Source of the DNA: Modestobacter sp. VKM Ac-2977 | GTDB lineage: Bacteria; Actinomycetota; Actinomycetes; Mycobacteriales; Geodermatophilaceae | DNA: 64,000 nucleotides | Direction: 5' to 3' | Assembly (NCBI RefSeq): GCF_026968045.1 | Contig: NZ_JAPVBQ010000002.1 | Location: 360,933 to 424,932 of the forward strand | Shown here: positions 1-64,000 of the stretch, in pieces | Position numbering within the stretch: the first letter of the stretch is position 1 | How the letters are laid out: every line of letters begins with the position of its first letter | Translations under genes and position numbers: made by a program | The notes under the pieces: generated by a model | Databases searched by the model: none | Told to the model about the DNA's origin: nothing | What the model saw: the letters and a program-made list of their open reading frames with translations, nothing else

Positions 1-2
1 GC

Positions 3-1310
3 ACGATCACCTCCGTCCTGCTCAAGCTGCCGGGCGAGGCGTCGTCGGTGGTCACCGTCTTCGACGGCTACGCCATGGCCCGCCAGGGCCGGGCGGGGAC
101 CGCGCTCGGGATCGCGGCGATCGGCTCGTTCGCCGGCGGCACGATCTCGATCGTCGCCCTGTCCTTCCTGGCTCCGCTCGTGGCCAGCTTCGCGCTGGAC
201 TTCGGGCCGCCGGAGTACACCGCCCTGGCGCTGCTCGGCATCCTGCTGGTCGCCACCGTCAGCAGTGGCAGCCGGCTCAAGGCGGTCGTCGCGGCCTGTG
301 TCGGCCTGCTGCTCGCCACGGTCGGCCGCGACGGCTTCACCGCCACCGAGCGGTTCACCTTCGGCAACCTGAACCTGGCCGACGGCCTGGACTTCGTGCC
401 GATCGCGATGGGCCTCTTCGGTCTCGGCGAGATCCTCTACAACCTGGAGCAGCGGCACAACGCCACCCAGGCGCCGACCAAGGTCGCCAACGTCTGGCCC
501 TCCCGCCAGGACCTGCGCCAGTCCTCGGGCGCGATCGGCCGCGGGTCGGTGATCGGCTTCTTCCTCGGCATCCTCCCCGGGGGTGGTGCGACCCTCTCCT
601 CGCTCGCCGCCTACGCGGTGGAGAAGCGGCGCTCCAAGACGCCGGAGCGCTTCGGCAAGGGGGCGGTCGAGGGCGTGGCCGGGCCCGAGACGGCGAACAA
701 CGCCGCCGCGACGTCGTCCTTCATCCCGCTGCTCACGCTGGGCATCCCGGCCAACGCGACCATGGCGGTGATCTTCGGCGCCCTGCTGGTGGTGGGGGTC
801 ACCCCCGGCCCGCAGCTGGTCACCGAGGAGCCGGAGCTGTTCTGGGGCGTCGTCAACTCGATGTACATCGGCAACATCCTGTTGCTGATCATGAGCATCC
901 CGCTGGTCGGGCTGTTCGTGAAGATCCTCCGGGTGCGGCCGGCCATCCTGGCGCCGATCACCGTGCTCATCACGTTGATCGGCGTCTACACGGTCAACAA
1001 CAGCGTCTTCGACATCGTGCTGGTCATCGTCTTCGGCGTGCTCGGCTACCTGATGAAGAAGGCCGGCTTCGACCCCGGCCCGCTGTTGCTGGCCTTCGTG
1101 CTGGGTGCTCTGCTGGAGGACGGGTTGCGCCGTTCGCTGCTGATCTTCGACGGCGACGCGACCGGCTTCTTCACCCGTCCCATCTCCGGCACCCTGCTCG
1201 TCGTCTTCCTGGTCGTGGCGGTGTACCCCTTCGTGGCGAGCCTGCGGAGCCGCCGGCGGCAGGAGCCGGCCCAGGACACCTCCGACCCGAACACCAAGGA
1301 GCTCGTGTGA
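3..1310 (+). CDS. tctA: Tripartite tricarboxylate transporter permease, TctA family (5' end off the window)
   Basis: Large membrane subunit of a TctABC-type secondary transporter, which takes up citrate or other carboxylates with a periplasmic binding protein. The reading frame is open from base 3 and begins inside the conserved LPGEASSVVT...DGYAMARQG region, so the true start lies upstream. The GILPGGGATLSS and PETANNAAAT motifs and about ten hydrophobic segments are typical of TctA. The C-terminus ends in a short basic/acidic tail. The gene overlaps the following universal stress protein gene by 4 nt, so the two are probably co-transcribed. Substrate cannot be told from this subunit. Confidence 0.9.
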   Translation, partial: TITSVLLKLPGEASSVVTVFDGYAMARQGRAGTALGIAAIGSFAGGTISIVALSFLAPLVASFALDFGPPEYTALALLGILLVATVSSGSRLKAVVAACVGLLLATVGRDGFTATERFTFGNLNLADGLDFVPIAMGLFGLGEILYNLEQRHNATQAPTKVANVWPSRQDLRQSSGAIGRGSVIGFFLGILPGGGATLSSLAAYAVEKRRSKTPERFGKGAVEGVAGPETANNAAATSSFIPLLTLGIPANATMAVIFGALLVVGVTPGPQLVTEEPELFWGVVNSMYIGNILLLIMSIPLVGLFVKILRVRPAILAPITVLITLIGVYTVNNSVFDIVLVIVFGVLGYLMKKAGFDPGPLLLAFVLGALLEDGLRRSLLIFDGDATGFFTRPISGTLLVVFLVVAVYPFVASLRSRRRQEPAQDTSDPNTKELV

Positions 1311-1711
1311 CCGTCCTCGTCGGTTTCGTCCCCACGCCCGAGGGCGAGGCGGCCTTCGCGGCCGGTCTCGCCGAGGCCCGCCGCCGGCAGGAGGGGCTGC
1401 TGGTGCTCAACACCCCGCGGGGCGGGGCACCGGTCAGCGCGGACGTCGCACCACCGGAGCTGGTCCGCTCGCTGACCTCCCGCGCCGAGGCCGACGGCGT
1501 CGCCCTGGAGCTGCGGCAGACCCCGCACACCGGCGACCTGGCCGACGAGCTGCTCCGGGTGGCCGAGTCCGTGGACGCCTCGGTGATCGTGATCGGCCTG
1601 CGCCGCCGCTCCCCCGTCGGCAAGCTGCTGATGGGCAGCAGCGCCCAGCGGATCCTGCTGGACGCCGACCGGCCGGTCCTGGCGGTCAAGCCGCACCCCA
1701 CCGCTGGCTGA
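1307..1711 (+). CDS. Universal stress protein, UspA family
   Basis: A 134-residue single Usp domain. It has an N-terminal TVLVGFVPTPEG strand and a C-terminal nucleotide-binding segment with GKLLMGSSAQRILLDADRPVLAVK, close to the ATP-binding consensus G-x2-G-x9-G(S/T). The GTG start overlaps the tctA stop (GTGA), which fixes the start. Usp proteins coupled to membrane transporters often act as nucleotide-sensing accessory subunits; that role here is inferred from the overlap. A perfect palindrome that can serve as terminator follows 13 nt after the stop. Confidence 0.88.
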   Translation: MTVLVGFVPTPEGEAAFAAGLAEARRRQEGLLVLNTPRGGAPVSADVAPPELVRSLTSRAEADGVALELRQTPHTGDLADELLRVAESVDASVIVIGLRRRSPVGKLLMGSSAQRILLDADRPVLAVKPHPTAG

Positions 1712-1724
1712 CCCACCCGGGACG

Positions 1725-1764
1725 GCACGAGGCCCGCCAGGAGATCTCCTGGCGGGCCTCGTGC
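1725..1764. terminator. Perfect 20+20 bp palindrome, bidirectional terminator
   Basis: The two 20-bp arms (1725-1744 and 1745-1764) are exact reverse complements with no spacer, centred on AGATCT. The palindrome lies between the convergent usp and desaturase genes, 18 nt from the desaturase stop. A hairpin of this strength would end transcription from both sides. There is no U-tract, as is usual in high-GC actinobacteria. Confidence 0.8.
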
Positions 1765-1781
1765 TGTGTGGGGCCGGTCTG

Positions 1782-2975
1782 TCAGGCGGCGGCCTGGAGC
1801 GCGCGCCGCACCTTCGGGCCACCGGTGGTCATCTTGTACAGCTTGACGACCTGGGCCGGGGCGTTCGCCGGGGTGGTCTGGGCCAGCCAGCCGTTGGGCA
1901 GCGAGAGCCGGATGACCTTGTGCCACGCCGAGCCGACCTGACGGGGCAGGGACGCGGAGTGGTACCGCAGCCCGTAGCGGGCGAAGAGGTCGCGGATCTG
2001 CGGGGCGATCTCGGCGTACCGGTTGCTCGGCAGGTCCGGGAACAGGTGGTGCTCGACCTGGTGGGACAGGTTGCCGGTCATGATGTGCATGGCCTTGCTG
2101 CCGGAGATGTTGGCCGAGCCGAGCATCTGGCGCAGGTACCACTCACCGCGGGTCTCCCCGTCGATGGACTTCTTCTCGAAGGTCTCCACGCCCTCCGGGA
2201 AGTGCCCGCACATGATCACCGAGTGCGACCACACGTTGCGCACCACGTTGGCGGTGAAGTTGGCCGCCAACGTGGGCAGGAACGACGGACCCGACAGCGC
2301 CGGGTGGACGACGTAGTCCTTGGTCATCTGCTTGCCGATCTTCTTCAGCACCTGCTTGCCGCGGGCCCGGAAGCCCGGGTCGGCCCGCCGCTCCTTGGTC
2401 GCCAGGTTCTTGCCCAGCTCCAGGTCGTAGGCGGCGATCCCGTACTCGAAGAAGCAGGCGTTGACGAAGTTCCACACCGGCTGCAGCAGGTACAGCGGCA
2501 CCCACTTCTGGTCCTCGTCGACGCGCATGATGCCGTAGCCGAGGTCGTTGTCCTTGCCGATCACGTTCGTGTAGGTGTGGTGCAGCACGTTGTGCGAGTG
2601 CTTCCACTGCTCCGACGGGCTGGCCATGTCCCACTCCCACGTCGTGGAGTGGATCTTCGGGTCACGCATCCAGTCCCACTGCCCGTGCAGGATGTTGTGC
2701 CCGATCTCCATGTTCTCCAGGATCTTGGCGACCGACAGCCCGGCGGTGCCGAGGACCCAGGCCGGCGGGAACCTGGAGAACAGCAGCACGGCCCGGCTGG
2801 CCAGCTCCATCTTGCGCTGCACGTCGATGACCCGGCGGATGTAGGCCGCGTCGTCCTCGCCACGGCTGTCCACGACGGTCTGCCGGATGGCGTCGAGCTC
2901 GCGGCCGATGGCCTCGATGTCGGCCTCGGAGAGGTGGGCGATCGGGTTGTGGGACTTCTTCTGCAGGACGGTCAT
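1782..2975 (-). CDS. Membrane fatty acid desaturase, DesA3-like (acyl-CoA delta-9 type)
   Basis: Di-iron integral membrane desaturase of 397 residues that would introduce a cis double bond into stearoyl- or palmitoyl-CoA. The three histidine boxes are visible: GHNILHG, HSHNVLHH and SHQVEHH followed by LFPDLPSNRY. The order and the C-terminal QVEHH box are as in mycobacterial DesA3 (Rv3229c). The gene lies 36 nt downstream of an NAD(P)H-ferredoxin reductase-like gene on the same strand, the same pairing as Rv3230c-desA3, where the reductase supplies electrons. The ATG is preceded by GAGGAGCTGCAC. Family assignment is firm; double-bond position is inferred. Confidence 0.93.
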   Translation of the reverse strand: MTVLQKKSHNPIAHLSEADIEAIGRELDAIRQTVVDSRGEDDAAYIRRVIDVQRKMELASRAVLLFSRFPPAWVLGTAGLSVAKILENMEIGHNILHGQWDWMRDPKIHSTTWEWDMASPSEQWKHSHNVLHHTYTNVIGKDNDLGYGIMRVDEDQKWVPLYLLQPVWNFVNACFFEYGIAAYDLELGKNLATKERRADPGFRARGKQVLKKIGKQMTKDYVVHPALSGPSFLPTLAANFTANVVRNVWSHSVIMCGHFPEGVETFEKKSIDGETRGEWYLRQMLGSANISGSKAMHIMTGNLSHQVEHHLFPDLPSNRYAEIAPQIRDLFARYGLRYHSASLPRQVGSAWHKVIRLSLPNGWLAQTTPANAPAQVVKLYKMTTGGPKVRRALQAAA

Positions 2976-3011
2976 GTGCAGCTCCTCAGCTGGTGGGACA
3001 GCGGTTCTGGA

Positions 3012-4118
3012 TCAGTGGTCGATGTCGCAGGCGTCAACGGCGGCGCTGACGCAGGTCTGGATCAGGACGCCGTCACCGGGGGCGGCGGTGGTCAGCTCCC
3101 CGTTGCGCAGGTCTCGGACGGCACCCTCACGCAGCGGCAGCACGCAGCCGTAGCAGATGCCCATCCGGCAGCCGCTGGGCATGAGCAGCCCGGCCTCCTC
3201 GGCGGCGTCCAGGATCGGGGTCGCGCCGTCGACCTCGAGCGTGCGCTCGGACTTGGCGAAGGTGACGGTGCCGCCCTCGCCGGTGACCAGCACCCGGGGG
3301 CGGAAGCGCTCGGTGTAGAGCCGGTCGGCGATGCCCTGGTCGGCCCAGTGCTCCTCCAGCGCCTCGAGCAGGCCGACCGGGCCGCAGGCCCAGGTGGCCC
3401 GCTCGGTCAGGTCGGGCACCAGGTCAGCGATCGCCGGGGCGTCCAGGAAGCCGGCGTCCTTGGTGTGGTGCTCGACCAGCCGGATCCGGCCGGCCGCGGC
3501 CAGCTCGCGCAGCTCGGCACCGAAGATGACGTCCTCGACGGTGGGCGCGGAGTGCACCAGGACGACGTCGCACCCGGCGTCCTCACCCAGGTTGCGCAGG
3601 ATGCCCATGACCGGCGTGATGCCCGAGCCCGCCGTCACGAACAGCGCCTTCGCCGGCCGCGCCTCGGGGAGGACGAACTCACCGGTCGCCTGGTCCAGCT
3701 GCACGATGGTGCCCGGCTGGGCGCGGTGCACCAGGTGGTTGCTGACCTTGCCGTCGGGGATCGCCTTCACGGTGATGGAGAAGCAGCCGTCGGCGCGGCC
3801 GAGCACCGAGGTGATCGAGTACGCGCGCCACAGCCGCACGCCGTCGATGTCGATGCCGATCCGGACGTACTGGCCGGGGGTGTGCGGGAGCCAGTCACGG
3901 CCCGGCCGGATCACGATGCTGGCGGCGTCCCGGGTCTCGTGGTGCACCGCCTCGATCCGGCCGCGCAGCGCGGCGCCGGAGCGCAGCGGGTCGACCAGGT
4001 CCAGGTAGTCGGCGGGCAGCAGCGGCGTGGTGACCAGCTCGGCCACCTTGAGCACCCGGTCACGCAGCGTGGTCAGCACAGGACGGGCCGGCGACGGACG
4101 CGGGACGGTGGCGGTCAT
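3012..4118 (-). CDS. Ferredoxin/flavin oxidoreductase, electron donor of the desaturase (Rv3230c-like)
   Basis: A 368-residue protein with a flavin domain (WRAYSITS, an RxYS-type FAD motif), an NAD(P)-binding domain (TAGSGITPVMGIL) and a C-terminal plant-type 2Fe-2S ferredoxin domain with the cluster loop CRMGICYGC and a later TCVS. This is the single-chain reductase architecture that feeds electrons from NADPH to acyl desaturases. I chose the ATG at 4118 because AAGGA stands 7-8 nt upstream; an in-frame ATG 33 nt further up has no ribosome site. It precedes the desaturase in a two-gene operon and diverges from the PucR regulator. Confidence 0.9.
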   Translation of the reverse strand: MTATVPRPSPARPVLTTLRDRVLKVAELVTTPLLPADYLDLVDPLRSGAALRGRIEAVHHETRDAASIVIRPGRDWLPHTPGQYVRIGIDIDGVRLWRAYSITSVLGRADGCFSITVKAIPDGKVSNHLVHRAQPGTIVQLDQATGEFVLPEARPAKALFVTAGSGITPVMGILRNLGEDAGCDVVLVHSAPTVEDVIFGAELRELAAAGRIRLVEHHTKDAGFLDAPAIADLVPDLTERATWACGPVGLLEALEEHWADQGIADRLYTERFRPRVLVTGEGGTVTFAKSERTLEVDGATPILDAAEEAGLLMPSGCRMGICYGCVLPLREGAVRDLRNGELTTAAPGDGVLIQTCVSAAVDACDIDH

Positions 4119-4207
4119 GTACTGATCCTTACCCGCACCGAGGGCGAACAACTGTGCCTCGGACGTGAATCGGGCGGTATCTTCTGTTCCCTGCGAACAA
4201 CGAGAGG

Positions 4208-5407
4208 GTGAACACCACGAGCGACCAGGTCACGTTCCCGCCGCCGGTCGTCGCCGCGATGCAGGCCCAGCTCCCCGCCGTGGCCCAGCAGACGGTGGCC
4301 AGCATCGTCGTCGAGGTGCCCAGCTACGCCGACGCCTTCTCCGGGGAGATGGGCCGGGCCATCTCCAACGCCGTCCAGCTCGCCCTGGGCGGCTTCCTGG
4401 AGCTGGCCACCACCGCCGGGGGGGCCGATGCGAGCCGGCCGATCGGCCCGGCGCTGGAGGGCGCGTACTCCCTGGGCCGGGGCGAGGCGCGCAGCGGGCG
4501 GTCGATGGACGCCCTGCTGGCCGCCTACCGGGTCGGCGCCCGGGTGTCCTGGCGGCACATGAGCGACACCGCCGTGGGCGCCGGTCTCTCGGTGGGGTCG
4601 CTGGCCCGCTTCGCCGAGCTGGTGTTCGCCTACATCGACCAGCTGTCGGCGGCCAGCGTGGCCGGGCACACCGACGAGCTGGAGACCACCGGCCGGGTCC
4701 GCAGGCACCACCGCGAGCGGCTGGGCGCGCTGCTGCTGGCCGGGCGGCCGTTGCACGACCTCACCCCGGCCGCGGAGCGGGCCGGCTGGCTCCCGCCGCG
4801 GACGCTGACCGCCGTGCTGCTGCCGGAGGTGCGGGCGCGCGGCGCGGTCGCGCTGCTGGACTCCCGCACCCTGCAGCTGGACGACGACCCGCCGGGCCTG
4901 GACCCGGCCCTGGAGCTCAGCGTGCTGCTGGTGCCGGACGCCGGCGAGGGTGCCCGGGCCGCCCTGCTGCGCGCCCTGGAGGGGCGGACGGCGGTGGTCG
5001 GCCCGGCCCGGCCCTGGTCTGCGGTCGCCGGCTCCTACGCCCGCGCCCTGCGCGCGCTGCGGCTCGGGCTGCGCGCCACCGGGCCCGCGCCGCTGGACAC
5101 CGAGCAGCGGCTGCCGGAGCTGGTGCTGCGGGCCGACGAGGACGCCCTGGCCGACCTGCGGGCCGCGGCGCTCGCCCCGCTGGACGACCTGACCCCGGCC
5201 ACCCGGGAGAAGCTGGCCGCGACCCTCCGCTCCTGGCTGCTGCACCACGGCCGGCGCGAGCAGGTGGCCGCCGAGCTCTTCGTGCACCCGCAGACCGTCC
5301 GGTACCGGATGGGGCAGCTGCGCGACCTGTACGGCGACCGCCTCGAGGACCCGCAGACGGTGCTCCAGCTGACCATCGCGCTCGGCCCGCAGCCCCCCGC
5401 GTCCTGA
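4208..5407 (+). CDS. PucR-family transcriptional regulator (C-terminal HTH)
   Basis: A 399-residue regulator. The C-terminal part (about 335-395) has the PucR helix-turn-helix signature, with REQVAAELFVHPQTVRYRM and LYGDRLEDPQT. The N-terminal half is a helical ligand/GGDEF-like region without recognisable catalytic motifs. It is divergent from the desaturase-reductase operon across an 89-bp gap, so control of membrane lipid unsaturation is the natural hypothesis. The GTG start is weakly supported, since only a short purine run (GAGAG) precedes it closely; a start a few codons downstream is possible. Confidence 0.85.
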   Translation: MNTTSDQVTFPPPVVAAMQAQLPAVAQQTVASIVVEVPSYADAFSGEMGRAISNAVQLALGGFLELATTAGGADASRPIGPALEGAYSLGRGEARSGRSMDALLAAYRVGARVSWRHMSDTAVGAGLSVGSLARFAELVFAYIDQLSAASVAGHTDELETTGRVRRHHRERLGALLLAGRPLHDLTPAAERAGWLPPRTLTAVLLPEVRARGAVALLDSRTLQLDDDPPGLDPALELSVLLVPDAGEGARAALLRALEGRTAVVGPARPWSAVAGSYARALRALRLGLRATGPAPLDTEQRLPELVLRADEDALADLRAAALAPLDDLTPATREKLAATLRSWLLHHGRREQVAAELFVHPQTVRYRMGQLRDLYGDRLEDPQTVLQLTIALGPQPPAS

Positions 5408-5433
5408 TCGTCCGCCGTCCCCGAGGATGGGGC

Positions 5434-6183
5434 ATGCGGATCGCGGTGGCCGGTGGCACCGGCCTGCTGGGTGCACTGGTCGTCGCGGAGCTGGCACGGC
5501 AGGGCGACGACCCGGTCGTGCTCGCCCGCTCGCACGGGGTGGACCTGACCGACGGCACCGGCCTGGCCGCCGCGCTGGACGGCGTCGACGCGGTGGTCGA
5601 CGTCGCGAACGTGACCACGACCAGCCGGCGCCGATCGGTGGCCTTCTTCACCGCGGCCACCACCCAGCTGCTCGCCGCGGCCGCCCGGGCCGGTGCCGGG
5701 CACGTGGTCACGCTGTCGATCGTCGGCGCCGACACCGTCGACCTCGGCTACTACCTGGGCAAGCGGCGGCAGGAGGGGCTGCTGGCCGCCGGTCCGGTGC
5801 CCTGGACGCTGCTGCGCGCCACCCAGTTCCACGAGTTCGCCGGCCAGCTGGTCGACCGCTCCCCCCGCCCGTTCGCCGTCGTCCCCCGGATGGCCACCCG
5901 GCCGGTCGCCGCCGGCGAGGTCGCCGCCCACCTCGTGCGGCTCGCACAGGGCGCCCCGCAGGGGGTCGCCCAGCCGATCGCCGGACCGGAGGACCACGGC
6001 ATGGGCGACCTCGTCCGGCGGCTGCTGCGCGCCACCGGGCAGCGCCGGCTCGTCGTCCCGGTGCGGCTGCCCGGCCCGGCGGGTGCGGCGATGGCCGGTG
6101 GCGCGCTCGTCCCGCCCGAGCCGTACGTCCGCGGCAGGCGGACGTACGCCGAGCACCTGGAGACGCTCGCGCGCCGGAGCTGA
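5434..6183 (+). CDS. NAD(P)-binding atypical SDR / NmrA-like protein
   Basis: A 249-residue Rossmann protein. The N-terminal GGTGLLG loop binds the dinucleotide. Serine and tyrosine residues lie near SIVGADTVDLGYYLGK, the usual Y-x3-K place, and the later LRATQFHEF is typical of NmrA/atypical SDRs. These act as quinone reductases, redox sensors or sugar-nucleotide modifying enzymes, and I cannot choose among them. The ATG has GAGGATGG upstream. It follows the pucR-type gene by 26 nt and is convergent with the ArsR gene 7 nt beyond its stop. Confidence 0.8.
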   Translation: MRIAVAGGTGLLGALVVAELARQGDDPVVLARSHGVDLTDGTGLAAALDGVDAVVDVANVTTTSRRRSVAFFTAATTQLLAAAARAGAGHVVTLSIVGADTVDLGYYLGKRRQEGLLAAGPVPWTLLRATQFHEFAGQLVDRSPRPFAVVPRMATRPVAAGEVAAHLVRLAQGAPQGVAQPIAGPEDHGMGDLVRRLLRATGQRRLVVPVRLPGPAGAAMAGGALVPPEPYVRGRRTYAEHLETLARRS

Positions 6184-6190
6184 GCCGGGG

Positions 6191-6586
6191 TCAGCCCTCC
6201 CCGTCGGCCACCTGGCGGGAGAGGTCGACGAGCTGCCGCAGGCAGTGCTCCCGCAGCGGCCCCGGGAAGCCGTCGGCCAGGCGGTAGAAGACGACCCGCC
6301 CGTCCTTGCGACTGGTGACGAAGCCGGCGGTGCGCAGCAGCCGCAGCGCGTAGCCGACCGCGTCCTCGGTCGCCTCCAGCGCCATCGCCAGGTCGCCCAC
6401 GCACAGCTCCTCGACCACGTCGAGGGCGTAGAGCACCCGGGCGCGGGTGGGATCGGCCAGCAGGCTCAGCATCGCCGACAGGCTCGTGGCGTCCTCACGG
6501 CTGGGCACCCGCGCCCTCGCCGCAGCCACGCGCACGGGATCGACCGGATGGGGATGGTCCGTCACGATCGGTGCGGTTACCCGCAC
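6191..6586 (-). CDS. ArsR/SmtB-type winged-helix regulator, divergent from the nuo-like operon
   Basis: A 131-residue protein with the ArsR core: LSLLADPTRARVLYAL, then ELCVGDLA (residues 60-67) at the alpha-3 position where CadC/ArsR sensors carry metal-binding cysteines (Cys62 here), then a wing with KDGRVVFYRL. A C-terminal helix holds His114-Cys115. The recognition helix (ATEDAVGYALRLL) is unusual. Metal sensing is possible but unproven, because only one alpha-3 cysteine is present. The first GTG (6586) lies inside a palindrome that looks like its operator, so the real start may be the in-frame GTG at 6565. It faces the nuo-like operon across 67 bp. Confidence 0.82.
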   Translation of the reverse strand: MRVTAPIVTDHPHPVDPVRVAAARARVPSREDATSLSAMLSLLADPTRARVLYALDVVEELCVGDLAMALEATEDAVGYALRLLRTAGFVTSRKDGRVVFYRLADGFPGPLREHCLRQLVDLSRQVADGEG

Positions 6587-6599
6587 GGCCGCACGGGTA
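6578..6599. promoter_or_regulatory. Candidate ArsR operator between arsR and nuoA
   Basis: A 22-bp interrupted palindrome, TACCCG-CA-CGGCCG-CA-CGGGTA. The outer TACCCG/CGGGTA arms and the central CGGCCG are self-complementary; only the two CA steps break symmetry. It lies in the short divergent region between the ArsR gene and nuoA, where a winged-helix dimer would be expected to bind and control both directions. Confidence 0.45.
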
Positions 6600-6653
6600 T
6601 GCGCGCCGTCGGTCAGCCACGGCCTGAGGACGACGCGGACGGAGGACGAGCTG

Positions 6654-7004
6654 GTGTCGGCCTACCTGAGCCTCGCCGCGATGCTGGGCCTCGCCGTCGG
6701 CGGTGTGCTGCTGGCCTACCTGCTGCACCGGCGGACCGCGGTGGCTCCGGGCGCGGTCGCGAGCCTGCCGTTCCTCTCCGGCTGGCGGCCCGCCGAACAC
6801 GCGCTGTCCCGGTACGAGGCGCGGTACTACCCGATGACCCTGCTCTTCCTCGCCTTCGACGTGGAGATGCTCTACATGTACCCGTGGGCGACCGTGGTCG
6901 CCTCGATCGGGACCTCGGCGATCGTCGAGATGTTCGTGCTGCTCGGCGTGCTGATGACCGGCGTGCTGTGGGCCTGGCGCGAGGGTGCGCTGCGGTGGAC
7001 CTGA
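6654..7004 (+). CDS. nuoA: NADH-quinone oxidoreductase subunit A-like protein
   Basis: A 116-residue membrane protein with three hydrophobic segments and the NuoA signature: PFLSGWRPAEHALSRYEARYYPMTLLFLAFDVEMLYMYPWA at 43-83, shown here in part by AFDVEMLYMYPWA. NuoA's usual cysteine-bearing E(C/S)G loop is replaced by GWRPAEHAL. The GTG start has GGAGGA 7 nt upstream (6641-6646), whereas longer in-frame starts run into the operator region. It is the first gene of an eight-gene operon of complex I membrane subunits. The next gene starts before its stop (10-nt overlap). Confidence 0.88.
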   Translation: MSAYLSLAAMLGLAVGGVLLAYLLHRRTAVAPGAVASLPFLSGWRPAEHALSRYEARYYPMTLLFLAFDVEMLYMYPWATVVASIGTSAIVEMFVLLGVLMTGVLWAWREGALRWT

Positions 7005-8116
7005 ACCGGCTGGCCGCCCGCCGCACCGCGGTCCTCGCCGTCGAGGTGCCCGGCTGGAGCCGCACCCGCTGCGCGCTCGAGGAGCACGTCCGGGACCGGG
7101 GCTGGCGGCTGGCCGGCTCCCCCGCCGACGCGGACCTGCTGGTCGTGTGTGGACGCCCCGGTGCCCGGTTGACCGCCGCGGTCGACCATGTCTGGAGCCA
7201 GCTGCCCGGCCCCCGCGCCCGGGCGGAGGTGACCACCGCCGCCGACGTCCCGGCCACCCTGGATCGTGCCGCGGCCGAGCTCGCCGACGGCGCAGCCCAG
7301 CGCCGCGACGCCGCCGACCGGCCGGCCGACCCCGACCCCGGCACCACCGCCACGGGCGACGGCGACATGGGCGACATGGACGACATGGACATGGACGACC
7401 ACGACATGGACGACTCCGGCGACATGGACATGGGCGACATGGACCACGGCGACATGGACCACGGCGACATGGACCACGGCGACATGGACCACGGCGACAT
7501 GGACATGCCGATGCCCGCCGGGATCGGCCTGGCCGGCGGCGGGGACGACGACCAGCTGCCCGACCCCGACGCCCTCGACCTCGACGTGCTGCACGTGCCC
7601 CTCGGCCCGGTGCTGCCGCACTGGCCGGCCGGCCTGCTGCTGCACACCACGCTCCAGGGTGAGCTGGTGGTCTCCGCCCGGGCGGAGGTCCTGCTACCGG
7701 CGGAGGACGCCCCTCCGGACGCGCCGGTGCACGGCACCCCGGCCGGCCGGTGGGACGCGGTGGCCACCCTGCTGGCGCTGGCCGGCTGGGACGACGCCGC
7801 CACCCGGGCCGCACGGGTCCGCGACGCCCTGCTCGCCGGGGGGCAGCCGCCCGAGGCCGAGCGGCTGGCTCGCCGGATCACCCGGTCCCGGCTGCTCCGC
7901 TGGTCGCTGAGCGGTCTGGGCCGGCTCCCCGAGGGCGATGCGCACGACCGGCTGCGGCACTGGCTGGAGGGGACCGAGCAGCGCCGGTCCACCGAGCTGA
8001 CCGCGGTGGCCGAGCTGGTCACCGGGCTGGACCTGGCCACCGCCCGGCTGGTGGTCGCCTCGCTCGACCTGGACACCGCCGACCGGGTGACCGTGCCGGC
8101 GGAGGCGGGCTCGTGA
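6995..8116 (+). CDS. Degenerate NuoB-NuoD-like fusion with a Met/Asp/His-rich linker
   Basis: A 373-residue protein of no family I can name with certainty. Residues about 11-100 read like NuoB without its cluster: RCALEE stands where NuoB has CCAIE, and SPADADLLVVCGR...AVDHVWSQLPGPR follows NuoB's SPRQADLLIVAG...LRRVYDQMPEP; the later ligand cysteines are gone. Residues 122-173 are almost only Asp, Met, His and Gly (14 Met, 5 His) with four exact GDMDH repeats. Residues about 193-235 (LDVLHVPLGPVLPH...GELVVSARAEV) resemble the N-terminus of NuoD. The remainder is helical with no NuoD C-terminal motif. It sits exactly where nuoB-C-D would lie, between nuoA and nuoH, overlapping both, so it is probably a structural adaptor of the membrane module. 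The linker could bind copper or another metal; that is inference. Confidence 0.75.
   Translation: MDLNRLAARRTAVLAVEVPGWSRTRCALEEHVRDRGWRLAGSPADADLLVVCGRPGARLTAAVDHVWSQLPGPRARAEVTTAADVPATLDRAAAELADGAAQRRDAADRPADPDPGTTATGDGDMGDMDDMDMDDHDMDDSGDMDMGDMDHGDMDHGDMDHGDMDHGDMDMPMPAGIGLAGGGDDDQLPDPDALDLDVLHVPLGPVLPHWPAGLLLHTTLQGELVVSARAEVLLPAEDAPPDAPVHGTPAGRWDAVATLLALAGWDDAATRAARVRDALLAGGQPPEAERLARRITRSRLLRWSLSGLGRLPEGDAHDRLRHWLEGTEQRRSTELTAVAELVTGLDLATARLVVASLDLDTADRVTVPAEAGS
7436..7495 (+). repeat. Four exact 15-bp tandem repeats inside the NuoBD-like gene
   Basis: The unit GACATGGACCACGGC occurs four times without a mismatch (7436-7450, 7451-7465, 7466-7480, 7481-7495) and encodes (Asp-Met-Asp-His-Gly)4. 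Imperfect GACATG units flank it on both sides from about 7366 to 7510. Exact in-frame repeats of this kind change copy number by slippage, so linker length probably varies among strains. Confidence 0.9.
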
Positions 8117-9030
8117 CCGTCACCGAGGTCTCGGTCGGCTGGGTGCCGATGGCGGCCGCACTGCTGCTCGTCGTGGCGGCCGCCGCGGCGAGCCTGGACG
8201 GCGCGCTGGCCGCGCGGTCCGCCGGGCAGCCGCTGGGTGGGGGCCTGCTCACCCCGGTGGCCGAGACGACGCGGCTGTTCCGCCAGCGCCGCCGGACCAC
8301 CGCGGCCGCGGACCTCCCGTTGCAGCGGATCGGCGGCGCCGGCCTGCTCACCGCAGCGCTGCTGATGGTCGCCGTCGTCCCGTTCGGCCGGTGGACCGTC
8401 GCCGACCTGACGGTGGGCATCGTCTGGTTCAACGCGATGGACGTGCTGGTGTGGGCGGCGGTCTGGCTGGCCGGCTGGGGCCCGAACAGCGCCCACGCCC
8501 TGGTCGCCGGGTACCGGTTCCTGGCCCAGGCGCTGTCCTACGAGCTGCCACTGATGTTCGCGCTGACCGCGCCGGCGGTCGCCGCGGGCAGCCTCCGGCT
8601 CGGTGACGTGGTGGCCGCGCAGTCCGGGCTGTGGTTCGTCGTCTGGATGCCGGTGGCATTCGGCGTCTTCTGCGTCGCGGTCGCCGGCTTCTCCGTCTGG
8701 GGGCCGCTCGGCGCACCCGCCAGTGGAGTGTTCACCGAAGCGTCCGGGGTCGACCGCTGGCTGCTCTCGACCGGGCGGTACGCGCTGCTGACCGCCGGGG
8801 CCGCCTTCGGGACCACCGCCTTCCTCGGCGGTGGACACGGGCCACTGCTGCCGGCCTGGCTGTGGCTGCTGGTCAAGACCGCCGGGCTGCTCGCGGTGCT
8901 CGTCGCGCTGCGGCGCCGGCTCCCGGTGGTCGCTCCGGAGCGGTTCGCGGCCCCCGCCTGGCTGGTCGCGCTCCCGTTGGTGCTGCTGCAGCTGCTGTTC
9001 GTGTCCGTCGTCGTCGTGGTCCAGGCCTGA
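8113..9030 (+). CDS. nuoH: NADH-quinone oxidoreductase subunit H-like protein
   Basis: A 305-residue membrane protein with about eight hydrophobic segments. Segments such as SYELPLMFAL and the C-terminal LPAWLWLLVKT...RRRLP match NuoH/HyfC layout, and GPLGAPASGVFTEASGVDR is a shortened form of the P-F-D-L-P-E-A-E-S-E-L loop that normally lines the quinone channel. That loop has lost most of its acidic residues, so normal quinone chemistry is doubtful. The GTG start overlaps the preceding stop (GTGA). NuoJ follows after 11 nt. Confidence 0.85.
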   Translation: MTVTEVSVGWVPMAAALLLVVAAAAASLDGALAARSAGQPLGGGLLTPVAETTRLFRQRRRTTAAADLPLQRIGGAGLLTAALLMVAVVPFGRWTVADLTVGIVWFNAMDVLVWAAVWLAGWGPNSAHALVAGYRFLAQALSYELPLMFALTAPAVAAGSLRLGDVVAAQSGLWFVVWMPVAFGVFCVAVAGFSVWGPLGAPASGVFTEASGVDRWLLSTGRYALLTAGAAFGTTAFLGGGHGPLLPAWLWLLVKTAGLLAVLVALRRRLPVVAPERFAAPAWLVALPLVLLQLLFVSVVVVVQA

Positions 9031-9041
9031 GGAGGGTGGAC

Positions 9042-9596
9042 GTGCTGACCGGGATCGTGTTCTGGGTGCTCGCCGTGATCGCCGTGGCCACCGGCGTCGC
9101 CGTCTTCCGGGTCGACTCGATGGCCCGGGCGACCTATGCGCTGGCCGCGTCCTTCATCGCCGTCGGCCTGGTGCTGCTGCTCGTCGACCTGGAGTTCCTG
9201 GGCGTCATCACCGTGCTGATGATGACCATGGAGATGGCCGTGATGGGCATCTACATGATCATGTTCATGGGGATGAACCCCGCGCTGATGCCGATGGACA
9301 TGGTGCACGGCAAGCGTCCGGCGCTGGCGGTCGCAATCGGCACGTTCGTCGTGCTGGCCGCCGGGGCGCTGCTGATCCCGTGGCCCACCCGCCGCGGGGC
9401 TCCCGCCGCCGACCTGGTGACCTCGCTGGGCGAGGCGGTCATGGAGTCGAAGATGCTGGTGATGATGACCGTCTCGCCGGTCCTCTTCGCCACGATCGTC
9501 GCCGCGCTGGTGCTGGCGTTGCCGAAGGGCCGGTACGACCGGCTCGGCGACGACCTGCGCGGTACGGACATGCGCGCGGGGAAGGCCCCGCGATGA
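9042..9596 (+). CDS. nuoJ: NADH-quinone oxidoreductase subunit J-like protein, methionine-rich
   Basis: A 184-residue, five-segment membrane protein in the NuoJ position; LLLLVDLEFLG-type and ESKMLVMMTVSPVLF segments fit the family. Residues 60-87 contain 12 methionines in 28 positions (VLMMTMEMAVMG, YMIMFMGMN, LMPMDMVHG), in and just after the third membrane helix where NuoJ normally has one or two. The GTG at 9042 is preceded by GGAGG at 6-nt spacing. A run of membrane-embedded Met recalls copper-conducting proteins, but no family link to those is visible. Confidence 0.85.
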   Translation: MLTGIVFWVLAVIAVATGVAVFRVDSMARATYALAASFIAVGLVLLLVDLEFLGVITVLMMTMEMAVMGIYMIMFMGMNPALMPMDMVHGKRPALAVAIGTFVVLAAGALLIPWPTRRGAPAADLVTSLGEAVMESKMLVMMTVSPVLFATIVAALVLALPKGRYDRLGDDLRGTDMRAGKAPR

Positions 9597-9895
9597 CGCT
9601 GCAGACGATGCTGCTGGTGGCGGCTGCGCTGTTCAGCGTGGGCCTCTACGGCGCCATCTCCCAGCAGGTCGTGGTCATGGTGATGATGGGCCTGGAGCTG
9701 ATGCTCAACGGCGTCATCCTCGCCGCCGCCGCCTTCTGGTGGTTCCTCTCCCCCACCCCCGACGGCCAGGTGCTGCTGCTCGTGGTGATCACCGCCATGA
9801 CGGTGGAGATGGCGATGGGCTTCGCCGTGGCCACCCTGCTGCACCGGTCCCGGCAGTCGGACATGACCGACATGGCCACGGACCTGTCCCGGTGA
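9593..9895 (+). CDS. nuoK: NADH-quinone oxidoreductase subunit K-like protein
   Basis: A 100-residue, three-helix MrpC/NuoK homologue. Both conserved membrane glutamates of NuoK are kept: Glu35 in MGLELMLNG and Glu72 in TVEMAMGFA, which form the half-channel next to NuoN. The C-terminus ends in a Met/Asp tail (SDMTDMATDL) that echoes the linker of the NuoBD-like protein. ATGA overlap with nuoJ and GTGA overlap with nuoL fix both ends. Confidence 0.9.
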   Translation: MTLQTMLLVAAALFSVGLYGAISQQVVVMVMMGLELMLNGVILAAAAFWWFLSPTPDGQVLLLVVITAMTVEMAMGFAVATLLHRSRQSDMTDMATDLSR

Positions 9896-11814
9896 CCGGG
9901 CTGCTGTGGGCCTGCGCCACGGTGCCGGCGGTCGTCGGCGCCGGGCTGTGCGTCACCGGACGGCGCGCGGACCGGGTGGCGCCGGCGCTCGGGATCGTCA
10001 CCGCGGGCGTCGTCCTGGTGCTGTCGATCGCGGTGGCGCTGGGCCGGCCGGTCACCTCGGCGCCCTTCCTGCCGGGTGCGGTGTTCGGGCTGGCCGTCGA
10101 TGCGCTGGCGGCCGTCGTGCTGCCCGCCGTCGCCGCCGTCACGCTGCTGGTGCTGCTGTTCGCCGCCGCCGACATCGCCGGTGCCCGGGCCCGGTTCACC
10201 GGTCTGACACTCCTGTTCGCCGCGGCCGTGGTGGTGACCGTCTGCGCCACCACGCTGCCGACGCTGCTGTTCGCCTGGGAGGTGATGGGCGCGACGTCGT
10301 ACGCGCTGATCGGCTTCCGCTGGCAGGAGCGGCACCGGGTCGGCGCCGGGCTGACCGCCTTCCTCACCACCCGCACCGCCGACCTCGGGCTGTACCTGGC
10401 CGCCGGGGCGGCGCTGGCCGGCGGGTCCGGGCTGGCGCTGACCGACCTGCCCGAGCTGCCGGCGCCCTGGCGGGACGTCGCTGCGGCCGGGCTGCTGGTC
10501 GCCGCGCTCGGCAAGGCCGCCCAGCTGCCGTTCACCGCCTGGCTCTCCGCGGCGATGCAGGGCCCCAGCCCGGTCAGCGCGCTGCTGCACTCCGCGGCGA
10601 TGGTCGCGATGGGCGGCTACCTGCTGCTGCGGGTGGCGCCGCTGCTCGGCGCGACGAGCTGGGCCGGGCCGACGGCGGCCTGGGTGGGCGCGCTGACCGC
10701 GCTGCTGCTCGGCGCGGTGGCGCTCGCCCAGCGCGACCTCAAGCAGCTGCTCGCCGCCTCCACCGCGGCGCAGCTGGGCTTCGTGGTGCTGGGTGCCGGG
10801 GTCGCGGCGGTGGCCGGCGGGACGGCGCACCTGGTCGCGCACGCGGCCACCAAGGCGCTGCTCTTCCTGGCCGCCGGGGCGTGGCTGACCGCGCTGGGCA
10901 CCAAGCAGCTGCCGGCGCTGCGCGGCGCCGCCCGGCGCTGGCCGCTGGTCGGCGTCTGCGCGGGGGTCGGGGCACTGGCGCTGGCCGGGGTGGCGCCGCT
11001 GTCGCTGTGGGCGACCAAGGACGCCGTCCTGGCCGGGGCGCACGAGGAGTCCCTGGCGCTGTACCTGGTCGGGCTGGCCGCCGCCGCGCTGTCGGCGGGC
11101 TACGCGGGCAAGGTGCTGTGGCTGGTCTGGCAGCGGCTCCCCGCGGACGCCGACGCCGGTTACGACACCGAGGAGGAGGGCACCCGTGAGGTGCGGGTGC
11201 TGCAGCAGGCGCCGCTGGTCGTGCTCGCCGTCGGCGCCGCCGTCCTCGGCCTGCTGGCCCTCCCCCCGGTCGCCGACACCCTGCGCCGGGCCCTCGGCTC
11301 CGGCAGCACGCCCACCCCGGGCCTGGTGGAGCTGGCCGTCTCCGCGCTCGTCGCCGTGGTGGTGCTCCTGGTCGTGCGGATCCGGCCGCTGCAGCCGCTC
11401 CCCGGGTGGCTCGAGGGATGGCTGGGGCTGGCCCGGGCGACCGACGTGGTCGTCGTCCGGCCGGTGCTGCGCACGGCCGAGGCGCTGGCCCGGTTCGACG
11501 ACCGGGTGCTCGCCCGCGCGGTGACCGGCGCCGGCCGGGGCGCGCTGCGGACCGCACGCGCGGCGGCCCGGTTCGACGACGGGGTGCTCGACCGGGCGGT
11601 GGCCGACTCCGCCACCGCCGGCGTGCGACTGGCCGGCGCCACGGGCCGGGCCGACCTCGCCGGGCCCGACGCCGCCGTGCGGTCGCTGGCCGCCGGCACC
11701 CGCTGGCTGGGGGGCTGGGCCCGGCGGACCCAGACCGGCCAGCTGCACCAGTACTACGTCTCCGCCGCCGTGGTGCTCGCCGCCGCGCTGGCCCTCCTCC
11801 TGGCAGTGAGGTAG
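9892..11814 (+). CDS. nuoL: NADH-quinone oxidoreductase subunit L-like proton-pumping subunit
   Basis: A 640-residue antiporter-like subunit with about 14-16 membrane segments and a long amphipathic/C-terminal extension. The pumping residues are present: Glu130 in [11 protein letters not shown] (E. coli Glu144), Lys208 in [13 protein letters not shown] (E. coli Lys229), the histidine in [10 protein letters not shown] and the lysine of [13 protein letters not shown]. The region from about 510 to 610 is a charged arm with repeated ARFDDxVL(A/D)RAV segments, corresponding to the lateral helix, followed by a final membrane anchor. NuoL/M/N homologues also occur in Mrp antiporters, but the A-H-J-K neighbours mark this as complex I-like. 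Confidence 0.92.
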
Positions 11815-11818
11815 CTCC

Positions 11819-13306
11819 GTGCTCAGTTCGATCATCTTCCTGCCCCTGGTCGCCGCGGCCCTGCTGGCCGTGCCCCGGGTGCCCGACCGGGTCGCCCGCT
11901 GGACCTGGATCGCGGTCACCGCCGCCGAGGTCGTGCTGGTCGGTGTGCTCATCGCCCGGTACGAGACGCCCGCCGACGGCGGTCTCGCCTTCGAGGAGCG
12001 CGCCCGCTGGATCCCGTCGGTCAACAGCAGCTGGCACGTCGGTGTCGACGGGCTCTCGGTGCCGCTGCTGGCGCTGACCGCGGTGGTGTTCTGCGCCTGC
12101 GCGGTCTACGGGCTGCGCGAGGACCGGCGTCCCCGCCAGCACGCCGCCCTCTTCCTCGCGCTGCAGGCCACCTGCATGGGGCTGTTCGCCGCCCAGGACC
12201 TGATCGTCTTCTTCGTCTTCTTCGACCTGTCGATCGTCGGCATGTACGCCGCGATCGCCGGCTGGGGGCACGGCCGGGACGCCGGCCGCTCGGCGCTGCA
12301 GTTCTTCCTCTACACGTTCCTGGGCAGCCTGGCGCTGCTGCTGGGCTTCATCGGCCTCTACCTGGCCGCCGACCCGCACACCTTCGACATCCCCGAGCTG
12401 ATCGCCGCCGCGCCGCTGCAGGACCACCCGGTCGCCGGCGGGTTCGTGCTTGCAGCGCTGCTCCTCGGCCTGGCGGTGAAGACGCCGACGATCCCGTTCC
12501 ACACCTGGCTGCCCCCGGCGCACACCGACGCCTCGGCGATCGGCTCGGCCGTGCTGGCCGCGGTGCTGCTGAAGATGGGCACCTACGGCTTCGTCCGGAT
12601 CGCCATGCCCGCCATGCCGGACGCCTGGCGCGGAGCCGCGTGGGTGGTGCTCGGGGTCGGGATCGCCTCGGTGCTCTACGGCGCACTGGTCGCCCTGGCC
12701 CAGACCGACGCCAAGCGGATGATCGCCTACACCTCGATCAACCACATGGGCTACGTGGTCCTCGCAGTCGGCGCGGCGGGCCTGCTCGGCGGGGGGACGG
12801 CGGCCCGCGAGCTGGCCGTGACCGGCGCCGTCACCCAGATGGTCAGCCACGGCCTGATCACCGGAGCCCTGTTCCTGCTGGCCGGGGTGCTGCACGACCG
12901 CACCGGCAGCTACGCCCTGCGCGACTACGGCGGCCTGGCCCGCAGCGCACCCGTCTGGTCGGGCCTGTTCGCGGTCGGCGCGTTCGCCTCGCTGGGCATC
13001 CCGGCGTTCAGCGGGTTCATCGCCGAGTTCCAGGTGTTCGCCGGGAGCATCGGCACCACGGCGTGGGCGGCGATCGCGCTGCCCGGGATCCTGATCACCG
13101 CCGCGCTGTTCCTCCGCGCGCTGCAGCTGCTGGTCACCGGGCTGCCCGGCGGGCGGTCGATCGGCTTCACCGACGTGCGGGCGGTCGAGGCGGTGCCGGT
13201 CACCGGGCTGCTGCTGCTGTCCTTGGCGATCGGCGTCCTGCCCTGGCTGCTGCTGGACCTGATCACCCCGGCGTCCGCCGTCCTCGTCGACCTGGTGGGC
13301 AGGTGA
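11819..13306 (+). CDS. nuoM: NADH-quinone oxidoreductase subunit M-like subunit
   Basis: A 495-residue antiporter-like subunit. LGLAVKTPTIPFHTWLPPAHTDA contains the central Lys221 (E. coli Lys234), and TDAKRMIAYTSINHMGYV and MVSHGLITGALFLLAG are family signatures. The helix-5 acidic residue is Asp136 in VFFDLSIVGMYAA, where complex I NuoM almost always has glutamate (FFE...P.Y). A conservative Asp may still carry a proton. The GTG start lies 4 nt after the nuoL stop. Confidence 0.92.
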   Translation: MLSSIIFLPLVAAALLAVPRVPDRVARWTWIAVTAAEVVLVGVLIARYETPADGGLAFEERARWIPSVNSSWHVGVDGLSVPLLALTAVVFCACAVYGLREDRRPRQHAALFLALQATCMGLFAAQDLIVFFVFFDLSIVGMYAAIAGWGHGRDAGRSALQFFLYTFLGSLALLLGFIGLYLAADPHTFDIPELIAAAPLQDHPVAGGFVLAALLLGLAVKTPTIPFHTWLPPAHTDASAIGSAVLAAVLLKMGTYGFVRIAMPAMPDAWRGAAWVVLGVGIASVLYGALVALAQTDAKRMIAYTSINHMGYVVLAVGAAGLLGGGTAARELAVTGAVTQMVSHGLITGALFLLAGVLHDRTGSYALRDYGGLARSAPVWSGLFAVGAFASLGIPAFSGFIAEFQVFAGSIGTTAWAAIALPGILITAALFLRALQLLVTGLPGGRSIGFTDVRAVEAVPVTGLLLLSLAIGVLPWLLLDLITPASAVLVDLVGR

Positions 13307-14727
13307 TGGAGCAGTCGCCGCTGATGCTGCTGCCCGAGCTGTGCCTGCTCGGCGGCGCGGTGGTCACCCTGCTGGCCGGCTCCTTCCTCCCCCGGCAGCG
13401 GCAGTGGGTCGCCCGGCTGATCGCGGTCGCCGCCCTCCTCGCCGCCGCCGTCTCCGCCGCCCTCGCCTTCCCAAGCCACCAAGATGGCCATTTTGGTGGT
13501 GGTGGAGACATGGAGACGGTGTTCGGGGCGTTCGTGCTGGACACCGCGACCGGGGTCACCCGGCTGGTGGTCGTCGCGGCGGTGCTGCTGGTGATCGGCC
13601 TGGGCGTCGACGAGCTGGCCGGGACGGCGCGGGAGAGCGAGACCTACACGCTGCTGCTGCTCGGCGGGCTGGGCGCGATCGTGCTGGCCGCCACCGACGA
13701 CCTGCTGGTGCTCGCCGTCGGCTTCCTGCTGGCCAGCATCCCGGTGTACGCGCTGGTCGGGATGGTCCGAACCCCCGGCGCAGCCGAGGCCGCACTGAAG
13801 ACGTACCTGCTCGGTGCACTGTCGGGGATCCTGCTGCTGCTCGGGGCCACGGTGCTGTCCGGCATCGCCGGCGGCACCGCCTACGTGGACCTGGCCGCCG
13901 GGCTGGCGGTGGCGCCCGCCGCCGCGGTGGCGGTCGGTGCGCTGGCGGTGCTCGCCGGCTTGTTGTTCGAGGCCGGCGGGGTGCCGCTGCACCAGTGGGT
14001 GCCCGACGCGACCCAGGGCGCCGGCACCGCAGCGGCGGCGTTCCTCACCACCGTGCCCAAGATCGGCGCGCTGGTCGCCGCCGCGCGGCTGGTCGACGTG
14101 CTGCCGGGCCCGCTGCCCTGGCCGCTGCTGGTCGGGCTGCTCGCCGCCGCCACCATGACGCTGGCGAACCTGGCCGCGCTCGCGCAGACCGACGCCCGCC
14201 GGCTGCTCGGCTGGTCGACGGTCAGCCAGGTCGGCTACCTGCTCATGCCGGTGGCCGTGGTGTCCAGCACCTCGGCCGCGGTGCCCGCGCTGCTCGTCTA
14301 CCTGGCCGGCTACGCGGTCACCAACCTGACCGCCTTCGCCGTGCTCGCCGCCGTCCCCGGGGCCCGGTCGCTGGCCGACTTCCGCGGCCTGGCCCGGCAG
14401 CGGCCGGGTCTGGCGGCCGCGCTGGTGATCAGCCTGCTGAGCCTGGTCGGCACCCCGCCGACGGCGGTCTTCCTGGGCAAGCTGACCGTCTTCACCGCCG
14501 CCTGGGACGGCGGCCTGGCCTGGCTGGTGGTGGTCGCCGCGGTGAACACCGTGGTCAGCCTCTTCTACTACCTGCGGTGGCTGGTCGAGGCGTTCCGGCC
14601 CGGCGAGCCCGCACCGACGGCCGACTGGGCCCGCGGCGCCGCGCTGGCCGGGGCGTTGGGCGTGCTGGCGGTCGGGCTCGGTGCCGGCCTGGTGACCGCT
14701 CTGGTCGGCGACGGCACCCTGGGCTGA
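13306..14727 (+). CDS. nuoN: NADH-quinone oxidoreductase subunit N-like subunit, canonical Glu/Lys missing
   Basis: A 473-residue antiporter-like subunit ending the operon. ALKTYLLGALSGILLL, TDARRLLGWSTVSQVGYLL and SLVGTPPTAVFLGKL are NuoN signatures. Two pumping positions are changed: helix 5 reads GFLLASIPVYAL, so Leu141 stands where NuoN has Glu, and helix 7 reads LLFEAGGVPLHQW, so Glu222 stands where NuoN has Lys. A hydrophilic His/Gly/Asp insert near residues 59-70 (SHQDGHFGGGGD) is encoded by an AT-richer palindrome. The ATG overlaps the nuoM stop by one base; a GTG one codon upstream is an alternative. Confidence 0.9.
   Translation: MEQSPLMLLPELCLLGGAVVTLLAGSFLPRQRQWVARLIAVAALLAAAVSAALAFPSHQDGHFGGGGDMETVFGAFVLDTATGVTRLVVVAAVLLVIGLGVDELAGTARESETYTLLLLGGLGAIVLAATDDLLVLAVGFLLASIPVYALVGMVRTPGAAEAALKTYLLGALSGILLLLGATVLSGIAGGTAYVDLAAGLAVAPAAAVAVGALAVLAGLLFEAGGVPLHQWVPDATQGAGTAAAAFLTTVPKIGALVAAARLVDVLPGPLPWPLLVGLLAAATMTLANLAALAQTDARRLLGWSTVSQVGYLLMPVAVVSSTSAAVPALLVYLAGYAVTNLTAFAVLAAVPGARSLADFRGLARQRPGLAAALVISLLSLVGTPPTAVFLGKLTVFTAAWDGGLAWLVVVAAVNTVVSLFYYLRWLVEAFRPGEPAPTADWARGAALAGALGVLAVGLGAGLVTALVGDGTLG
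13476..13499. repeat. 24-bp near-perfect palindrome inside nuoN
   Basis: The arms 13476-13487 and 13488-13499 pair at 11 of 12 positions around TGGCCA, with a local AT content far above the surroundings. It encodes the hydrophilic SHQDGHFGG insert of the NuoN-like protein. It looks like a small inserted palindromic element or a protein-binding site rather than normal membrane-protein coding sequence. Confidence 0.6.
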
Positions 14728-14767
14728 GCGCCTGCCTGGCCTCCGGCCGCCCGGCACCCGCTGCGGC

Positions 14768-15178
14768 TCAGTCCCCGGGCTCGGGGGCGACCAGGGCCGC
14801 GACGATCGCCGCGCCTGCTGCGGCGGCACCACTGATGGAGGCAGGGCGGCGGTAGTCCGCCCAGGCCAGCGCGGTGGGCACCATGCTGGCCGCGTGGAGC
14901 GCGTCGGCGACCACACCCGCCAGCACCAGGCCCCGGGTCGGGCGGAGGAGCACGGCGGTCTGCTGGGCGAGCACCCGGCCACCGAGCAGCCGGACCACCC
15001 AGGCGCTCGGCTCGCGCCCGTTCCCGCGGACGGCCCGGAGGACCTGGTCCGGACGCACCAGCAGCACGGCGCCACCCAGGGCCAGCGGGGCGGCGACCAC
15101 CCGGGTCAGGGTCCGGCGCCCAACGGCGGCGGGCCGGCGGGGCGGGCCGTCGCCCCAGAGCGTGTCGTCGACGTCCAT
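14768..15178 (-). CDS. Small hydrophobic protein of unknown function
   Basis: I do not recognise this 136-residue protein beyond a general membrane-protein pattern. Four hydrophobic segments are visible (LTRVVAAPLALGGAVLLV, WVVRLLGGRVLAQQTAVLL, GLVLAGVVADALHAASMV, ISGAAAAGAAIVAALV) after a short acidic N-terminus (MDVDDTLWGDG). It converges on nuoN with a 40-bp gap and diverges from the P450 gene. The ATG at 15178 was chosen because the longer in-frame extension is antisense to the P450 and has no membrane-like composition. Confidence 0.65.
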   Translation of the reverse strand: MDVDDTLWGDGPPRRPAAVGRRTLTRVVAAPLALGGAVLLVRPDQVLRAVRGNGREPSAWVVRLLGGRVLAQQTAVLLRPTRGLVLAGVVADALHAASMVPTALAWADYRRPASISGAAAAGAAIVAALVAPEPGD

Positions 15179-15284
15179 GGGCCGCAGGTGCCCGCCCGCT
15201 CCCGCCCGGCAAACCACCACCCGGCGGGGCGGGCGGAAGGGACGGCGGGGTGGACGGCGAGGTGAACGCTGTGGTGGACGACGC

Positions 15285-16730
15285 GTGGCGGCCTTGATCG
15301 ACACCGCCGTCCTGCAGTACGAAGACGACATCGACCACCAGCCATCGGGAGGGGTCACCGACCCCACAGCCCGTACCCCCGCGTCCCGGTTCACAGCCCT
15401 GCCGAAGTACCCCGTCCCCACCCCGCGGCCGCCCGTCGGCGCGCGGGCGGGTGCGGGGGTGCGGGCCCGGGCGCGCGCCTGGACCGGCAAGCTGCTGGCG
15501 CGCCGCATCCAGAAGCGCGGCATCGACCTCTCCAGCCTGACCTTCATCCCCGAGCGGACCAAGGTGCCGTTGCAGCGGGACGGCATCGACCCCGTCCCCC
15601 GGCTGGCGCAGCTCCGGGAGCACGACCCGGTGCACCGGCTGAAGCTGCCGTTCGCCTTCTCCGTGTACCTGGTCACCGGCGCGGAGCACGTCAAGGCGGT
15701 GCTGGCCGACCGGGACAGCTGGAGCAACGACATCCGGCACCTGCTGCCGGGCCCCGGCCCGAGCGGCGCCGACGAGGTCGGTGGCCTCGGGTTCACCGAC
15801 CCGCCGCTGCACACCCGGCTACGCAAGATCATCACGCCGGAGTTCACGATGCGCCGGTTGGCCCGGCTCGAGCCGATGATCGAGACGATCGTGGCGCAGC
15901 GGCTCGACGCACTGGCCGCCGCGGGCGCTCCGGCCGACCTGGCGAAGCTGGTCTCCTTCCCGGTGCCGTTCCAGACCATCTGTGCACTGCTGGGCCTGGA
16001 GCTGGACGACCGGGACGCGTTCGCCCGGCTCGGCGTCCAGCGCTTCGACGCGACCGCCGGCGCCGCCGCGGCCTTCGGTGCGGTCTCGGCGCAGCGCGAG
16101 TTCCTCTTCGACGCCGTCGCCCGGCAGCGCGCGGAGCCCGGCCCCGGGCTGATCGGCCAGATCATCCGGGACGAGGGCGACCGGATCTCCGACGTCGACC
16201 TCGCCGGCCTGGCCGACGGCGTCTTCACCGGCGGCTACGAGACCACCGCGGGGATGATCTCGCTGAGCACCATGGTGCTGCTGCGCGACCCCGCGCACGC
16301 CGCCCTGGTGCGCGACGGCTCGCGCGCGGACGTCGACCGGGTGGTCGAGGAGCTGCTGCGGCACCTGTCGGTCGTGCAGATGGCCTTCCCCCGGTTCGCC
16401 AAGCACGACCTGGACCTGTTCGGCGTGCCGCTGAAGGCCGGGGACGTCGTGCTGGCCTCGCTGAGCGGCGCGAACCGCGACCCCCGGTCCGCCGGGGACC
16501 AGCCGGAGGTCTTCGACCCCCTGCGCCGACCGAACTCCGGCCACCTGGCCTTCGGCCACGGGATCCACCGGTGCATCGGCGCGGAGCTGGCCCGGATGGA
16601 GCTGCGGGTGGTGCTGCCCGCGTTGTTCCGCCGCTTCCCCGACCTGGCGCTGGCCGTCCCGCAGCGGGAGCTGTCCTTCCGCGAGCTGTCCTTCGTCTAC
16701 GGCCTGGACGAGCTGCCCGTCCGGTTCTGA
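15285..16730 (+). CDS. Cytochrome P450
   Basis: A 481-residue P450 with the full set of landmarks: oxygen-binding I-helix FTGGYETTAG, the ExxR pair in VEELLRHLS, and the heme loop LAFGHGIHRCIGAELA with Cys430 as thiolate ligand. The first 90 residues are longer and more basic/proline-rich than in most bacterial P450s, so a start further downstream is possible; the GTG at 15285 has no clear ribosome site. It ends 140 bp upstream of oleA on the same strand. Substrate is unknown; acting on the olefin pathway product or its precursor is a context-based guess. Confidence 0.9.
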   Translation: MAALIDTAVLQYEDDIDHQPSGGVTDPTARTPASRFTALPKYPVPTPRPPVGARAGAGVRARARAWTGKLLARRIQKRGIDLSSLTFIPERTKVPLQRDGIDPVPRLAQLREHDPVHRLKLPFAFSVYLVTGAEHVKAVLADRDSWSNDIRHLLPGPGPSGADEVGGLGFTDPPLHTRLRKIITPEFTMRRLARLEPMIETIVAQRLDALAAAGAPADLAKLVSFPVPFQTICALLGLELDDRDAFARLGVQRFDATAGAAAAFGAVSAQREFLFDAVARQRAEPGPGLIGQIIRDEGDRISDVDLAGLADGVFTGGYETTAGMISLSTMVLLRDPAHAALVRDGSRADVDRVVEELLRHLSVVQMAFPRFAKHDLDLFGVPLKAGDVVLASLSGANRDPRSAGDQPEVFDPLRRPNSGHLAFGHGIHRCIGAELARMELRVVLPALFRRFPDLALAVPQRELSFRELSFVYGLDELPVRF

Positions 16731-16870
16731 GACCCGGCCACCAGGTGGCTGTGAGCTGCACCGCGGGTGGCCGCCGGGCGGCATACCGCTGTCCTCGTCG
16801 GGTAGTGCCCAACGGAACGCCGGCGACACACATGGAAGAGTCGGCCCTTCTCGAGGACTGGACCCCGCCC

Positions 16871-17896
16871 ATGAGTGGAAACGCCACGCACCGCTTCACC
16901 AACACCAGCATCTTGACCGTGCAGACGGCCGATGCCTCCCGCGTCGTCACCTCCGACGCCATCGACGAGCGGCTCGCCGACACCTACAAGCGGGTCGGGC
17001 TGCGCCCTGGCCTGCTCGAACGGCTGGCCGGCATCCGTGAGCGCCGGTGGTGGGAGGACGGCGTGACGTTCGTCGACGGCGCGGCCATGGCCGGCGCCAA
17101 GGCGATCAGCGAGAGCGGCGTCGACCCGGCCGGCATCGGCCTGATGGTCAACACCTCGGTCAGCCGCCGGTACCTGGAGCCCTCGACGGCCGTCGCCGTC
17201 CACCACGCGCTGGGACTGCCGCGTTCGGCGCAGAACTTCGACGTGACCAACGCCTGCCTGGGCTTCGTCAACGGCATGGAGCTGGCCGCGGCGATGATCG
17301 ACTCCGGGATGATCGAGCACGCCGTGATCGTCAACGGGGAGGACGCCCAGACGGTCCAGGACCGGACCATCGACCGGCTGAACCAGCCCGACACCACCGC
17401 CCGCGACGTGATCGCCCAGTTCGCGACGCTGACCCTGGGCTCGGGAGCCGCCGCCATGGTGCTCGGCCGGTCCGACCAGCACCCGGAGGGGCACCGGCTG
17501 GTCGGCTCGGTCAGCCGGGCCGGCACCGAGCACCACGAGCTGTGCATCGGCGACAACGACGAGATGCGCACCGACCTCAAGGGCCTGCTGGAGGCCGGGC
17601 TGGACCTGTCGATGGACATGTGGGAGGAGGCCGCCGCGGACTTCGACTGGCAGCGCGGCATGGACCGCTACGTCATCCACCAGGTCTCCAAGGTGCACAC
17701 CGCCGCCATGTGCGAGCGGTTCGGCATCGACGAGTCCCGGGTGCCCAAGACCTTCCCCACCCGCGGCAACCTGGGCCCGGCCTCGGTGCCCTTCACCCTG
17801 GCCCACGCCCAGCACGAGCTGGTCGACGGCGACCGGGTGCTGCTGATGGGCATCGGCTCGGGCCTCAACGCCTCCTGCCTCGAGATCGCCTGGTGA
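16871..17896 (+). CDS. oleA: OleA-type thiolase: head-to-head condensation of fatty acyl-CoAs
   Basis: A 341-residue thiolase-fold enzyme related to FabH. The catalytic triad is in place: Cys129 (TNACLGF), His270 (VIHQVSKVHT) and Asn300 (GNLGPASVPF). OleA joins two fatty acyl-CoAs to a 2-alkyl-3-ketoacid, the first step of long-chain olefin synthesis. Assignment as OleA rather than FabH rests on the next two genes, which encode OleB-OleC and OleD in the canonical order, overlapping it. The start at 16871 is the likeliest; an in-frame ATG at 16832 adds 13 residues. Confidence 0.88.
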   Translation: MSGNATHRFTNTSILTVQTADASRVVTSDAIDERLADTYKRVGLRPGLLERLAGIRERRWWEDGVTFVDGAAMAGAKAISESGVDPAGIGLMVNTSVSRRYLEPSTAVAVHHALGLPRSAQNFDVTNACLGFVNGMELAAAMIDSGMIEHAVIVNGEDAQTVQDRTIDRLNQPDTTARDVIAQFATLTLGSGAAAMVLGRSDQHPEGHRLVGSVSRAGTEHHELCIGDNDEMRTDLKGLLEAGLDLSMDMWEEAAADFDWQRGMDRYVIHQVSKVHTAAMCERFGIDESRVPKTFPTRGNLGPASVPFTLAHAQHELVDGDRVLLMGIGSGLNASCLEIAW

Positions 17897-20463
17897 CGAC
17901 GCCGACCGACCTCCCGGCCGGGCTCCCCGGGCTCGACCCGGCCTGGTCCCGCCGGGTCACCGTGGCCGACGCCACCGGCACCAAGCACGAGTGGCACCTG
18001 CTGGACAACGGGGTTCCCGACCCGGTGGGCACGTTGCTCTGCGTGCACGGCAACCCCACCTGGTCCTACCTCTGGCGCCGGCTGCTCGCCGCCGCCCCGC
18101 CCGGGTGGCGGGTGATCGCGCCCGACCAGCTGGGCATGGGCTTCTCGGCGCGGCTCCCCGGGCCCCGGCCACTGGAGCAGCGGGTCGCCGACCTCGGTGA
18201 CCTGACCGCTGCGCTGGGCCTCACCGGCCCGGTGATCACCGTCGGCCACGACTGGGGCGGGGTCATCTCGCTGGGCTGGGCGCTGGCGCACCGCGACCAG
18301 CTGCGCGGCGTCGTCCTGGGCAACACCGCCGTCTCGATGCCCGAGGGCGACCTCGGCCCGGTGCTGATCCGGATGGCGCACGCCCCCGGGGTCCGGTCGG
18401 CGGTCACCGTCGGCACCCCGGCCTTCGTCCGGGCGACGACGGCGATGTCCCGGCCGCCGCTGCCGGCCGACGTCCGCAACGCCTTCGCCGCGCCCTACCG
18501 GACGGCGGCCCGCCGGCGGTCGGTCGGGGACTTCGTGGCCGACATCCCCTTCTCCCCCGGCCACCCCTCGCGGGCCGCGCAGGAGGAGATCGCCGAGGGC
18601 ATCCGTTCCCTCGACGTCCCGGCGCTGCTGCTGTGGGGTCCGCGCGACCCGGTCTTCGGCGAGCGGTACCTGGCCGACCTGCGCGAGCGGATGCCCCAGG
18701 CCCAGCTGCACCGCTACGAGGGCGCCTCGCACCTGCTGCCCGAGGACGCGCCGCAGTACGCCGATGCGGTCGCCCAGTGGGTCAGTGACCTGTCCACCGG
18801 CCGGTACACCGCCGACACCGCCGAGCGCCCGCGCAACGCGCAGCCCCAGCCGCGGGGCCTCGGCTCGGCGCTGGCGGACCGGGCCGCCGACGACTCCCCC
18901 GCCGTGGTCGAGGTCGGTGGGGCCACGGTCAGCTGGGCGCAGCTGCACCGCCGGGTCGAGCACCTGGCCGCCGGGCTGGCCGACGCCGGCATCCGCCCGG
19001 GGCAGCGGGTCGCCCTGCTGTTCGAGCCCTGCGCCGATCTCACCGCCGCGGTCTACGCCGTCTGGCGGGCCGGTGCGGTCATCGTCGTGGCCGACAAGGG
19101 CCTGGGCCTGCGCGGCATGCGGCGGGCGCTGCACAGCGCCCGGGTCGACGCGGTCATCGGCGGTGCCCCCGGGCTCGCGGCCGCCCGGGCCATGCGGCTG
19201 ACCGCCACCCGGATCGCCGCCACCCCGCTGCCGGCAGCCGCAGCGCGGACGCTGGGGGTGGCCCACACGCTCGAGGAGCTGGAGCGCGCGGGCAGCACCG
19301 CGCCGCTGCCCCCCGAGGCCGACCTGGACACCGACTGCGCCGTCCTGTTCACCTCCGGCGCCACCGGGCCGGCCAAGGGCGTCGTCTACACCCGGCGCCA
19401 GGCGATGGCCCAGCTGGACCTGGTCGGTGCCACCTACGGGCTGTCCCCCGACGACCGCCTGGTCGCCGGCTTCGCGCCGTTCGCCCTGTTCGGCCCGGCG
19501 CTGGGCATCGGCTCCGCAGTCCCCGACATCGACGTGACCGAGCCCGGCTCGCTGACCGCGGCCGCCCTCGCCGACGCGACGGCGGCGATCGACGGCACGG
19601 TCGTGTTCGCCTCGCCGGCCGCGCTGCGCCGGGTCGTCGCCACCGCCGGCGAGCTGACCGAGCCCCAGCGGACCGCGCTGGGCCGGGTGCGCCTGCTCAT
19701 GTCCGCCGGAGCGCCGGTGCCGCTGCCGTTGCTGCAGGAGCTGCGCCGGGTGCTGCCCGCGGCAGCTGCGCACACCCCGTACGGGATGACCGAGGTGCTG
19801 CCGGTCACCGACGTCTCCGCGACCGAGGTCGAGGCCGCCGGCCCCGGGAACGGCGTGTGCGTCGGCCGGCCGCTGCCCGGCGTCGAGGTCCGGGTCAGCC
19901 CGCTGTCCCCGACCGGGTCGGCCGACGGCGACCTCACCGACGTCCCCGGGACGACCGGTGAGGTCGCCGTGCGGGCCGCGCACGTCAAGGAGCGCTACGA
20001 CGCGCTGTGGGCCACCGAACGCGCGTCGTCCCGCGACCCGGGCTGGCACCGGACCGGCGACGTCGGGCACCTGGACGCCGAGGGCCGGCTCTGGTTCGAG
20101 GGCCGGCTGCCGCACGTGGTGACCACCGCCACCGGGGCGGTCACCCCGGTCGGCGTCGAGCAGCGGGTGCAGCTGCTGGACGGCGTCAGCGCCGCCGCCG
20201 TCGTCGGCGTGGGGCCGGTCGGCGCCCAGGTCGTGGTGGTGGTCGTCGTCCCCGCCGACGGTGCACGCCGCCGCACCGGGTTCGAGCTCGCCGGTCCTGC
20301 GCTGGCCGACGCCGTCCGCGAGGCCGCCGGCCCCGAGGTCGCCGCCGTCCTGGTCACCGGCCGGCTGCCGGTCGACATCCGGCACCAGTCGAAGGTCGAC
20401 CGGCGGGAGGTGGCCCGGCGCGCGACCCGCACGCTCGCCGGTGCGCGGGCACGTACCCGATGA
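17893..20463 (+). CDS. oleBC: OleB-OleC fusion: beta-lactone decarboxylase plus beta-lactone synthetase
   Basis: One 856-residue chain. Residues 1 to about 305 are an alpha/beta hydrolase of the haloalkane-dehalogenase type (HGNPTWSYLWR, nucleophile Asp120 in GHDWGG, His280 in GASHLLPEDAP), which is OleB and decarboxylates a beta-lactone to the olefin. Residues about 330-856 are an AMP-dependent synthetase (LFTSGATGPAKG at 485-496, YGMTEVLPVTD, RTGDVGHLDAEG), which is OleC and forms the beta-lactone from the beta-hydroxy acid with ATP. Natural OleBC fusions are known from actinobacteria. GTGA overlap upstream with oleA and ATGA downstream with oleD show tight translational coupling. Confidence 0.9.
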   Translation: MTTPTDLPAGLPGLDPAWSRRVTVADATGTKHEWHLLDNGVPDPVGTLLCVHGNPTWSYLWRRLLAAAPPGWRVIAPDQLGMGFSARLPGPRPLEQRVADLGDLTAALGLTGPVITVGHDWGGVISLGWALAHRDQLRGVVLGNTAVSMPEGDLGPVLIRMAHAPGVRSAVTVGTPAFVRATTAMSRPPLPADVRNAFAAPYRTAARRRSVGDFVADIPFSPGHPSRAAQEEIAEGIRSLDVPALLLWGPRDPVFGERYLADLRERMPQAQLHRYEGASHLLPEDAPQYADAVAQWVSDLSTGRYTADTAERPRNAQPQPRGLGSALADRAADDSPAVVEVGGATVSWAQLHRRVEHLAAGLADAGIRPGQRVALLFEPCADLTAAVYAVWRAGAVIVVADKGLGLRGMRRALHSARVDAVIGGAPGLAAARAMRLTATRIAATPLPAAAARTLGVAHTLEELERAGSTAPLPPEADLDTDCAVLFTSGATGPAKGVVYTRRQAMAQLDLVGATYGLSPDDRLVAGFAPFALFGPALGIGSAVPDIDVTEPGSLTAAALADATAAIDGTVVFASPAALRRVVATAGELTEPQRTALGRVRLLMSAGAPVPLPLLQELRRVLPAAAAHTPYGMTEVLPVTDVSATEVEAAGPGNGVCVGRPLPGVEVRVSPLSPTGSADGDLTDVPGTTGEVAVRAAHVKERYDALWATERASSRDPGWHRTGDVGHLDAEGRLWFEGRLPHVVTTATGAVTPVGVEQRVQLLDGVSAAAVVGVGPVGAQVVVVVVVPADGARRRTGFELAGPALADAVREAAGPEVAAVLVTGRLPVDIRHQSKVDRREVARRATRTLAGARARTR

Positions 20464-21428
20464 GGGTGCTGGTCACCGGGGCCAGCGGCATGCTCGGCCG
20501 GGCCACGGTGCAGGGCCTGCTCGACCGGGGCGACGAGGTGACCGTGCTGCAGCGCCGCCCGGCCGGGCTGCCCTGCCGAGAGGTGCGCGGCGACGTCGCC
20601 GACCCGGCGGTGGTGGCCCGCGCGGTGGCCGGGCAGGACACCGTGGTGCACCTGGCCGCCAAGGTCGACGTCACCGGACGACGGGCGGAGTACACGCGGG
20701 CGAACATCGACGGGACCCGCGCGGTGGTCGCCGGCTGCCGCCGCGCCGGGGTGGGCCGGCTGGTGCACGTCTCCTCGCCGTCGGTCGCGCACGGCGGCTC
20801 GGCGCTGGTCGGGGTCGGCGCACAGCCGGCCGACCCGGCGCGCGCCCGCGGGCACTACTCCCGCTCGAAGGCCGTCGCCGAGCAGGAGGCACTGGCCGCG
20901 GACGACGCCGCGCTCGCCGTGCTCGCGGTGCGCCCGCACCTGGTCTGGGGGCCCGGGGACACCCAGCTGGTCGGACGGATCGTCGAGCGGGCCCGGACCG
21001 GGCGGCTGCCGGTGATCGGCTCGGGTGCCGCGCTGATCGACACCACCTACGTGGACAACGCCGCCGCTGCCCTGGTCGCCGCCGTCGACGCCTGCGGGCC
21101 GGTGCACGGGGAGGCACTGGTGGTCTCCAACGGTGAGCCCCGTCCGGTCGCTGAGATCATCGACCGGTTGTGCCGGGCCGCCGGCGTCCGCAGCCCGAGC
21201 CGGCGGGTCCCCTTCCCGGCGGCCTGGGCCGCCGGGGGTCTCGTCGAGGGGGTCTGGGCGGCGACGCAGCGCCGGGACACTCCCCCGCTGACCCGGTTCC
21301 TGGCCGAGCAGCTGGCGACCGCGCACTGGTTCGACCAGCGCCGCACCCGCGAGGCGCTGCGCTGGACGCCGCAGGTGTCGCTGGACGAGGGCTTCACCCG
21401 GCTGGCGCAGGCCTACGCCGCGGCCTGA
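20460..21428 (+). CDS. oleD: OleD: NAD(P)H-dependent 2-alkyl-3-ketoacid reductase
   Basis: A 322-residue extended SDR of the 3-beta-HSD/epimerase type. It has the GASGMLG nucleotide loop, HLAAKVDVTG, SSPSVAHGG and the catalytic Tyr133-x3-Lys137 (HYSRSKAVAE). In the Ole pathway it reduces the keto acid made by OleA to the hydroxy acid used by OleC. The position directly after oleBC, with a 4-nt overlap, supports this role over a generic epimerase. Confidence 0.88.
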   Translation: MRVLVTGASGMLGRATVQGLLDRGDEVTVLQRRPAGLPCREVRGDVADPAVVARAVAGQDTVVHLAAKVDVTGRRAEYTRANIDGTRAVVAGCRRAGVGRLVHVSSPSVAHGGSALVGVGAQPADPARARGHYSRSKAVAEQEALAADDAALAVLAVRPHLVWGPGDTQLVGRIVERARTGRLPVIGSGAALIDTTYVDNAAAALVAAVDACGPVHGEALVVSNGEPRPVAEIIDRLCRAAGVRSPSRRVPFPAAWAAGGLVEGVWAATQRRDTPPLTRFLAEQLATAHWFDQRRTREALRWTPQVSLDEGFTRLAQAYAAA

Positions 21429-21447
21429 GACCGGGAGGATCACCGGG

Positions 21448-23313
21448 GTGGCGGACGACGGAGCAGCGGACTTCGCGCGGTTCGTCGCCGACCGCCGTCC
21501 CGGGCTGCTGCGCACCGCGCTGCTGCTGACCGGCGACCGGGCCACCGCCGAGGAGCTGGTGCAACGGGCACTGATCCGCACCCGGCGAGCCTGGCCCACG
21601 CCCGATCCGCTGACCACGGCCCGCCGGGCGCTGGTGGCCGGCGCCGACCGGCGGGGGCTGGGCGGTGAGCAAGCGCTCGAGGAGCTGCCCGACCCGCTCG
21701 CCCCGGCGGTGGACGACGAGCTGTCCCGCACGCTGCGCGCGCTGTCCCCGCGCGTCCGAGCCGCCACGGTGCTGCGCCACGGCGACGAGCTGGACGGGGC
21801 CGCCCTCGCCGCCGTGCTCGGCCGCCCGGTGGCGGAGGCCGAGGCGGCGGCTGCGGCGGGCGCCGGACGGCTGCGACCGGCGGTGCGGCTGGACCCCTAC
21901 CGGCGCGCGCAGCCCGCGACGGACGACGAGCGGCTGCACGACGGGCTGATCCGGCTGGCCGGGACCCCGGTCCGGTGGCGGCTGGACGCCGCCCAGGCCG
22001 TCGCCGACGTCGGGCACCGCCGGACGGAACTGCGGCGGCGGGTGCTCGCCGCGGCGACGGTGGCCGCCGTCGTCCTCGCCGGTGCGGTCGGCGCGCTGAC
22101 CCGGCCGGCGGCGGACGAACCGCGCCCCACTGCGGCGCCGTCGGCCGTCGCTCCCGCCGGGGCCGGGCCGTCGGTCCGCACCGCGCCCGTGCTCACCGGG
22201 CCCGCCCGGGGCTCGCTGGCGGGCGACCCTGCGTTCCTCACCGCCGTCCAGCGGGCCGACTGGGGTGGGCTGGTGGCCCCACCGGTCGCGGACCGGACCG
22301 TGGTCTTCGCCGGGGACACCCCCTCCGGGCGCGCGGCGCTGGTCGTCGGCACGGTCGACGAGGACTTCCGCGGCACCTGGCTCATCGGGCCGGTCGGGGC
22401 ACCGGCGGACGCGCTCGTGCCGCACCTGCCGCCGGGGCTGGGCCGCGGCCGGCCGGTCACCCTGCTGCTGGGCGGACCGGGCCCGGCGTCGCTGGTGGTG
22501 GTCGCCGGGCGCGGCGACACGATCGAGGTCTCCGAGCGGCTGCTGGTCGGGCCGCGTGGCACCGTCGGCCGCAGGTACACGCCGGTGGAGACGGTCGAGG
22601 GCGTGGCCGTCGTCCCGGCCACCACCACCGAGGACGGCCCGGCGCTGAGCGTCCGGGTCACCCGGGAGGGCCGGCTGCTGCACCGGTCGGCCGTCGACTG
22701 GCCCGGCGACCGGCCCGGCCGCACCACCCCCCTCCCGGTGCTGGAGCCGATCCGCCCGGTCACCCAGGAGCCCGACGCCCGGGTGGTCGCAGCCGCGCTG
22801 GTCGGGCTGGCCGTGCCGCTGGGGGTCGAGCCGGCCGGGTTGCAGCCGGAGCTGCTGTGGTCGGGCACCCTGCCGCTGAGCCGGGGGGCGGGCACCGTCG
22901 CCGTCGTCGTCGGCCGGAGCCCCGGCGGTGCGCTGGTGGTCACCACCTGGGCCGGGGGCGGCGGCGGGGCCCTCGCCTGCGGCACCGTCACCCCGGCCGG
23001 CAGCACCCCGGTGTCGTCCCTGACCGTGGCCCGGACGTGCACGGTCGACCTGCCGGGGCTCGGTCGGTCCGGTGACGGCAGCTGGCTGGTCGTCACCGCA
23101 CCACCGGACGCGACCGCCGTCGAGGTGCTGGGCGCCACCGACCGGGTGGTCGCCCGGCTGCCGCTGACCGGGGGCGGCACGGTCGTCCCCCTCCCCGACG
23201 GCGCCCGGACCGTGCGCACCCTGGACGCCGCGGGCCAGCCGCTGAGGCAGGTCCCGGTGGCGCCGATGACCGGCGAGCCGTTCGGCGACTTCGGCTCCGG
23301 CGCTCAGGGCTGA
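21448..23313 (+). CDS. Sigma-factor-like domain fused to a membrane anchor and extracytoplasmic domain
   Basis: A 621-residue protein of unusual build. Residues 8-50 (FARFVADRRPGLLRTALLLTGD...EELVQRALIRTRRAW, in part) match region 2 of SigE-type ECF sigma factors, and 98-140 resemble a weak region 4 (LSPRVRAATVLRHGDELDGAALAAVLGRP). One hydrophobic segment at about 199-217 follows RRTELRRR. The remaining 400 residues are a Pro/Gly/Thr/Val-rich beta-type region, presumably outside the membrane, with two cysteines (in LACGTVT and RTCTVD). RBS-like GGGAGG precedes the GTG. It begins 19 nt after oleD, so it may be the last gene of the Ole operon. Whether it binds RNA polymerase is not known. Confidence 0.75.
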   Translation: MADDGAADFARFVADRRPGLLRTALLLTGDRATAEELVQRALIRTRRAWPTPDPLTTARRALVAGADRRGLGGEQALEELPDPLAPAVDDELSRTLRALSPRVRAATVLRHGDELDGAALAAVLGRPVAEAEAAAAAGAGRLRPAVRLDPYRRAQPATDDERLHDGLIRLAGTPVRWRLDAAQAVADVGHRRTELRRRVLAAATVAAVVLAGAVGALTRPAADEPRPTAAPSAVAPAGAGPSVRTAPVLTGPARGSLAGDPAFLTAVQRADWGGLVAPPVADRTVVFAGDTPSGRAALVVGTVDEDFRGTWLIGPVGAPADALVPHLPPGLGRGRPVTLLLGGPGPASLVVVAGRGDTIEVSERLLVGPRGTVGRRYTPVETVEGVAVVPATTTEDGPALSVRVTREGRLLHRSAVDWPGDRPGRTTPLPVLEPIRPVTQEPDARVVAAALVGLAVPLGVEPAGLQPELLWSGTLPLSRGAGTVAVVVGRSPGGALVVTTWAGGGGGALACGTVTPAGSTPVSSLTVARTCTVDLPGLGRSGDGSWLVVTAPPDATAVEVLGATDRVVARLPLTGGGTVVPLPDGARTVRTLDAAGQPLRQVPVAPMTGEPFGDFGSGAQG

Positions 23314-23362
23314 GCGGCTCACGCCGGCGCCGGCGGCGCTGTGCGCTCGACCTTGCCGCTCC

Positions 23363-23389
23363 GTAACGCGGCGCGACGCCGACGGAAAC
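23363..23389 (+). promoter_or_regulatory. Possible GlnR site upstream of nirB
   Basis: GTAAC (23363-23367) and GAAAC (23385-23389) occur exactly 22 bp apart, on the same face of the helix and in the 11-bp register of actinobacterial GlnR half-sites (gTnAC/GaAAC, n6 spacers), about 75-100 bp before the nirB start. The half-site between them is poor. nirBD is a known GlnR target in mycobacteria and Streptomyces; here the match is partial. Confidence 0.3.
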
Positions 23390-23463
23390 ACCGCGTACAT
23401 AGCTTCGCTCGGCATGGGGCCGCCGTCCCGCAGCACCGCCGCCGTCGAAGGAGCACCCTGCGC

Positions 23464-26112
23464 ATGAGCACCCCCGCCCCGAGCACCCCCGGCCCCCGCC
23501 ATCTCGTCGTCGTGGGCGGCGGGATGGTCGCCCACCGGCTGGTCGAGGCACTCGTCGACCGGGGCGGGGTCGCCGACGGCGGCTGGCAGGTGACCGTGCT
23601 GGCCGAGGAGCCGCGCGCGCCCTACGACCGGGTGGCCCTCACCTCCTACTTCTCCGGCCGGGACCCGCAGGACCTGGCGCTCGGGGACCCGGCCCTCTGG
23701 GACACCCCCGGCGTGCAGCTGCGCCGCGGCGAGCAGGTCACCGAGGTCGACCGGCAGGCCCGGCTGGTGCGGACGGCGGGCGGCCGGGAGCACCGCTACG
23801 ACGCGCTGGTGCTGGCCACCGGTTCCGCGCCGTTCGTCCCCCCGGTCGAGGGCAAGGACCTCCCCGGCTGCTTCGTCTACCGCACGATCGACGACGTCGC
23901 CGCGCTCCGCCAGTACGTGACCGAGGTCGACACCCGGCGGCAGGAGGACGGCAGCCACCGCCCCGTCACCGGCGCCGTCGTCGGCGGTGGCCTGCTCGGG
24001 CTGGAGGCCGCCGGTGCGCTGACCGCGCTGGGCGTGCAGACCCACGTCGTCGAGTTCGCCCCTCGGCTGATGCCGCTGCAGGTCGACGAGGGCGGCGGTG
24101 AGGCGCTGCAGCGGCTGGTCGGCGCGCTGGGCGTGCAGGTGCACGCGGGCACCGCGACGGCCAAGCTCACCGCGGGCCGGGACGGCCGGGTCGCCCGGAT
24201 GCACGCCGCCGAGGGGTCCGCGGCGGGGTTGACCCACCTGGACGTCGACGTCGTGGTGTTCGCCGCGGGCGTGCGGCCGCGTGACGAGCTGGCCCGGGCG
24301 TGCGAGCTGCCGGTGGGCCCGCGCGGCGGGGTGGCGGTCGACCCGACCTGCCGCACCGAGGACCCGGCCGTCTGGGCGATCGGCGAGGTGGCCGCGGTCG
24401 AGGGCCGCACCTACGGGCTGGTCGCGCCCGGTTACACGATGGCGGAGATCGTCGCCGACCAGCTGCTCGGCGGGGCCGCCGAGTTCCCGGGCGCGGACCT
24501 GTCCACCAAGCTGAAGCTGCTGGGGGTCGACGTCGCCAGCTTCGGCGATGCGTTCGGCACCTCCCCGGGCGCGCTGTCGGTCGTCTACGGCGACCCGGTG
24601 GCCGGGGTCTACAAGAAGCTGGTGCTCTCCGACGACGCCCGCACGCTGCTCGGCGGCATCCTGGTCGGCGACGCCGGCGCCTACGCCGGGCTGCGGCCAC
24701 TCGTCGGCCGCGAGCTGGGTGGTGACCCGGCCGCCTGGCTGCTGCCCGAGGGCGCCGAGGGCGGGCCGGCCTCGGCCGAGCTGCCCGACGACGCCGCGGT
24801 CTGCTCGTGCAACAACGTCACCGCCGGGTCGATCCGGGACGCCGTCCGCTGCGACGGCTGCACCGACCTGGGCGCGGTCAAGGCCTGCACCAAGGCCGGC
24901 ACGAGCTGCGGCTCCTGTCTGCCGCTGGTGAAGAAGCTGGTCACCACCGAGCTGGCGGCCGCCGGGGTGACGGTCAGCTCGGCGCTGTGCGAGCACTTCG
25001 ACGTCAGCCGGGCGCAGCTGTTCGACGTCGTCCGGGTCACCGGGATCACCAGCTTCAGCGAGCTGGTCGACCGGCACGGCCGCGGCCGGGGCTGCGACAT
25101 CTGCAAGCCGGTCGTCGCCTCCATCCTGGCCAGCCTGGACTCCGGCCACGTACTGGACGGCGAGCGGGCGACGCTGCAGGACACCAACGACCACGTGATG
25201 GCCAACATCCAGAAGGACGGCACCTACTCGGTCGTCCCGCGCATCCCCGGCGGGGAGGTGACGCCGGAGGGGCTGATCGCGATCGGCGAGGTGGCCCGCG
25301 ACTTCGGGCTCTACACCAAGATCACCGGCGGTCAGCGGATCGACCTGTTCGGCGCCCGGATGGAGCTGCTGCCGGCCATCTGGGAGCGACTGGTGGCCGC
25401 CGGCTTCGAGTCCGGGCACGCGTACGGCAAGTCGCTGCGCACGGTGAAGTCCTGCGTGGGCTCGACCTGGTGTCGGTACGGCGTGCAGGACTCGGTGGCC
25501 CTGGCGATCGCGCTGGAGCTGCGCTACCGCGGGCTCCGCTCGCCGCACAAGATCAAGCTGGGCGTCTCCGGCTGTGCCCGGGAGTGCGCCGAGGCGCGCG
25601 GCAAGGACGTCGGGGTCATCGCCACCGACAACGGCTGGAACCTCTACGTCGGCGGCAACGGCGGCTTCACCCCGCGGCACGCGAAGCTGCTGGCCGAGGA
25701 CCTGGACACCGAGACGCTGGTGCGCACCATCGACCGCTTCCTCGTCTACTACGTGCGCACCGCCGACCGGCTGCAGCGCACCGCGCCGTGGCTGGAGGAG
25801 ATCGAGGGCGGGCTGGAGCACGTGCGCGCCGTCGTCCTGGACGACAGCCTGGGCATCGCCGCCGACCTCGACGCGGCGATGGCCGACCACGTCGAGGGCT
25901 ACACCGACGAGTGGCGCGCCACCCTGGAGGACCCGGAGAAGCTGCGCCGGTTCGCCTCCTTCGTCAACGCCCCCGACTCCCCCGACCCGTCGCTGTCCTA
26001 CGTCGTGGAGCGGGGTCAGCCCCGGCCGAGCACCGCGGCGGAACGGACGGCCGGCGAGGCCACCGGCGCCGTCCTGGTGGCCGGCCCCCGACTGGAGGTG
26101 TTCTCCCGATGA
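23464..26112 (+). CDS. nirB: Assimilatory nitrite reductase [NAD(P)H], large subunit
   Basis: An 882-residue multidomain enzyme that reduces nitrite to ammonium. The order is an N-terminal FAD/NAD-binding domain (VVVGGGMVAHRLVE; second nucleotide fold VVGGGLLGLEAAG), a BFD-like 2Fe-2S domain (CSCNNVT...CDGC...CTKAGTSCGSC), a ferredoxin-like half domain, and the siroheme/4Fe-4S domain with Cys664-x5-Cys670 and Cys704-x3-Cys708. Length and order are those of NirB. The ATG at 23464 was chosen because it begins directly before the FAD motif and 150 bp separate it from the upstream gene. nirD overlaps its stop. Confidence 0.96.
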   Translation: MSTPAPSTPGPRHLVVVGGGMVAHRLVEALVDRGGVADGGWQVTVLAEEPRAPYDRVALTSYFSGRDPQDLALGDPALWDTPGVQLRRGEQVTEVDRQARLVRTAGGREHRYDALVLATGSAPFVPPVEGKDLPGCFVYRTIDDVAALRQYVTEVDTRRQEDGSHRPVTGAVVGGGLLGLEAAGALTALGVQTHVVEFAPRLMPLQVDEGGGEALQRLVGALGVQVHAGTATAKLTAGRDGRVARMHAAEGSAAGLTHLDVDVVVFAAGVRPRDELARACELPVGPRGGVAVDPTCRTEDPAVWAIGEVAAVEGRTYGLVAPGYTMAEIVADQLLGGAAEFPGADLSTKLKLLGVDVASFGDAFGTSPGALSVVYGDPVAGVYKKLVLSDDARTLLGGILVGDAGAYAGLRPLVGRELGGDPAAWLLPEGAEGGPASAELPDDAAVCSCNNVTAGSIRDAVRCDGCTDLGAVKACTKAGTSCGSCLPLVKKLVTTELAAAGVTVSSALCEHFDVSRAQLFDVVRVTGITSFSELVDRHGRGRGCDICKPVVASILASLDSGHVLDGERATLQDTNDHVMANIQKDGTYSVVPRIPGGEVTPEGLIAIGEVARDFGLYTKITGGQRIDLFGARMELLPAIWERLVAAGFESGHAYGKSLRTVKSCVGSTWCRYGVQDSVALAIALELRYRGLRSPHKIKLGVSGCARECAEARGKDVGVIATDNGWNLYVGGNGGFTPRHAKLLAEDLDTETLVRTIDRFLVYYVRTADRLQRTAPWLEEIEGGLEHVRAVVLDDSLGIAADLDAAMADHVEGYTDEWRATLEDPEKLRRFASFVNAPDSPDPSLSYVVERGQPRPSTAAERTAGEATGAVLVAGPRLEVFSR

Positions 26113-26504
26113 CCGCGACCCTGCCCCCGGAGACCCAGCATTCCGAGACGACGGCCCCGACCGGCTGGACGGCCGTCTGCCGGTACGCCGACCTGCAGCC
26201 CGAGCGCGGGGTGGCCGCGCTGGTCGGCGACCAGCAGGTCGCGGTGTTCCGGCTCTTCGACGGCGCGCTGCACGCCGTGGGCCACCGCGACCCGGTCAGC
26301 GGGGCGCACGTGATCGCCCGGGGCATCGTCGGCACCCGTGGTGACGCGCCGACGGTGGCCTCCCCGATGTACAAGCAGGTGTTCGACCTGCGCACCGGGG
26401 TCTGCCTGGACGCACCCGACGACCCGACGGTGCGCCTGCCGGTCCACCCGGTGCAGCTGCGCGACGGCTGGGTGGAGATCGGCACGGGGGCGGTCGCGCC
26501 GTAG
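26109..26504 (+). CDS. nirD: Nitrite reductase [NAD(P)H], small subunit
   Basis: A 131-residue Rieske-fold protein without the cluster-binding Cys/His pairs, as is normal for NirD; the HRDPVSGAHVIARGIVG and PMYKQVFDLRTG motifs are diagnostic. It forms the complex with NirB. The ATGA overlap with nirB shows coupling. An IclR regulator begins 9 nt after its stop. Confidence 0.94.
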   Translation: MTATLPPETQHSETTAPTGWTAVCRYADLQPERGVAALVGDQQVAVFRLFDGALHAVGHRDPVSGAHVIARGIVGTRGDAPTVASPMYKQVFDLRTGVCLDAPDDPTVRLPVHPVQLRDGWVEIGTGAVAP

Positions 26505-26513
26505 GCTCCCCCG

Positions 26514-27314
26514 GTGCCGGAGCCGGTCCCCTCACCCCGGACCCCGCGGGGCGGGGTGCCGGCCGCCCGGCAGGCCCTGGCGCTGCTCCAGGCGCTGGCC
26601 CGCTCCCCCGGCGCCGTCCCGGCGGCTGCGCTCGCCCGCGACCTCGGCCTGCCGCGGTCGACGACGTACCACCTGCTCGCCGAGCTGGTCGACGCCGGCT
26701 TCGTCGTCCACCTGCCCGAGGAACGCCGGTACGGGCTCGGGGTGAGCGCCTTCGAGATCGGCAGCGCCTACTCCCGCCAGGAGCCGCTGGCCCGGCTGGC
26801 CCGCCCGGTGCTCGCCCGGCTGGTCGACGCGGTCGGCCAGTCCGCGCACCTGGCGGTGCTGCACGGCCGGGAGGTGCTCTACGTCGTCGAACAGCGGGCC
26901 CCGGGCCGGCCGCCGCTGGTGACCGACGTGGGCGTCCGACTGCCGGCCCAGTTGACCGCCAGCGGCCGGGCACTGCTGTCCGGTCTGCCGCCGGCCCAGG
27001 TACGGGCGCTGTTCCCCGACGCGACCGCGTTCGTCGACCGGCACGACCTGGGTCCCCGCCGGCTGTCGGAGCTGCGCCGGCTGCTGGGCGAGGTGCGCCG
27101 GGCGGGGTACGCCGACGAGGACGGCGAGGTCACCCCGGGCTTCGCCTCGGTCGCCGCGGGGGTGCACGACCACGCCGGCCGGCCGGCGGCGGCGGTCGCG
27201 GTCACCTTCCCCACCGAGGACGTCGACGCCGCGGGGCGGACGAAGCTGGCGCAGCGGGTGGCCCGGGCGGCCGCCGTGCTGACCCGCCGGATCAACGGTC
27301 GCCGCCCCGACTGA
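26514..27314 (+). CDS. IclR-family transcriptional regulator
   Basis: A 266-residue regulator with an N-terminal winged helix (ALARDLGLPRSTTYHLLAELVDAGF, in part, at about 38-62) and the C-terminal IclR effector domain (GVSAFEIGSAYSRQ...HLAVLHGREVLYVVEQ...LTASGRALLS...FASVAAGVHDHAGRPAAAVAV). It starts 9 nt after nirD yet precedes hutH by 72 bp on the same strand. Control of hutH, as IclR members often regulate an adjacent catabolic gene, is more likely than control of nirBD. Confidence 0.9.
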   Translation: MPEPVPSPRTPRGGVPAARQALALLQALARSPGAVPAAALARDLGLPRSTTYHLLAELVDAGFVVHLPEERRYGLGVSAFEIGSAYSRQEPLARLARPVLARLVDAVGQSAHLAVLHGREVLYVVEQRAPGRPPLVTDVGVRLPAQLTASGRALLSGLPPAQVRALFPDATAFVDRHDLGPRRLSELRRLLGEVRRAGYADEDGEVTPGFASVAAGVHDHAGRPAAAVAVTFPTEDVDAAGRTKLAQRVARAAAVLTRRINGRRPD

Positions 27315-27386
27315 ACGTCTGGGATACCGGACACCACCAGGCTCACGGGCCTGGATCTCCGGATGCCGGCCGGGTGACATGGACCC

Positions 27387-28937
27387 ATGAGCACAGCGGT
27401 GGACACCCAGCAGGTCGTCGTCGGCAGCGGACCGGTCACCCCGGAGGACGTCGTCCGGGTGGCGCGGGAGGGCTGCGGCGTGCGGCTGTCGGAGGAGGCG
27501 CTGGCCGGGATCGCCGCCACCCGCGAGGTCATCGAACGGCTCGCCGACGACGACCGCCCGCACTACGGCGTCTCCACCGGGTTCGGTGCGCTGGCCACCC
27601 GGCACATCCCGGTCGCCCAGCGGGCCCAGCTGCAGCGCAGCCTGATCCGCTCGCACGCCGCCGGCTCCGGCCCGGAGGTGGAGCGCGAGGTGGTGCGGGC
27701 GCTGATGCTGCTGCGGCTGTCGACGCTGGCGACCGGGCGCACCGGCGTCCGGCCGGAGACCGCCCGCAGCTACGCGGCGATGCTGGACGCCGGGATCACC
27801 CCGACCGTGCACGAGTACGGCTCGCTGGGCTGTTCCGGCGACCTCGCGCCGCTGTCGTCGATCGCGCTGGCGCTGATGGGCGAGGGCACCGTCCGGGACG
27901 CCGCCGGGGTGCTGCGGCCGGCCGCCGAGGCGCTCGCCGACGCCGGGCTCGCCCCGGTGCAGCTGGCGGAGAAGGAGGGCCTGGCGCTGGTCAACGGCAC
28001 CGACGGGATGCTCGGCATGCTGCTGCTCGCGCTGGCCGACCTGCGTCGGCTGCTGAGCACCGCCGACGTCTCCGCGGCGATGAGCGTGGAGGCGCTGCTG
28101 GGCAGCGACGCGGTGTTCGCCGCCGACCTGCAGGGGCTGCGCCCACACCCCGGGCAGGGCGACTCGGCGGCCAACCTGCGGGCGCTGCTGGCCGGCAGCG
28201 GCGTGATGGCGAGCCACCGCGGGCCGGAGTGCACCCGGGTGCAGGACGCCTACTCGCTGCGCTGCGCCCCGCAGGTGCACGGCGCCGCCCGGGACACCGC
28301 GGCACACGCCGCCGTGGTCGCCGAGCGGGAGCTCGCCGCGGCGATCGACAACCCGGTGGTCACCGTCGACGGGCGGGTGGAGTCCAACGGCAACTTCCAC
28401 GGCGCGCCGGTCGGCTACGTGCTCGACTTCCTGGCGATCGCGGTCGCCGACGTGGCCAGCATGAGCGAGCGCCGCACCGACCGGATGCTGGACGCCGCCC
28501 GCAGCAACGGGCTCCCGCCGTTCCTGGCCGCCGATGCCGGGGTCGACTCCGGCCACATGATCGCCCAGTACACCGCCGCCGGCATCGTCAGCGAGCTCAA
28601 GCGGCTCGCGGTGCCGGCCAGCGTCGACTCGATCCCCTCCTCGGCGATGCAGGAGGACCACGTCTCGATGGGCTGGGCCGCGGCGCGCAAGCTGCGCCGG
28701 GCGCTGGACGGGCTGACCCGGGTGCTGGCCATCGAGGTGCTCACCGCGGCCCGGGCGCTGGACCTGCGTGCGCCGCTGCAGCCGGCCGCAGCCACCGGCG
28801 CGGTCCGGGACGCCATCCGAGCCGCCGGAGTGCCCAGCCCGGGCCCTGACCGGCACCTCGCCCCCGAGATCGAGACCGCCGTCCAGCTCGTCGCCGAGGG
28901 CGACGTGCTCACCGCCACCGACCTGCCGCTGCTCTGA
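27387..28937 (+). CDS. hutH: Histidine ammonia-lyase (aromatic amino acid lyase family)
   Basis: A 516-residue MIO enzyme that deaminates histidine to urocanate. The cofactor-forming tripeptide is in GSLGCSGDLAPLS, where Cys149-Ser150-Gly151 replaces the textbook Ala-Ser-Gly. YGVSTGFG, LVNGTDGM, QDAYSLRCAPQVHG and SMGWAAARKLRR are lyase landmarks. No hutU, hutI or hutG lies nearby, so the substrate (His, Tyr or Phe) rests on overall similarity. The IclR gene upstream may control it. A second copy of the 3' end, without the gene body, is found 1.2 kb downstream. Confidence 0.88.
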   Translation: MSTAVDTQQVVVGSGPVTPEDVVRVAREGCGVRLSEEALAGIAATREVIERLADDDRPHYGVSTGFGALATRHIPVAQRAQLQRSLIRSHAAGSGPEVEREVVRALMLLRLSTLATGRTGVRPETARSYAAMLDAGITPTVHEYGSLGCSGDLAPLSSIALALMGEGTVRDAAGVLRPAAEALADAGLAPVQLAEKEGLALVNGTDGMLGMLLLALADLRRLLSTADVSAAMSVEALLGSDAVFAADLQGLRPHPGQGDSAANLRALLAGSGVMASHRGPECTRVQDAYSLRCAPQVHGAARDTAAHAAVVAERELAAAIDNPVVTVDGRVESNGNFHGAPVGYVLDFLAIAVADVASMSERRTDRMLDAARSNGLPPFLAADAGVDSGHMIAQYTAAGIVSELKRLAVPASVDSIPSSAMQEDHVSMGWAAARKLRRALDGLTRVLAIEVLTAARALDLRAPLQPAAATGAVRDAIRAAGVPSPGPDRHLAPEIETAVQLVAEGDVLTATDLPLL

Positions 28938-29100
28938 GCCGGGAGCCGCTCGGTGATGTGAGTGGAAGGACTTCGTGATGACCGGATGCTCGGCACGGCA
29001 GCATCCGCTCTGAAAGGGGCTCCAGGGACACCTGAGCCCCAGCCCACCGATCGGGTGGTCATCGGACGACTCCGGGAGGTCCTGTGGGAGCGTCTCCAGC

Positions 29101-29307
29101 GTGAAGGGCGCAGCGGACCTGCGGAATTGGCGCCTGTGGGCCCAGCTGCTCACGATCTGGGCGGTGATCGTGGGGACTGCCTTCATCCTCGGAGGCAGCG
29201 ACTACGGCTATGGCGCAGTCGTCGGTGGTCCGGCGGGGCTGCTGGGAGCCTCCGTGGCCGCCTACGCCCTCCGCCATCGCGGGTCGGTGAATGGGAGAAC
29301 GGACTGA
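29101..29307 (+). CDS. Small putative two-helix membrane protein
   Basis: Sixty-eight residues with two hydrophobic segments (LLTIWAVIVGTAFILGG and AVVGGPAGLLGASVAAYAL) and a basic C-terminus. The base composition of this stretch is visibly lower in GC than its neighbours. GGGAG lies about 10 nt before the GTG. I recognise no family. The two clean membrane helices argue for a real gene, but the evidence is modest. The 163 bp before it (28938-29100) hold no convincing gene. Confidence 0.4.
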   Translation: MKGAADLRNWRLWAQLLTIWAVIVGTAFILGGSDYGYGAVVGGPAGLLGASVAAYALRHRGSVNGRTD

Positions 29308-29698
29308 TCTTCGCCTTGCTGCGATGTGCCTCGAAGCGGGCTGCTCAGGGCATCTCGGGGACCGTTCTGCAACTGCCGAGCCAGCGGCCTACCGGCCGAG
29401 CCATCGCTGAGCCCTGCCCCGAGGGCCCGCCACGGACCCGAGGATCTGATTTCGCCCAGGTGCGGCCGCGCCGTCCAGCGGGTTACGGCTGTGACCGAGC
29501 GGGCCGGGTTGATCTCACGCGTCGCATCTTCCCCCGGTGGCGCACGGTCAACATCTGACGAACCGGACCGGTTCGTCTCGTCCGTTATGACCCCGTGACA
29601 TTCGTAGTTGCTCCACTACGGTCGGTAGCAGCAAAGACCTGCACCGTCGCCCAGCGCGACCAGCAGCGTCCCGTGAACCGCCTTCGTGAGGAAATCTC
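29308..29698. other. 391-bp intergenic region of mixed composition
   Basis: No reading frame here has actinobacterial codon bias or a recognisable product. It holds a perfect 10-1-10 palindrome (29557-29577) and a CGTAGT/ACTACG stem (29603-29608 with 29615-29620). The 3' end with GAGGAAA is the leader and ribosome site of the DNA-binding protein gene at 29699. It is probably that gene's promoter region. Confidence 0.5.
29557..29577. promoter_or_regulatory. Perfect 10-1-10 inverted repeat upstream of the HTH gene
   Basis: GACGAACCGG, one A, then CCGGTTCGTC: an exact palindrome 121 bp before the start at 29699. There is no gene just upstream for it to terminate, so a repressor operator is more likely than a terminator. 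No known consensus comes to mind. Confidence 0.45.
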
Positions 29699-30088
29699 GT
29701 GACCTTGGCCCAGCGCTCCCCCGCTGCCACCTCCCCCGTCCGCTCGTCCGCCGCGCCTCTCCCTCGCCAGGCCGGCTACGGCCAGCAGTTCCGCACCCAG
29801 CCTGCAGGAGCCCGCCAGCCCGGCGGCGCCCCGCGCCCGCTGGCCGCGCGCCCCATGCCGGCCCAGCCGATGGCCCTGCGCCCGATGACCGAACAGCCCG
29901 CTCCGCGCGCCGCCGTCGCCTTCCTGACCGTGGCTGAAGTCGCCGCGATGATGCGGGTGTCGAAGATGACCGTCTACCGCCTCGTGCACGGCGGCGAGAT
30001 GGCCGCCGTCCGCGTCGGCCGTTCCTTCCGCGTCCCCGCACCCGCCGTCCGGGCCTACCTCGACAACGCCCGCACCGACGCCGCCTGA
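29699..30088 (+). CDS. MerR/excisionase-type helix-turn-helix protein (Rv0500A-like)
   Basis: A 129-residue protein. Residues about 75-122 (FLTVAEVAAMMRVSKMTVYRLV, HGGEMAAVRVGRSFRVPAPAVRAYL) form a winged HTH almost the same as mycobacterial Rv0500A, a small conserved actinobacterial DNA-binding protein. The first 70 residues are a Pro/Ala/Arg/Gln-rich disordered tail, much longer than in Rv0500A. GAGGAAA stands about 6 nt before the GTG. The tiny bS22-type gene that usually follows Rv0500A is not present downstream. Confidence 0.85.
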   Translation: MTLAQRSPAATSPVRSSAAPLPRQAGYGQQFRTQPAGARQPGGAPRPLAARPMPAQPMALRPMTEQPAPRAAVAFLTVAEVAAMMRVSKMTVYRLVHGGEMAAVRVGRSFRVPAPAVRAYLDNARTDAA

Positions 30089-30123
30089 CAGCTGCACCGA
30101 GGCCACGTTCGGCATGCCCCCGC

Positions 30124-30174
30124 CTGGTCTCCAACGGCGACGTGCTCACCGCCGCCGGGCTGCCCTTGATCTGA
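30124..30174 (+). pseudogene. Remnant of a second hutH-like 3' end
   Basis: Seventeen codons including the stop read LVSNGDVLTAAGLPLI, against LVAEGDVLTATDLPLL at the end of hutH (28887-28937). By hand count 41 of 51 bases match, with an 18-base exact core, and the stop is in register. Upstream the frame has no further lyase similarity. It is a leftover of a deleted lyase paralogue or an old duplication of the hutH tail. Confidence 0.65.
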
Positions 30175-30228
30175 GGCAGGTCGGCCGGACAGTGGAACGG
30201 ACCCGTCCGGTGACCTAGCGTCGGGGCG

Positions 30229-30456
30229 ATGAGCCGCTATGGAGCCCGGGACGTGGCCGTCGACTTCGGGTTCAACGCCGCGTTGGTGTTGCTGGGGGCG
30301 CTCATCGTCTGGCTGACGGGGTGGTCCCGGTTCGGGGTGTACGTGGTCGTGCTGACCGTTGGCTGGTCGCTGCGGGCGGCCGCGGAGTACTGGCTGAGGC
30401 GTCGACGGGTCCCGGTACCGGACCGGTCACCGACCTCGCCGAGTGAGCGCCACTAG
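30229..30456 (+). CDS. Small putative membrane protein
   Basis: Seventy-five residues with two hydrophobic segments (FNAALVLLGALIVWLTGW and FGVYVVVLTVGWSL) and a basic tail RRRRVPVPDRSPTSP. No family is recognised. Its last 4 nt overlap the end of the convergent acyl-CoA ligase gene. The ATG at 30229 is the only good start. The 54 bp between the hutH remnant and this gene contain no other feature. Confidence 0.55.
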   Translation: MSRYGARDVAVDFGFNAALVLLGALIVWLTGWSRFGVYVVVLTVGWSLRAAAEYWLRRRRVPVPDRSPTSPSERH

Positions 30457-32147
30457 TCCGCGAGCAGCTGGTCGCGGACCTCTCGGCGGAGCACCTTGCC
30501 GATCTGGGAGCGGGGCAGGTCGTCGACCGCCACGATTCGCCGCGGCACCTTGTAGCCGGCCAGCGACGCGCGGGTCGACTCCCGGACGGCGTCCAGGTCC
30601 AGCTCGCGTTCCACCACCACCGCGGCGACGACGTCCTCGCCGTTCTTGCCGGGCAGGCCGACGACGGCGGCGTCGGTGATGCCGTCGACCGCCTTCAGCA
30701 CGTCCTCGACCTCGGAGGGGTAGACGTTGAAGCCGCCGGTGATGATCAGTTCCTTGATCCGGTCGACGATCCGGACGAACCCGTCGTCGTCCACCTCGAC
30801 CACGTCGCCGGTGCGCAGCCAGCCGCCGGGCAGCAGCACGGCGTCGGTCTCCTCCGGCCGGTTCCAGTACCCGGAGAACACCTGCGGGCCCTGCACCAGC
30901 AGCTCGCCGCGCTCCCCCGGCGCTCGGTCGACGGTCGGGTCCTCGGGGTCGACCACCCGCATCCGGGTCGACGGGAACGGCAGTCCGACGGTGCCGGTCC
31001 GGCGGGTCGGCCCCACCGGGTTGCCGATCACGATGGGCGAGGCCTCGGTCATCCCGTAGCCCTCCACGACCAGCCCGCCGGTCACCCGCTCCCACAGCTC
31101 GGCGGTCTCCAGCGGCAGCGGCATCGCCCCGGAGATCGCCACCCGGGTGCCGGACAGGTCCACGCCCCGCTCCTCGGCCGCAGCGGCCAGCCGCTGGTAC
31201 ATCGGCGGGACCCCGGGGAAGAACGTCGGCGGTCGCTTCTTGGCCGCGGCCAGCACCTGGTCGACGTCGAAGCGCGGGAACAGCACAAGCACCGCACCCA
31301 GGCGCACGGCCGCGGCCAGGCACAGCAGCACGCCGTAGGCGTGGAACAGCGGGAGGACGCCGTAGAAGACCTCCTCGCCCGCCCGCAACTGCGGCACCCA
31401 GGCGAGGGACTGGGTCACGTTGGCGATCAGGTTCCGGTGGGTGAGCACCGCCGCCTTGGGCGCACCGGTCGTGCCGCCGGTGTACTGCAGCAGCGCCACG
31501 TCCTCGTGCGCCGGACCGGGGTGTGCGTCGTCCAGCGGGGTCGCCCCGGCCACCACGGCGTCCCAGGACGTCGTCCCGGGAGCCGGCTTCGTCATCGCCG
31601 CTCGGGTGGCCCGGGCCTTGGGCACCGGCAGCCGCAGCGCCAGCCGCTTGACCAGCGGCAGCGCCCGGCTGAGGTCGACCGCGAGGACCTCGCGCAGCTC
31701 GGGGGCGTCCAGTCCCTGGACGACGGGGGCGACCACGTTCCAGGCGATCGCGACGGTGGCCCCGTGGTCGCGGAACTGGGAGCCGAGCTCCTCGGGGGTG
31801 TACAGCGGGTTGTGCTCGACGACGACCGCACCCAGCCGCAGGACGGCGTTGAACGCGACCACGTGCTGTGGGCAGTTGGGCAGCACCAGAGCCACCCGGT
31901 CACCCGGTCGCACCCCCAGGTCGTGCAGCACCGTGGCCGCGCGGGCGACGGCGTCCCGGAGCTCGGCATAGCTGGTCGTGGCGCCGAAGAACTCCAGCGC
32001 CGGCCGGTCGGGGAACCGCTTCGCCGCCGCGGTGAGCAGGTCCGGCACGGTCTCCCGAGGGACCTCGACCTCGGCCGGGACGCCCTCGGCGTAGCTCCTC
32101 GTCCAGGCCGGTGCCTCCGGCGTCCCGCGGTCCGGCTCGGTGACCAT
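30453..32147 (-). CDS. Long-chain fatty acid-CoA ligase (FadD type)
   Basis: A 564-residue acyl-adenylate-forming enzyme. It has the P-loop-like YTGGTTGAPKAAVLTHRNL (about 205-223), EGYGMTEASPI, RTGDVVEVDDDGF and the hinge/catalytic DRIKELIITGGFNVYPSEVED with a C-terminal lysine in RSQIGKVLRREVRD. It activates fatty acids to acyl-CoA at the cytoplasmic membrane. GAGGAG precedes the ATG at 32147. The cold-shock gene upstream is separated by a strong terminator, so it has its own promoter. Confidence 0.92.
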   Translation of the reverse strand: MVTEPDRGTPEAPAWTRSYAEGVPAEVEVPRETVPDLLTAAAKRFPDRPALEFFGATTSYAELRDAVARAATVLHDLGVRPGDRVALVLPNCPQHVVAFNAVLRLGAVVVEHNPLYTPEELGSQFRDHGATVAIAWNVVAPVVQGLDAPELREVLAVDLSRALPLVKRLALRLPVPKARATRAAMTKPAPGTTSWDAVVAGATPLDDAHPGPAHEDVALLQYTGGTTGAPKAAVLTHRNLIANVTQSLAWVPQLRAGEEVFYGVLPLFHAYGVLLCLAAAVRLGAVLVLFPRFDVDQVLAAAKKRPPTFFPGVPPMYQRLAAAAEERGVDLSGTRVAISGAMPLPLETAELWERVTGGLVVEGYGMTEASPIVIGNPVGPTRRTGTVGLPFPSTRMRVVDPEDPTVDRAPGERGELLVQGPQVFSGYWNRPEETDAVLLPGGWLRTGDVVEVDDDGFVRIVDRIKELIITGGFNVYPSEVEDVLKAVDGITDAAVVGLPGKNGEDVVAAVVVERELDLDAVRESTRASLAGYKVPRRIVAVDDLPRSQIGKVLRREVRDQLLAD

Positions 32148-32196
32148 GTGCTCCTCGTTCGCGACGGCGCACCCGGGGTCGGCGGCGGGCCGTCCG

Positions 32197-32234
32197 TCCC
32201 GCTGACCGCCGCGGGTGCCCGGCGGTCAGCGGGA
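32197..32234 (-). terminator. Strong hairpin ending the four-domain cold-shock gene
   Basis: A perfect 15-bp stem (32197-32211 with 32220-32234) around an 8-nt loop begins 6 nt after the cold-shock gene stop. Without a U-tract it is a typical high-GC intrinsic terminator; it also insulates the acyl-CoA ligase gene. Confidence 0.75.
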
Positions 32235-32239
32235 GGGTG

Positions 32240-33331
32240 TCAGAGCGGCTGGACGGAGTCGGCCTGCATGCCGCGATCACCGGCGCTGGCGGTGTACTCG
32301 ACCCGCTGGCCCTCGTCCAGGCTGCGGTAGCCACCGTCGTCGGCGATCGCGGAGAAGTGCACGAACACGTCGTCCCCGCCCCCGTCGGGCTCGATGAACC
32401 CGAAGCCCTTCTCGGCGTTGAAGAACCGCACCGTGCCCTGGCCGCCGGCCCCACCACCGCGGGGAGCCCGCGGAGCGCGCGCACTGCGGTCGTCCCGGCG
32501 GGGCCGGTCGTCGCGCCGGTCGTCGTACCGGGCCGGCGGGCGGCCGCCGCCCAGCGGGCGGACCGAGTCGGCCTGCATGCCGCGCTGGCCGGGGCTGGCG
32601 GTGTACTCCACCCGCTGACCCTCGTCCAGGCTGCGGTAGCCACCGTCGTCCTCGATGGCGGAGAAGTGGACGAACACGTCGTCCCCGCCCTCGTCGGGCT
32701 CGATGAACCCGAAGCCCTTGTCGGCGTTGAAGAACCGCACCGTGCCCTCGGAGCCGCCACGCCCGCCGCGCGGGGCGGGTGCGTCCCGGCGGCCGCGCTC
32801 CTCGCGCTGGGGTGCCCGGCCGCCGCCGAGCGGCTGGACCGAGTCGGCCTGCATGCCGCGCTGGCCGGGGCTGGCGGTGTACTCGACCCGCTGGCCCTCG
32901 TCCAGGCTGCGGTAGCCACCGTCGTCGGCGATGGCGGAGAAGTGCACGAACACGTCGTCCCCGCCCTCGTCGGGCTCGATGAAGCCGAAGCCCTTCTCGG
33001 CGTTGAACCAGCGGACCGTGCCCTCCGAGCCGCCGCCACCACTGCGGGGGGCCCGCGGCGCGCGGACCTGCCGGGGGTCGTCGCGGTGCCCGCGCTCCTC
33101 ACGGGCGGGCCGGCCACCGCCGCCGCCCAGGGGCTGGATGGAGTCGGCCTGCATGCCCCGGTCGCCGGAGCTGGCGGTGTACTCGACCCGCTGCCCCTCG
33201 TCCAGGCTGCGGAAGCCGCCGTCGTCGGCGATCGCGGAGAAGTGCGCGAACACGTCCTGCCCACCGTCGTCGGGCTCGATGAACCCGAAGCCCTTCTCGG
33301 CGTTGAACCACTTGACCGTGCCCTGCGGCAT
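32240..33331 (-). CDS. Protein with four tandem cold-shock domains and Arg/Gly-rich linkers
   Basis: A 363-residue protein made of four nearly identical cold-shock domains at about 3-68, 103-168, 195-260 and 298-363. Each has the RNA-binding motifs KGFGFIEPD (RNP1) and DVFVHFSAI (RNP2; AHFSAI in domain 1). The linkers are low-complexity Arg/Gly/Asp/Pro-rich, for example [16 protein letters not shown] and [20 protein letters not shown], like disordered RGG-type RNA-binding tails. Normal bacterial Csp proteins are one domain of about 67 residues. The first aromatic of the domain start changes from WFN (domains 1, 2) to FFN (3, 4). It should act as a multivalent RNA/ssDNA chaperone. AGGAG lies 7-8 nt before the ATG. 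Confidence 0.93.
32243..33325 (-). repeat. Four about 198-bp direct repeats encoding the cold-shock domains
   Basis: Repeat units lie at 33128-33325, 32828-33025, 32552-32749 and 32243-32440. Long blocks are identical at DNA level, such as those coding [14 protein letters not shown] and KGFGFIEPD, with only scattered synonymous or conservative changes, so the gene arose by recent or homogenised internal duplication. The intervening linkers are not repeats of one another. Confidence 0.9.
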
Positions 33332-33362
33332 CCTCTAGCTCCTGCACATCTCGTCGTCCCAG

Positions 33363-33382
33363 CTGGTACCTACCTGTACCAG
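33363..33382 (-). promoter_or_regulatory. Stem-loop in the leader region of the cold-shock gene
   Basis: CTGGTAC and GTACCAG pair perfectly around a 6-nt loop, 32-51 nt upstream of the start codon. It could be a 5' UTR hairpin of a cold-responsive leader or a binding site in the promoter; the transcription start is not known. Confidence 0.35.
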
Positions 33383-33429
33383 GGTCCTCCAGCCTGCCTG
33401 CTCTGACGACCCGGCCTCCTCACCGGGGG

Positions 33430-34185
33430 TCAACCGCGGCGGTCGGCGATGAACCGGAACCGGTCGCGGGTGGCGGCGACCTCGGCGGCGTCGACGTCGG
33501 CCAGCACGATCGTCTCCACCCCGGAGGCGGTCGCCAGCAACTCGCCCATCGGGCTGATGACCCGGCTGTCCCCGGCGTGCTCGGTGCCGTCGCCGGCCGT
33601 GCCGACCCGGTTGCAGCCGACCACGTACGCCTGGTTCTCGATCGCCCGGGCCTGCAGCAGCGCCGACCAGTGGTGCCGGCGCGGGCTGGGCCAGTTCGCC
33701 GGCACAAGGTAGACGTCGGTCTCCGGGGCGGCGGCCCAGAACACGTCGGCGAAGCGCAGGTCGTAGCAGATGAACGGGGTGATCCGCAGACCGCCGACCT
33801 CGACGGTGACCGGGCCGGTGCCGGAGCGGAACCGGGTCCGCTCGTCGGCGAAGGGGTGCAGCTTGCGGTAGCGGTGGGTGGTGCCGTCCGGGCCGGCGAG
33901 GACGAAGGAGTTGTGCGGCAACTGCTCACCGGTCTCGATCTCCGGGCAGGTGCCGGCCACCCAGACGCCGTGCTCGGCGGCCTGGCTGCTCAGGAACCGG
34001 GCCGAGGGCCCACCCTCCGGCTCGCCGATCCCGGGGGTCATCGAGAAACCGGTGGAGAACGTCTCGGTGAGCAGCACCAGCTCCGCCCCGGCACCGACCG
34101 CACGGGCCACCTGCGGGGCCAGCCGCGCGAAGTTCGCGTCCCGGTCCTCCCAGACGATGTCGTGCTGCACCGCGGCGATCTTCAC
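33430..34185 (-). CDS. Carbon-nitrogen hydrolase, omega-amidase type
   Basis: A 251-residue nitrilase-superfamily enzyme. The Glu-Lys-Cys triad is visible at Glu41 (TETFSTGF), Lys108 (YRKLHPF) and Cys140 (FICYDLRF). The FSTGFSM segment and PANWPSPRRHHW are typical of YafV/Nit2-like omega-amidases that hydrolyse alpha-ketoglutaramate or alpha-ketosuccinamate. It overlaps by 4 nt the upstream aminotransferase gene, the classical partner: transaminases using glutamine or asparagine make the omega-amide ketoacid that this enzyme removes. Confidence 0.88.
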   Translation of the reverse strand: MKIAAVQHDIVWEDRDANFARLAPQVARAVGAGAELVLLTETFSTGFSMTPGIGEPEGGPSARFLSSQAAEHGVWVAGTCPEIETGEQLPHNSFVLAGPDGTTHRYRKLHPFADERTRFRSGTGPVTVEVGGLRITPFICYDLRFADVFWAAAPETDVYLVPANWPSPRRHHWSALLQARAIENQAYVVGCNRVGTAGDGTEHAGDSRVISPMGELLATASGVETIVLADVDAAEVAATRDRFRFIADRRG

Positions 34186-35411
34186 GTGCGCATCTCCCCC
34201 ACCCGCCCCACCGACAGCCTCCTCAACCGCTGCGCCGCCTCGGCCAGCACCTCGTCCCGCTTGCAGAACGCGAACCGCACCAGGTGCCGACCGAGCTCCG
34301 CGTGCTCAGGTGAGTAGAAGACCACGGTCGGGACGGCGACCACCCCGGCGCGCCCGGGCAGTGCCCGGCAGAAGGCGATGCCGTCGCCGTCGGGCTGCCG
34401 TGGGCGGACGTCGACGGTGGCGAAGTAGGTGGCCTCGGGGCTCACCACCGGCAGCCCGGCGTCGGCCAGCCCGGTCACCAGCAGGTCCCGGCGGCGCTGG
34501 AGCTCGGCGGCCATCCCGGTGAAGTACGTGTCGGGCAGCCGGAGCCCGGCGGCGATCGCCGGTTGGAACGGCCCGCCGTTGACGAAGGTGAGGTACTGCT
34601 TCGCGGTGCGCACCGCCGACACCAGCGCCGCCGGGCCGCAGACCCAGCCGGTCTTCCAGCCGGTGGTGTTGAACGTCTTGCCACCGCTGCTGACCACCAG
34701 CGTGCGCGCGCGCATGCCGGGCAGGGTGGCGATCGAGACGTGTTCGGCACCGGCGAAGACCAGGTGCTCGTAGACCTCGTCGGTGAGCACCAACAGGTCG
34801 GCGGCGTCGGCCACCTCCGCCAGCATGGCCAGTTCGGCACGGGTGAACACCTTGCCGGTCGGGTTGTGCGGGGTGTTGAGCAGCAGCAGCCGGGCCCGCG
34901 GGGTCACCGCCGCGCGCAGCTCGGCCTCGTCGAAGGTCCACCGGCCCGTGGTGACCTCGCCGGAGGATGCCGGCGGCGGGCGGAGCGGCACCGGGCGGAG
35001 CACCCCGCCGGCCATGGCGACCGCGGCCGCGTAGCTGTCGTACATCGGCTCGAAGAGCACCACCTCGTCGCCGGGCTCGAGCAGCCCCAGCAGCGCGGCG
35101 GTCAGCGCCTCGGTCGCCCCGGCGGTGACCAGCACCTCGTCGGCCGGGTCGTAGGTCAGGCCCCGGAACCGCTGCTGGTGCTCCGCGATCGCGGCCCGCA
35201 GGTCGGGCTGACCGGGACCCGGCGGGTACTGGTCGTGCCCGGTGCCGATCGCCGCCCGGGCGACGTCGAGCACCTCGTCCGGGCCGGGCTCGTCGGGGAA
35301 GCCCTGGCCCAGGTTGATCGCACCGGTGGCGACGGCCAGCGCGCTCATCTCGGCGAAGACCGTCGTCCCGAAGCCCTGCAGCCGGGAGGCGAGGTGCGGC
35401 GCGGAGGTCAC
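34182..35411 (-). CDS. PLP-dependent aminotransferase (Rv0858c/KAT-like, class I/II)
   Basis: A 409-residue fold-type I aminotransferase. VFAEMSALAVATGAINLGQGFPD, partly quoted, is the N-terminal hallmark of the kynurenine/glutamine transaminase K group; NTPHNPTGK, TDEVYEHLVF and the PLP-lysine loop SSGGKTFNTTGWK follow. Overall pattern is close to mycobacterial Rv0858c, annotated as a succinyldiaminopimelate aminotransferase (DapC), so two roles are open: lysine synthesis, or a glutamine/methionine transaminase. Coupling to the omega-amidase favours the second. Confidence 0.88.
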   Translation of the reverse strand: MTSAPHLASRLQGFGTTVFAEMSALAVATGAINLGQGFPDEPGPDEVLDVARAAIGTGHDQYPPGPGQPDLRAAIAEHQQRFRGLTYDPADEVLVTAGATEALTAALLGLLEPGDEVVLFEPMYDSYAAAVAMAGGVLRPVPLRPPPASSGEVTTGRWTFDEAELRAAVTPRARLLLLNTPHNPTGKVFTRAELAMLAEVADAADLLVLTDEVYEHLVFAGAEHVSIATLPGMRARTLVVSSGGKTFNTTGWKTGWVCGPAALVSAVRTAKQYLTFVNGGPFQPAIAAGLRLPDTYFTGMAAELQRRRDLLVTGLADAGLPVVSPEATYFATVDVRPRQPDGDGIAFCRALPGRAGVVAVPTVVFYSPEHAELGRHLVRFAFCKRDEVLAEAAQRLRRLSVGRVGEMRT

Positions 35412-35429
35412 CGGCTCATCCTGCCGTGC

Positions 35430-36296
35430 TCATCCTGTTGTGGTCGTCATCCGCCGCAGCACCTCGGCCAGCGGGGTGGCCGGGCGGCCCAGCAGGTCGG
35501 GGACGTCGCTGCTGACCGGGGCCATCTCCCCCGCCGCGATCGCCGTGTACGTGGAGACCCAGGCGTCCACCAGCCACTCGGGTGCCTCGAACTGCGCCCG
35601 CGAGGCGTGCGCCTCGGCCACGGTCTCGAGCTGGTAGCGCACCGGCCGGCCAGTCACGGCGGTGATCGTCTCGGCGATCTCGCCGAGGGTGAGCGCCGCC
35701 GGGCCGGTGAGGTCGTAGCTCGCCCCGGCATGCGACACCGGGTCCTGCAGCACCAGGGCGGCGACGGCGGCGATGTCGTCCAGCGCCACCACCGACGCCC
35801 GGCCCTCACCGGCAGGTCCGCGGATCACGCCGTCCTCGCCGGCCATCTCCGGCATGTCCTCGGCGTAGAGACCGTCCCGGAGGAACGTCGTGGCCAGCCC
35901 CAGGGAGCGGGCGTGCTCCTCGGTGGCCCAGTGGTCGCGGGCCAGCAGGAACGTCGCGTCCGGCGCGGCGCCGAGGAAGGAGAGGTAGACCAGGTGCCCG
36001 ACCCCGGCGTCGGCCGCCGCGTCGAGGAAGCTGCGGTGCTGCTCGACCCGGTCGGCGGACTCGCTGCCGGAGACCATGAAGACCGTGCCGACGCCGGCCA
36101 GCGCCTCGCGGACGGCCGCCCGGTCGCCGTAGGGCGCGGTCGCGACGGTCGTATCGGGCAGCTGCGGTGCGCGGGCCGGGTCGCGGACCAGCAGGCGCTG
36201 GCGCAGCCCGGCGTCGGCGAGCAGCCGGGCGACCCGGCCGCCGAGCCGTCCGGTCGACCCGGTCACGGCGAGGGGCGGGAGCTGGGGATCGGTCAC
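35430..36296 (-). CDS. NmrA/QOR2-like NAD(P)H-binding protein
   Basis: A 288-residue atypical SDR. GSTGRLGGRVARLL is the dinucleotide loop; FMVSGSES, VYLSFLGAAPDATF and TFLRDGLYAEDMP are close to the quinone oxidoreductase 2 (QOR2)/NmrA group, which reduces quinones or senses NADP. It stands 18 nt from the aminotransferase gene on the same strand, possibly co-transcribed. No extra domain is present. Confidence 0.85.
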   Translation of the reverse strand: MTDPQLPPLAVTGSTGRLGGRVARLLADAGLRQRLLVRDPARAPQLPDTTVATAPYGDRAAVREALAGVGTVFMVSGSESADRVEQHRSFLDAAADAGVGHLVYLSFLGAAPDATFLLARDHWATEEHARSLGLATTFLRDGLYAEDMPEMAGEDGVIRGPAGEGRASVVALDDIAAVAALVLQDPVSHAGASYDLTGPAALTLGEIAETITAVTGRPVRYQLETVAEAHASRAQFEAPEWLVDAWVSTYTAIAAGEMAPVSSDVPDLLGRPATPLAEVLRRMTTTTG

Positions 36297-36380
36297 CGGC
36301 CGATCCTCGCCGATGACGGCCCACCCTGCCGCCGGACCGGCGACCCGCAGACGCCCCGACGGCGGCCGGCGGGCCGGAGA

Positions 36381-37397
36381 TCAGGGCGTCAGCAGTGCCT
36401 TGACCGCGCGCCGCTCGTCCATCGCGCGGTAACCCTCGGCGGCCTGGTCCAGCGGCAGGGTCAGGTCGAACACCCGGCCCGGGTCGATCGCCCCGGACCA
36501 CACCCGGTCGATCAGGTCGGGCAGGAAGCGGCGCACCGGGGCGGGCCCGCCGTGCAGCCGCACCATCGTGGAGAACAGCTGCCGCCCGGTGATCTCCACG
36601 CCGTGCGGGACGCCGACGAACCCGACGCCGCCACCGGGGCGGGTGGAGCGGATCGCCTGGTCCATCGACTCAGCCGTGCCCACGCACTCGAGGACGGCGT
36701 CAGCCCCCACCCCGTCGGTGAGGTCCCGGATCCGCGCCACCCCCTCGTCGCCGCGCTCGGTCACGATGTCGGTGGCACCGAACCCGGTGGCCAGCCGCTG
36801 CCGCGGTTCGTGCCGGCTCATGGCGATGATCCGCTCGGCCCCCAGCTGAGCGGCCGACAGCACGCCGAGCAGCCCGACGGCGCCGTCCCCCACCACCGCG
36901 ACGGTCATCCCCGGCTGCACCCCGGCGGCGACGGCGGCGAACCAGCCGGTGGCCATGACGTCGGAGAGGGTGAGCAGGCTGGGCAGCAGCTCGGGGGCGG
37001 GGACCTCGGGGGTGGCGACGAGGGTGCCGTCGGCGTGCGGCACCCGCAGCAGCTCGGCCTGAGCACCGGTGATCCCCACCCGGTTCACGCACGCGCTCTG
37101 GTACCCGGCCCGGCAGTGCGCGCAGGTCCCGTCCGAGGCGATGAACGGCACGATGACGAACTGGCCGGGCCGGACGGTGGTGACGTCGCTGCCGACCTCC
37201 TCGACGATCCCGCAGTACTCGTGACCGATCGGGGACGGCTCGGTCACCTCGTTGATGCCGCGGTAGGGCCAGAGGTCCGAGCCGCACACACAGGTGGCGG
37301 AGGCCCGGACCACCGCGTCGGTGGGCTCCACGACCCGCGGGTCCTCGAGCTGCTCGACGCGGACGTCGCCGGGGGCGTGCAGGACTGCTCCGCGCAT
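36381..37397 (-). CDS. Zinc-dependent medium-chain alcohol dehydrogenase
   Basis: A 338-residue MDR enzyme. The catalytic zinc site is Cys in CVCGSDLWPY and the GHEYCGIVEEVG histidine-glutamate; the structural-zinc lobe is reduced to CAHCRAGYQSAC (three cysteines). VVGDGAVGLLGVLSA is the NAD(P) loop. Substrate is not evident. The start at 37397 (MRGAVLHAPG) matches the usual N-terminus of the family and has GAGAGGA upstream; the longer reading frame adds unrelated sequence. Confidence 0.88.
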   Translation of the reverse strand: MRGAVLHAPGDVRVEQLEDPRVVEPTDAVVRASATCVCGSDLWPYRGINEVTEPSPIGHEYCGIVEEVGSDVTTVRPGQFVIVPFIASDGTCAHCRAGYQSACVNRVGITGAQAELLRVPHADGTLVATPEVPAPELLPSLLTLSDVMATGWFAAVAAGVQPGMTVAVVGDGAVGLLGVLSAAQLGAERIIAMSRHEPRQRLATGFGATDIVTERGDEGVARIRDLTDGVGADAVLECVGTAESMDQAIRSTRPGGGVGFVGVPHGVEITGRQLFSTMVRLHGGPAPVRRFLPDLIDRVWSGAIDPGRVFDLTLPLDQAAEGYRAMDERRAVKALLTP

Positions 37398-37470
37398 GGG
37401 GGCGGTGTTCCTCTCGGGGGTCGGGTCGGACCCGTCCTCCTTGCCCGCCCCCGCCGGGACGAACCGCCGG

Positions 37471-38262
37471 TCAGCCCGCGCGGTCGGCCGACAGCTGTTC
37501 GACCAGCTGGTCGGCGACGGCCCGCATGCCGGCCGCGTTCGGGTGGTACGGCGCGACCCCACCGCCCAGCAGGTCGCCGAACACCCAGCCGGTGACCCAC
37601 GGCTCGACCGAGCCCACGGCGTGCTCGCGGGAGGCGGCCGAGGCCGCCACCAGCTCGGCCCCGCTGTCCCGCGCGGCCGCCGCGGCCGCCGCCTCCAGCC
37701 GCCGGCCGACGTCGGCGCACAGCAGGCGGTGCTCCTCGTTCATCGGGAAGGCCGCCGTTGCCTGCTCCGGCACGACGGTGAGGTAGTCGACGAGCACCAC
37801 CCTCGCCCGGGGCGCCCGCCGGCGGACCTCCTCGACCAGCCGGGCCAACCGGTCCGGCAGCGCGGCCAGTGCCGTGCTCACCGCGGCGGGGTCGATCGGG
37901 GTGCCGAAGAACGCCCGGGCCGGCAGCGGCGTGCCCTCCGGGTCGGCCTGGAAGGAGCAACGCAGCAGGGTGAGCAGGTACTCGACGTCGTTGCCACCGA
38001 CGGTGACGGTCACCAGGTCGGTGTCCAGGTCGATGGCGTCGATCTGCGGCGGCACCGTCCCGCCGGCCAGCAGCGCTTGCGGTCGGGTGAGGACGTCGTC
38101 GATCGTCGCCCCGCCCGAGCTGACGTCGACCAGGTCGTACCCGAGCCGCCCGGCGACCAGCTGCGCGTAGTTGCGGCCCGACCGCGCGCAGCCGGGGTGC
38201 AGGATCGGCTCGATGCCCGGGCCGGCGGCGAAGGAGCTCCCCAGGGCGACGTAGCGGGTCAC
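37471..38262 (-). CDS. SGNH/GDSL hydrolase (esterase/lipase)
   Basis: A 263-residue hydrolase with block I ALGSSFAAGPG (nucleophile Ser), SSGGATI glycine block, block III GGNDVEY and block V PYHPNAAGM (catalytic His). There is no signal peptide, so it acts inside the cell. The GTG start overlaps the GH3 glycosidase stop by 4 nt, so it may deacylate the same carbohydrate-derived substrates. Similar proteins are annotated as GDSL lipases in actinobacteria. Confidence 0.87.
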   Translation of the reverse strand: MTRYVALGSSFAAGPGIEPILHPGCARSGRNYAQLVAGRLGYDLVDVSSGGATIDDVLTRPQALLAGGTVPPQIDAIDLDTDLVTVTVGGNDVEYLLTLLRCSFQADPEGTPLPARAFFGTPIDPAAVSTALAALPDRLARLVEEVRRRAPRARVVLVDYLTVVPEQATAAFPMNEEHRLLCADVGRRLEAAAAAAARDSGAELVAASAASREHAVGSVEPWVTGWVFGDLLGGGVAPYHPNAAGMRAVADQLVEQLSADRAG

Positions 38263-40490
38263 CGGGCGGCCCGGGCCGCCGCCATGAGCCGCTCGAGCTC
38301 CTCGACGGGGATCTCCGCACCGAAGTCCGCCACGAACCGGCGCATCGGCATCGACCCGATCATCTGCAGCATCCCCGCGTGCATCTCCGCGGCGCCCTCG
38401 GGCATCGTCGCCAGGAAGCCCTCCAGCAGCTGCGGGCCGGCGACCGGGTGCTCGAACCACTCGGCGACCGACGACTGCAGGGTCAGCTCCCGCACGACGA
38501 CGTCCCCGGCGAGGTCGATCGTCCGCTCGTCGACGACGTCGGTGGCGCTGCGGCCGATCTGCACGGTGTGCTCCCCCGGAGCGACGACCCAGGCGTGCTC
38601 CCGGACGTCCCAGTACGCGAACGCCCGGCGGTCCAGCTCGAACGCCACCGACGTCGACTCCCCCGCCGCCAGCGAGACCTTGGTGAAGGCGCGCAGCTCG
38701 CGGGCGGGCCGCCGCACCGGTCCGGCGGTGGTCGCGACGTAGACCTGCACGACGTGCCGGCCGGCCCGCTCGCCGGTGTTGGTCACCGTCATGGTCACCG
38801 TGACCGCGTCGTCGCCGACGGCCCGCACCTGCAGGTCGCTCGTCTCGAACGTCGTGTAGCTCAACCCGTGCCCGAACGGGTACCGCACCGGGCGGTCGAC
38901 GGTGACGAACTGGCGGTAGCCGACCATCACGCCCTCGCCGTACCGGACGTGGCCCTGCTCCCCCGGGAAGTCCAGGAAGCTCGGGGTGTCCGCCAGCCGC
39001 AGCGGGATGGTCTCGGCCAGCCGGCCCGACGGGTCGGCGGCGCCGGTGAGCAGGTCGGCCAGCGCGCTGCCGCCGGCCTGGCCGAGCAGGAAGCCGGCGA
39101 GCACGGCGTCGACGTCGTCGTGCCAGCCCTCCAGGGAGACCACGCCCCCCGAGGACAGGACCACGACCGTCCGCGGGCTGACCGCGGCGACGGCACGGAT
39201 CAGTTCCACCTGGGCGGCGGGCAGGCCGATGTGCGTGCGGTCGAAGCCCTCGGACTCGTCGCCCTCGGCCAGCCCGGCGAAGACCACGGTGACGTCGGCG
39301 TCCCGGGCCAGGCCGACGGCCTCGTTCCGCAGCGCGGCGGCGTCCCCGGCGCCGTCGAGGGTGAAGCCGGGGGCGAACGCCAGGTCCGGGTGCGTCGCCC
39401 GCAGCGCGGTGAGGGCGTCGTCGACCCGGGTGGCGTTGACGTGCGAGCTGCCGCCGCCCTGGAACCGCGGGGTCCGGGCGAACTCGCCGACCACCGCGAG
39501 CCGCTGCCCGGGCGCCAGCGGCAGCGCGCCGCCGTCGTTCTTCAGCAGCACCGCGCAGCCGGTCGCGAGCTCGCGGGCCAGCGCGTGGTGGGCGTCGGCG
39601 TCGAAGCCGTCGGTCGGCTCGGTGACGTACCCGGCCAGCGCCGCGACCCGGCGCACGCTGCGGTCGACGACGGCCTCCTCCAGCCGGCCGCCGCGCACGG
39701 CGTCCACCACCAGGGCGTTGCCGGCGCCGGAGTCACCGGGCATCTGCAGGTCCAGGCCTGCCTCCAGGGCGGCGACCCGGTCGTCGACCGCGCCCCAGTC
39801 GGAGACGACGGCCCCGGTGAAGCCCCACTCCTCGCGCAGCACCTCGGTGAGCAGCCAGCGGTGCTGGGAGGCGTAGACCCCGTTCACCTTGTTGTAGGCG
39901 CACATCACCGTCGCCGGCTGGGCCTCGGTGACCACCCGCTCGAAGGCCGGCAGGTAGATCTCGCGCAGCGTGCGCTCGTCGACGTCGGCGCTGACCTGCA
40001 TGCGCTGGGTCTCCTGGTTGTTGGCCGCGAAGTGCTTCACCGACGCGCCCACGCCCGCGCCCTGCTGGCCGCGGACGTGCGCGGCGCCGAGCACCCCGGC
40101 CAGCAGCGGGTCCTCGGAGTAGTACTCGAAGTTCCGGCCGCACAGCGGCGACCGCTTGATGTTCACCCCCGGCCCGAGGACGACGGGGACGCCGATCGCG
40201 CGGGCCTCGACCCCGATCGCCGCCCCGATCCGCTCGGCCACCTCCGGGTCCCAGCTGGACCCCACGGCGACGGCCGGCGGGAAGCAGGTGGCCGGCACGC
40301 TCTCGATGAGGCCGATCTGGTCGAGGTCGCCCACCTGTCGGCGCACGCCGTGCGGGCCGTCGGTGAGCACCACCGAGGGCAGGCCGGCCGCCTCGACCGG
40401 CGGGGTGGACCAGAAGTCCTGCCCGGAGAGGAGGGCTGCCTTCTGCTCCAGCGGCAGCGCGGTCGGGTCGGACGGGGTGGTGGCAGTCAC
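38259..40490 (-). CDS. Glycoside hydrolase family 3 beta-glucosidase
   Basis: A 743-residue GH3 enzyme. The N-terminal barrel holds DGPHGVR, KHFAANNQETQR and the nucleophile Asp231 in VVSDWGAVDD; the second alpha/beta domain follows (LLKNDGGALPL), and a C-terminal fibronectin type III-like domain (VTVTMTVTNTGERAGRHVVQVY, in part). It lacks a signal peptide, so it probably splits imported oligosaccharides to glucose or xylose. GTG at 40490 has AGGA at 7 nt; a longer ATG start adds 16 residues. Confidence 0.93.
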   Translation of the reverse strand: MTATTPSDPTALPLEQKAALLSGQDFWSTPPVEAAGLPSVVLTDGPHGVRRQVGDLDQIGLIESVPATCFPPAVAVGSSWDPEVAERIGAAIGVEARAIGVPVVLGPGVNIKRSPLCGRNFEYYSEDPLLAGVLGAAHVRGQQGAGVGASVKHFAANNQETQRMQVSADVDERTLREIYLPAFERVVTEAQPATVMCAYNKVNGVYASQHRWLLTEVLREEWGFTGAVVSDWGAVDDRVAALEAGLDLQMPGDSGAGNALVVDAVRGGRLEEAVVDRSVRRVAALAGYVTEPTDGFDADAHHALARELATGCAVLLKNDGGALPLAPGQRLAVVGEFARTPRFQGGGSSHVNATRVDDALTALRATHPDLAFAPGFTLDGAGDAAALRNEAVGLARDADVTVVFAGLAEGDESEGFDRTHIGLPAAQVELIRAVAAVSPRTVVVLSSGGVVSLEGWHDDVDAVLAGFLLGQAGGSALADLLTGAADPSGRLAETIPLRLADTPSFLDFPGEQGHVRYGEGVMVGYRQFVTVDRPVRYPFGHGLSYTTFETSDLQVRAVGDDAVTVTMTVTNTGERAGRHVVQVYVATTAGPVRRPARELRAFTKVSLAAGESTSVAFELDRRAFAYWDVREHAWVVAPGEHTVQIGRSATDVVDERTIDLAGDVVVRELTLQSSVAEWFEHPVAGPQLLEGFLATMPEGAAEMHAGMLQMIGSMPMRRFVADFGAEIPVEELERLMAAARAAR

Positions 40491-40552
40491 TCCCCGATCC
40501 TGCCGAGCGCCGGCCGCCCGCGTCGCCGCGGATGCCATCCAGTGGGAGGTGG

Positions 40553-41140
40553 TCAGTGCAGGGCGACGTCGGCGGGGCCGGTCGCCCAGCGCCGGAAGCG
40601 GACGGCGAGACCGGCCCGGGTGGGCGCGCAGCAGTACGGGCCGGCATGCACCTCGGCGTCCGGGGGGAACCAGGCGACCCGGACCAGCCGGAACGGCTCG
40701 TCGTCCACCCGGGCCCGCACCGTCACCGCGTCGCCGTCCCGGCTCGCCCGCACGGTGACCCGGCGGCCGACCCAGTCCGACACCGGGGCCACCGACCAGT
40801 CCGAGCGGCCCAGCGTCACCACGGCACCGACCTGCGGCGTGCCGTCGGAGAACTCGACGCCGGCCTTGAGCCAGGTCTCCGCACCCGCCCGCAGCATCAG
40901 CCCGGCCTGGTCGAACTGCTGGTCGAAGTCGGCGTCGAACGTGACCTCGACCGCGCCGTCCAGCGGGCCCAGCAGCGCGTGGGCGTCGTCGTGCACGAAG
41001 CCGTAGGAGGTGTGCCGCCAGGCGTCACTGCCCTCCGCTGCGGTGACCACCAGGTCGGCCCCCTCCTCGGTCGCCGCGACCGGTGGCGTCGTCCACGTGC
41101 CCGCGCGCCACGGCTGGACCACCAGGTCGTCATCGGCCAT
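40553..41140 (-). CDS. DUF1349 family protein (concanavalin-like fold)
   Basis: A 195-residue protein with the DUF1349 pattern: WRHTSYGFVHDDAHALLGP, FDADFDQQFDQAGLMLRAG, WLKAGVEFSDG and FRLVRVAWFPPDAEVHAGPYCCAP. The family has a jelly-roll like lectins and glucanases and is often found near sugar-catabolic genes; function is not established. It lies between GH3 and a divergent Gfo/Idh oxidoreductase, consistent with carbohydrate use. Confidence 0.87.
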   Translation of the reverse strand: MADDDLVVQPWRAGTWTTPPVAATEEGADLVVTAAEGSDAWRHTSYGFVHDDAHALLGPLDGAVEVTFDADFDQQFDQAGLMLRAGAETWLKAGVEFSDGTPQVGAVVTLGRSDWSVAPVSDWVGRRVTVRASRDGDAVTVRARVDDEPFRLVRVAWFPPDAEVHAGPYCCAPTRAGLAVRFRRWATGPADVALH

Positions 41141-41187
41141 GGAGGCACGGTAGCGGCACGTCGGACCTCCTCCCCTAGCGTGACCGC

Positions 41188-42270
41188 ATGACCCTCGCGC
41201 CTCCCACCTCGCCGTTCATCGCCCGGCCGGAGCTCCTCGACGCCGACCCGCTGGCCCCGACCGGGCGGCCGGTCCGGTGGGGCGTGGTGGCCACCGGCGC
41301 GATCGCCGCCACCGTCACCGCCGACCTGGCGCTGCTGCCCGACGCCGTCCTGCAGGCGGTCAGCTCCCGGCACGCCGAGCGGGCGCAGGCCTTCGCCGAG
41401 CAGCTCGGCTTCGCGTCCTGGTACGCCGACGACGAGGCGCGGTCGGGGCTGGACGCCCTGCTCGCCGACCCGGCCGTCGAGGTCGTCTACGTCGCCACCC
41501 CGCACGCCCAGCACGCCGCCGTGGTCCGCGCGGCGCTCACCGCCGGGAAGTCGGTGCTCTGCGAGAAGCCGGTCACGATCAACGCCCGGGAGGCCCAGGA
41601 GCTCGTCGACCTGGCCCGGGAGCGGGGGCTGTTCCTGATGGAGGCGGTCTGGACCCGGTTCCTGCCGGCGTATCAGCGCGCCCTGCAGATCGCCGCCTCC
41701 GGGGAGATCGGCACGGTGCACTGGGTCGCCGCGGAGGTGGGCTTCCCCGCGCCGCTGGACCTCACGGCCCGGATCTGGGCCCTGGCCGACGGCGGTGGTG
41801 CGCTGCTCGACCTGGCCGTCTACCCGCTGCTGTGGGCCTGGGGCACCCTCGGGCTGCCCGACTCGGTGCGGGCCACCGGCGCGCGCACCCCCGAGGGGGT
41901 CGACGCGCAGAACGCCCTCACCCTCGGCTGGGACTCCGGCGCCCAGGCCCAGCTGACGACGTCCCTGCTGGCCCGCTCACCGCACACCGCGCTGATCTGC
42001 GGCAGCGACGGCTGGATCCGCACCGACGGCGCCGACTCGGTCTACCGGCCCACCCGGCTGGACGTGCAGGTCGGCGACGCCGCCGTCCGCACCGAGGAGT
42101 TCCCGCTGATCGGCTCGGGCTACGTGCACGAACTGCGGGAGGTCACCCGTTGCCTCCAGCAGGGGCTGACCGAGAGCCCGGTGATGCCGCTGGAGCACTC
42201 GCTGGCCACCATGCGGCTGCTCGACGGGGCCCGCGAGCAGCTCGGCGTGGTCTACCCGAACGACCGCTGA
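41188..42270 (+). CDS. Gfo/Idh/MocA family NAD(P)-dependent oxidoreductase
   Basis: A 360-residue sugar/inositol-type dehydrogenase. RWGVVATGAIAATVTADL is the Rossmann start, CEKPVTIN the EKP motif with catalytic Lys, and FLMEAVWTRFLPAYQ and DGGGALLDLAVYPLLW the substrate half. It diverges from DUF1349 by 47 bp. Its last 19 nt overlap the 3' end of the convergent c-di-GMP gene. Substrate unknown; dimeric dihydrodiol/xylose dehydrogenase-like members are close in pattern. Confidence 0.9.
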   Translation: MTLAPPTSPFIARPELLDADPLAPTGRPVRWGVVATGAIAATVTADLALLPDAVLQAVSSRHAERAQAFAEQLGFASWYADDEARSGLDALLADPAVEVVYVATPHAQHAAVVRAALTAGKSVLCEKPVTINAREAQELVDLARERGLFLMEAVWTRFLPAYQRALQIAASGEIGTVHWVAAEVGFPAPLDLTARIWALADGGGALLDLAVYPLLWAWGTLGLPDSVRATGARTPEGVDAQNALTLGWDSGAQAQLTTSLLARSPHTALICGSDGWIRTDGADSVYRPTRLDVQVGDAAVRTEEFPLIGSGYVHELREVTRCLQQGLTESPVMPLEHSLATMRLLDGAREQLGVVYPNDR

Positions 42271-43910
42271 GCCGGCACGACCGACGCCACGTCGACGACG
42301 GCCGGCGGTTCGAGCTCCGCGCACCGGCGCTCGACCTCGTCGGCCACCGCCGGGACGACGGCGGCCGACACCGGCCGGGCCAGCCACCAGCCCTGGGCCA
42401 GGTCGCAGCCCCACGCGGCGAGCTGGTGCCACTGCTCGGCGGTCTCCACGCCCTCGGCCACCACGGTCAGGCTGAGGGCGTGGCCCAGATCGACGGTGCT
42501 GCGCACGATGGCCCGGGCGGCGGGCTCGGTGCCCAGCCCGGCCACGAAGCTGCGGTCGACCTTGAGCGTGTCCACCGGCAGCCGGGACAGGTGGGCCAGC
42601 GAGGCGTGCCCGGTGCCGAAGTCGTCGACGGACAGCCGGACGCCGAGCAGCCGCAGCTGCTCCAGCACGGTCATCGCCCGCTCGGGGTCCTCCATCGCGG
42701 CGGTCTCGGTGATCTCCAGCTCCAGGTCCTCCGGCGCCAACCGCCCGGCACGCAACGCGGCGGTCACCCGGGCCGGCAGCTCCGGGTCGTGCAGCAGCCG
42801 CGCGGAGACGTTGACCGCGACGGTCAGCCGCCGGCCCTGGTCGCGCCAACCCCGTGCGTCGGCCAGGGCCCGGCGCAGCACCAGGTCGGTGAGCGGGGCG
42901 ATCAGGCCGGTCTGCTCGGCCAGCACGATGAACCGGTCGGGCATCAGCAGGCCCAGCTGCGGGTGCGGCCAGCGGACCAGCGCCTCCACCCCGACGACCC
43001 GCCCGTCGGCCAGGCACACCTTCGGCTGGTGGTGCACCTCCAGGGCGCCCTCGCGGATGGCGCGTCGCAGGTCACCGTGCAGGGCCAGCTGTCCCGGGTC
43101 GAAGGTGTCCAGCTCCGGGGAGTAGACCACCAGCCCGGCCGCCTGCCGCTTCGCGGTGCTGCGGGCCACGTCGGCCCGGCGGACCAGGTCGGCGCCCCCG
43201 GGTCCGAGCCCGCGGGCCAGCCCGGCGCTCAGGTCGACCTCCAGCTCCAGCTCGCCCACCGCGAAGGGCCGCCGGAGCGCCGCGACGACGTCCGAGGCGA
43301 CGGCCGCCGGAGCGTCGGGCACGAGCAGGGCGAAGACGTCGCCGCCGGTCCGGGCGGCCACCCCGGCGGCGGGCATCACCTCGCGGATCCGGTCGGCCAC
43401 CGCGACCAGCAGCCCGCTGCCCACGTCGTGGCCGAGCGTGTCGTTCACGGCGGTGAACCGGTCGATGTCGACCAGGACCACGGCGACGTCGTCCGCGGCG
43501 GCGCCGGACCGCTCGAGCCGGTCGAGTGCGGTCAGGAAGGCGGTGAGCGTGGCCAGCCCGGTCAGCGGGTCGTGGTCGGCCTGGTCGCGCAGCAGCGCCT
43601 CCAGCCGGCGGTGCTCGGCGGCCTCGGTCTTCAGCTGGCGGCCGCGGCGGGCGCCGAACCCCATCATCAGCAGGTGCGAGGCGGCGAGCAGGAAGACCGC
43701 GTGGTCCAGCGGCACACCGGTCTCCAGCGACCAGCCGGAGAGCCGCTGCGGCAGGTCCCAGACGACGCCGGCGGCCAGGCAGCACAGCGTGAGCGCCACG
43801 ACCACGCCGGCGTCGCGGAGCACCTCGCGACGCAGCTCGCCGGGCACCCCCTCGCTGGTCGGCGGCAGCGGGCCGGCGGCCGCCGCCCCGGTCAGCCAGC
43901 TCTGCGCCAT
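42252..43910 (-). CDS. Membrane GGDEF-EAL protein, probable c-di-GMP phosphodiesterase
   Basis: A 552-residue protein with two N-terminal membrane segments (about 34-50 and 70-86), a GGDEF domain (115-270) and an EAL domain (about 275-525). The cyclase signature is broken: RTGGDVF at 187-193 has Val for Glu, so no cyclase activity is expected, though GTP may still bind. The EAL domain keeps EAL at 309-311, NVSARLL, EITETAAM, DDFGTGHASL, KVDRSFV and AEGVET, so it should hydrolyse c-di-GMP. AGGAGG precedes the ATG at 43910; 42 nt of longer frame lack that site. Confidence 0.9.
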   Translation of the reverse strand: MAQSWLTGAAAAGPLPPTSEGVPGELRREVLRDAGVVVALTLCCLAAGVVWDLPQRLSGWSLETGVPLDHAVFLLAASHLLMMGFGARRGRQLKTEAAEHRRLEALLRDQADHDPLTGLATLTAFLTALDRLERSGAAADDVAVVLVDIDRFTAVNDTLGHDVGSGLLVAVADRIREVMPAAGVAARTGGDVFALLVPDAPAAVASDVVAALRRPFAVGELELEVDLSAGLARGLGPGGADLVRRADVARSTAKRQAAGLVVYSPELDTFDPGQLALHGDLRRAIREGALEVHHQPKVCLADGRVVGVEALVRWPHPQLGLLMPDRFIVLAEQTGLIAPLTDLVLRRALADARGWRDQGRRLTVAVNVSARLLHDPELPARVTAALRAGRLAPEDLELEITETAAMEDPERAMTVLEQLRLLGVRLSVDDFGTGHASLAHLSRLPVDTLKVDRSFVAGLGTEPAARAIVRSTVDLGHALSLTVVAEGVETAEQWHQLAAWGCDLAQGWWLARPVSAAVVPAVADEVERRCAELEPPAVVDVASVVPAQRSFG

Positions 43911-44051
43911 CACCCCTCCTCGCACCGCACGGACCGTCCGATCCCGGTGCATCGGCAGGACCGCCCCGGTTGCTGAGCGATGGCCGCACAGACCACCCGA
44001 TCAGGCGAGGACGCCCGGAGACCCGCCCGGGGCCGCAGCTACGGTGTGGCG

Positions 44052-45008
44052 GTGATCACCGTCTGCGGCGAGCTCGTCATCGACCTGATCCCCTCCGGGG
44101 ACCCGACTCCGGGCGCGCCGCCGCAGTACACCGCCTTCCCCGGCGGCAACGCGCTCAACGTCGCGGTGGCGGCCGCCCGGCTCGGCGCGACGACGCACCT
44201 GATGTCCCGGGTCGGCCCCGGCCCGTTCGGTGCGCTGCTGCGCGGGCACGCGGCCGGCAACGGCGTCGCCACCGACGCGATGCTCACCGCCCCCGAACCG
44301 GTGAGCCTGGCCGTGGTCGAGCTGGCCGAGCAGGGGTCGGCGAGCTACTCCTTCCACACCGTGGGCGCCGCCGACTGGCAGTGGACGGCCGCGGAGCTGG
44401 CGGCGGCCTGGCCGGCCGACACCCGGATCGTGCACATCGGGTCGATCTCCAGCTGGACCCGGCCGGGCTCACTGGCCATCGCAGACCTGGTGCGCCGGGT
44501 GCGCGGCGAGGGCACCGCACTGGTCAGCTTCGACCCCAACGTGCGCCCCACCCTCATCGACGACGACGAGGCGGTGCGCGCCCAGGTGACCGAGCTGCGC
44601 CGGGTCGCCGACGTGGTGAAGGTGAGCGCCGAGGACCTGGCGTGGCTGGAGCCCGGCGCGGACCTGGACGAGGCCGCCGCCCGCTGGGCTGCCGAGGGCC
44701 CCGCCCTGGTGGTCGTCACCGACGGCGGTGACACCCTGCGCGCGGCCCGCCCCGGCGGCGCGGTGCTGCGGGTGCAGCCCCCGTCGGTGACCGTGGTCGA
44801 CACCGTGGGCGCCGGTGACAGCTTGGCCGCGGGGCTGTTCGCCGGGCTGGCCCGCACCGGCGTGCTCACCTCCGTCCAGCTGCGCGACCTGCCCGAGCCC
44901 GAGCTGACCGCCCTGCTGGACGACGCGGCGCTGGTCGCCGCCCTCGCCTGCACCCGCGCCGGCGCGAACCCGCCGACCGCCGCGGAGCTGGCGGCCGCGC
45001 GCGGCTGA
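44052..45008 (+). CDS. PfkB-family carbohydrate kinase
   Basis: A 318-residue ribokinase-type kinase. It has FPGGNALNVAVAAARLG, the two-glycine substrate motif, and DTVGAGDSLAAGL, which carries the catalytic Asp and the anion hole. Likely a fructokinase. The start is uncertain: GTG at 44052 begins right at the first strand (VITVCGEL), while an ATG at 43980 would add 24 residues of Arg/Gly-rich sequence unlike the family. The gene ends just before a 14-bp repeat and a terminator. Confidence 0.88.
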   Translation: MITVCGELVIDLIPSGDPTPGAPPQYTAFPGGNALNVAVAAARLGATTHLMSRVGPGPFGALLRGHAAGNGVATDAMLTAPEPVSLAVVELAEQGSASYSFHTVGAADWQWTAAELAAAWPADTRIVHIGSISSWTRPGSLAIADLVRRVRGEGTALVSFDPNVRPTLIDDDEAVRAQVTELRRVADVVKVSAEDLAWLEPGADLDEAAARWAAEGPALVVVTDGGDTLRAARPGGAVLRVQPPSVTVVDTVGAGDSLAAGLFAGLARTGVLTSVQLRDLPEPELTALLDDAALVAALACTRAGANPPTAAELAAARG

Positions 45009-45016
45009 GCACGGGA

Positions 45017-45072
45017 CGCACCTCACCGCACACACCTCACCGCACGCACCTCACCGCACGCACCTCACCGCA
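45017..45072 (+). repeat. Four 14-bp tandem repeats after the kinase gene
   Basis: The unit CGCACCTCACCGCA occurs four times in 56 bp; only the second copy differs, by one base. It lies between the kinase stop (8 nt away) and the terminator. It is most likely a slippage array; a protein-binding role cannot be excluded. Confidence 0.85.
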
Positions 45073-45075
45073 CGC

Positions 45076-45117
45076 GCAGAGCCCCCGTCCACCGGTTGGT
45101 GGGCGGGGGCTCTGTGC
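45076..45117. terminator. Bidirectional hairpin between kinase and xylanase genes
   Basis: An 11-bp stem, CAGAGCCCCCG with CGGGGGCTCTG, encloses a second small CCACC/GGTGG stem. It separates the convergent kinase and GH10 genes and ends 14 nt before the GH10 stop. Confidence 0.75.
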
Positions 45118-45130
45118 GGTCAGCCGATGG

Positions 45131-47878
45131 TCAGCGTCGGACGTCGATCGTGACCGTCGTCGTGCTGCTCACCGGGGCACCCCGGCTGTCGGTCATCGAC
45201 ATCGTGCAGTCGAAGGTCGCCTGCCCGACCTGCGTGGGGCGGGCCCGCAGGGTGAAGTTGCCGTTCTGGCCGGCCGGGTAGTCCCGGTTGCCGACCTGCC
45301 GGGCCGACCCGGGCGCCAGGTCCAGCGCCAGGGCCGGGCCTGCCGTCTGGGTGCAGGAGTACTCGAACGAGTCCCCCAGCAGCACGCCCCGGCCCCGGTT
45401 GCCGAACTGCACGACCAGCTGGACGGTCTGCTTGGCGTTCGCCCGCACGACCGGCCCGTTGTTGATCTGCTGGTACAGCTCGGTCTCCGTGGCGGGCGGG
45501 GTGACGACCACGTCGAAGGTGCTCGGGTTCGACGTGTTGCCCGCCGCGTCGGTGACCGTGCAGGTCACCTCGGTCGTGCCGATCGGGAAGAGCGTCCCCG
45601 GCGGGGGCGTGCAGGTGGCCGTCACGGCGCCGTCCCGGGTGTCCCCGGCCTCCGGCAGCGGGTACTGCACCCGGGCGCCGGCGGGGCTGGTGGAGTCGGC
45701 GGCCACGTCGTCGACGCCGGCGATCCGCGGCGGGAGCTGGTCGGCCGGACGCGGCGCCAGCTGCGACGGGTCGACGATGCCCCAGTAGGCGGGCATGACC
45801 TGCAGGTCGTCGTCGAAGGGCAGCGGCGACTCCCACGGCCGGGCCGCCGGCCAGGTGCGCAGCCAGCTGCGGCCGTTGCTGATCCCCCAGAAGGTGACCG
45901 ACTCGATGGACTCCGAGTGGCCCCGCAGCATGTCGAACAGGTCCCGGTAGTAGTAGCCGAGCTCGGTCTCGGCGGCGTCCTGGTCGGCCATCGCCGGCGA
46001 GTGCTGCGGCACGGTGCCGTTGCTGACGTCGGCGCCGTTGTTCTCCTTGGAGTCGCTGACGTCCAGCTCGGTGATCGCCTGCAGCAGCGGCGTCCCGGTG
46101 CGGGCGCTGAGCTCCTCCACGGCGGTCAGCGAGTCGTCCAGCCACTCGACCGGGCGGGCGAAGTCGACGTGCGCCTGGTGGCCCACCCCGTCGATCGGCA
46201 CGCCGCGCTCGACCAGGCTGGAGACCAGGTCGAGGTAGTCGACCCGCTTGGTCGGCATCTCGGTGTTGTAGTCGTTGATGAACAGCGCGGTGTCCGGGAA
46301 GTACCGGTCGGCCAGCCGGAACGCCTCGTCGACGAAGCCCTCGCCGAGGACCTGGAACCAGCGGCTGTCCCGCATGTCGTGCGGGTTGGCGGTGTCGCCG
46401 TCGGCGATGACCTCGTTGACGACGTCCATGGCCCAGATGGGGCTGTCGCCGTCCGGGTACCGGGCGTCGACGTGGTCGGCGATCGCCTTGATGTGCGCCT
46501 CCATCCGGGCACGCAGCAGGGCCTGGTCGGCCGGGCTGTTCGTCAGCGGGCGGTCGCCGTCGCGGAAGAACCAGTCCGGGGTCTGGCTGTGCCAGACCAG
46601 CACGTGCCCGTAGACGTCGGTGCCGGTGGCGTCGGCGAAGTCGAGCAGCGCGTCCAGGTCACCGAAGGTGAAGGTGCCCTCCACCGGCTGGATCTCGGCC
46701 GGCTTGCCGTCGTTCTCCGGGGTGATCGCGTCGAAGTGCCGCTGCACCAGCTGGGCGGGCCGGCCCACGGTCTCCCGCTGGTCGACTGCCACGCCGACGT
46801 GCTCGAAGCCGTCCTCGCCGAGCACGTCGGCGAGCCCGGGGACGTCCTGGAGCGGGGTCTCGGCGAAGCCGGTCAGGGCGAAGTCGTCGATCAGGAAGTC
46901 GACGCCCGCGTCGCCCTCGACGTACACCTGCGCGGTGTCGATCGCCGCACCGAGGGTGTAGGTGCCCCGCAGCTGGGTCCACTCGTCGGCGGTGACGACG
47001 GCGGAGGCGCCGGAGACGCCCTCGTAGGCGGTGGTCGCACCGGCCCGGTCCCGCTGGACGGAGACCTTGAGCGACGCCGGGGCCTGTCCCGGCGCCAGCT
47101 TCGCCCAGACCGACGCCTGCACGGTCTCGCCGACGGCCAGCCCGTCGGTGACGTCCAGGGCCGGCCCCTGCCAGGCCTGCAGCCGGTTGGTCGCCAGCAG
47201 GCTCGTGGACCCGCTGTGCGCGTCGGCCGTGGTGGTGCTGACCAGGGCGTCCCCACGGGGACCCCAGCCGCCGGTGCCGCTCTCGAAGTCGGTGGCCAGG
47301 TCGACCCGGGTGCCGGGCTCGACCGGCGCGGCCGCCTCGCCGGCGATCGTCACGTCGTCGACGAAGAAGGCCTGGGTCGCGTCGGGGCTCTCCAGGTAGA
47401 GCTCGAGACCGCTGTTGCTGGTGCCGAACTCGTAGGTGCCGCTGACCCTGGTCCAGGCGCTGTCGGAGACGGCGACCTGCCAGGCCACGGTGTCGTAGCT
47501 GGTGGAGCCGCCCGCGGGCGTCCGCGCCGCGCTCATGGTGACGACGTCGGTCTCCAGCTCCGGCGTGGTGTCGGCGAGCCGCACCCACGCCTCGACCTCC
47601 CAGCTGCCGGCCGGCAGCAGCGCGGCGGCGTCCAGCGCCGGGCCGTGCCAGGTGTCGGTGCGGCCGGTGACCGCCAGGCTCTGCGCACCGCTGCGCGCCT
47701 GGGCGGTGCTGGGAGCGACCTGCGCCGTCCCGCGGCCGGACCAGCCGCCGGTGTCCTGCTCGAAGTCGGCCGTGTGCACGGTCGCCGGCGCGGCACCGGC
47801 TGCCGGCGCCGCCACCACCCCCGCCGTGGCGACCATGCCGAGCATCGCTGCCCCGGCTCCCAGACGTCGTCGTCCCAT
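45131..47878 (-). CDS. Secreted multidomain GH10 endo-beta-1,4-xylanase
   Basis: A 915-residue exported xylanase. A signal peptide (1-30, RRRLGAGAAMLGMVATAGVV...AGA) is followed by two CBM22-type modules (about 36-180 and 193-337; both contain TGGW and end in FxxDDxxxxG), the GH10 barrel (about 345-695; acid/base Glu489 in DVVNEVIAD, nucleophile Glu604 in ITELDVSD) and a HYR-type Ig-like module (about 715-792). A final 115-residue beta domain with a cysteine pair resembles no catalytic family. It should degrade xylan outside the cell. Neighbouring intracellular GH3, Gfo/Idh and PfkB genes could use the released sugars. Confidence 0.95.
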   Translation of the reverse strand: MGRRRLGAGAAMLGMVATAGVVAAPAAGAAPATVHTADFEQDTGGWSGRGTAQVAPSTAQARSGAQSLAVTGRTDTWHGPALDAAALLPAGSWEVEAWVRLADTTPELETDVVTMSAARTPAGGSTSYDTVAWQVAVSDSAWTRVSGTYEFGTSNSGLELYLESPDATQAFFVDDVTIAGEAAAPVEPGTRVDLATDFESGTGGWGPRGDALVSTTTADAHSGSTSLLATNRLQAWQGPALDVTDGLAVGETVQASVWAKLAPGQAPASLKVSVQRDRAGATTAYEGVSGASAVVTADEWTQLRGTYTLGAAIDTAQVYVEGDAGVDFLIDDFALTGFAETPLQDVPGLADVLGEDGFEHVGVAVDQRETVGRPAQLVQRHFDAITPENDGKPAEIQPVEGTFTFGDLDALLDFADATGTDVYGHVLVWHSQTPDWFFRDGDRPLTNSPADQALLRARMEAHIKAIADHVDARYPDGDSPIWAMDVVNEVIADGDTANPHDMRDSRWFQVLGEGFVDEAFRLADRYFPDTALFINDYNTEMPTKRVDYLDLVSSLVERGVPIDGVGHQAHVDFARPVEWLDDSLTAVEELSARTGTPLLQAITELDVSDSKENNGADVSNGTVPQHSPAMADQDAAETELGYYYRDLFDMLRGHSESIESVTFWGISNGRSWLRTWPAARPWESPLPFDDDLQVMPAYWGIVDPSQLAPRPADQLPPRIAGVDDVAADSTSPAGARVQYPLPEAGDTRDGAVTATCTPPPGTLFPIGTTEVTCTVTDAAGNTSNPSTFDVVVTPPATETELYQQINNGPVVRANAKQTVQLVVQFGNRGRGVLLGDSFEYSCTQTAGPALALDLAPGSARQVGNRDYPAGQNGNFTLRARPTQVGQATFDCTMSMTDSRGAPVSSTTTVTIDVRR

Positions 47879-48059
47879 GTGTCCCGTTCTCCTCGGGTCG
47901 GTGCGCGAGCAGCGCTGCTGCGTGACCTGACCAGTTCCGAGAATTACCGGTACTGGTCCGAGAGAGTGAACCCCAGCACGGGAGGGCCGGTCAACGGCGT
48001 CCCATCGGGTGGGATGCGACCGGTGGGTACGGCCCGGGCGAGCGACCTACGCTGATCCG

Positions 48060-48389
48060 GTGATCCTCATCGTGGTGAAGTGGCCCGTCCGTCCGGAGTT
48101 CGACGAGCGCTGGCCCGAGCTGGTCCGGGAGTTCACCGAGGCGGTCCGGGCGGAGCCGGGCAACGTCTTCTTCGAGTGGTCCCGCAGCGTCGAGGAGCCG
48201 CACACCTGGGTGCTCGTGGAGGGGTTCCGCGACGCCGAGGCCGGTGCGGTGCACACCGCCTCCGACCACTTCACCAAGGCGATCTCGAAGATGCCCGACT
48301 GGGTGTCGGCGACGCCGTCGATCATGTACGTCGACTCCCCCGACCTGGCCGGCTGGGGCCCGATGGGCGAGGTCCGGCCCCGCGGCTGA
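48060..48389 (+). CDS. ABM-domain monooxygenase-like protein (YgiN type)
   Basis: A 109-residue dimeric alpha-beta barrel. LIVVKWPVRPEFDERWPELVREFT, partly quoted, and PGNVFFEWSRSVEEPHTWVLVEGFRD, likewise, with HTASDHF, fit the antibiotic biosynthesis monooxygenase family, which includes quinol monooxygenases and heme-degrading proteins. No cofactor residue can be named. It diverges from the xylanase gene by 181 bp, which hold no gene; pyridoxal kinase follows after 35 bp. Confidence 0.85.
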   Translation: MILIVVKWPVRPEFDERWPELVREFTEAVRAEPGNVFFEWSRSVEEPHTWVLVEGFRDAEAGAVHTASDHFTKAISKMPDWVSATPSIMYVDSPDLAGWGPMGEVRPRG

Positions 48390-48424
48390 CCCGCCCCGGC
48401 GGCCGGTGTGCGATGTTCTGGCGC

Positions 48425-49276
48425 ATGGTGAACGTCCTGTCGATCCAGTCCCACGTCGCCTACGGGCACGCCGGCAACGCCTCGGCGGTGTTCCCGCTGC
48501 AGCGGCTGGGCGTCGAGGTCTGGCCGGTGCACACCGTCCAGTTCTCCAACCACACCGGCTACGGCGCGTGGACCGGCCGGGTGTTCGACGGCCAGGCCGT
48601 CGACGAGGTGGTGCAGGGCATCGAGGACCGCGGCGTGCTCGGCAGCTGCGACGCCGTCCTCTCGGGATACCTGGGATCGGCCGACATCGGCCACGCCGTG
48701 CTCGGCTCGGTGGCCAAGGTGCGGGCGGCCAACCCGGCGGCCGTCTGGTGCTGCGACCCGGTGATCGGCGACGTCGGGCGCGGGGTGTTCGTCCGGCCCG
48801 GCATCCCGGAGTTCATGCGTGAGGTCGCCGTCCCGGCGGCGGACATCGTCACCCCGAACCACTACGAGCTGGACCTGCTCTCCCAGTCCGAGACCCGGTC
48901 GCTGGCGTCGGTCAAGGACGCCGCCTCCGCCGTCCAGGCGCTCGGCCCGCGTGTGGTGCTGACCACCTCGCTGGTCGCCGAGGACACCCCGGACGACGCG
49001 GTCGACCTGCTGGCGTCGGAGGGCGGCCGGCACTTCCGGGTGCGCACCCCGCGCCTGGACCTGTCGGTCAACGGCGCCGGTGACGCGATCGCCGCGCTCT
49101 TCCTGGCGCACTGGCTGGACACCCGCTCGGCCGGCGATGCGCTGGCCCGGGCGGCCGCGTCGGTGTTCGGTCTGCTGCGGATGACGGCGGAGGCCGGCTC
49201 CCGGGAGATCCTGCTGGTCGCCGCCCAGGACGAGTACGTCACCCCCACCCGCACGTTCGACGTCACGGAGGTCTGA
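48425..49276 (+). CDS. pdxY: Pyridoxal kinase
   Basis: A 283-residue ribokinase-like PLP salvage enzyme. SIQSHVAYGHAGNASAVFPLQRLG, quoted in part, is the PdxY start; NHTGYGAWTG, CDPVIGDVGRGVFV, TPNHYELDLL and LSVNGAGDAIAALF (anion hole with catalytic Asp) follow. It phosphorylates pyridoxal with ATP. A UPF0303 gene starts 2 nt after its stop, so the two are co-transcribed. Confidence 0.93.
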   Translation: MVNVLSIQSHVAYGHAGNASAVFPLQRLGVEVWPVHTVQFSNHTGYGAWTGRVFDGQAVDEVVQGIEDRGVLGSCDAVLSGYLGSADIGHAVLGSVAKVRAANPAAVWCCDPVIGDVGRGVFVRPGIPEFMREVAVPAADIVTPNHYELDLLSQSETRSLASVKDAASAVQALGPRVVLTTSLVAEDTPDDAVDLLASEGGRHFRVRTPRLDLSVNGAGDAIAALFLAHWLDTRSAGDALARAAASVFGLLRMTAEAGSREILLVAAQDEYVTPTRTFDVTEV

Positions 49277-49278
49277 CC

Positions 49279-49755
49279 ATGAGCGACTTCCCGCCCCTGA
49301 CCGAGCTCGCCGCCCAGGAGGAGGAGCTGCAGCTGCGCAGCTTCACCAACGACGACGCCTGGGCGCTGGGCGCCGCGCTGGTGGCGCGGGCCCGGGACGA
49401 CGCGCTGCCGGTGGCGATCGAGATCTCGCGGCACTCCCACCAGCTCTTCCACGCGGCGATGACCGGCGCGACCCCGGACAACGACGCCTGGATCGCCCGC
49501 AAGGCCGCCACCGTGCACCGGTTCGGGCACAGCTCCCTCTACGTCGGCCAGCGCTCGCGCGAGGCCGGGACGACATTCGAGGAGCAGTTCGGGCTGGACC
49601 CGCAGCAGTACGTGGCCCACGGCGGGGGCTTCCCGTTGCTGGTGCGCGACGTGGGCCCGGTGGGCGTGGTGGTGGTCTCCGGGCTGCCCCAGGTCGAGGA
49701 CCACGCGATGGTCGTCGCCGCGCTGCGCGACCTGGCCGCCCAGCAGTCGGCCTGA
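49279..49755 (+). CDS. UPF0303 family protein (heme-degrading-domain fold)
   Basis: A 158-residue protein of the UPF0303/YBR137W group with a GlcG/HbpS-like fold. RSFTNDDAWALGAALVARA, ISRHSHQLFHAAMTGATPDN, RKAATVHRFGHSS and HGGGFPLLVRDVGPVGVVVVSGLPQVEDHAM are characteristic in pattern. Biochemical role is unsettled. Coupled to pdxY by a 2-nt gap. Confidence 0.88.
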   Translation: MSDFPPLTELAAQEEELQLRSFTNDDAWALGAALVARARDDALPVAIEISRHSHQLFHAAMTGATPDNDAWIARKAATVHRFGHSSLYVGQRSREAGTTFEEQFGLDPQQYVAHGGGFPLLVRDVGPVGVVVVSGLPQVEDHAMVVAALRDLAAQQSA

Positions 49756-49765
49756 TCCCGCTGAC

Positions 49766-49795
49766 CGCCCGGTCCCCCAGCCGGGGAACCGGGCG
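49766..49795. terminator. Hairpin between UPF0303 gene and a small basic protein gene
   Basis: CGCCCGGT pairs with ACCGGGCG, and CCCC/GGGG extends the stem across single mismatches, with a short loop around CAG. It lies between convergent genes and could serve both. Confidence 0.7.
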
Positions 49796-49800
49796 AGGGC

Positions 49801-49920
49801 TCAGTTCTTGCCGTGCGTGAGCTTCTCCATGCCGGAACTGGTCTCCGCGGACGCCTTCTTGGCCGCCCGCTTCTCCTTGATGCTCGAGCCGGATTTCTTG
49901 GACGCGTTCTTGTCGACCAT
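49801..49920 (-). CDS. 39-residue lysine-rich small protein
   Basis: A short gene that reads MVDKNASKKSGSSIKEKRA followed by AKKASAETSSGMEKLTHGKN. Thirteen basic residues against four acidic, no hydrophobic segment. Its reality rests on a near-ideal ribosome site, GAGGAG, 5 nt before the ATG, a clean stop, and a terminator 6 nt beyond. Small Lys-rich proteins of this kind occur in many actinobacteria as unannotated or hypothetical genes; nucleic-acid binding is a guess. Confidence 0.7.
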   Translation of the reverse strand: MVDKNASKKSGSSIKEKRAAKKASAETSSGMEKLTHGKN

Positions 49921-50159
49921 GACCACTCCTCAACGCAGAACCGGTCGGCTCCAGGGGCCGGACGCTACGCCGATCCGTCGCGGGGAGGCCGTACTCCCGC
50001 TGGGACGCGCCCTCTCCCACGGGGAGGCGAGCGCCCCGGGCTGCGCGGCGGCGTAGCGTCGGGCCCACGGTCACCTCGCCGGTCCTGGACAACCGTCCCG
50101 GACGGCGATCCCCTCCCGGGGCACCCTCGCCGCGCCGTCGGCGGAGTCAGGCTCCTGCC

Positions 50160-50348
50160 ATGACCGCTCCTGCGTACCTCCTGCCCGCCGCTCCGGCCAT
50201 GCCGGCCCCCGCCGTCCGCTCCGGCGACGAGCTCGGCTGCCCCGCCTGCGCCCACCCGATGGACGCCCACGACCCGATCGGTGCGCGGTTCTGCCGGGCC
50301 ACCGCCGCCGCGGCCCTGGACCGCGGCTGCGTCTGCCGCCTCGGCTGA
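50160..50348 (+). CDS. Small cysteine-rich, probably zinc-binding protein
   Basis: Sixty-two residues: a Pro/Ala-rich first half, then CPACAHPMDAHDPIGARFC and a C-terminal RGCVC. The CxxC...C...CxC spacing looks like a zinc ribbon with extra histidines. No known family. It precedes by 33 nt a gene for another cysteine-cluster protein, and the two may belong together. The 239 bp before it (49921-50159), up to the small basic gene, show nothing I can name. Confidence 0.55.
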   Translation: MTAPAYLLPAAPAMPAPAVRSGDELGCPACAHPMDAHDPIGARFCRATAAAALDRGCVCRLG

Positions 50349-50381
50349 CCTGCACAGCCGCACCCGCTGCAGAGAGGCCCC

Positions 50382-51278
50382 GTGTCCGACCCGCGCACCA
50401 CCCTCCCCCTGCTGGCGGAGGCGCGGCGGGACCTGACCGCTGACTGCAGTCGCTGTAGCGGGCTGTGCTGCGTGGTGCCGGCCTTCGCCGCTTCCGCGGA
50501 CTTCGCGATCGACAAGCCGGCCGGCACCCCGTGCCCGAACCTGCAGCCCGACGCCCGCTGCGGCGTGCACGACCAGCTGCGTGACCGCGGGTTCCCCGGC
50601 TGCGTCGTCTTCGACTGCTTCGGCGCCGGCCAGCGGGTCACCGAGGACACCTTCCCCGGCCGGGACTGGCGCACTGACCCGGCGACGGCCGCGGCGGTCT
50701 TCGCCGTCTTCCCGGTGATGCGGCAGCTCACCGAGCTGCTGTGGCACCTCACCGAGGCGCGGACCCTGCTGCCGGCCGGGTCGCTGGCCAGCGAGGTCGC
50801 GACCGCACACGCCCGCACCGAGGAGCTCACCCGGGCGGACGCCGACGAGCTGGCCGGCCTGGACGCCGCAGCGCTGCGGCGCGAGGTCGGCGAGCTGCTC
50901 GGCCGGGTCAGCGACGTGGCCCGGGCCGACGTGCCCGCCCGGGCCCGGGACCGCCGCGGCGCCGACCTGATCGGCGCCGCACTGCACGGCGCCGACCTGC
51001 ACGGGGCCAGCCTGCGCGGCGCCTACCTGATCGGGGCGGACCTGCGGGGTGCGGACCTGCGCTGGGCCGACCTGCTGGGGGCCGACCTGCGCGCCGCCGA
51101 CCTGCGGGGCGCCGACCTCACCGGCGCGCTCTTCCTCACCCAGCCGCAGTTGACCGCCGCCGTCGGCGACGCGGGCACGGCACTCCCCGCGTCACTGAAC
51201 CGCCCCGGGCACTGGGCCACCTCGACCGGGCAGGCGGCCGGTGGCGGACGCCGCGGCCGTCGCCCCCGTCGTCGCTGA
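50382..51278 (+). CDS. YkgJ-type cysteine-cluster domain fused to pentapeptide repeats
   Basis: A 298-residue two-part protein. Residues about 18-95 hold a YkgJ/CxxCxxCC-like metal site: CSRCSGLCC (22-30), then PCPNL, RCGVH, GCVVFDC. A helical spacer (about 100-190) follows. From about 193 to 252 there are around eleven A(D/N/Y)LxG pentapeptide repeats that form a right-handed quadrilateral beta helix. The last 45 residues are Gly/Arg-rich and basic. YkgJ proteins bind zinc or iron; pentapeptide proteins often contact DNA gyrase or act as scaffolds. The joint function is not known. Confidence 0.85.
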
Positions 51279-51306
51279 CCCGCCGCCCGCCGGGCACGAT
51301 CAGCTC

Positions 51307-52344
51307 ATGGCCTACTCCGCGGAGAGCACCCGCTACGACTCGATGACCTACCGGCGCACCGGCGCCAGCGGCCTGGACCTGCCGGCGGTGAGCCTCGGTC
51401 TCTGGCACAACTTCGGGGACGACGTCCCCTTCGACCGGCAGCGGGACATCCTGCGGCGCGCCTTCGACCTGGGGATCACCCACTTCGACCTGGCCAACAA
51501 CTACGGCCCGCCCTACGGCAGCGCGGAGACCAACTTCGGCCGGCACCTGGCCGACGACTTCGCCCCGTACCGCGACGAGCTGGTCCTCTCCACCAAGGCC
51601 GGCTACGACATGTGGCCCGGCCCGTACGGGCAGGGCGGCGGGTCGCGCAAGTACGTGCTGTCCAGCTTGGACCAGTCACTGCAACGAATGGGCGTCGAGT
51701 ACGTCGACGTCTTCTACAGCCACCGACCCGACCCGACGACGCCGCTGGTGGAGACGATGGGCGCGCTGCACACGGCCGTCCAGTCGGGCAAGGCGCTCTA
51801 CGCGGGCATCTCCTCCTACTCGCCGGAGATGACGGCACAGGCGGCGGAGATCCTGGCCGACCTGGGGACGCCGCTGCTGATCCACCAGCCCTCGTACTCG
51901 ATGCTCAACCGCTGGATCGAGACCGAGGGGCTGCTGGACACCCTCGCCGACGTGGGCGCCGGGTGCATCGCCTTCTCCCCGCTGGCCCAGGGGATGCTCA
52001 CCGACAAGTACCTCGACGGCGTGCCGGAGGGCTCGCGGGCCGGCCAGTCCAAGTCGCTGGACCCAGGGATGATCACCCCCGAGTACGTCACGCACGTGCG
52101 GGCGCTCAACGAGCTCGCGCAGGCCCGCGGCCAGAGCCTGCCGCAGCTCGCGCTGGCCTGGGCACTGCGCGACCCGCGGGTCACCTCGGTGCTGATCGGG
52201 GCGAGCAGCGTGCGGCAGCTGGAGCAGAACGTCGCCGCCCTGGAGAACCTGGAGTTCTCCGCCGAGGAGCTGGCCGCGATCGACCAGCACGCCGTCGACG
52301 CCGGCATCGACCTGTGGCAGGCCGCCCGGGAGGGAGCGATGTGA
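51307..52344 (+). CDS. Aldo-keto reductase, YghZ/GprA-like
   Basis: A 345-residue TIM-barrel oxidoreductase of the AKR14 group (L-glyceraldehyde 3-phosphate reductase). The tetrad residues are in HFDLANNYGPPYGSAE (Asp, Tyr) and VLSTKAGYDMW (Lys), with HRPDPTTPLVETM (His). C-terminal LIGASSVRQLEQNV binds the NADPH phosphate. It would detoxify L-glyceraldehyde 3-phosphate or methylglyoxal. The start at 51307 (MAYSAESTRYD) matches the usual family N-terminus. Confidence 0.92.
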   Translation: MAYSAESTRYDSMTYRRTGASGLDLPAVSLGLWHNFGDDVPFDRQRDILRRAFDLGITHFDLANNYGPPYGSAETNFGRHLADDFAPYRDELVLSTKAGYDMWPGPYGQGGGSRKYVLSSLDQSLQRMGVEYVDVFYSHRPDPTTPLVETMGALHTAVQSGKALYAGISSYSPEMTAQAAEILADLGTPLLIHQPSYSMLNRWIETEGLLDTLADVGAGCIAFSPLAQGMLTDKYLDGVPEGSRAGQSKSLDPGMITPEYVTHVRALNELAQARGQSLPQLALAWALRDPRVTSVLIGASSVRQLEQNVAALENLEFSAEELAAIDQHAVDAGIDLWQAAREGAM

Positions 52345-52357
52345 CCCCCGCCGGGGT

Positions 52358-52394
52358 CCGACCGGCCGGGGAGCGGTTCAGCCCGGCCGGTCGG
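52358..52394. terminator. Bidirectional hairpin between the aldo-keto reductase and zur
   Basis: A perfect 13-bp stem, CCGACCGGCCGGG (52358-52370) with its complement at 52382-52394, around an 11-nt loop; the zur stop codon lies in the loop. A smaller GACCCC/GGGGTC hairpin (52343-52358) covers the reductase stop. Confidence 0.75.
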
Positions 52395-52788
52395 CCGAGG
52401 GCGCCCCGGCGCGGTGGCAGGCCGCGCAGGTGCCGAAGATCTCCAGGCTGTGCGTGACGTCGACGAAGCCGTGCTCGGCGGCGACGCGGTCGGCCCAGCG
52501 CTCGACCGTCGGGCCCTCGACCTCCTCCGTGCGGCCACAGGCGCGGCAGACGAGGTGGTGGTGGTGCCGGGCGCTGCACCGCCGGTAGATCGCCTCGCCG
52601 GCGTCGGTGCGGATCGAGTCCAGCTCGCCGTCCTCGACCAGGGCCTGCACGGCCCGGTACACCGTCGACAGCCCGATCGAGTCCCCCGCCGCCCGCATCC
52701 GGGCATGCACCTCCTGCGCGCTGTGGAAGCCCTCGAGCTCGTCGAAGACGGCGTTGACGGCGGTGCGCTGGCGGGTGTTGCGGATCAT
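52378..52788 (-). CDS. zur: Fur-family regulator, probable zinc uptake regulator Zur
   Basis: A 136-residue Fur-type repressor: winged helix (about 4-65, RNTRQRTAVNAVFDEL...SIGLSTVYRAVQALVEDGEL), then the dimerisation part with RHHHHLVCRACG and the structural zinc cysteines Cys81, Cys84, Cys121 and Cys124. Zur is favoured over Fur/PerR because the gene follows an SmtB-like arsR gene as in the mycobacterial smtB-zur (Rv2358-Rv2359) operon, and because a Zur-type box lies before nearby transporter genes. GGAGA is 7 nt before the ATG at 52788. Confidence 0.85.
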   Translation of the reverse strand: MIRNTRQRTAVNAVFDELEGFHSAQEVHARMRAAGDSIGLSTVYRAVQALVEDGELDSIRTDAGEAIYRRCSARHHHHLVCRACGRTEEVEGPTVERWADRVAAEHGFVDVTHSLEIFGTCAACHRAGAPSADRPG

Positions 52789-52914
52789 CTGGTCGTCTCC
52801 TCGTCGAGGCGGCCCGCGCCCTGCGGATGGAGCCCGGCGTTCTTCGCATGAGGATAGGAGCATGTGAGAACTGTTGTCGACTGCGGGTCCTGTGGCCGGC
52901 TGACCGCGGTCAGG

Positions 52915-53259
52915 TCAGCGGGGCTCGGGCACCCGGTCGTCGACCGGGTGCCCGGCGTGGGAGAGCGCCTGGCGCAGCAGCGCACCCACGTACGGATCGG
53001 CCAGCTGGTAGTAGACGAAGGTGCCCTCGCGCCGGTTGCTGACCAGACCGGCCAGCCGCAGCTTGGACAGGTGCTGGCTGACCGCGGTCGGCGAGGTGCC
53101 GGCCAGCTCGGCCAGGCAGGCGACCGACGTCTCGCCCTGCATCAGCGCCCACAGCACGTTGAGCCGGGTGGGGTCACCCAGCATGCGCAACGCCTCCGCG
53201 GCCCGCCGCACCGCGTCGCCGGACGGCATGGAGAAGCCGTCGATGCCGGTGTGTGCCAT
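52915..53259 (-). CDS. ArsR/SmtB-family metal sensor (Rv2358-like)
   Basis: A 114-residue repressor. The winged helix (LGDPTRLNVLWAL...AGTSPTAVSQHLSKLRLAGLV) is standard. The alpha-5 metal site of SmtB/CzrA (Asp-x-His-x10-His-x2-Glu/His) is matched by Asp88, His101 and His104, with Tyr90 replacing the first histidine; a single Cys48 lies in the alpha-3 region. It therefore probably senses Zn, Co or Ni. It is upstream of zur on the same strand (126-bp gap) and divergent from the metal ATPase gene, which it likely represses. Confidence 0.88.
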   Translation of the reverse strand: MAHTGIDGFSMPSGDAVRRAAEALRMLGDPTRLNVLWALMQGETSVACLAELAGTSPTAVSQHLSKLRLAGLVSNRREGTFVYYQLADPYVGALLRQALSHAGHPVDDRVPEPR

Positions 53260-53299
53260 CCCTGCACCTTAGGCCGGACGTCGACTTGCGTGCCTGCGC

Positions 53300-53311
53300 A
53301 TCTGCGCAGAT
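53300..53311. promoter_or_regulatory. Candidate operator of the SmtB-like repressor
   Basis: ATCTGCGCAGAT is a perfect 12-bp palindrome in the 63-bp gap between the divergent arsR and metal ATPase genes, with an adjacent TGCGCA repeat just before it. Its position 12 nt before the ATPase GTG suits repression of a nearly leaderless transcript. Confidence 0.5.
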
Positions 53312-53322
53312 AGGGTGACGCG

Positions 53323-55368
53323 GTGACCCTGACGCAGGCCCCTCAGCTGGCCGCCTCGAGTCCCGCTCGGCGACCCCGACTGCCTGGCTGGGGAGCGGTG
53401 CCGGAGGTGCGCTGGGCCGCCGCGGCCCTGGCGTTCTTCCTCGCCGGGGGCCTGGTGCAGCTGCTGGACGGTCCGCAGCCGCTGGCCTGGGCGCTCTACC
53501 TCTGCTGCTACGGCACCGGCGGGTGGGAGCCTGCCTGGGCCGGGATCACCGCGCTGCGCGAGCGCACCCTGGACGTCGACCTGCTCATGGTGCTGGCCGC
53601 GATCGGCGCCCTGGCGCTGGGCCAGGTCTTCGACGGCGCGCTCCTCATCGTCATCTTCGCCACCTCCGGCGCGCTGGAGACGGTGGCCACCCGCCGCACC
53701 GCCGACGCCGTCCGCGGGCTCACCGACCTCGCGCCCGAGCAGGCCACCGTGCTGGCCGGTGGGCAGGAGCGGGCGGTGCCCGCGGCCGACCTGGCCGTCG
53801 GCGACGTGGTGGTGGTCCGGCCGGGTGAGCGGGTGCCGGCCGACGGGACCGTGCTGGACGGCGGCTCGGACGTCGACCAGGCGTCCATCACCGGCGAGCC
53901 GCTGCCGGTGGACAAGGCGCCCGGCGACGAGGTCTGGGCCGGGACGTCGAACGGCACCGGGGTGCTGACCGTCCAGGTCGACCGGCCGGCGGCCGAGGCG
54001 GTCATCGCCCGGATCGCGACCCTGGTCGAGGAGGCCAGCGCCACCAAGGCCCGCACGCAGCTGTTCATCGAGAAGGTGGAGCAGCGGTACTCGATGGGCG
54101 TCGTGGTCAGCACGCTGGCCGTGTTCGGCGTCCCCCAGCTGTTCGGGGAGTCGCTGCAGGAGGCGCTGCTGCGGGCGATGACCTTCATGATCGTCGCCTC
54201 GCCGTGCGCGGTGGTGCTGTCCACCATGCCGCCGCTGCTGTCGGCGATCGCCAACGCCAGCCGGCACGGGGTGCTGATCCGCTCCGCCGTCGTGCTCGAG
54301 CAGCTGGGCGCCACCACGGTGGTGGCGCTGGACAAGACGGGCACCCTCACCGACGGCACGCCCGCAGTGGTCGCCGTCCGGCCGCTGCCGGGGACGACCG
54401 GCGACGAGCTGCTCGCCCTGGCCGCCGCGGCCGAGGGGCCCAGCGAGCACCCGATCGGCCGCGCGGTCGTCACCGCCGCCCGCGTCGCCGGGCTCTCCGT
54501 GGCCCCGGCCACCGGCTTCCGGGCCGCGGTCGGGTCGGGGGTCGCCGCCACGGTCGGGGGCCGCACGGTCACCGTCGCCGCGCCGGCGCCGGGGCAGGAG
54601 GCGGTCGCCGAGCTGGTGGCCGAGGAGCAGTCCGCCGGTCGCACCGCCGTCGTCGTCACCGTGGACGGCCGCCCGGCCGGGGTGCTGGCGCTCGCCGACC
54701 GGCTGCGCCCGGAGGCCGCCGGTGCCGTCGCCGCGCTGCGCCGGCAGACCGGCACCGAGCCGGTGCTGCTCACCGGCGACAACGCCGGTGCCGCCCGCGC
54801 GCTGGCCGCCCAGGCCGGGCTCGTCGACGTGCGGGCCGGGCTGCTGCCGGAGGACAAGGCCGCCGCGGTCGGCGAGCTGCAGCGGGCCGGGCACCGGGTC
54901 ACGCTGGTCGGCGACGGGGTGAACGACGCCCCGGCCCTGGCCACCGCCGACGTGGGCGTGGCGATGGGCGGCATCGGGTCGGCCCTGGCGCTGCAGAGCG
55001 CCGACGCGATCGTCGTCCGCGACGACCTGTCCGCGCTGCCCACGGTGCTCGCGCTGGCCCGACGCGCCCGCCGGCTGGTCGTGCAGAACCTGGTGGTCGC
55101 CGGCACGGTGATCGTGGTTCTGGTGGCCTGGGACCTGATCGGCACCCTGCCGCTGGCGCTGGGCGTGGCCGGGCACGAGGGGTCGACCGTGCTGGTCGCG
55201 CTGAACGGGCTGCGGCTGCTGCGCTCCTCGGCCTGGCGGGCCGCCGCCCGCGAGGCCGGGGGCGGCCCGCCGGCTCAGCGGCCGGTGCGGACCAGCCCGG
55301 CGGCGACCCCGAGCAGCACCAGGCCCGCGGCGGGCACCGCCACCAGCCAGGGCGCCCGCTCCAGGTAG
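53323..55368 (+). CDS. P1B-4-type heavy-metal-transporting ATPase (CtpD/CtpJ-like)
   Basis: A 681-residue P-type ATPase. It has the membrane SPC motif at 293-295 (VASPCAVVLS), phosphorylation loop DKTGTLTDG (Asp337), SEHPIGRAV (HP motif), GDGVNDAPAL, and near the C-terminus His618-Glu-Gly in HEGSTVLVALNGLRLL, the signature of subgroup P1B-4 that exports Co, Fe, Ni or Zn. There is no N-terminal metal-binding HMA domain, as usual in this subgroup. GTG start after a palindromic operator. The last 94 nt overlap the convergent permease gene, so the C-terminal tail after AREAGG is probably non-essential. Confidence 0.93.
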   Translation: MTLTQAPQLAASSPARRPRLPGWGAVPEVRWAAAALAFFLAGGLVQLLDGPQPLAWALYLCCYGTGGWEPAWAGITALRERTLDVDLLMVLAAIGALALGQVFDGALLIVIFATSGALETVATRRTADAVRGLTDLAPEQATVLAGGQERAVPAADLAVGDVVVVRPGERVPADGTVLDGGSDVDQASITGEPLPVDKAPGDEVWAGTSNGTGVLTVQVDRPAAEAVIARIATLVEEASATKARTQLFIEKVEQRYSMGVVVSTLAVFGVPQLFGESLQEALLRAMTFMIVASPCAVVLSTMPPLLSAIANASRHGVLIRSAVVLEQLGATTVVALDKTGTLTDGTPAVVAVRPLPGTTGDELLALAAAAEGPSEHPIGRAVVTAARVAGLSVAPATGFRAAVGSGVAATVGGRTVTVAAPAPGQEAVAELVAEEQSAGRTAVVVTVDGRPAGVLALADRLRPEAAGAVAALRRQTGTEPVLLTGDNAGAARALAAQAGLVDVRAGLLPEDKAAAVGELQRAGHRVTLVGDGVNDAPALATADVGVAMGGIGSALALQSADAIVVRDDLSALPTVLALARRARRLVVQNLVVAGTVIVVLVAWDLIGTLPLALGVAGHEGSTVLVALNGLRLLRSSAWRAAAREAGGGPPAQRPVRTSPAATPSSTRPAAGTATSQGARSR

Positions 55369-57044
55369 ACCACCCCGTCGGCGAGGCTGCGCCCCCACTC
55401 CGGTGACTCGGCGCCGGCCCCGAGGCCGAGGAAGGACAGCCCGGCCAGCGCCAGCGCGGTCTGCGGCACCCGCAGCAGCGCGTGCCGGCCGACCGGCGGC
55501 AGGACCACCGGGAGCAGGTGGTGCCGGACCAGGTGCCAGCGACCGGCCCCGCTGGTGCGGGCCGCGAGGTGGAAGCCCGAGGCGCGCACCTCGGCGGCCA
55601 GGGTCCGGGTGTGCACCGCCAGCGGGATCCAGGCGACCAGGCTCACCGCCACGGCCGCGCCGGCCAGGCTGGGACCGGCGACGGCGGCCAACGCGATGCC
55701 CACCACCACCGCCGGCAGCGCGTTCAGCACGTCGGCCAGCCCCGCCCGCTCCCGGCCCAGCAGTCCGGCAGCGACGCCGGTGACCAGGACCACCGCGCTG
55801 ATCAGCAGGGCCAGCCCCACCGAGGGCAGGGCACCGGCGCCGAACCGGGCGAGCACGTCGCGGCCGAGCGCGTCCGCGCCCAGCGGGTGCGCCCACGACG
55901 GTGCGGCCAGCCGGTCGCCGAGGTCCTGGGCGGCGGGGTCGCGCAGCACGCCGGCAAGGACCGCCAGCAGCAGCACGGCGAGCAGCCCGGCCGCCCACCG
56001 ACCGGCGCCGGGCGCCGGGGGCGGGAGCTCCGGCGACAGCCCGCCGTCGGTGCCCGCCGGCCCGAGCAGCGCACGGTGCAGCAGCACCCCGGCCCCGCCG
56101 GCCGCCAGACCGAGCAGCACCAGCACCGCGACGGCGGCCTGCACGACCGGCAGGTCCTGGGCCAGTGCACCGGCCAGCGCGACCCGGCCGAGCCCGGGCA
56201 CGTCGAACACCGCCTCGATCACGGCGCCGGCCCCGAGCAGCCCGACGAGGAGCAGCAGGACCTGCGGGACGACGACGGTCAACGCCCGCCGGGCGATCGC
56301 CCCCTGCACCGCGGCGCGGGAGACGCCGGCGGCCCGCCAGGTGCGCACCCAGGCCTCCCCTGCGGTCTCCCGGACGGCGCCGGCCAGCACCCGGCCGAGC
56401 AGTCCCCCGGCCGGCAGGGCGAGGGCCAGGACGGGCAGCACGAGGTGTTCCGGGCCGGTGAACCCCGACGTGGGCAGCAGCCCCCAGCCCACGGCCACCA
56501 CCGCGACCCCGAGGACGGCCAGCACGAACTCCGGCAGCGCGGCGAGTGCGGCGGCCAGCACCCCCGCCGCACCGCCGCCGTCGGCGCGGCCGTCGGCGGC
56601 CCGGCGCACGGCGGGCGACGCGAACAGCACGGCGAGCACGACGGCCACTGTTGCCGCCGTCCCGGCGAGGGTCGCGGACACGCCCAGCGCCGGCGGGACG
56701 ACCTCGGCGACCGGCTGCCCGCTGACCCAGGAGGTGCCGAGGTCGCCAGAGACCGCGCGTCCGAGCCAGGAGAGCGTGCCGCGGACCGGGTCGGCGGGGA
56801 GGTCCAGCTGCTCGCGCAGCGCGTCGAGCGTGGCCGGGTCCGGCTCACGCTCCACCTCCCGGGCCCGCAGCACGGTGCGCGCCGGGTCGTCCCCGGACAG
56901 CCAGGGCAGCGCCCCGACCAGCAGCCCGGTGCCGGCGACCGCACCCAGCCCGGTCAGCGCGGGGCGGAGCAGCCCCGACCGGAGCCGTCCGGGAGTGCGC
57001 CGCGGCCGGGCCGGAGCCACCGGCCGCACCCGGCCGGCGGTCAT
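55275..57044 (-). CDS. Fused Dpp/Opp-type ABC permease (B and C subunits in one chain)
   Basis: A 589-residue membrane protein that joins two permeases of the peptide/nickel class. The first half (1 to about 335) has the DppB layout: an N-terminal helix, a Q-L-D-L-P-type periplasmic loop ending GDLGTSWVSGQPV, and the coupling segment AAGVSRAAVQGAIARRAL. The second half (about 350-589) has the DppC layout: HPLGADALGRDVLARFGAGALPS, then RTSGAGRWHLVRHHLLPVVLPP. Such pairs are normally separate genes. It is the last gene of a six-gene operon; its ATG overlaps the binding-protein stop. Confidence 0.9.
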   Translation of the reverse strand: MTAGRVRPVAPARPRRTPGRLRSGLLRPALTGLGAVAGTGLLVGALPWLSGDDPARTVLRAREVEREPDPATLDALREQLDLPADPVRGTLSWLGRAVSGDLGTSWVSGQPVAEVVPPALGVSATLAGTAATVAVVLAVLFASPAVRRAADGRADGGGAAGVLAAALAALPEFVLAVLGVAVVAVGWGLLPTSGFTGPEHLVLPVLALALPAGGLLGRVLAGAVRETAGEAWVRTWRAAGVSRAAVQGAIARRALTVVVPQVLLLLVGLLGAGAVIEAVFDVPGLGRVALAGALAQDLPVVQAAVAVLVLLGLAAGGAGVLLHRALLGPAGTDGGLSPELPPPAPGAGRWAAGLLAVLLLAVLAGVLRDPAAQDLGDRLAAPSWAHPLGADALGRDVLARFGAGALPSVGLALLISAVVLVTGVAAGLLGRERAGLADVLNALPAVVVGIALAAVAGPSLAGAAVAVSLVAWIPLAVHTRTLAAEVRASGFHLAARTSGAGRWHLVRHHLLPVVLPPVGRHALLRVPQTALALAGLSFLGLGAGAESPEWGRSLADGVVYLERAPWLVAVPAAGLVLLGVAAGLVRTGR

Positions 57045-58531
57045 TCCCCGACCGTCGTCTGGGTGCCGAGCAGCAGCCGGTCGAACGGGTCGACGGCCAG
57101 ACCGCTGACCGTCGGGGCGTACCCGGTGTGGGTGCGCTCGTGCAGCACGGGCACCACGGCGCCGGTGGAGAGCACCTGGGCCTCGATCCGCAGCGCCGCG
57201 GCCCGGCGCTGCTCGGGGTCGGTCAGGGTCGCGGCCTCGGCGACGGCGGCGTCCACCGCCGGGTCGCAGAGCCGGGCCAGGTTGTAGCTGCCCTCGCAGG
57301 TCAGGTCGGCGGAGAGGTAGCCGACCGGGTCGCCGGTGTCGCCCAGGTAGAGCCGGCTGGCGAGCACCGCGTCGTAGGTGCCGGCCAGCAGGTCGGTCTC
57401 CAGGGCGGCGTACTCGGCCACCACGACCTCCACCGTGAACCCGGCCTGCCGTAGCTGCTCGGCGAGCACCGCGGCCGCCTCGGGCAGCTCGGGCCGGTCG
57501 GAGTACGTGGCCAGCCGGATGCTCGTCCCGGCCGGGTCGGCGGCCGGGGGCAGCGTGACCGCCGGCCGGTCCAGGCCCCTGGCGGTGTCGTCGTCGAACA
57601 GCCCCTCGGCGACGTCGGCCCGGCCCTCGTACACCGCGTCCACCACCGGCTGCGGGTCGATCGCCGCGACGGCGGCCGCACGCAGGCCCGGGTCGGCGAA
57701 CGGCCCGTCCGCGGTGTCCAGGGAGAGGGAGACCAACCGCGGCAACGGCACGGAGAGCACCTCGGTGTCGGTCAGCATCGGCAGCTGGGCGATGGGCAGG
57801 TTGACCGCCACGTCCAGCTCACCGGCCCGCAGACCGGCGGTGCGCGCGGCCGCGTCGGCGGGGAAGGTGACGTCCACGCCGGCCAGCTCCGGCGCGCCCG
57901 CCCAGTGGTCGGCGTCCGCGGTGAGGGTCGCACCAGACGCGCCGCGCAGCTCGGTCAGCTCGAACGGCCCGGTGCCGGCGCCCACCGGGTCCGGTGCCGC
58001 CGGGTCGGCGTAGGCCGAGGGGGCGAGGACCACCAGCCCCGGGGCCGCCAGTCGGTGGACCAGCAGCGGGTCGGGCTCGGCCACCCGGACCTCGACCGTG
58101 TCCTCGTCCACCGCACGGGCACTGAGCCCCAGGCCGTCGATCGACCGCGGGGCCGGTGCTGCGGCGGCCGCCGCCGTCAGGGCGCCGACGACCGCCTCGG
58201 CGTCCAGCGGCGTCCCGTCGTGGAACTGCACGTCGTCCCGCAGGTCGAGGGTGACGGTGCGGTCGTCGACCCGGCTCCAGCTCTCGGCCAGCAGCGGGGC
58301 GGGCTCGCCGGCCTCGTCCAGCCCCACCAGCGTCTCCCCCACGCCCATCCGGGTGATCAGCGCCGCGTCGTCGGAGAACGGGGAGAGCGCGGCGACCGGG
58401 GGGAAGGCGAGCGCCAGCGCCAGCCGCTGCCCGCTGCCGGCCGACTCCTCCGCGGCCGGGGCGAAGCAGCCGGCGAGCAGGGCGGGCAGCGCGAGCAGCA
58501 CACCGGCGACGCGGACGGCGGGGCGGGACAT
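57041..58531 (-). CDS. ABC transporter substrate-binding lipoprotein (SBP family 5)
   Basis: A 496-residue exported lipoprotein: signal peptide with lipobox LLAGC (lipid-modified Cys22), then the family 5 periplasmic binding fold (GVGETLVGLDEAGEPAPLLAESW, quoted as visible, then DLRDDVQFHDGTPLDAEAV). Relatives bind peptides, nickel chelates or opine metallophores. Placement between an MFS exporter and a Dpp-type permease, in a cluster with a Zur-like box, points to a metal complex. AAGAGGAA precedes the ATG at 58531. Confidence 0.9.
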   Translation of the reverse strand: MSRPAVRVAGVLLALPALLAGCFAPAAEESAGSGQRLALALAFPPVAALSPFSDDAALITRMGVGETLVGLDEAGEPAPLLAESWSRVDDRTVTLDLRDDVQFHDGTPLDAEAVVGALTAAAAAAPAPRSIDGLGLSARAVDEDTVEVRVAEPDPLLVHRLAAPGLVVLAPSAYADPAAPDPVGAGTGPFELTELRGASGATLTADADHWAGAPELAGVDVTFPADAAARTAGLRAGELDVAVNLPIAQLPMLTDTEVLSVPLPRLVSLSLDTADGPFADPGLRAAAVAAIDPQPVVDAVYEGRADVAEGLFDDDTARGLDRPAVTLPPAADPAGTSIRLATYSDRPELPEAAAVLAEQLRQAGFTVEVVVAEYAALETDLLAGTYDAVLASRLYLGDTGDPVGYLSADLTCEGSYNLARLCDPAVDAAVAEAATLTDPEQRRAAALRIEAQVLSTGAVVPVLHERTHTGYAPTVSGLAVDPFDRLLLGTQTTVGE

Positions 58532-58554
58532 GGTTCCTCTTCTCGATCGGCCGG

Positions 58555-59883
58555 TCACGGGCGCACCGGTTCCTCGGCGGGGACGGCGGGTGCCGGTGCA
58601 CCCGCTGCAGGGGTGCGGGCGATCCGGCGGGTGAGCAGCGCCAGGCCGACGGCCGAGGCCGCGGGCAGGGCGGCGAGCACCAGCCACGGGACGGCGGCGG
58701 CCGGCTGCGGCCGGTCGGCGAGGTCGAGCAGGGCCCCCACCCCGGTGCTGCCGACGAGCACCGCGGCGCCGCCGGCGGAGGCGAGGAACCCGAAGTGGGC
58801 GCCCAGCCGCCGTTCCCGGGCCAGCCGGGGCACCAGGTCCTGGGCGAGGGGCACGGCGACCATCTGGCCGGTGTAGAGCAGCAGCACCATGCCGACCGCC
58901 GGCGCCAGCGCCCAGATTCCGGCGGGCGGGGCGAGCGGGGCACAGACCGCGACCAGCAGGAACGCCGCGCTCATCAGCGCGAAGCCGAACGGCAGCGCCC
59001 GCTGCACCCCGGCCCGCCGGGCGCGAGCGGTGACCCGCAGCTGGAACAGCAGCACCGATACCGCGGCCAGCACGAACAGCCAGCCCAGCGCCCCCTGGCT
59101 GCCGGTCGCCCGGGAGAGCTCGACGGGCAGCGCCAGGTAGAGCTGGTTGTAGCTGAGCAGGTAGGTGCAGTAGCAGGCGGTGAAGGCGAGGAAGGTGCGG
59201 TTGCGCAGCACGTGCCCCCACCCGGCGAGCACGCTCTCCTCCCCGCTCCCCTCGGTGCGCAGGTCGCGCGGCAGCCAGCGCAGGTGGGCGGCGAGCACCA
59301 CGCCGAAGACGCCGGCGGAGATCCAGCAGGTGACGCTGAAGGGCACGGTGAGCAGGACGGCGCCGAGCGCCGGCCCGGTGACCGAGCCGAGCTTGCTGGC
59401 GATGGCGTCCAGGCCGAAGACCTCGGCCCGGGTGACGACCCCGGCGGCCTCCAGCCGGTGGCCCTGGTCGGCCAGTGCGGACTCCACGGCCGGGGAGAAC
59501 AGCGCCGCCGCGAAGCCGACCAGCACCGTGCCGGCGAGCACGGCGGGCAGCGAGGTGGCGACGGCGAGCACCCCGAACCCGGCGATCCGGACGAGGCAGC
59601 CGATCACCACGACGGGCTTGACGCCGAACCGGTCGGCCAGCCCGCCGCCGAGGAAGAACAGCCCCTGCTGGCTGAAGGTGCGCACGCCGAGCACCAGGCC
59701 GACCAGCCCACCGGCCAGCGCCAGGTCCTCGGTGAGGTGCACCGCCAGGAACGGCACCACCAGGTAGAAGCCGATGTTGAACGCCAGCTGGGACAGCAGC
59801 AGCAGCCGGGGCACGGCCGGCAGCCGCCGGAACAGCACGAACGGCTCCCAGGTGATCCACCCGGTCCGGCCGGCGCCGGTCAT
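58555..59883 (-). CDS. MFS exporter in the metal-transport operon
   Basis: A 442-residue major facilitator with 12 predicted membrane segments; GGGLADRFGVKPVVVIG is the A-motif loop between helices 2 and 3. The general pattern is that of multidrug/siderophore exporters (MdtH/EntS-like). ATGA overlap with the ATPase gene upstream. In staphylopine-type systems the matching gene (cntE) exports the metallophore that the ABC importer later takes back; that role is inferred here. Confidence 0.88.
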   Translation of the reverse strand: MTGAGRTGWITWEPFVLFRRLPAVPRLLLLSQLAFNIGFYLVVPFLAVHLTEDLALAGGLVGLVLGVRTFSQQGLFFLGGGLADRFGVKPVVVIGCLVRIAGFGVLAVATSLPAVLAGTVLVGFAAALFSPAVESALADQGHRLEAAGVVTRAEVFGLDAIASKLGSVTGPALGAVLLTVPFSVTCWISAGVFGVVLAAHLRWLPRDLRTEGSGEESVLAGWGHVLRNRTFLAFTACYCTYLLSYNQLYLALPVELSRATGSQGALGWLFVLAAVSVLLFQLRVTARARRAGVQRALPFGFALMSAAFLLVAVCAPLAPPAGIWALAPAVGMVLLLYTGQMVAVPLAQDLVPRLARERRLGAHFGFLASAGGAAVLVGSTGVGALLDLADRPQPAAAVPWLVLAALPAASAVGLALLTRRIARTPAAGAPAPAVPAEEPVRP

Positions 59884-60647
59884 GCCAGCACCAGCCGCGG
59901 GACGGCGGCCACCAGCGCGTGCGCCTCGCGGCTGACCGGGTCGGTCAGCACGCGGGCCACCGGCCCGGACTCCACGACCCGGCCGGCGGCCAGCACCACG
60001 ACGTCGGAGCAGAGCGCGGTGACGACGCCCAGATCGTGCGAGACCACCAGCAGCGCGACGCCCTCGGCGTCGCTGACCGCCCGCAGCAGCTCCACCACCT
60101 GCAGCCGGACGGCGGCGTCCAGCGCGCTGACCGGCTCGTCGGCGATGAGCACCTCCGGGCGCGGCGCGAGCGCCCGGGCCAGCGCGATCCGCTGCCGCTG
60201 GCCGCCGGAGAACTCGTGCGGCAACCGGCCGGCGGCGTCGGGGTCCAGCCCGACGGCGCGCAGCAGCTCGGCGACGCGGGCCCGGTGGTCGCCCGGGACC
60301 TGCAGGCAGCGCAGCGGTTCGGCGACGGCCTGGCCGACGCGCATCCGCGGGTTGAGCGAGCGGCCCGGGTCCTGGGGCACCACCTGCACGGCGCGGCGGA
60401 ACCAGCGCAGCGCGCTCGGCCGGCCCGGCTGCACCGGCCGGCCGCGGTAGGTGACCTCCCCGGCGTCGGGCCGCTCCAGCCCCAGCAGCAGCCGGGTCAG
60501 CGTCGACTTGCCGGCGCCGGACTCCCCCACCACCGCCAGCCGCTGCCCCGCGGTCAGGCCGAGGTCCACCCGGTCGAGCGCCGGCCCGGCGCTGCCGCGG
60601 TACCGGCGGGTCAGCCCACGGGCGGCCAGCAGCAGCTCGGCGCTCAC
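59880..60647 (-). CDS. Opp/Dpp-type ABC transporter ATP-binding protein (F type)
   Basis: A 255-residue ATPase: Walker A GESGAGKST, Q-loop QVVPQDPGRSLNPRM, signature EFSGGQRQRIALARAL, Walker B VLIADEPVSALD and the H-loop VVSHD. PQDP-x-SLNPR and its partner gene mark the peptide/nickel importer class. It pairs with the D-type ATPase upstream (4-nt overlap) to power the fused permease. It lacks the C-terminal oligopeptide/iron-binding extension typical of many OppD/F proteins. Confidence 0.92.
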   Translation of the reverse strand: MSAELLLAARGLTRRYRGSAGPALDRVDLGLTAGQRLAVVGESGAGKSTLTRLLLGLERPDAGEVTYRGRPVQPGRPSALRWFRRAVQVVPQDPGRSLNPRMRVGQAVAEPLRCLQVPGDHRARVAELLRAVGLDPDAAGRLPHEFSGGQRQRIALARALAPRPEVLIADEPVSALDAAVRLQVVELLRAVSDAEGVALLVVSHDLGVVTALCSDVVVLAAGRVVESGPVARVLTDPVSREAHALVAAVPRLVLA

Positions 60648-61441
60648 CGGGCGCCCACCAGGGCCGGCGGGCTCAGCGCAGCGGTGGCCTCGACCAGCGC
60701 CCGCACCGCGTCGTGGGCGTGCCCGGCCAGCACCTCGCGCAGCGGCCCGTCGGCGAGCAGGTGGCCCTCCGCCAGGACCAGCACCCGGTCGCAGGTGGTG
60801 GCCGCGGCAGCCAGGTCGTGGGTGACCAGCAGCAGCCCGGCGCTGCGCTCACGGGCGGCCCGGCCGAGCACGGCGAGCACGCCGTGCTGCGCGGTCGCGT
60901 CCAGCGCCGAGGTCGGCTCGTCGGCGACCAGCAGCCGCGGACCGGCGGCCAGCGCCAGGGCGAGAGCGGCCCGCTGCCGCTGCCCGCCGGAGAGCTGGAC
61001 GGGGAAGCGCCGTCCGCTGCCGGCCGGAAGTCGCATCTCGGCCAGCAGCTCGGCCGCCCGCGCGGCAGCCGCGCTGCGCGGCACCCCGGCCCGGCGCAGC
61101 GGTGCGGCGACCTGCCGGCCCACCCGGACCTGCGGGTTGAGCGACGTGCCCGGGTCCTGCGGCACCAGGGCGGTGACCGGGCCGCGCAGCGGCCGGAGCT
61201 CCCGTTCCGCGGCGCCGACCACCTCGGTGCCGTCGACCCGGACGCTGCCGGTGACGACGGCGTCCCGCGGCAGCAGCCCGAGCAGCGCCAGCGTGGTGAG
61301 CGTCTTGCCCGAGCCGGAGGCGCCGACGAGGGCGACCCGCTCGCCGGCGGCGAGGTCGAAGGAGACCCCGGCCACGACGGGACGCCCGCCGAAGCCGACG
61401 GTGAGGTCCCGCACCCGCAGCAGAGGTGGATCGTCGTTCAC
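60644..61441 (-). CDS. Opp/Dpp-type ABC transporter ATP-binding protein (D type)
   Basis: A 265-residue ATPase: Walker A GASGSGKTL, ALVPQDPGTSLNPQV, signature QLSGGQRQRAALALAL, Walker B LLVADEPTSALD and LLVTHDLAAA. The GTG start overlaps the dioxygenase stop (GTGA) and its own stop overlaps the F-type gene, so all three are translated together. Confidence 0.92.
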   Translation of the reverse strand: MNDDPPLLRVRDLTVGFGGRPVVAGVSFDLAAGERVALVGASGSGKTLTTLALLGLLPRDAVVTGSVRVDGTEVVGAAERELRPLRGPVTALVPQDPGTSLNPQVRVGRQVAAPLRRAGVPRSAAAARAAELLAEMRLPAGSGRRFPVQLSGGQRQRAALALALAAGPRLLVADEPTSALDATAQHGVLAVLGRAARERSAGLLLVTHDLAAAATTCDRVLVLAEGHLLADGPLREVLAGHAHDAVRALVEATAALSPPALVGAR

Positions 61442-62250
61442 CAGGCGTCCGCGGTCATCACCGTCAGCACGTCGACGTCGCGCTGGCCGGTGAACGGGTC
61501 GCGGCCGTGCAGGCAGCGGTAGTTGTCGACGACCAGCACCTCGCCGGCCTCCAGCCGGAAGTGCGGCACGACGTCGACGGCCGTGGCCAGCACGTCGGCC
61601 CACAGGTCCAGCTGCGCGTCGTGCTCGGCGGCACGGGGCTCGCGCGGCACCGGGACGGCGGTCTCGCTGGCCCGGACCACCCGGCGGCCGGCCCGGGTGT
61701 GCTCGACCAGCCGGCGGACCAGCGGGGTGCGCGGCACCTCGTGCGGCGCGGTGGCCCATCCGCCGAAGTAGTCGACGTCGGTGCCGGTCAGGAAGGCGTG
61801 CAGCTCCGGGCACCCGGTGGCCAGCGCGTCGACGAGTGCGTACCCGTCGACCAGGAAGGAGTCCCCGCCCTCGGGTGCGGGCCGGACGCAGCGCTGCAGC
61901 AGCCCGTCCTCGTCCGGGTCGCGGAGGTTGACGGTCCGGCCGTGCACGTCGACGACCACGTGGGCCCCGTCGCTGTGCAGCCCGAGCAGCTCGCCGGACT
62001 GCTGGCGCAGCGGGCGGACGGCGAACAGCTGACGCAACCGGTCGCCGTAGAGCTGGGCCGCCACGACCGGCAGCGCCTCGGGGCCGGGGGTCGGCTCGGC
62101 GACGACGACCGCTCCGTCCCGGGCCAGCAGCTCCCGGGCCTCCTCGGGGGTGCTCGCCGACTGCGGGAGCACCCCGGTGCTGCGGAGCAGGTCGGACAGC
62201 TCGGGGCGGACGGCGCCCACCCGGCGGCCGGAGGGCGTGCGTGCGGCCAA
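61438..62250 (-). CDS. TauD/TfdA-family Fe(II)/2-oxoglutarate dioxygenase, first gene of the metal-transport operon
   Basis: A 270-residue oxygenase with the facial triad His92-x-Asp94 (GLHSDGAHV) and His248 (NYRCLHGRD), and Arg257 (FTGQRDV) for the 2-oxoglutarate carboxylate. The clavaminate synthase-like group hydroxylates amino acids and small natural products, so modification or breakdown of a metal chelator is plausible. I chose the TTG at 62250 because GGAGG stands 6 nt upstream; longer in-frame starts have none. Operon order is dioxygenase, D, F, MFS, binding protein, fused permease. Confidence 0.82.
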   Translation of the reverse strand: MAARTPSGRRVGAVRPELSDLLRSTGVLPQSASTPEEARELLARDGAVVVAEPTPGPEALPVVAAQLYGDRLRQLFAVRPLRQQSGELLGLHSDGAHVVVDVHGRTVNLRDPDEDGLLQRCVRPAPEGGDSFLVDGYALVDALATGCPELHAFLTGTDVDYFGGWATAPHEVPRTPLVRRLVEHTRAGRRVVRASETAVPVPREPRAAEHDAQLDLWADVLATAVDVVPHFRLEAGEVLVVDNYRCLHGRDPFTGQRDVDVLTVMTADAW

Positions 62251-62411
62251 GGGGTTCCTCCAGGGGGTGTGCGTCGTACCGGCGGCGGGGGGCGCCCGGC
62301 CGGGCTGCGAGTGGGTCCTCGCGCCGAGCACCGTATTGCAAGCCGTTCGCAGGAAGACGACCGGCCCGGGACGGGCAGCCGACGACCACCGGTCATCGCC
62401 AGGTAGGTTGG

Positions 62412-62426
62412 TGACAATGATTATCA
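62412..62426. promoter_or_regulatory. Zur-box-like 7-1-7 palindrome at the divergent ABC promoter
   Basis: TGACAATGATTATCA: arms TGACAAT and ATTATCA match as inverted repeats at 6 of 7 positions around a central G. It agrees with the actinobacterial Zur consensus (TGAAAATGATTTTCA-type) and is the only strongly AT-rich stretch in the region. It covers the ATG of the rightward ABC gene, as repressor sites do on leaderless transcripts, and lies in the shared 166-bp divergent region, so it could also control the leftward operon. Confidence 0.65.
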
Positions 62427-63235
62427 ATCCGGTGGAGCCGGAGCGTCAGGGGGCGGCCCTCGTCGTCGACGACCTCGCGGTCTCCCTCGGCGGCCTGGAG
62501 CTGGTGCGCGGCGTCCGGCTCGAGATCGCGACGACCGAGCGGGTCGCCCTGATCGGCGCGTCGGGATCGGGGAAGTCGCTCACCGCCGCAGCCATCCTCG
62601 GCACCCTCCCCGTCGGCGCCGAGGTCCGGGGCAGCGTGCGGGTGGCCGGCGCCGACGTCACCCGGCTGCCGCCTCCCCGTCGGCCCGGCACGGCGCGGGT
62701 GGCCGCGGTGGGCCAGGACCCCGCCGCCGCGCTCAACCCGCTGGTGCCGGTGGGCGCCCAGCTGGCCCTGCCGTTGCGCAACCACCGGGGACTGCACGGC
62801 GCCGCGCTGGCGAGCGAGCGCGCCCGGCTGCTGGCGGCCGTCGGTCTGGACGACGCCGACCGGGTGCGGCACAGCTACCCCGGCGAGCTGTCCGGTGGCC
62901 AGCGGCAGCGCGTCTGCATCGCCATGGCCCTCGCCTCCCGGGCGGGCCTGCTGGTGGCCGACGAGCCGACGACCGCCCTCGACCTGGTCACCCAGGCACA
63001 GGTCGTCGCCGTGCTGCGCGGGGCCAGCCGGGACGCCGCGTTGCTCTTCATCACCCACGACATCGCCGTGGCCGCCTCGCTGTGCGACCGCGCGGTGGTG
63101 CTGCACGAGGGCACCGTGGTGGAGGACGCCCCGATCACCCGGCTGCTGGCCGCTCCACAGCACGAGCAGAGCGCCGTGCTCGTGAACGCTGCCCGGGCCG
63201 GCGCGCTCCGGGCCCGGGTGGGTGCGGCCCCGTGA
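62417..63235 (+). CDS. Second Opp/Dpp-type ABC ATP-binding protein (D type)
   Basis: A 272-residue ATPase: Walker A GASGSGKSL, AAVGQDPAAALNPLV, signature ELSGGQRQRVCIAMAL, Walker B LLVADEPTTALD and LFITHDIAVA. It is a divergent, only moderately similar copy of the D-type ATPase in the leftward operon. The start is uncertain: ATG 62417 lies inside the Zur-like box, with in-frame GTGs at 62411 and 62432. Expression is probably zinc-repressed. Confidence 0.9.
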   Translation: MIINPVEPERQGAALVVDDLAVSLGGLELVRGVRLEIATTERVALIGASGSGKSLTAAAILGTLPVGAEVRGSVRVAGADVTRLPPPRRPGTARVAAVGQDPAAALNPLVPVGAQLALPLRNHRGLHGAALASERARLLAAVGLDDADRVRHSYPGELSGGQRQRVCIAMALASRAGLLVADEPTTALDLVTQAQVVAVLRGASRDAALLFITHDIAVAASLCDRAVVLHEGTVVEDAPITRLLAAPQHEQSAVLVNAARAGALRARVGAAP

Positions 63236-64000
63236 GCCACCCGGCCGAGAGCCCGGCGCTGACCGCCACGGGCATCGTGCGCGGTCACCGGCTGCCGCGG
63301 CGGCGGCCGTGGGGCCCGCGCGACGTCGTGCCGGCGCTGCAGGGGGTCGATCTCAAGGTCGCTCCCGGCGAGCGGGTCGGGCTGGTCGGCACCTCCGGCT
63401 CCGGCAAGTCGACGCTGCTGCGCTGCCTGCTCGGCCTGGAGAGCCCCGACCACGGCACGGTCACCTTCGCCGGTCGCCCCGTCCGCTCGGGGCCGACCGC
63501 GTCGCTGCGCTGGTACCGCCGGCTGGTGCAGTACGTGCCCCAGGACCCGGCCGGGTCGCTGGACCCGCGCTCGACCGTCCGCGAGCTGGTCACGGTGCCG
63601 CTGCGGCACCTGCAGGTGCCCGGCGACCACGCGGCCGCCGTCGCGACGGCGCTGACCCGGGTGGGACTGGACCCCGACCTGGCCGCGCGCCGGCCCGGGG
63701 AGCTCTCCGGCGGCCAGGCCCAGCGGGTCGCGCTGGCCCGGGCGCTGGCCCCGGGACCGGCGCTGCTGCTCGCCGACGAGCCGGTCAGCGGGCTGGACCT
63801 GCCGGTGCGCGACCAGGTGGTCGAGGTGCTGGCCGACCTCTCCGCCCGCCAGGGCCTCGGACTGCTCCTGGTCTCCCACGACCTCGCCGTCGTCGCCCGG
63901 CTCTGCGACCGCACGGTCGTGCTCGACGACGGGCTGGTCGTGGAGGAGGGGCCGACCTCCGCTCTCCTCGCCCGCCCCGGACACCCGCGCACCCGGGACC
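63232..64000 (+). CDS. Second Opp/Dpp-type ABC ATP-binding protein (F type), truncated by the window end
   Basis: GTG start overlapping the previous stop; 256 residues are visible before the edge. Walker A GTSGSGKST, QYVPQDPAGSLDPRS, signature ELSGGQAQRVALARAL, Walker B LLLADEPVSGLD and LLVSHDLAVV are complete, so only a short C-terminal tail is missing. It pairs with the D-type ATPase just before it; matching permease and binding-protein genes are expected beyond the edge. Confidence 0.9.
   Translation, partial: MSHPAESPALTATGIVRGHRLPRRRPWGPRDVVPALQGVDLKVAPGERVGLVGTSGSGKSTLLRCLLGLESPDHGTVTFAGRPVRSGPTASLRWYRRLVQYVPQDPAGSLDPRSTVRELVTVPLRHLQVPGDHAAAVATALTRVGLDPDLAARRPGELSGGQAQRVALARALAPGPALLLADEPVSGLDLPVRDQVVEVLADLSARQGLGLLLVSHDLAVVARLCDRTVVLDDGLVVEEGPTSALLARPGHPRTRD

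Follow-up and report, generated by a model that had tools for sequence, protein, structure and literature searches.

Organization of the Operon

The window, that is, the whole stretch of 64,000 nucleotides from Modestobacter sp. VKM Ac-2977 that was analyzed, carries at positions 6654–14727 an operon with the gene order A-BD-H-J-K-L-M-N, as defined by gene calls and Pfam. NuoA, H, J, K, L, M, and N, the full set of complex I membrane subunits, were all matched by Pfam in this order. The forward strand encodes a NuoA-like subunit (6654–7004; PF00507, 6e-24), the BD protein (6995–8116), a NuoH-like subunit (8113–9030; PF00146, 8e-37), a methionine-rich NuoJ-like subunit (9036–9596; PF00499, 1.6e-10), a NuoK-like subunit (9593–9895; PF00420, 3.8e-14), and three antiporter-like subunits: NuoL (9892–11814; PF00361, 1.1e-43), NuoM (11819–13306; TIGR01972, 437.5 bits, above the cut-off of 263.8), and NuoN (13306–14727; TIGR01770, 285.8 bits, below the cut-off of 332.6). 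The NuoN gene may start at 13303 or at 13306. No nuoC, E, F, G, or I, and no extra gene of any kind, was called within the operon. Together with the profile and fold evidence for BD given below, this bears out a sequence-only reading that had described NuoA, H, J, K, L, M, and N plus one pseudo-NuoB/NuoD fusion, with NuoC, E, F, G, and I missing. Among 81 loci, window included, the subunits are widely retained (79 loci for A, 78 each for H and K, 77 for J, and 73 for BD, with a complete L/M/N triple at 75), and a decaying complex I was set aside as an explanation.

Upstream, on the reverse strand, lies a divergent gene for an ArsR/SmtB-type metalloregulator (6191–6586; NCBIfam HTH_metalloreg, 70.7 bits against a cut-off of 55). 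By clustering, members of the same regulator cluster occur at 25 of 80 named loci, and most of them conserve a Cys (ELCVGDL) and a His-Cys pair (EHC).

The sequence-only reading had also raised the question of whether the genome carries a separate nuo operon, and such an operon was found. The only Pfam NuoD of the genome lies on another contig, in a canonical stretch for which Pfam confirmed B, C, D, E, F, G, H, and I; the NADH module E, F, G and the Fe-S subunit I were found in this separate operon and have no counterpart among the gene calls of the module described here.

The Fused NuoB/NuoD Protein

BD is a protein of 373 amino acids without a Pfam or NCBIfam match, which we assign as a fusion of pseudo-NuoB, linker, and pseudo-NuoD from a profile search, Foldseek, and the Pfam matches of its relatives. 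A profile built from 18 BD proteins matched NuoB of solved complexes (E 3.5e-4), limited to about positions 28–78. Foldseek with the predicted BD model placed NuoB chains on top (probability 1.00, best E 4.9e-3), with nothing at E ≤ 0.001, and HHalign gave a probability of 92 for BD against NuoB and a weak 1.3 against canonical NuoD. PF01058 was matched weakly by two BD relatives (0.031 and 0.05) and PF00346 by two (1.3e-11 and 2.7e-7); homology to NuoD rests on these PF00346 matches and on the fold.

In the alignment of BD proteins longer than 300 amino acids, with loci L119 and L120 set aside, no cysteine is family-wide, the best column having Cys in 43 of 67 sequences. BD is accordingly not a NuoB with conserved cluster-N2 cysteines, and the absence of canonical Fe-S ligand sets claimed earlier held. 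In canonical NuoD, the loop GPQHPSTHG contains a histidine that binds quinone. Actinobacterial BDs mostly have GPVLPxWP instead, as far as a weak direct alignment to NuoD allows the loops to be equated, and BD does not appear to be a NuoD with a quinone-site histidine loop. An intact NuoB or NuoD was rejected because of the missing Pfam match and the missing family-wide cysteine. As judged from these sequences, conserved Fe-S ligands and a redox arm are absent from the module.

Residues 108–197 of BD are neither helix nor strand in the predicted model, and this region includes linker repeats rich in Met, Asp, and His (MDHG; 7361–7513, +). MDHG-type linkers recur in the family alignment, and the B-D linker is often a Met/His/Asp-rich, putatively metal-binding segment. 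A heavy-metal-binding domain (HMBD; PF19335, 2.6e-14) was detected in the BD of Sulfitobacter, the only one of six plasmid BDs in the Pfam scan to have it, and 6 of 18 plasmid BDs are annotated as "heavy metal-binding". Among the 62 BD proteins with a DGL motif whose linker composition was measured, at least 15, including six from Salinispora, have linkers poor in His and Met (H+M of 0.08 or less). His-rich tails are present on J or K of some relatives.

Conserved Methionines and Ion-Channel Residues

In NuoJ, across 77 actinobacterial sequences, 15 Met, one Glu, and one His are at least 97% conserved, and canonical NuoJ of the same genome has another residue at 14 of those 15 Met positions. 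Residues 62–91 (9219–9308, +) carry the signature MM..EM..M...M.M.M.MNP..M.M.M.H. In a set of 35 actinobacterial representatives sharing less than 80% identity, at least 97% invariance was seen in 15 of 17 Met columns, versus 8 of 58 Ile/Leu/Val columns (Fisher p 2e-8). The helix-3 core MM..EM..M was present in all nine plasmid NuoJ aligned, which come from nine of 18 plasmid regions and of which five are proteobacterial; outside the actinomycete set this core is kept and the 15 Met are not all kept. A DNA pattern for the core found exactly the same 45 of 112 family genomes as BD did, and the reversed pattern found none of the 112. A one-sided Met stripe on helix 3 was not significant (p 0.15). 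In NuoK, M29, M31, M32, M69, and M73 are conserved at 99–100% in 78 sequences, with a weaker contrast (in 17 representatives, 4 of 11 columns for Met versus 5 of 31 for Ile/Leu/Val), and in NuoA, E71, M72, M75, E92, and M93 reach a rounded 100% in 79 sequences. At the sequence level, J and K have invariant methionines adjacent to glutamates that are either kept or new.

For methionine conservation and channel residues, loci with exactly three L/M/N genes were counted. By E. coli numbering, all 75 NuoL sequences keep E144, K229, H254, H338, K342, and K399; of the 78 NuoK sequences, all have E36 and 75 have E72. The NuoK of the window has E35 and E72. In NuoM, Asp replaces E144 of transmembrane segment 5 in 73 of 75 sequences, the other two being gaps; in NuoN, the corresponding E133 is lost (Leu in 71 of 75), and K217 is Glu in the window and in 12 of 75 sequences and Lys in 63. 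NuoH keeps E. coli E157 in 77 of 78 sequences and has Arg for E241 in 77 of 78. The earlier claim that NuoL and NuoK retain their proton-channel residues was thus correct, with NuoM and NuoN requiring the corrections above, and the channel residues of L, M, and K appear largely kept. With ion-channel residues largely kept and no redox arm, another partner or energy source is implied, as had been proposed.

Genomic Neighborhood and Distribution

CsoR lies no more than 6 kb from BD in 14 of the 45 family genomes that have it, versus 0 of 100 genomes for canonical nuoD, among the matches listed (150 CsoR places; for the control, 101 nuoD places in 100 of the 102 genomes with a match; NuoD fragments and additional pieces of one BD were set aside). 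CsoR, CopZ, CopA, Csp/DUF326, or multicopper oxidase lies near 35 of 80 named loci, as determined by clustering in which Pfam served to name one representative of each cluster, the genus labels including those of MAGs; by the same clustering, the five families are absent at the other 45, including all 6 Salinispora loci. Copper or heavy-metal genes were present in 11 of 18 plasmid regions and absent from 7. At the window locus, the 18 neighboring gene calls scanned contained no copper family, only the ArsR-type regulator. Over the family, the genes of the module are strongly enriched next to copper-defense genes, and together with the methionines and the metal-binding segments this makes a copper link of the module well supported.

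The module occurs in many genera, of which marine ones are only a part, and copies reside on conjugative or mobilizable plasmids. Of 51 genomes with a BD match in the phylum, 18 were dropped because E exceeded 1e-6; in 16 of these 18, the match covered only the NuoB-like stretch at profile positions 35–78 and was taken for canonical NuoB.

Possible Function of the Module

The loss of redox parts, the gain of conserved metal-binding features, and the frequent proximity of copper-defense genes suggest that the module handles copper rather than making energy. The reading we favor, at a probability of about 40%, is that a complex I membrane arm has been rebuilt into a proton-coupled, copper-handling, and probably Cu(I)-exporting machine. 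A membrane complex of H, A, J, K, N, M, and L would be capped on the cytoplasmic side by the shrunken, fused NuoB/NuoD pair. Cu(I), perhaps also Ag(I), would be picked up at the BD linker and pass along a Met/Glu path through A, J, and K. Protons moving through L, M, and N would be coupled to this passage, and the proton-motive force might in this way drive copper out of the cytoplasm by an exporter acting beside the ATP-driven CopA. Least secure in this scheme are the choices of export over import and of transport over sensing. In the cytosol, Cys ligands normally bind Cu(I) with very high affinity, and pick-up there by Met/His/Asp is for this reason not obvious. More tentatively still, the module may represent a transition-metal transporter of a new class, a Cu(I)/Ag(I) exporter driven by the proton-motive force and spread by plasmids across Actinomycetota and Pseudomonadota, in which the charge path of complex I became a Met/Glu copper path and the NuoB/NuoD interface a metal-collecting cap.

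Copper could instead be a signal and not the cargo: metal bound at BD and J/K would do no more than gate the flow of ions through L, M, and N, and the module would be a copper-regulated cation/proton antiporter or pump that protects pH or membrane potential under copper stress. The largely kept channel residues of L, M, and K and the position of BD, where complex I couples chemistry to pumping, fit this rather unlikely alternative, and the copper neighbors are as compatible with gating as with transport; yet gating would hardly need some 15 invariant NuoJ methionines, and no separate energy source for a pump is visible. An improbable idea is that of a proton or sodium pump for salt or osmotic stress, with copper neighbors as a by-product of mobile islands; such a pump, too, would need a source of energy, and no redox centre is seen. 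Published accounts, as far as available, stress marine and saline strains, the Salinispora copies have no copper neighbors by clustering, and the plasmid location suits such islands, but the occurrence in many genera beyond the marine ones and the absence of CsoR near canonical nuoD (0 of 100 among the matches listed) speak against it, and the invariant methionines and metal-binding inserts would be left unexplained.

Copper might also replace the Fe-S chain, bound at the BD linker or HMBD and passing an electron to quinone in a copper-redox-driven pump. A metal-binding insert where the redox path was, with multicopper oxidases nearby, speaks for this; the mostly GPVLPxWP loop and the linkers low in His and Met in at least 15 of 62 BDs speak against it, and we regard it as quite improbable. 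That the module is an alternative membrane arm borrowing the canonical NuoB–I modules seems very improbable: a canonical operon exists in the same genome, but it has its own membrane arm, the NuoB/NuoD place is already taken by BD, and 58 of the 102 NuoD-bearing family genomes lack the module. Likewise, the add-on arm for normal complex I offered by the sequence-only reading is unlikely because the separate operon brings its own membrane subunits and because the module occurs in 45 of 112 family genomes versus 102 of 112 for NuoD. That reading was right about the missing redox arm and the channels; it missed the prior publication of the nuo genes and the copper evidence (methionines, metal-binding insert, and neighbors).

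If the copper-handling machine is real, genes that have been classified since 2012 as a marine pump for protons or sodium would form a copper system and, on mobile plasmids, an unrecognized determinant of copper tolerance. If metal movement can drive the membrane arm of complex I, or be driven by it, without electron transfer, the module would be a natural redox-free version, allowing a direct test of how the charged axis and antiporter subunits are coupled, a long-standing question about complex I.

Comparison with Known Systems

Seven genes of the module are already in print: nuoAHJKLMN was published as a partial nuo operon of "marine adaptation" ("NDH-1 partial 2") in Salinispora, Kocuria, and Streptomyces, and was read, in the parts of the papers available, as pumping protons or sodium in sea water or under osmotic stress. 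Compared by gene content and order alone, this operon shares its seven nuo genes and their order with the window module, and at six Salinispora loci of our set the genes A, BD, H, J, K, L, M, and N are all present. The available parts of these accounts mention neither the BD gene, the methionines, nor copper; titles and abstract openings of the literature searched, subscription papers lying outside its scope, gave no copper link either, and the link is new here. For a redox-free complex I, the matches, as seen from the same kind of text, were reviews of complex I and one of chloroplast ndh, together with a structure paper and an inhibitor preprint.

Complex I (NDH-1) shares with the module homologous NuoA, H, J, K, L, M, and N and most channel residues of L, M, and K; the module differs in lacking NuoC, E, F, G, and I, in its fused and shortened B/D without conserved cysteines, and in its Met-rich J and K. 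Mrp-type antiporters and the energy-converting hydrogenases (Ech, Mbh, Hyf) use NuoL/M/N-like antiporter subunits as the module does, but Mrp has no NuoH or NuoA and the hydrogenases retain redox-active NuoB/NuoD homologues. An Mrp antiporter (mrpA–G) was rejected on the presence of NuoA and NuoH and the lack of further gene calls in the operon. The copper exporters CusA (RND-type) and CopA (P-type) occur in the gene neighborhoods of the module. CusA uses methionine stepping stones with proton coupling; the subunits of the module match complex I families, and therefore its scaffold would differ from those of both CusA and CopA.

A Complex I-Derived Operon in Addition to a Canonical Complex I

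Gene calls placed eight genes between positions 6654 and 14727 of the window, where the sequence-only reading had located an operon: nuoA (6654-7004), the gene for a 373-aa protein termed here BD (6995-8116), nuoH (8113-9030), nuoJ (9036-9596), nuoK (9593-9895), nuoL (9892-11814), nuoM (11819-13306) and nuoN (ending at 14727), with overlaps of a few bases between several of them. All were matched by Pfam except BD, which had neither a Pfam nor an NCBIfam match and whose best named match was from Modestobacter caceresii (91%), in line with a host close to Modestobacter. NuoC, E, F, G and I, reported missing by that reading, were likewise absent from the operon gene calls, and a divergent gene for an ArsR/SmtB-type regulator (NCBIfam) lies upstream. 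The 4.3-Mb genome also has a separate nuo operon: around its single Pfam NuoD, Pfam identified NuoB, C, E, F, G, H and I as well, and further gene calls fit A, J, K, L, M and N in size and place, of which L, M and N additionally match PF00361. Because this canonical complex I is present, the module is an extra one and not the remnant of a sole complex I. In G000, a genome with both canonical and copper-linked sets, two more NuoL/M/N-type gene pairs occur (C1:95647-99931 and C11:301122-305172), which are perhaps Mrp-like antiporters.

BD had been described from sequence as a pseudo-NuoB/NuoD fusion. A profile built from 18 BD proteins matched the NuoB (NDUFS7) chains of solved complexes (E 3.5e-4, 48 positions). 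In the AlphaFold model (pLDDT 78, pTM 0.74), confidence is high for the N-domain and most of the C-domain; the region between them has low confidence and contains no helix or strand. Foldseek placed NuoB chains at the top with probability 1.00, yet the best E was only 4.9e-3. The NuoD half was recognized through relatives, since PF00346 was matched by the BDs of Sulfitobacter (1.3e-11) and Halomonas (2.7e-7); the other four of six plasmid BDs scanned had no PF00346 and at most a weak PF01058 match. On these NuoB matches and the PF00346 matches in relatives, the fusion label stands. No cysteine of BD is conserved family-wide in the family alignment.

The segment joining the two halves varies in length and, in most of the 30 BDs aligned from the family, has a high content of Asp, Met, His and Gly (MDHG-type repeats). 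In Sulfitobacter, this position holds a Pfam heavy-metal-binding domain (2.6e-14), absent from the other five plasmid BDs scanned by Pfam, and a heavy metal-binding annotation was found on 6 of 18 plasmid BDs. The median His plus Met fraction of 62 measured linkers was 0.155; at least 15 of them, including the six from Salinispora, were poor in these residues (0.08 or less), which counts against a metal-binding linker. NuoJ carries a His-rich tail, distinct from the BD linker, in Halomonas, Roseivivax and Acuticoccus, as does NuoK in one Nocardiopsis. In several family genomes (e.g., G013, G020, G014, G010 and G030), BD matches fall on two contigs, one part lying at the end of a contig; assembly breaks at the MDHG repeat are the probable cause. 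On plasmid pA of Pseudarthrobacter defluvii, an IS3 transposase splits the BD region (8593-11989), the other module genes being annotated at normal length.

Invariant Methionines in NuoJ, NuoK, and NuoA

Methionine averages 9.4% in NuoJ of the module (77 sequences) versus 2.0% in the canonical NuoJ of the genome, and 9.0% versus 5.1% in NuoK; no enrichment was found in L, M and N. In NuoJ, Met is at least 97% conserved across the 77 sequences at columns 29, 62, 63, 67, 70, 74, 76, 78, 80, 85, 87, 89, 136, 140 and 143, and E66 and H91 are 100% conserved; canonical NuoJ differs at 14 of these 15 Met positions. As a control within the protein, using 35 representatives below 80% identity, 15 of 17 Met columns were at least 97% invariant versus 8 of 58 Ile/Leu/Val columns (p 2e-8). 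The same contrast was weaker in NuoK (4/11 versus 5/31; 17 representatives) and was based on few columns in NuoA (3/6 versus 3/33). M29, M31, M32, M69 and M73 of NuoK lie near E35 and E72, and M72, M75 and M93 of NuoA near E71 and E92. In the NuoJ model (pLDDT 74), Met 62-78 belong to helix 3 and Met 136-143 to helix 5; a one-sided Met stripe on helix 3 of the model was not significant (p 0.15). The helix-3 core MM..EM..M was kept in all nine plasmid NuoJ proteins, five of them proteobacterial, while not every one retained all 15 Met.

Because Met has a single codon, the NuoJ signature could be followed at the DNA level. The pattern picked out 45 of the 112 family genomes, the very set that has BD, and its reverse gave zero matches there. 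In an even phylum sample it occurred in 34 of 396 genomes, including 31 of the 33 that matched the BD profile with E <= 1e-6; six loci fetched from these 33 all carried the signature, three with a P-type ATPase motif nearby.

Copper Genes around the Module

Among the CsoR matches listed, which are incomplete to the same extent for both counts, CsoR lay no more than 6 kb from BD in 14 of 45 family genomes versus 0 of 100 for canonical nuoD (p 1.5e-8, assuming independence, which shared ancestry lowers). By clustering of genes up to 10 kb either side of BD, CsoR, CopZ, CopA, Csp/DUF326 or multicopper oxidase occurred at 35 of 80 named actinobacterial loci (18 of 34 genus labels), and none of the five at 45. 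From 30 plasmid records with a NuoJ match, 18 regions were taken, one per genus. Copper or heavy-metal genes were present in 11 (Arthrobacter FB24, Halomonas, Roseivivax, Sulfitobacter, Curtobacterium, Acuticoccus, Rubrobacter, M. paragordonae, Pseudonocardia, Roseovarius and Nitratireductor) and absent from seven (Gordonia, Paracoccus, Rhodococcus, Pseudarthrobacter, Ornithinimicrobium, Thioclava and Vreelandella), that of Ornithinimicrobium having just ArsR and DUF305. In Rubrobacter, genes for DUF305, a P-type ATPase, a metal-sensitive regulator and a copper ion binding protein precede A-BD-H-J-K-L-M-N.

Clustering gave no copper neighbours for the six Salinispora copies, and Pfam found no adjoining copper family among 18 gene calls neighbouring the window copy. 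Nearest to the window copy, besides the ArsR-type regulator, are genes for a PucR-type regulator, an NAD(P)-binding protein, an unmatched protein of 136 aa and a P450, and a fatty-acid/olefin-type cluster. For the window copy, the case for copper comes from family membership and the shared methionines. At 15285-21428 stand in a row a cytochrome P450, a KAS III-like protein, an alpha/beta hydrolase-AMP-ligase fusion and a 3beta-HSD-like dehydrogenase, resembling the OleA-OleBC-OleD olefin pathway preceded by a P450. Cold-shock proteins are usually single-domain; a 363-aa protein at 32240-33331 has four stretches matching the cold-shock domain PF00313.

Proposed Mode of Action and Known Partial Operons

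The channel residues (E. coli numbering) were compared at actinobacterial loci. NuoL keeps E144, K229, H254, H338, K342 and K399 (75/75). NuoM keeps K234, K265 and E407 (75/75), with E144 replaced by Asp in 73 of 75. NuoN keeps K247 and K395 (75/75) and has lost E133 (Leu in 71/75); at K217, Lys is retained in 63 of 75, and the window copy has Glu. In NuoH, E157 is kept in 77 of 78 and E241 is Arg in 77 of 78. Together, the data give good support for a copper-linked, redox-free module derived from complex I. In the most likely mode of action, protons would enter through L, M and N, and Cu(I) would be gathered at BD and passed outward along the Met/Glu path in NuoA, NuoJ and NuoK. The main rival explanation is that copper gates a proton or cation path in the module.

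In the titles and abstract beginnings of the open-access papers listed by our searches, we found no link between the operon and copper and no description of BD. A seven-gene "partial 2" NDH-1 operon of Salinispora was read as a marine adaptation (Penn and Jensen 2012, PMC3314556), and the partial-operon description was taken up for Kocuria flava (PMC6002675), a deep-sea Streptomyces (PMC8622039) and a sponge Streptomyces (PMC6676996). The Kocuria flava paper names copD as another adaptation gene of the same strain and draws no tie to the operon (PMC6002675). Copies of the partial operon were also noted in rhizosphere strains and in one strain from copper-rich fluids, and a role in general osmoadaptation was argued (PMC6676996).
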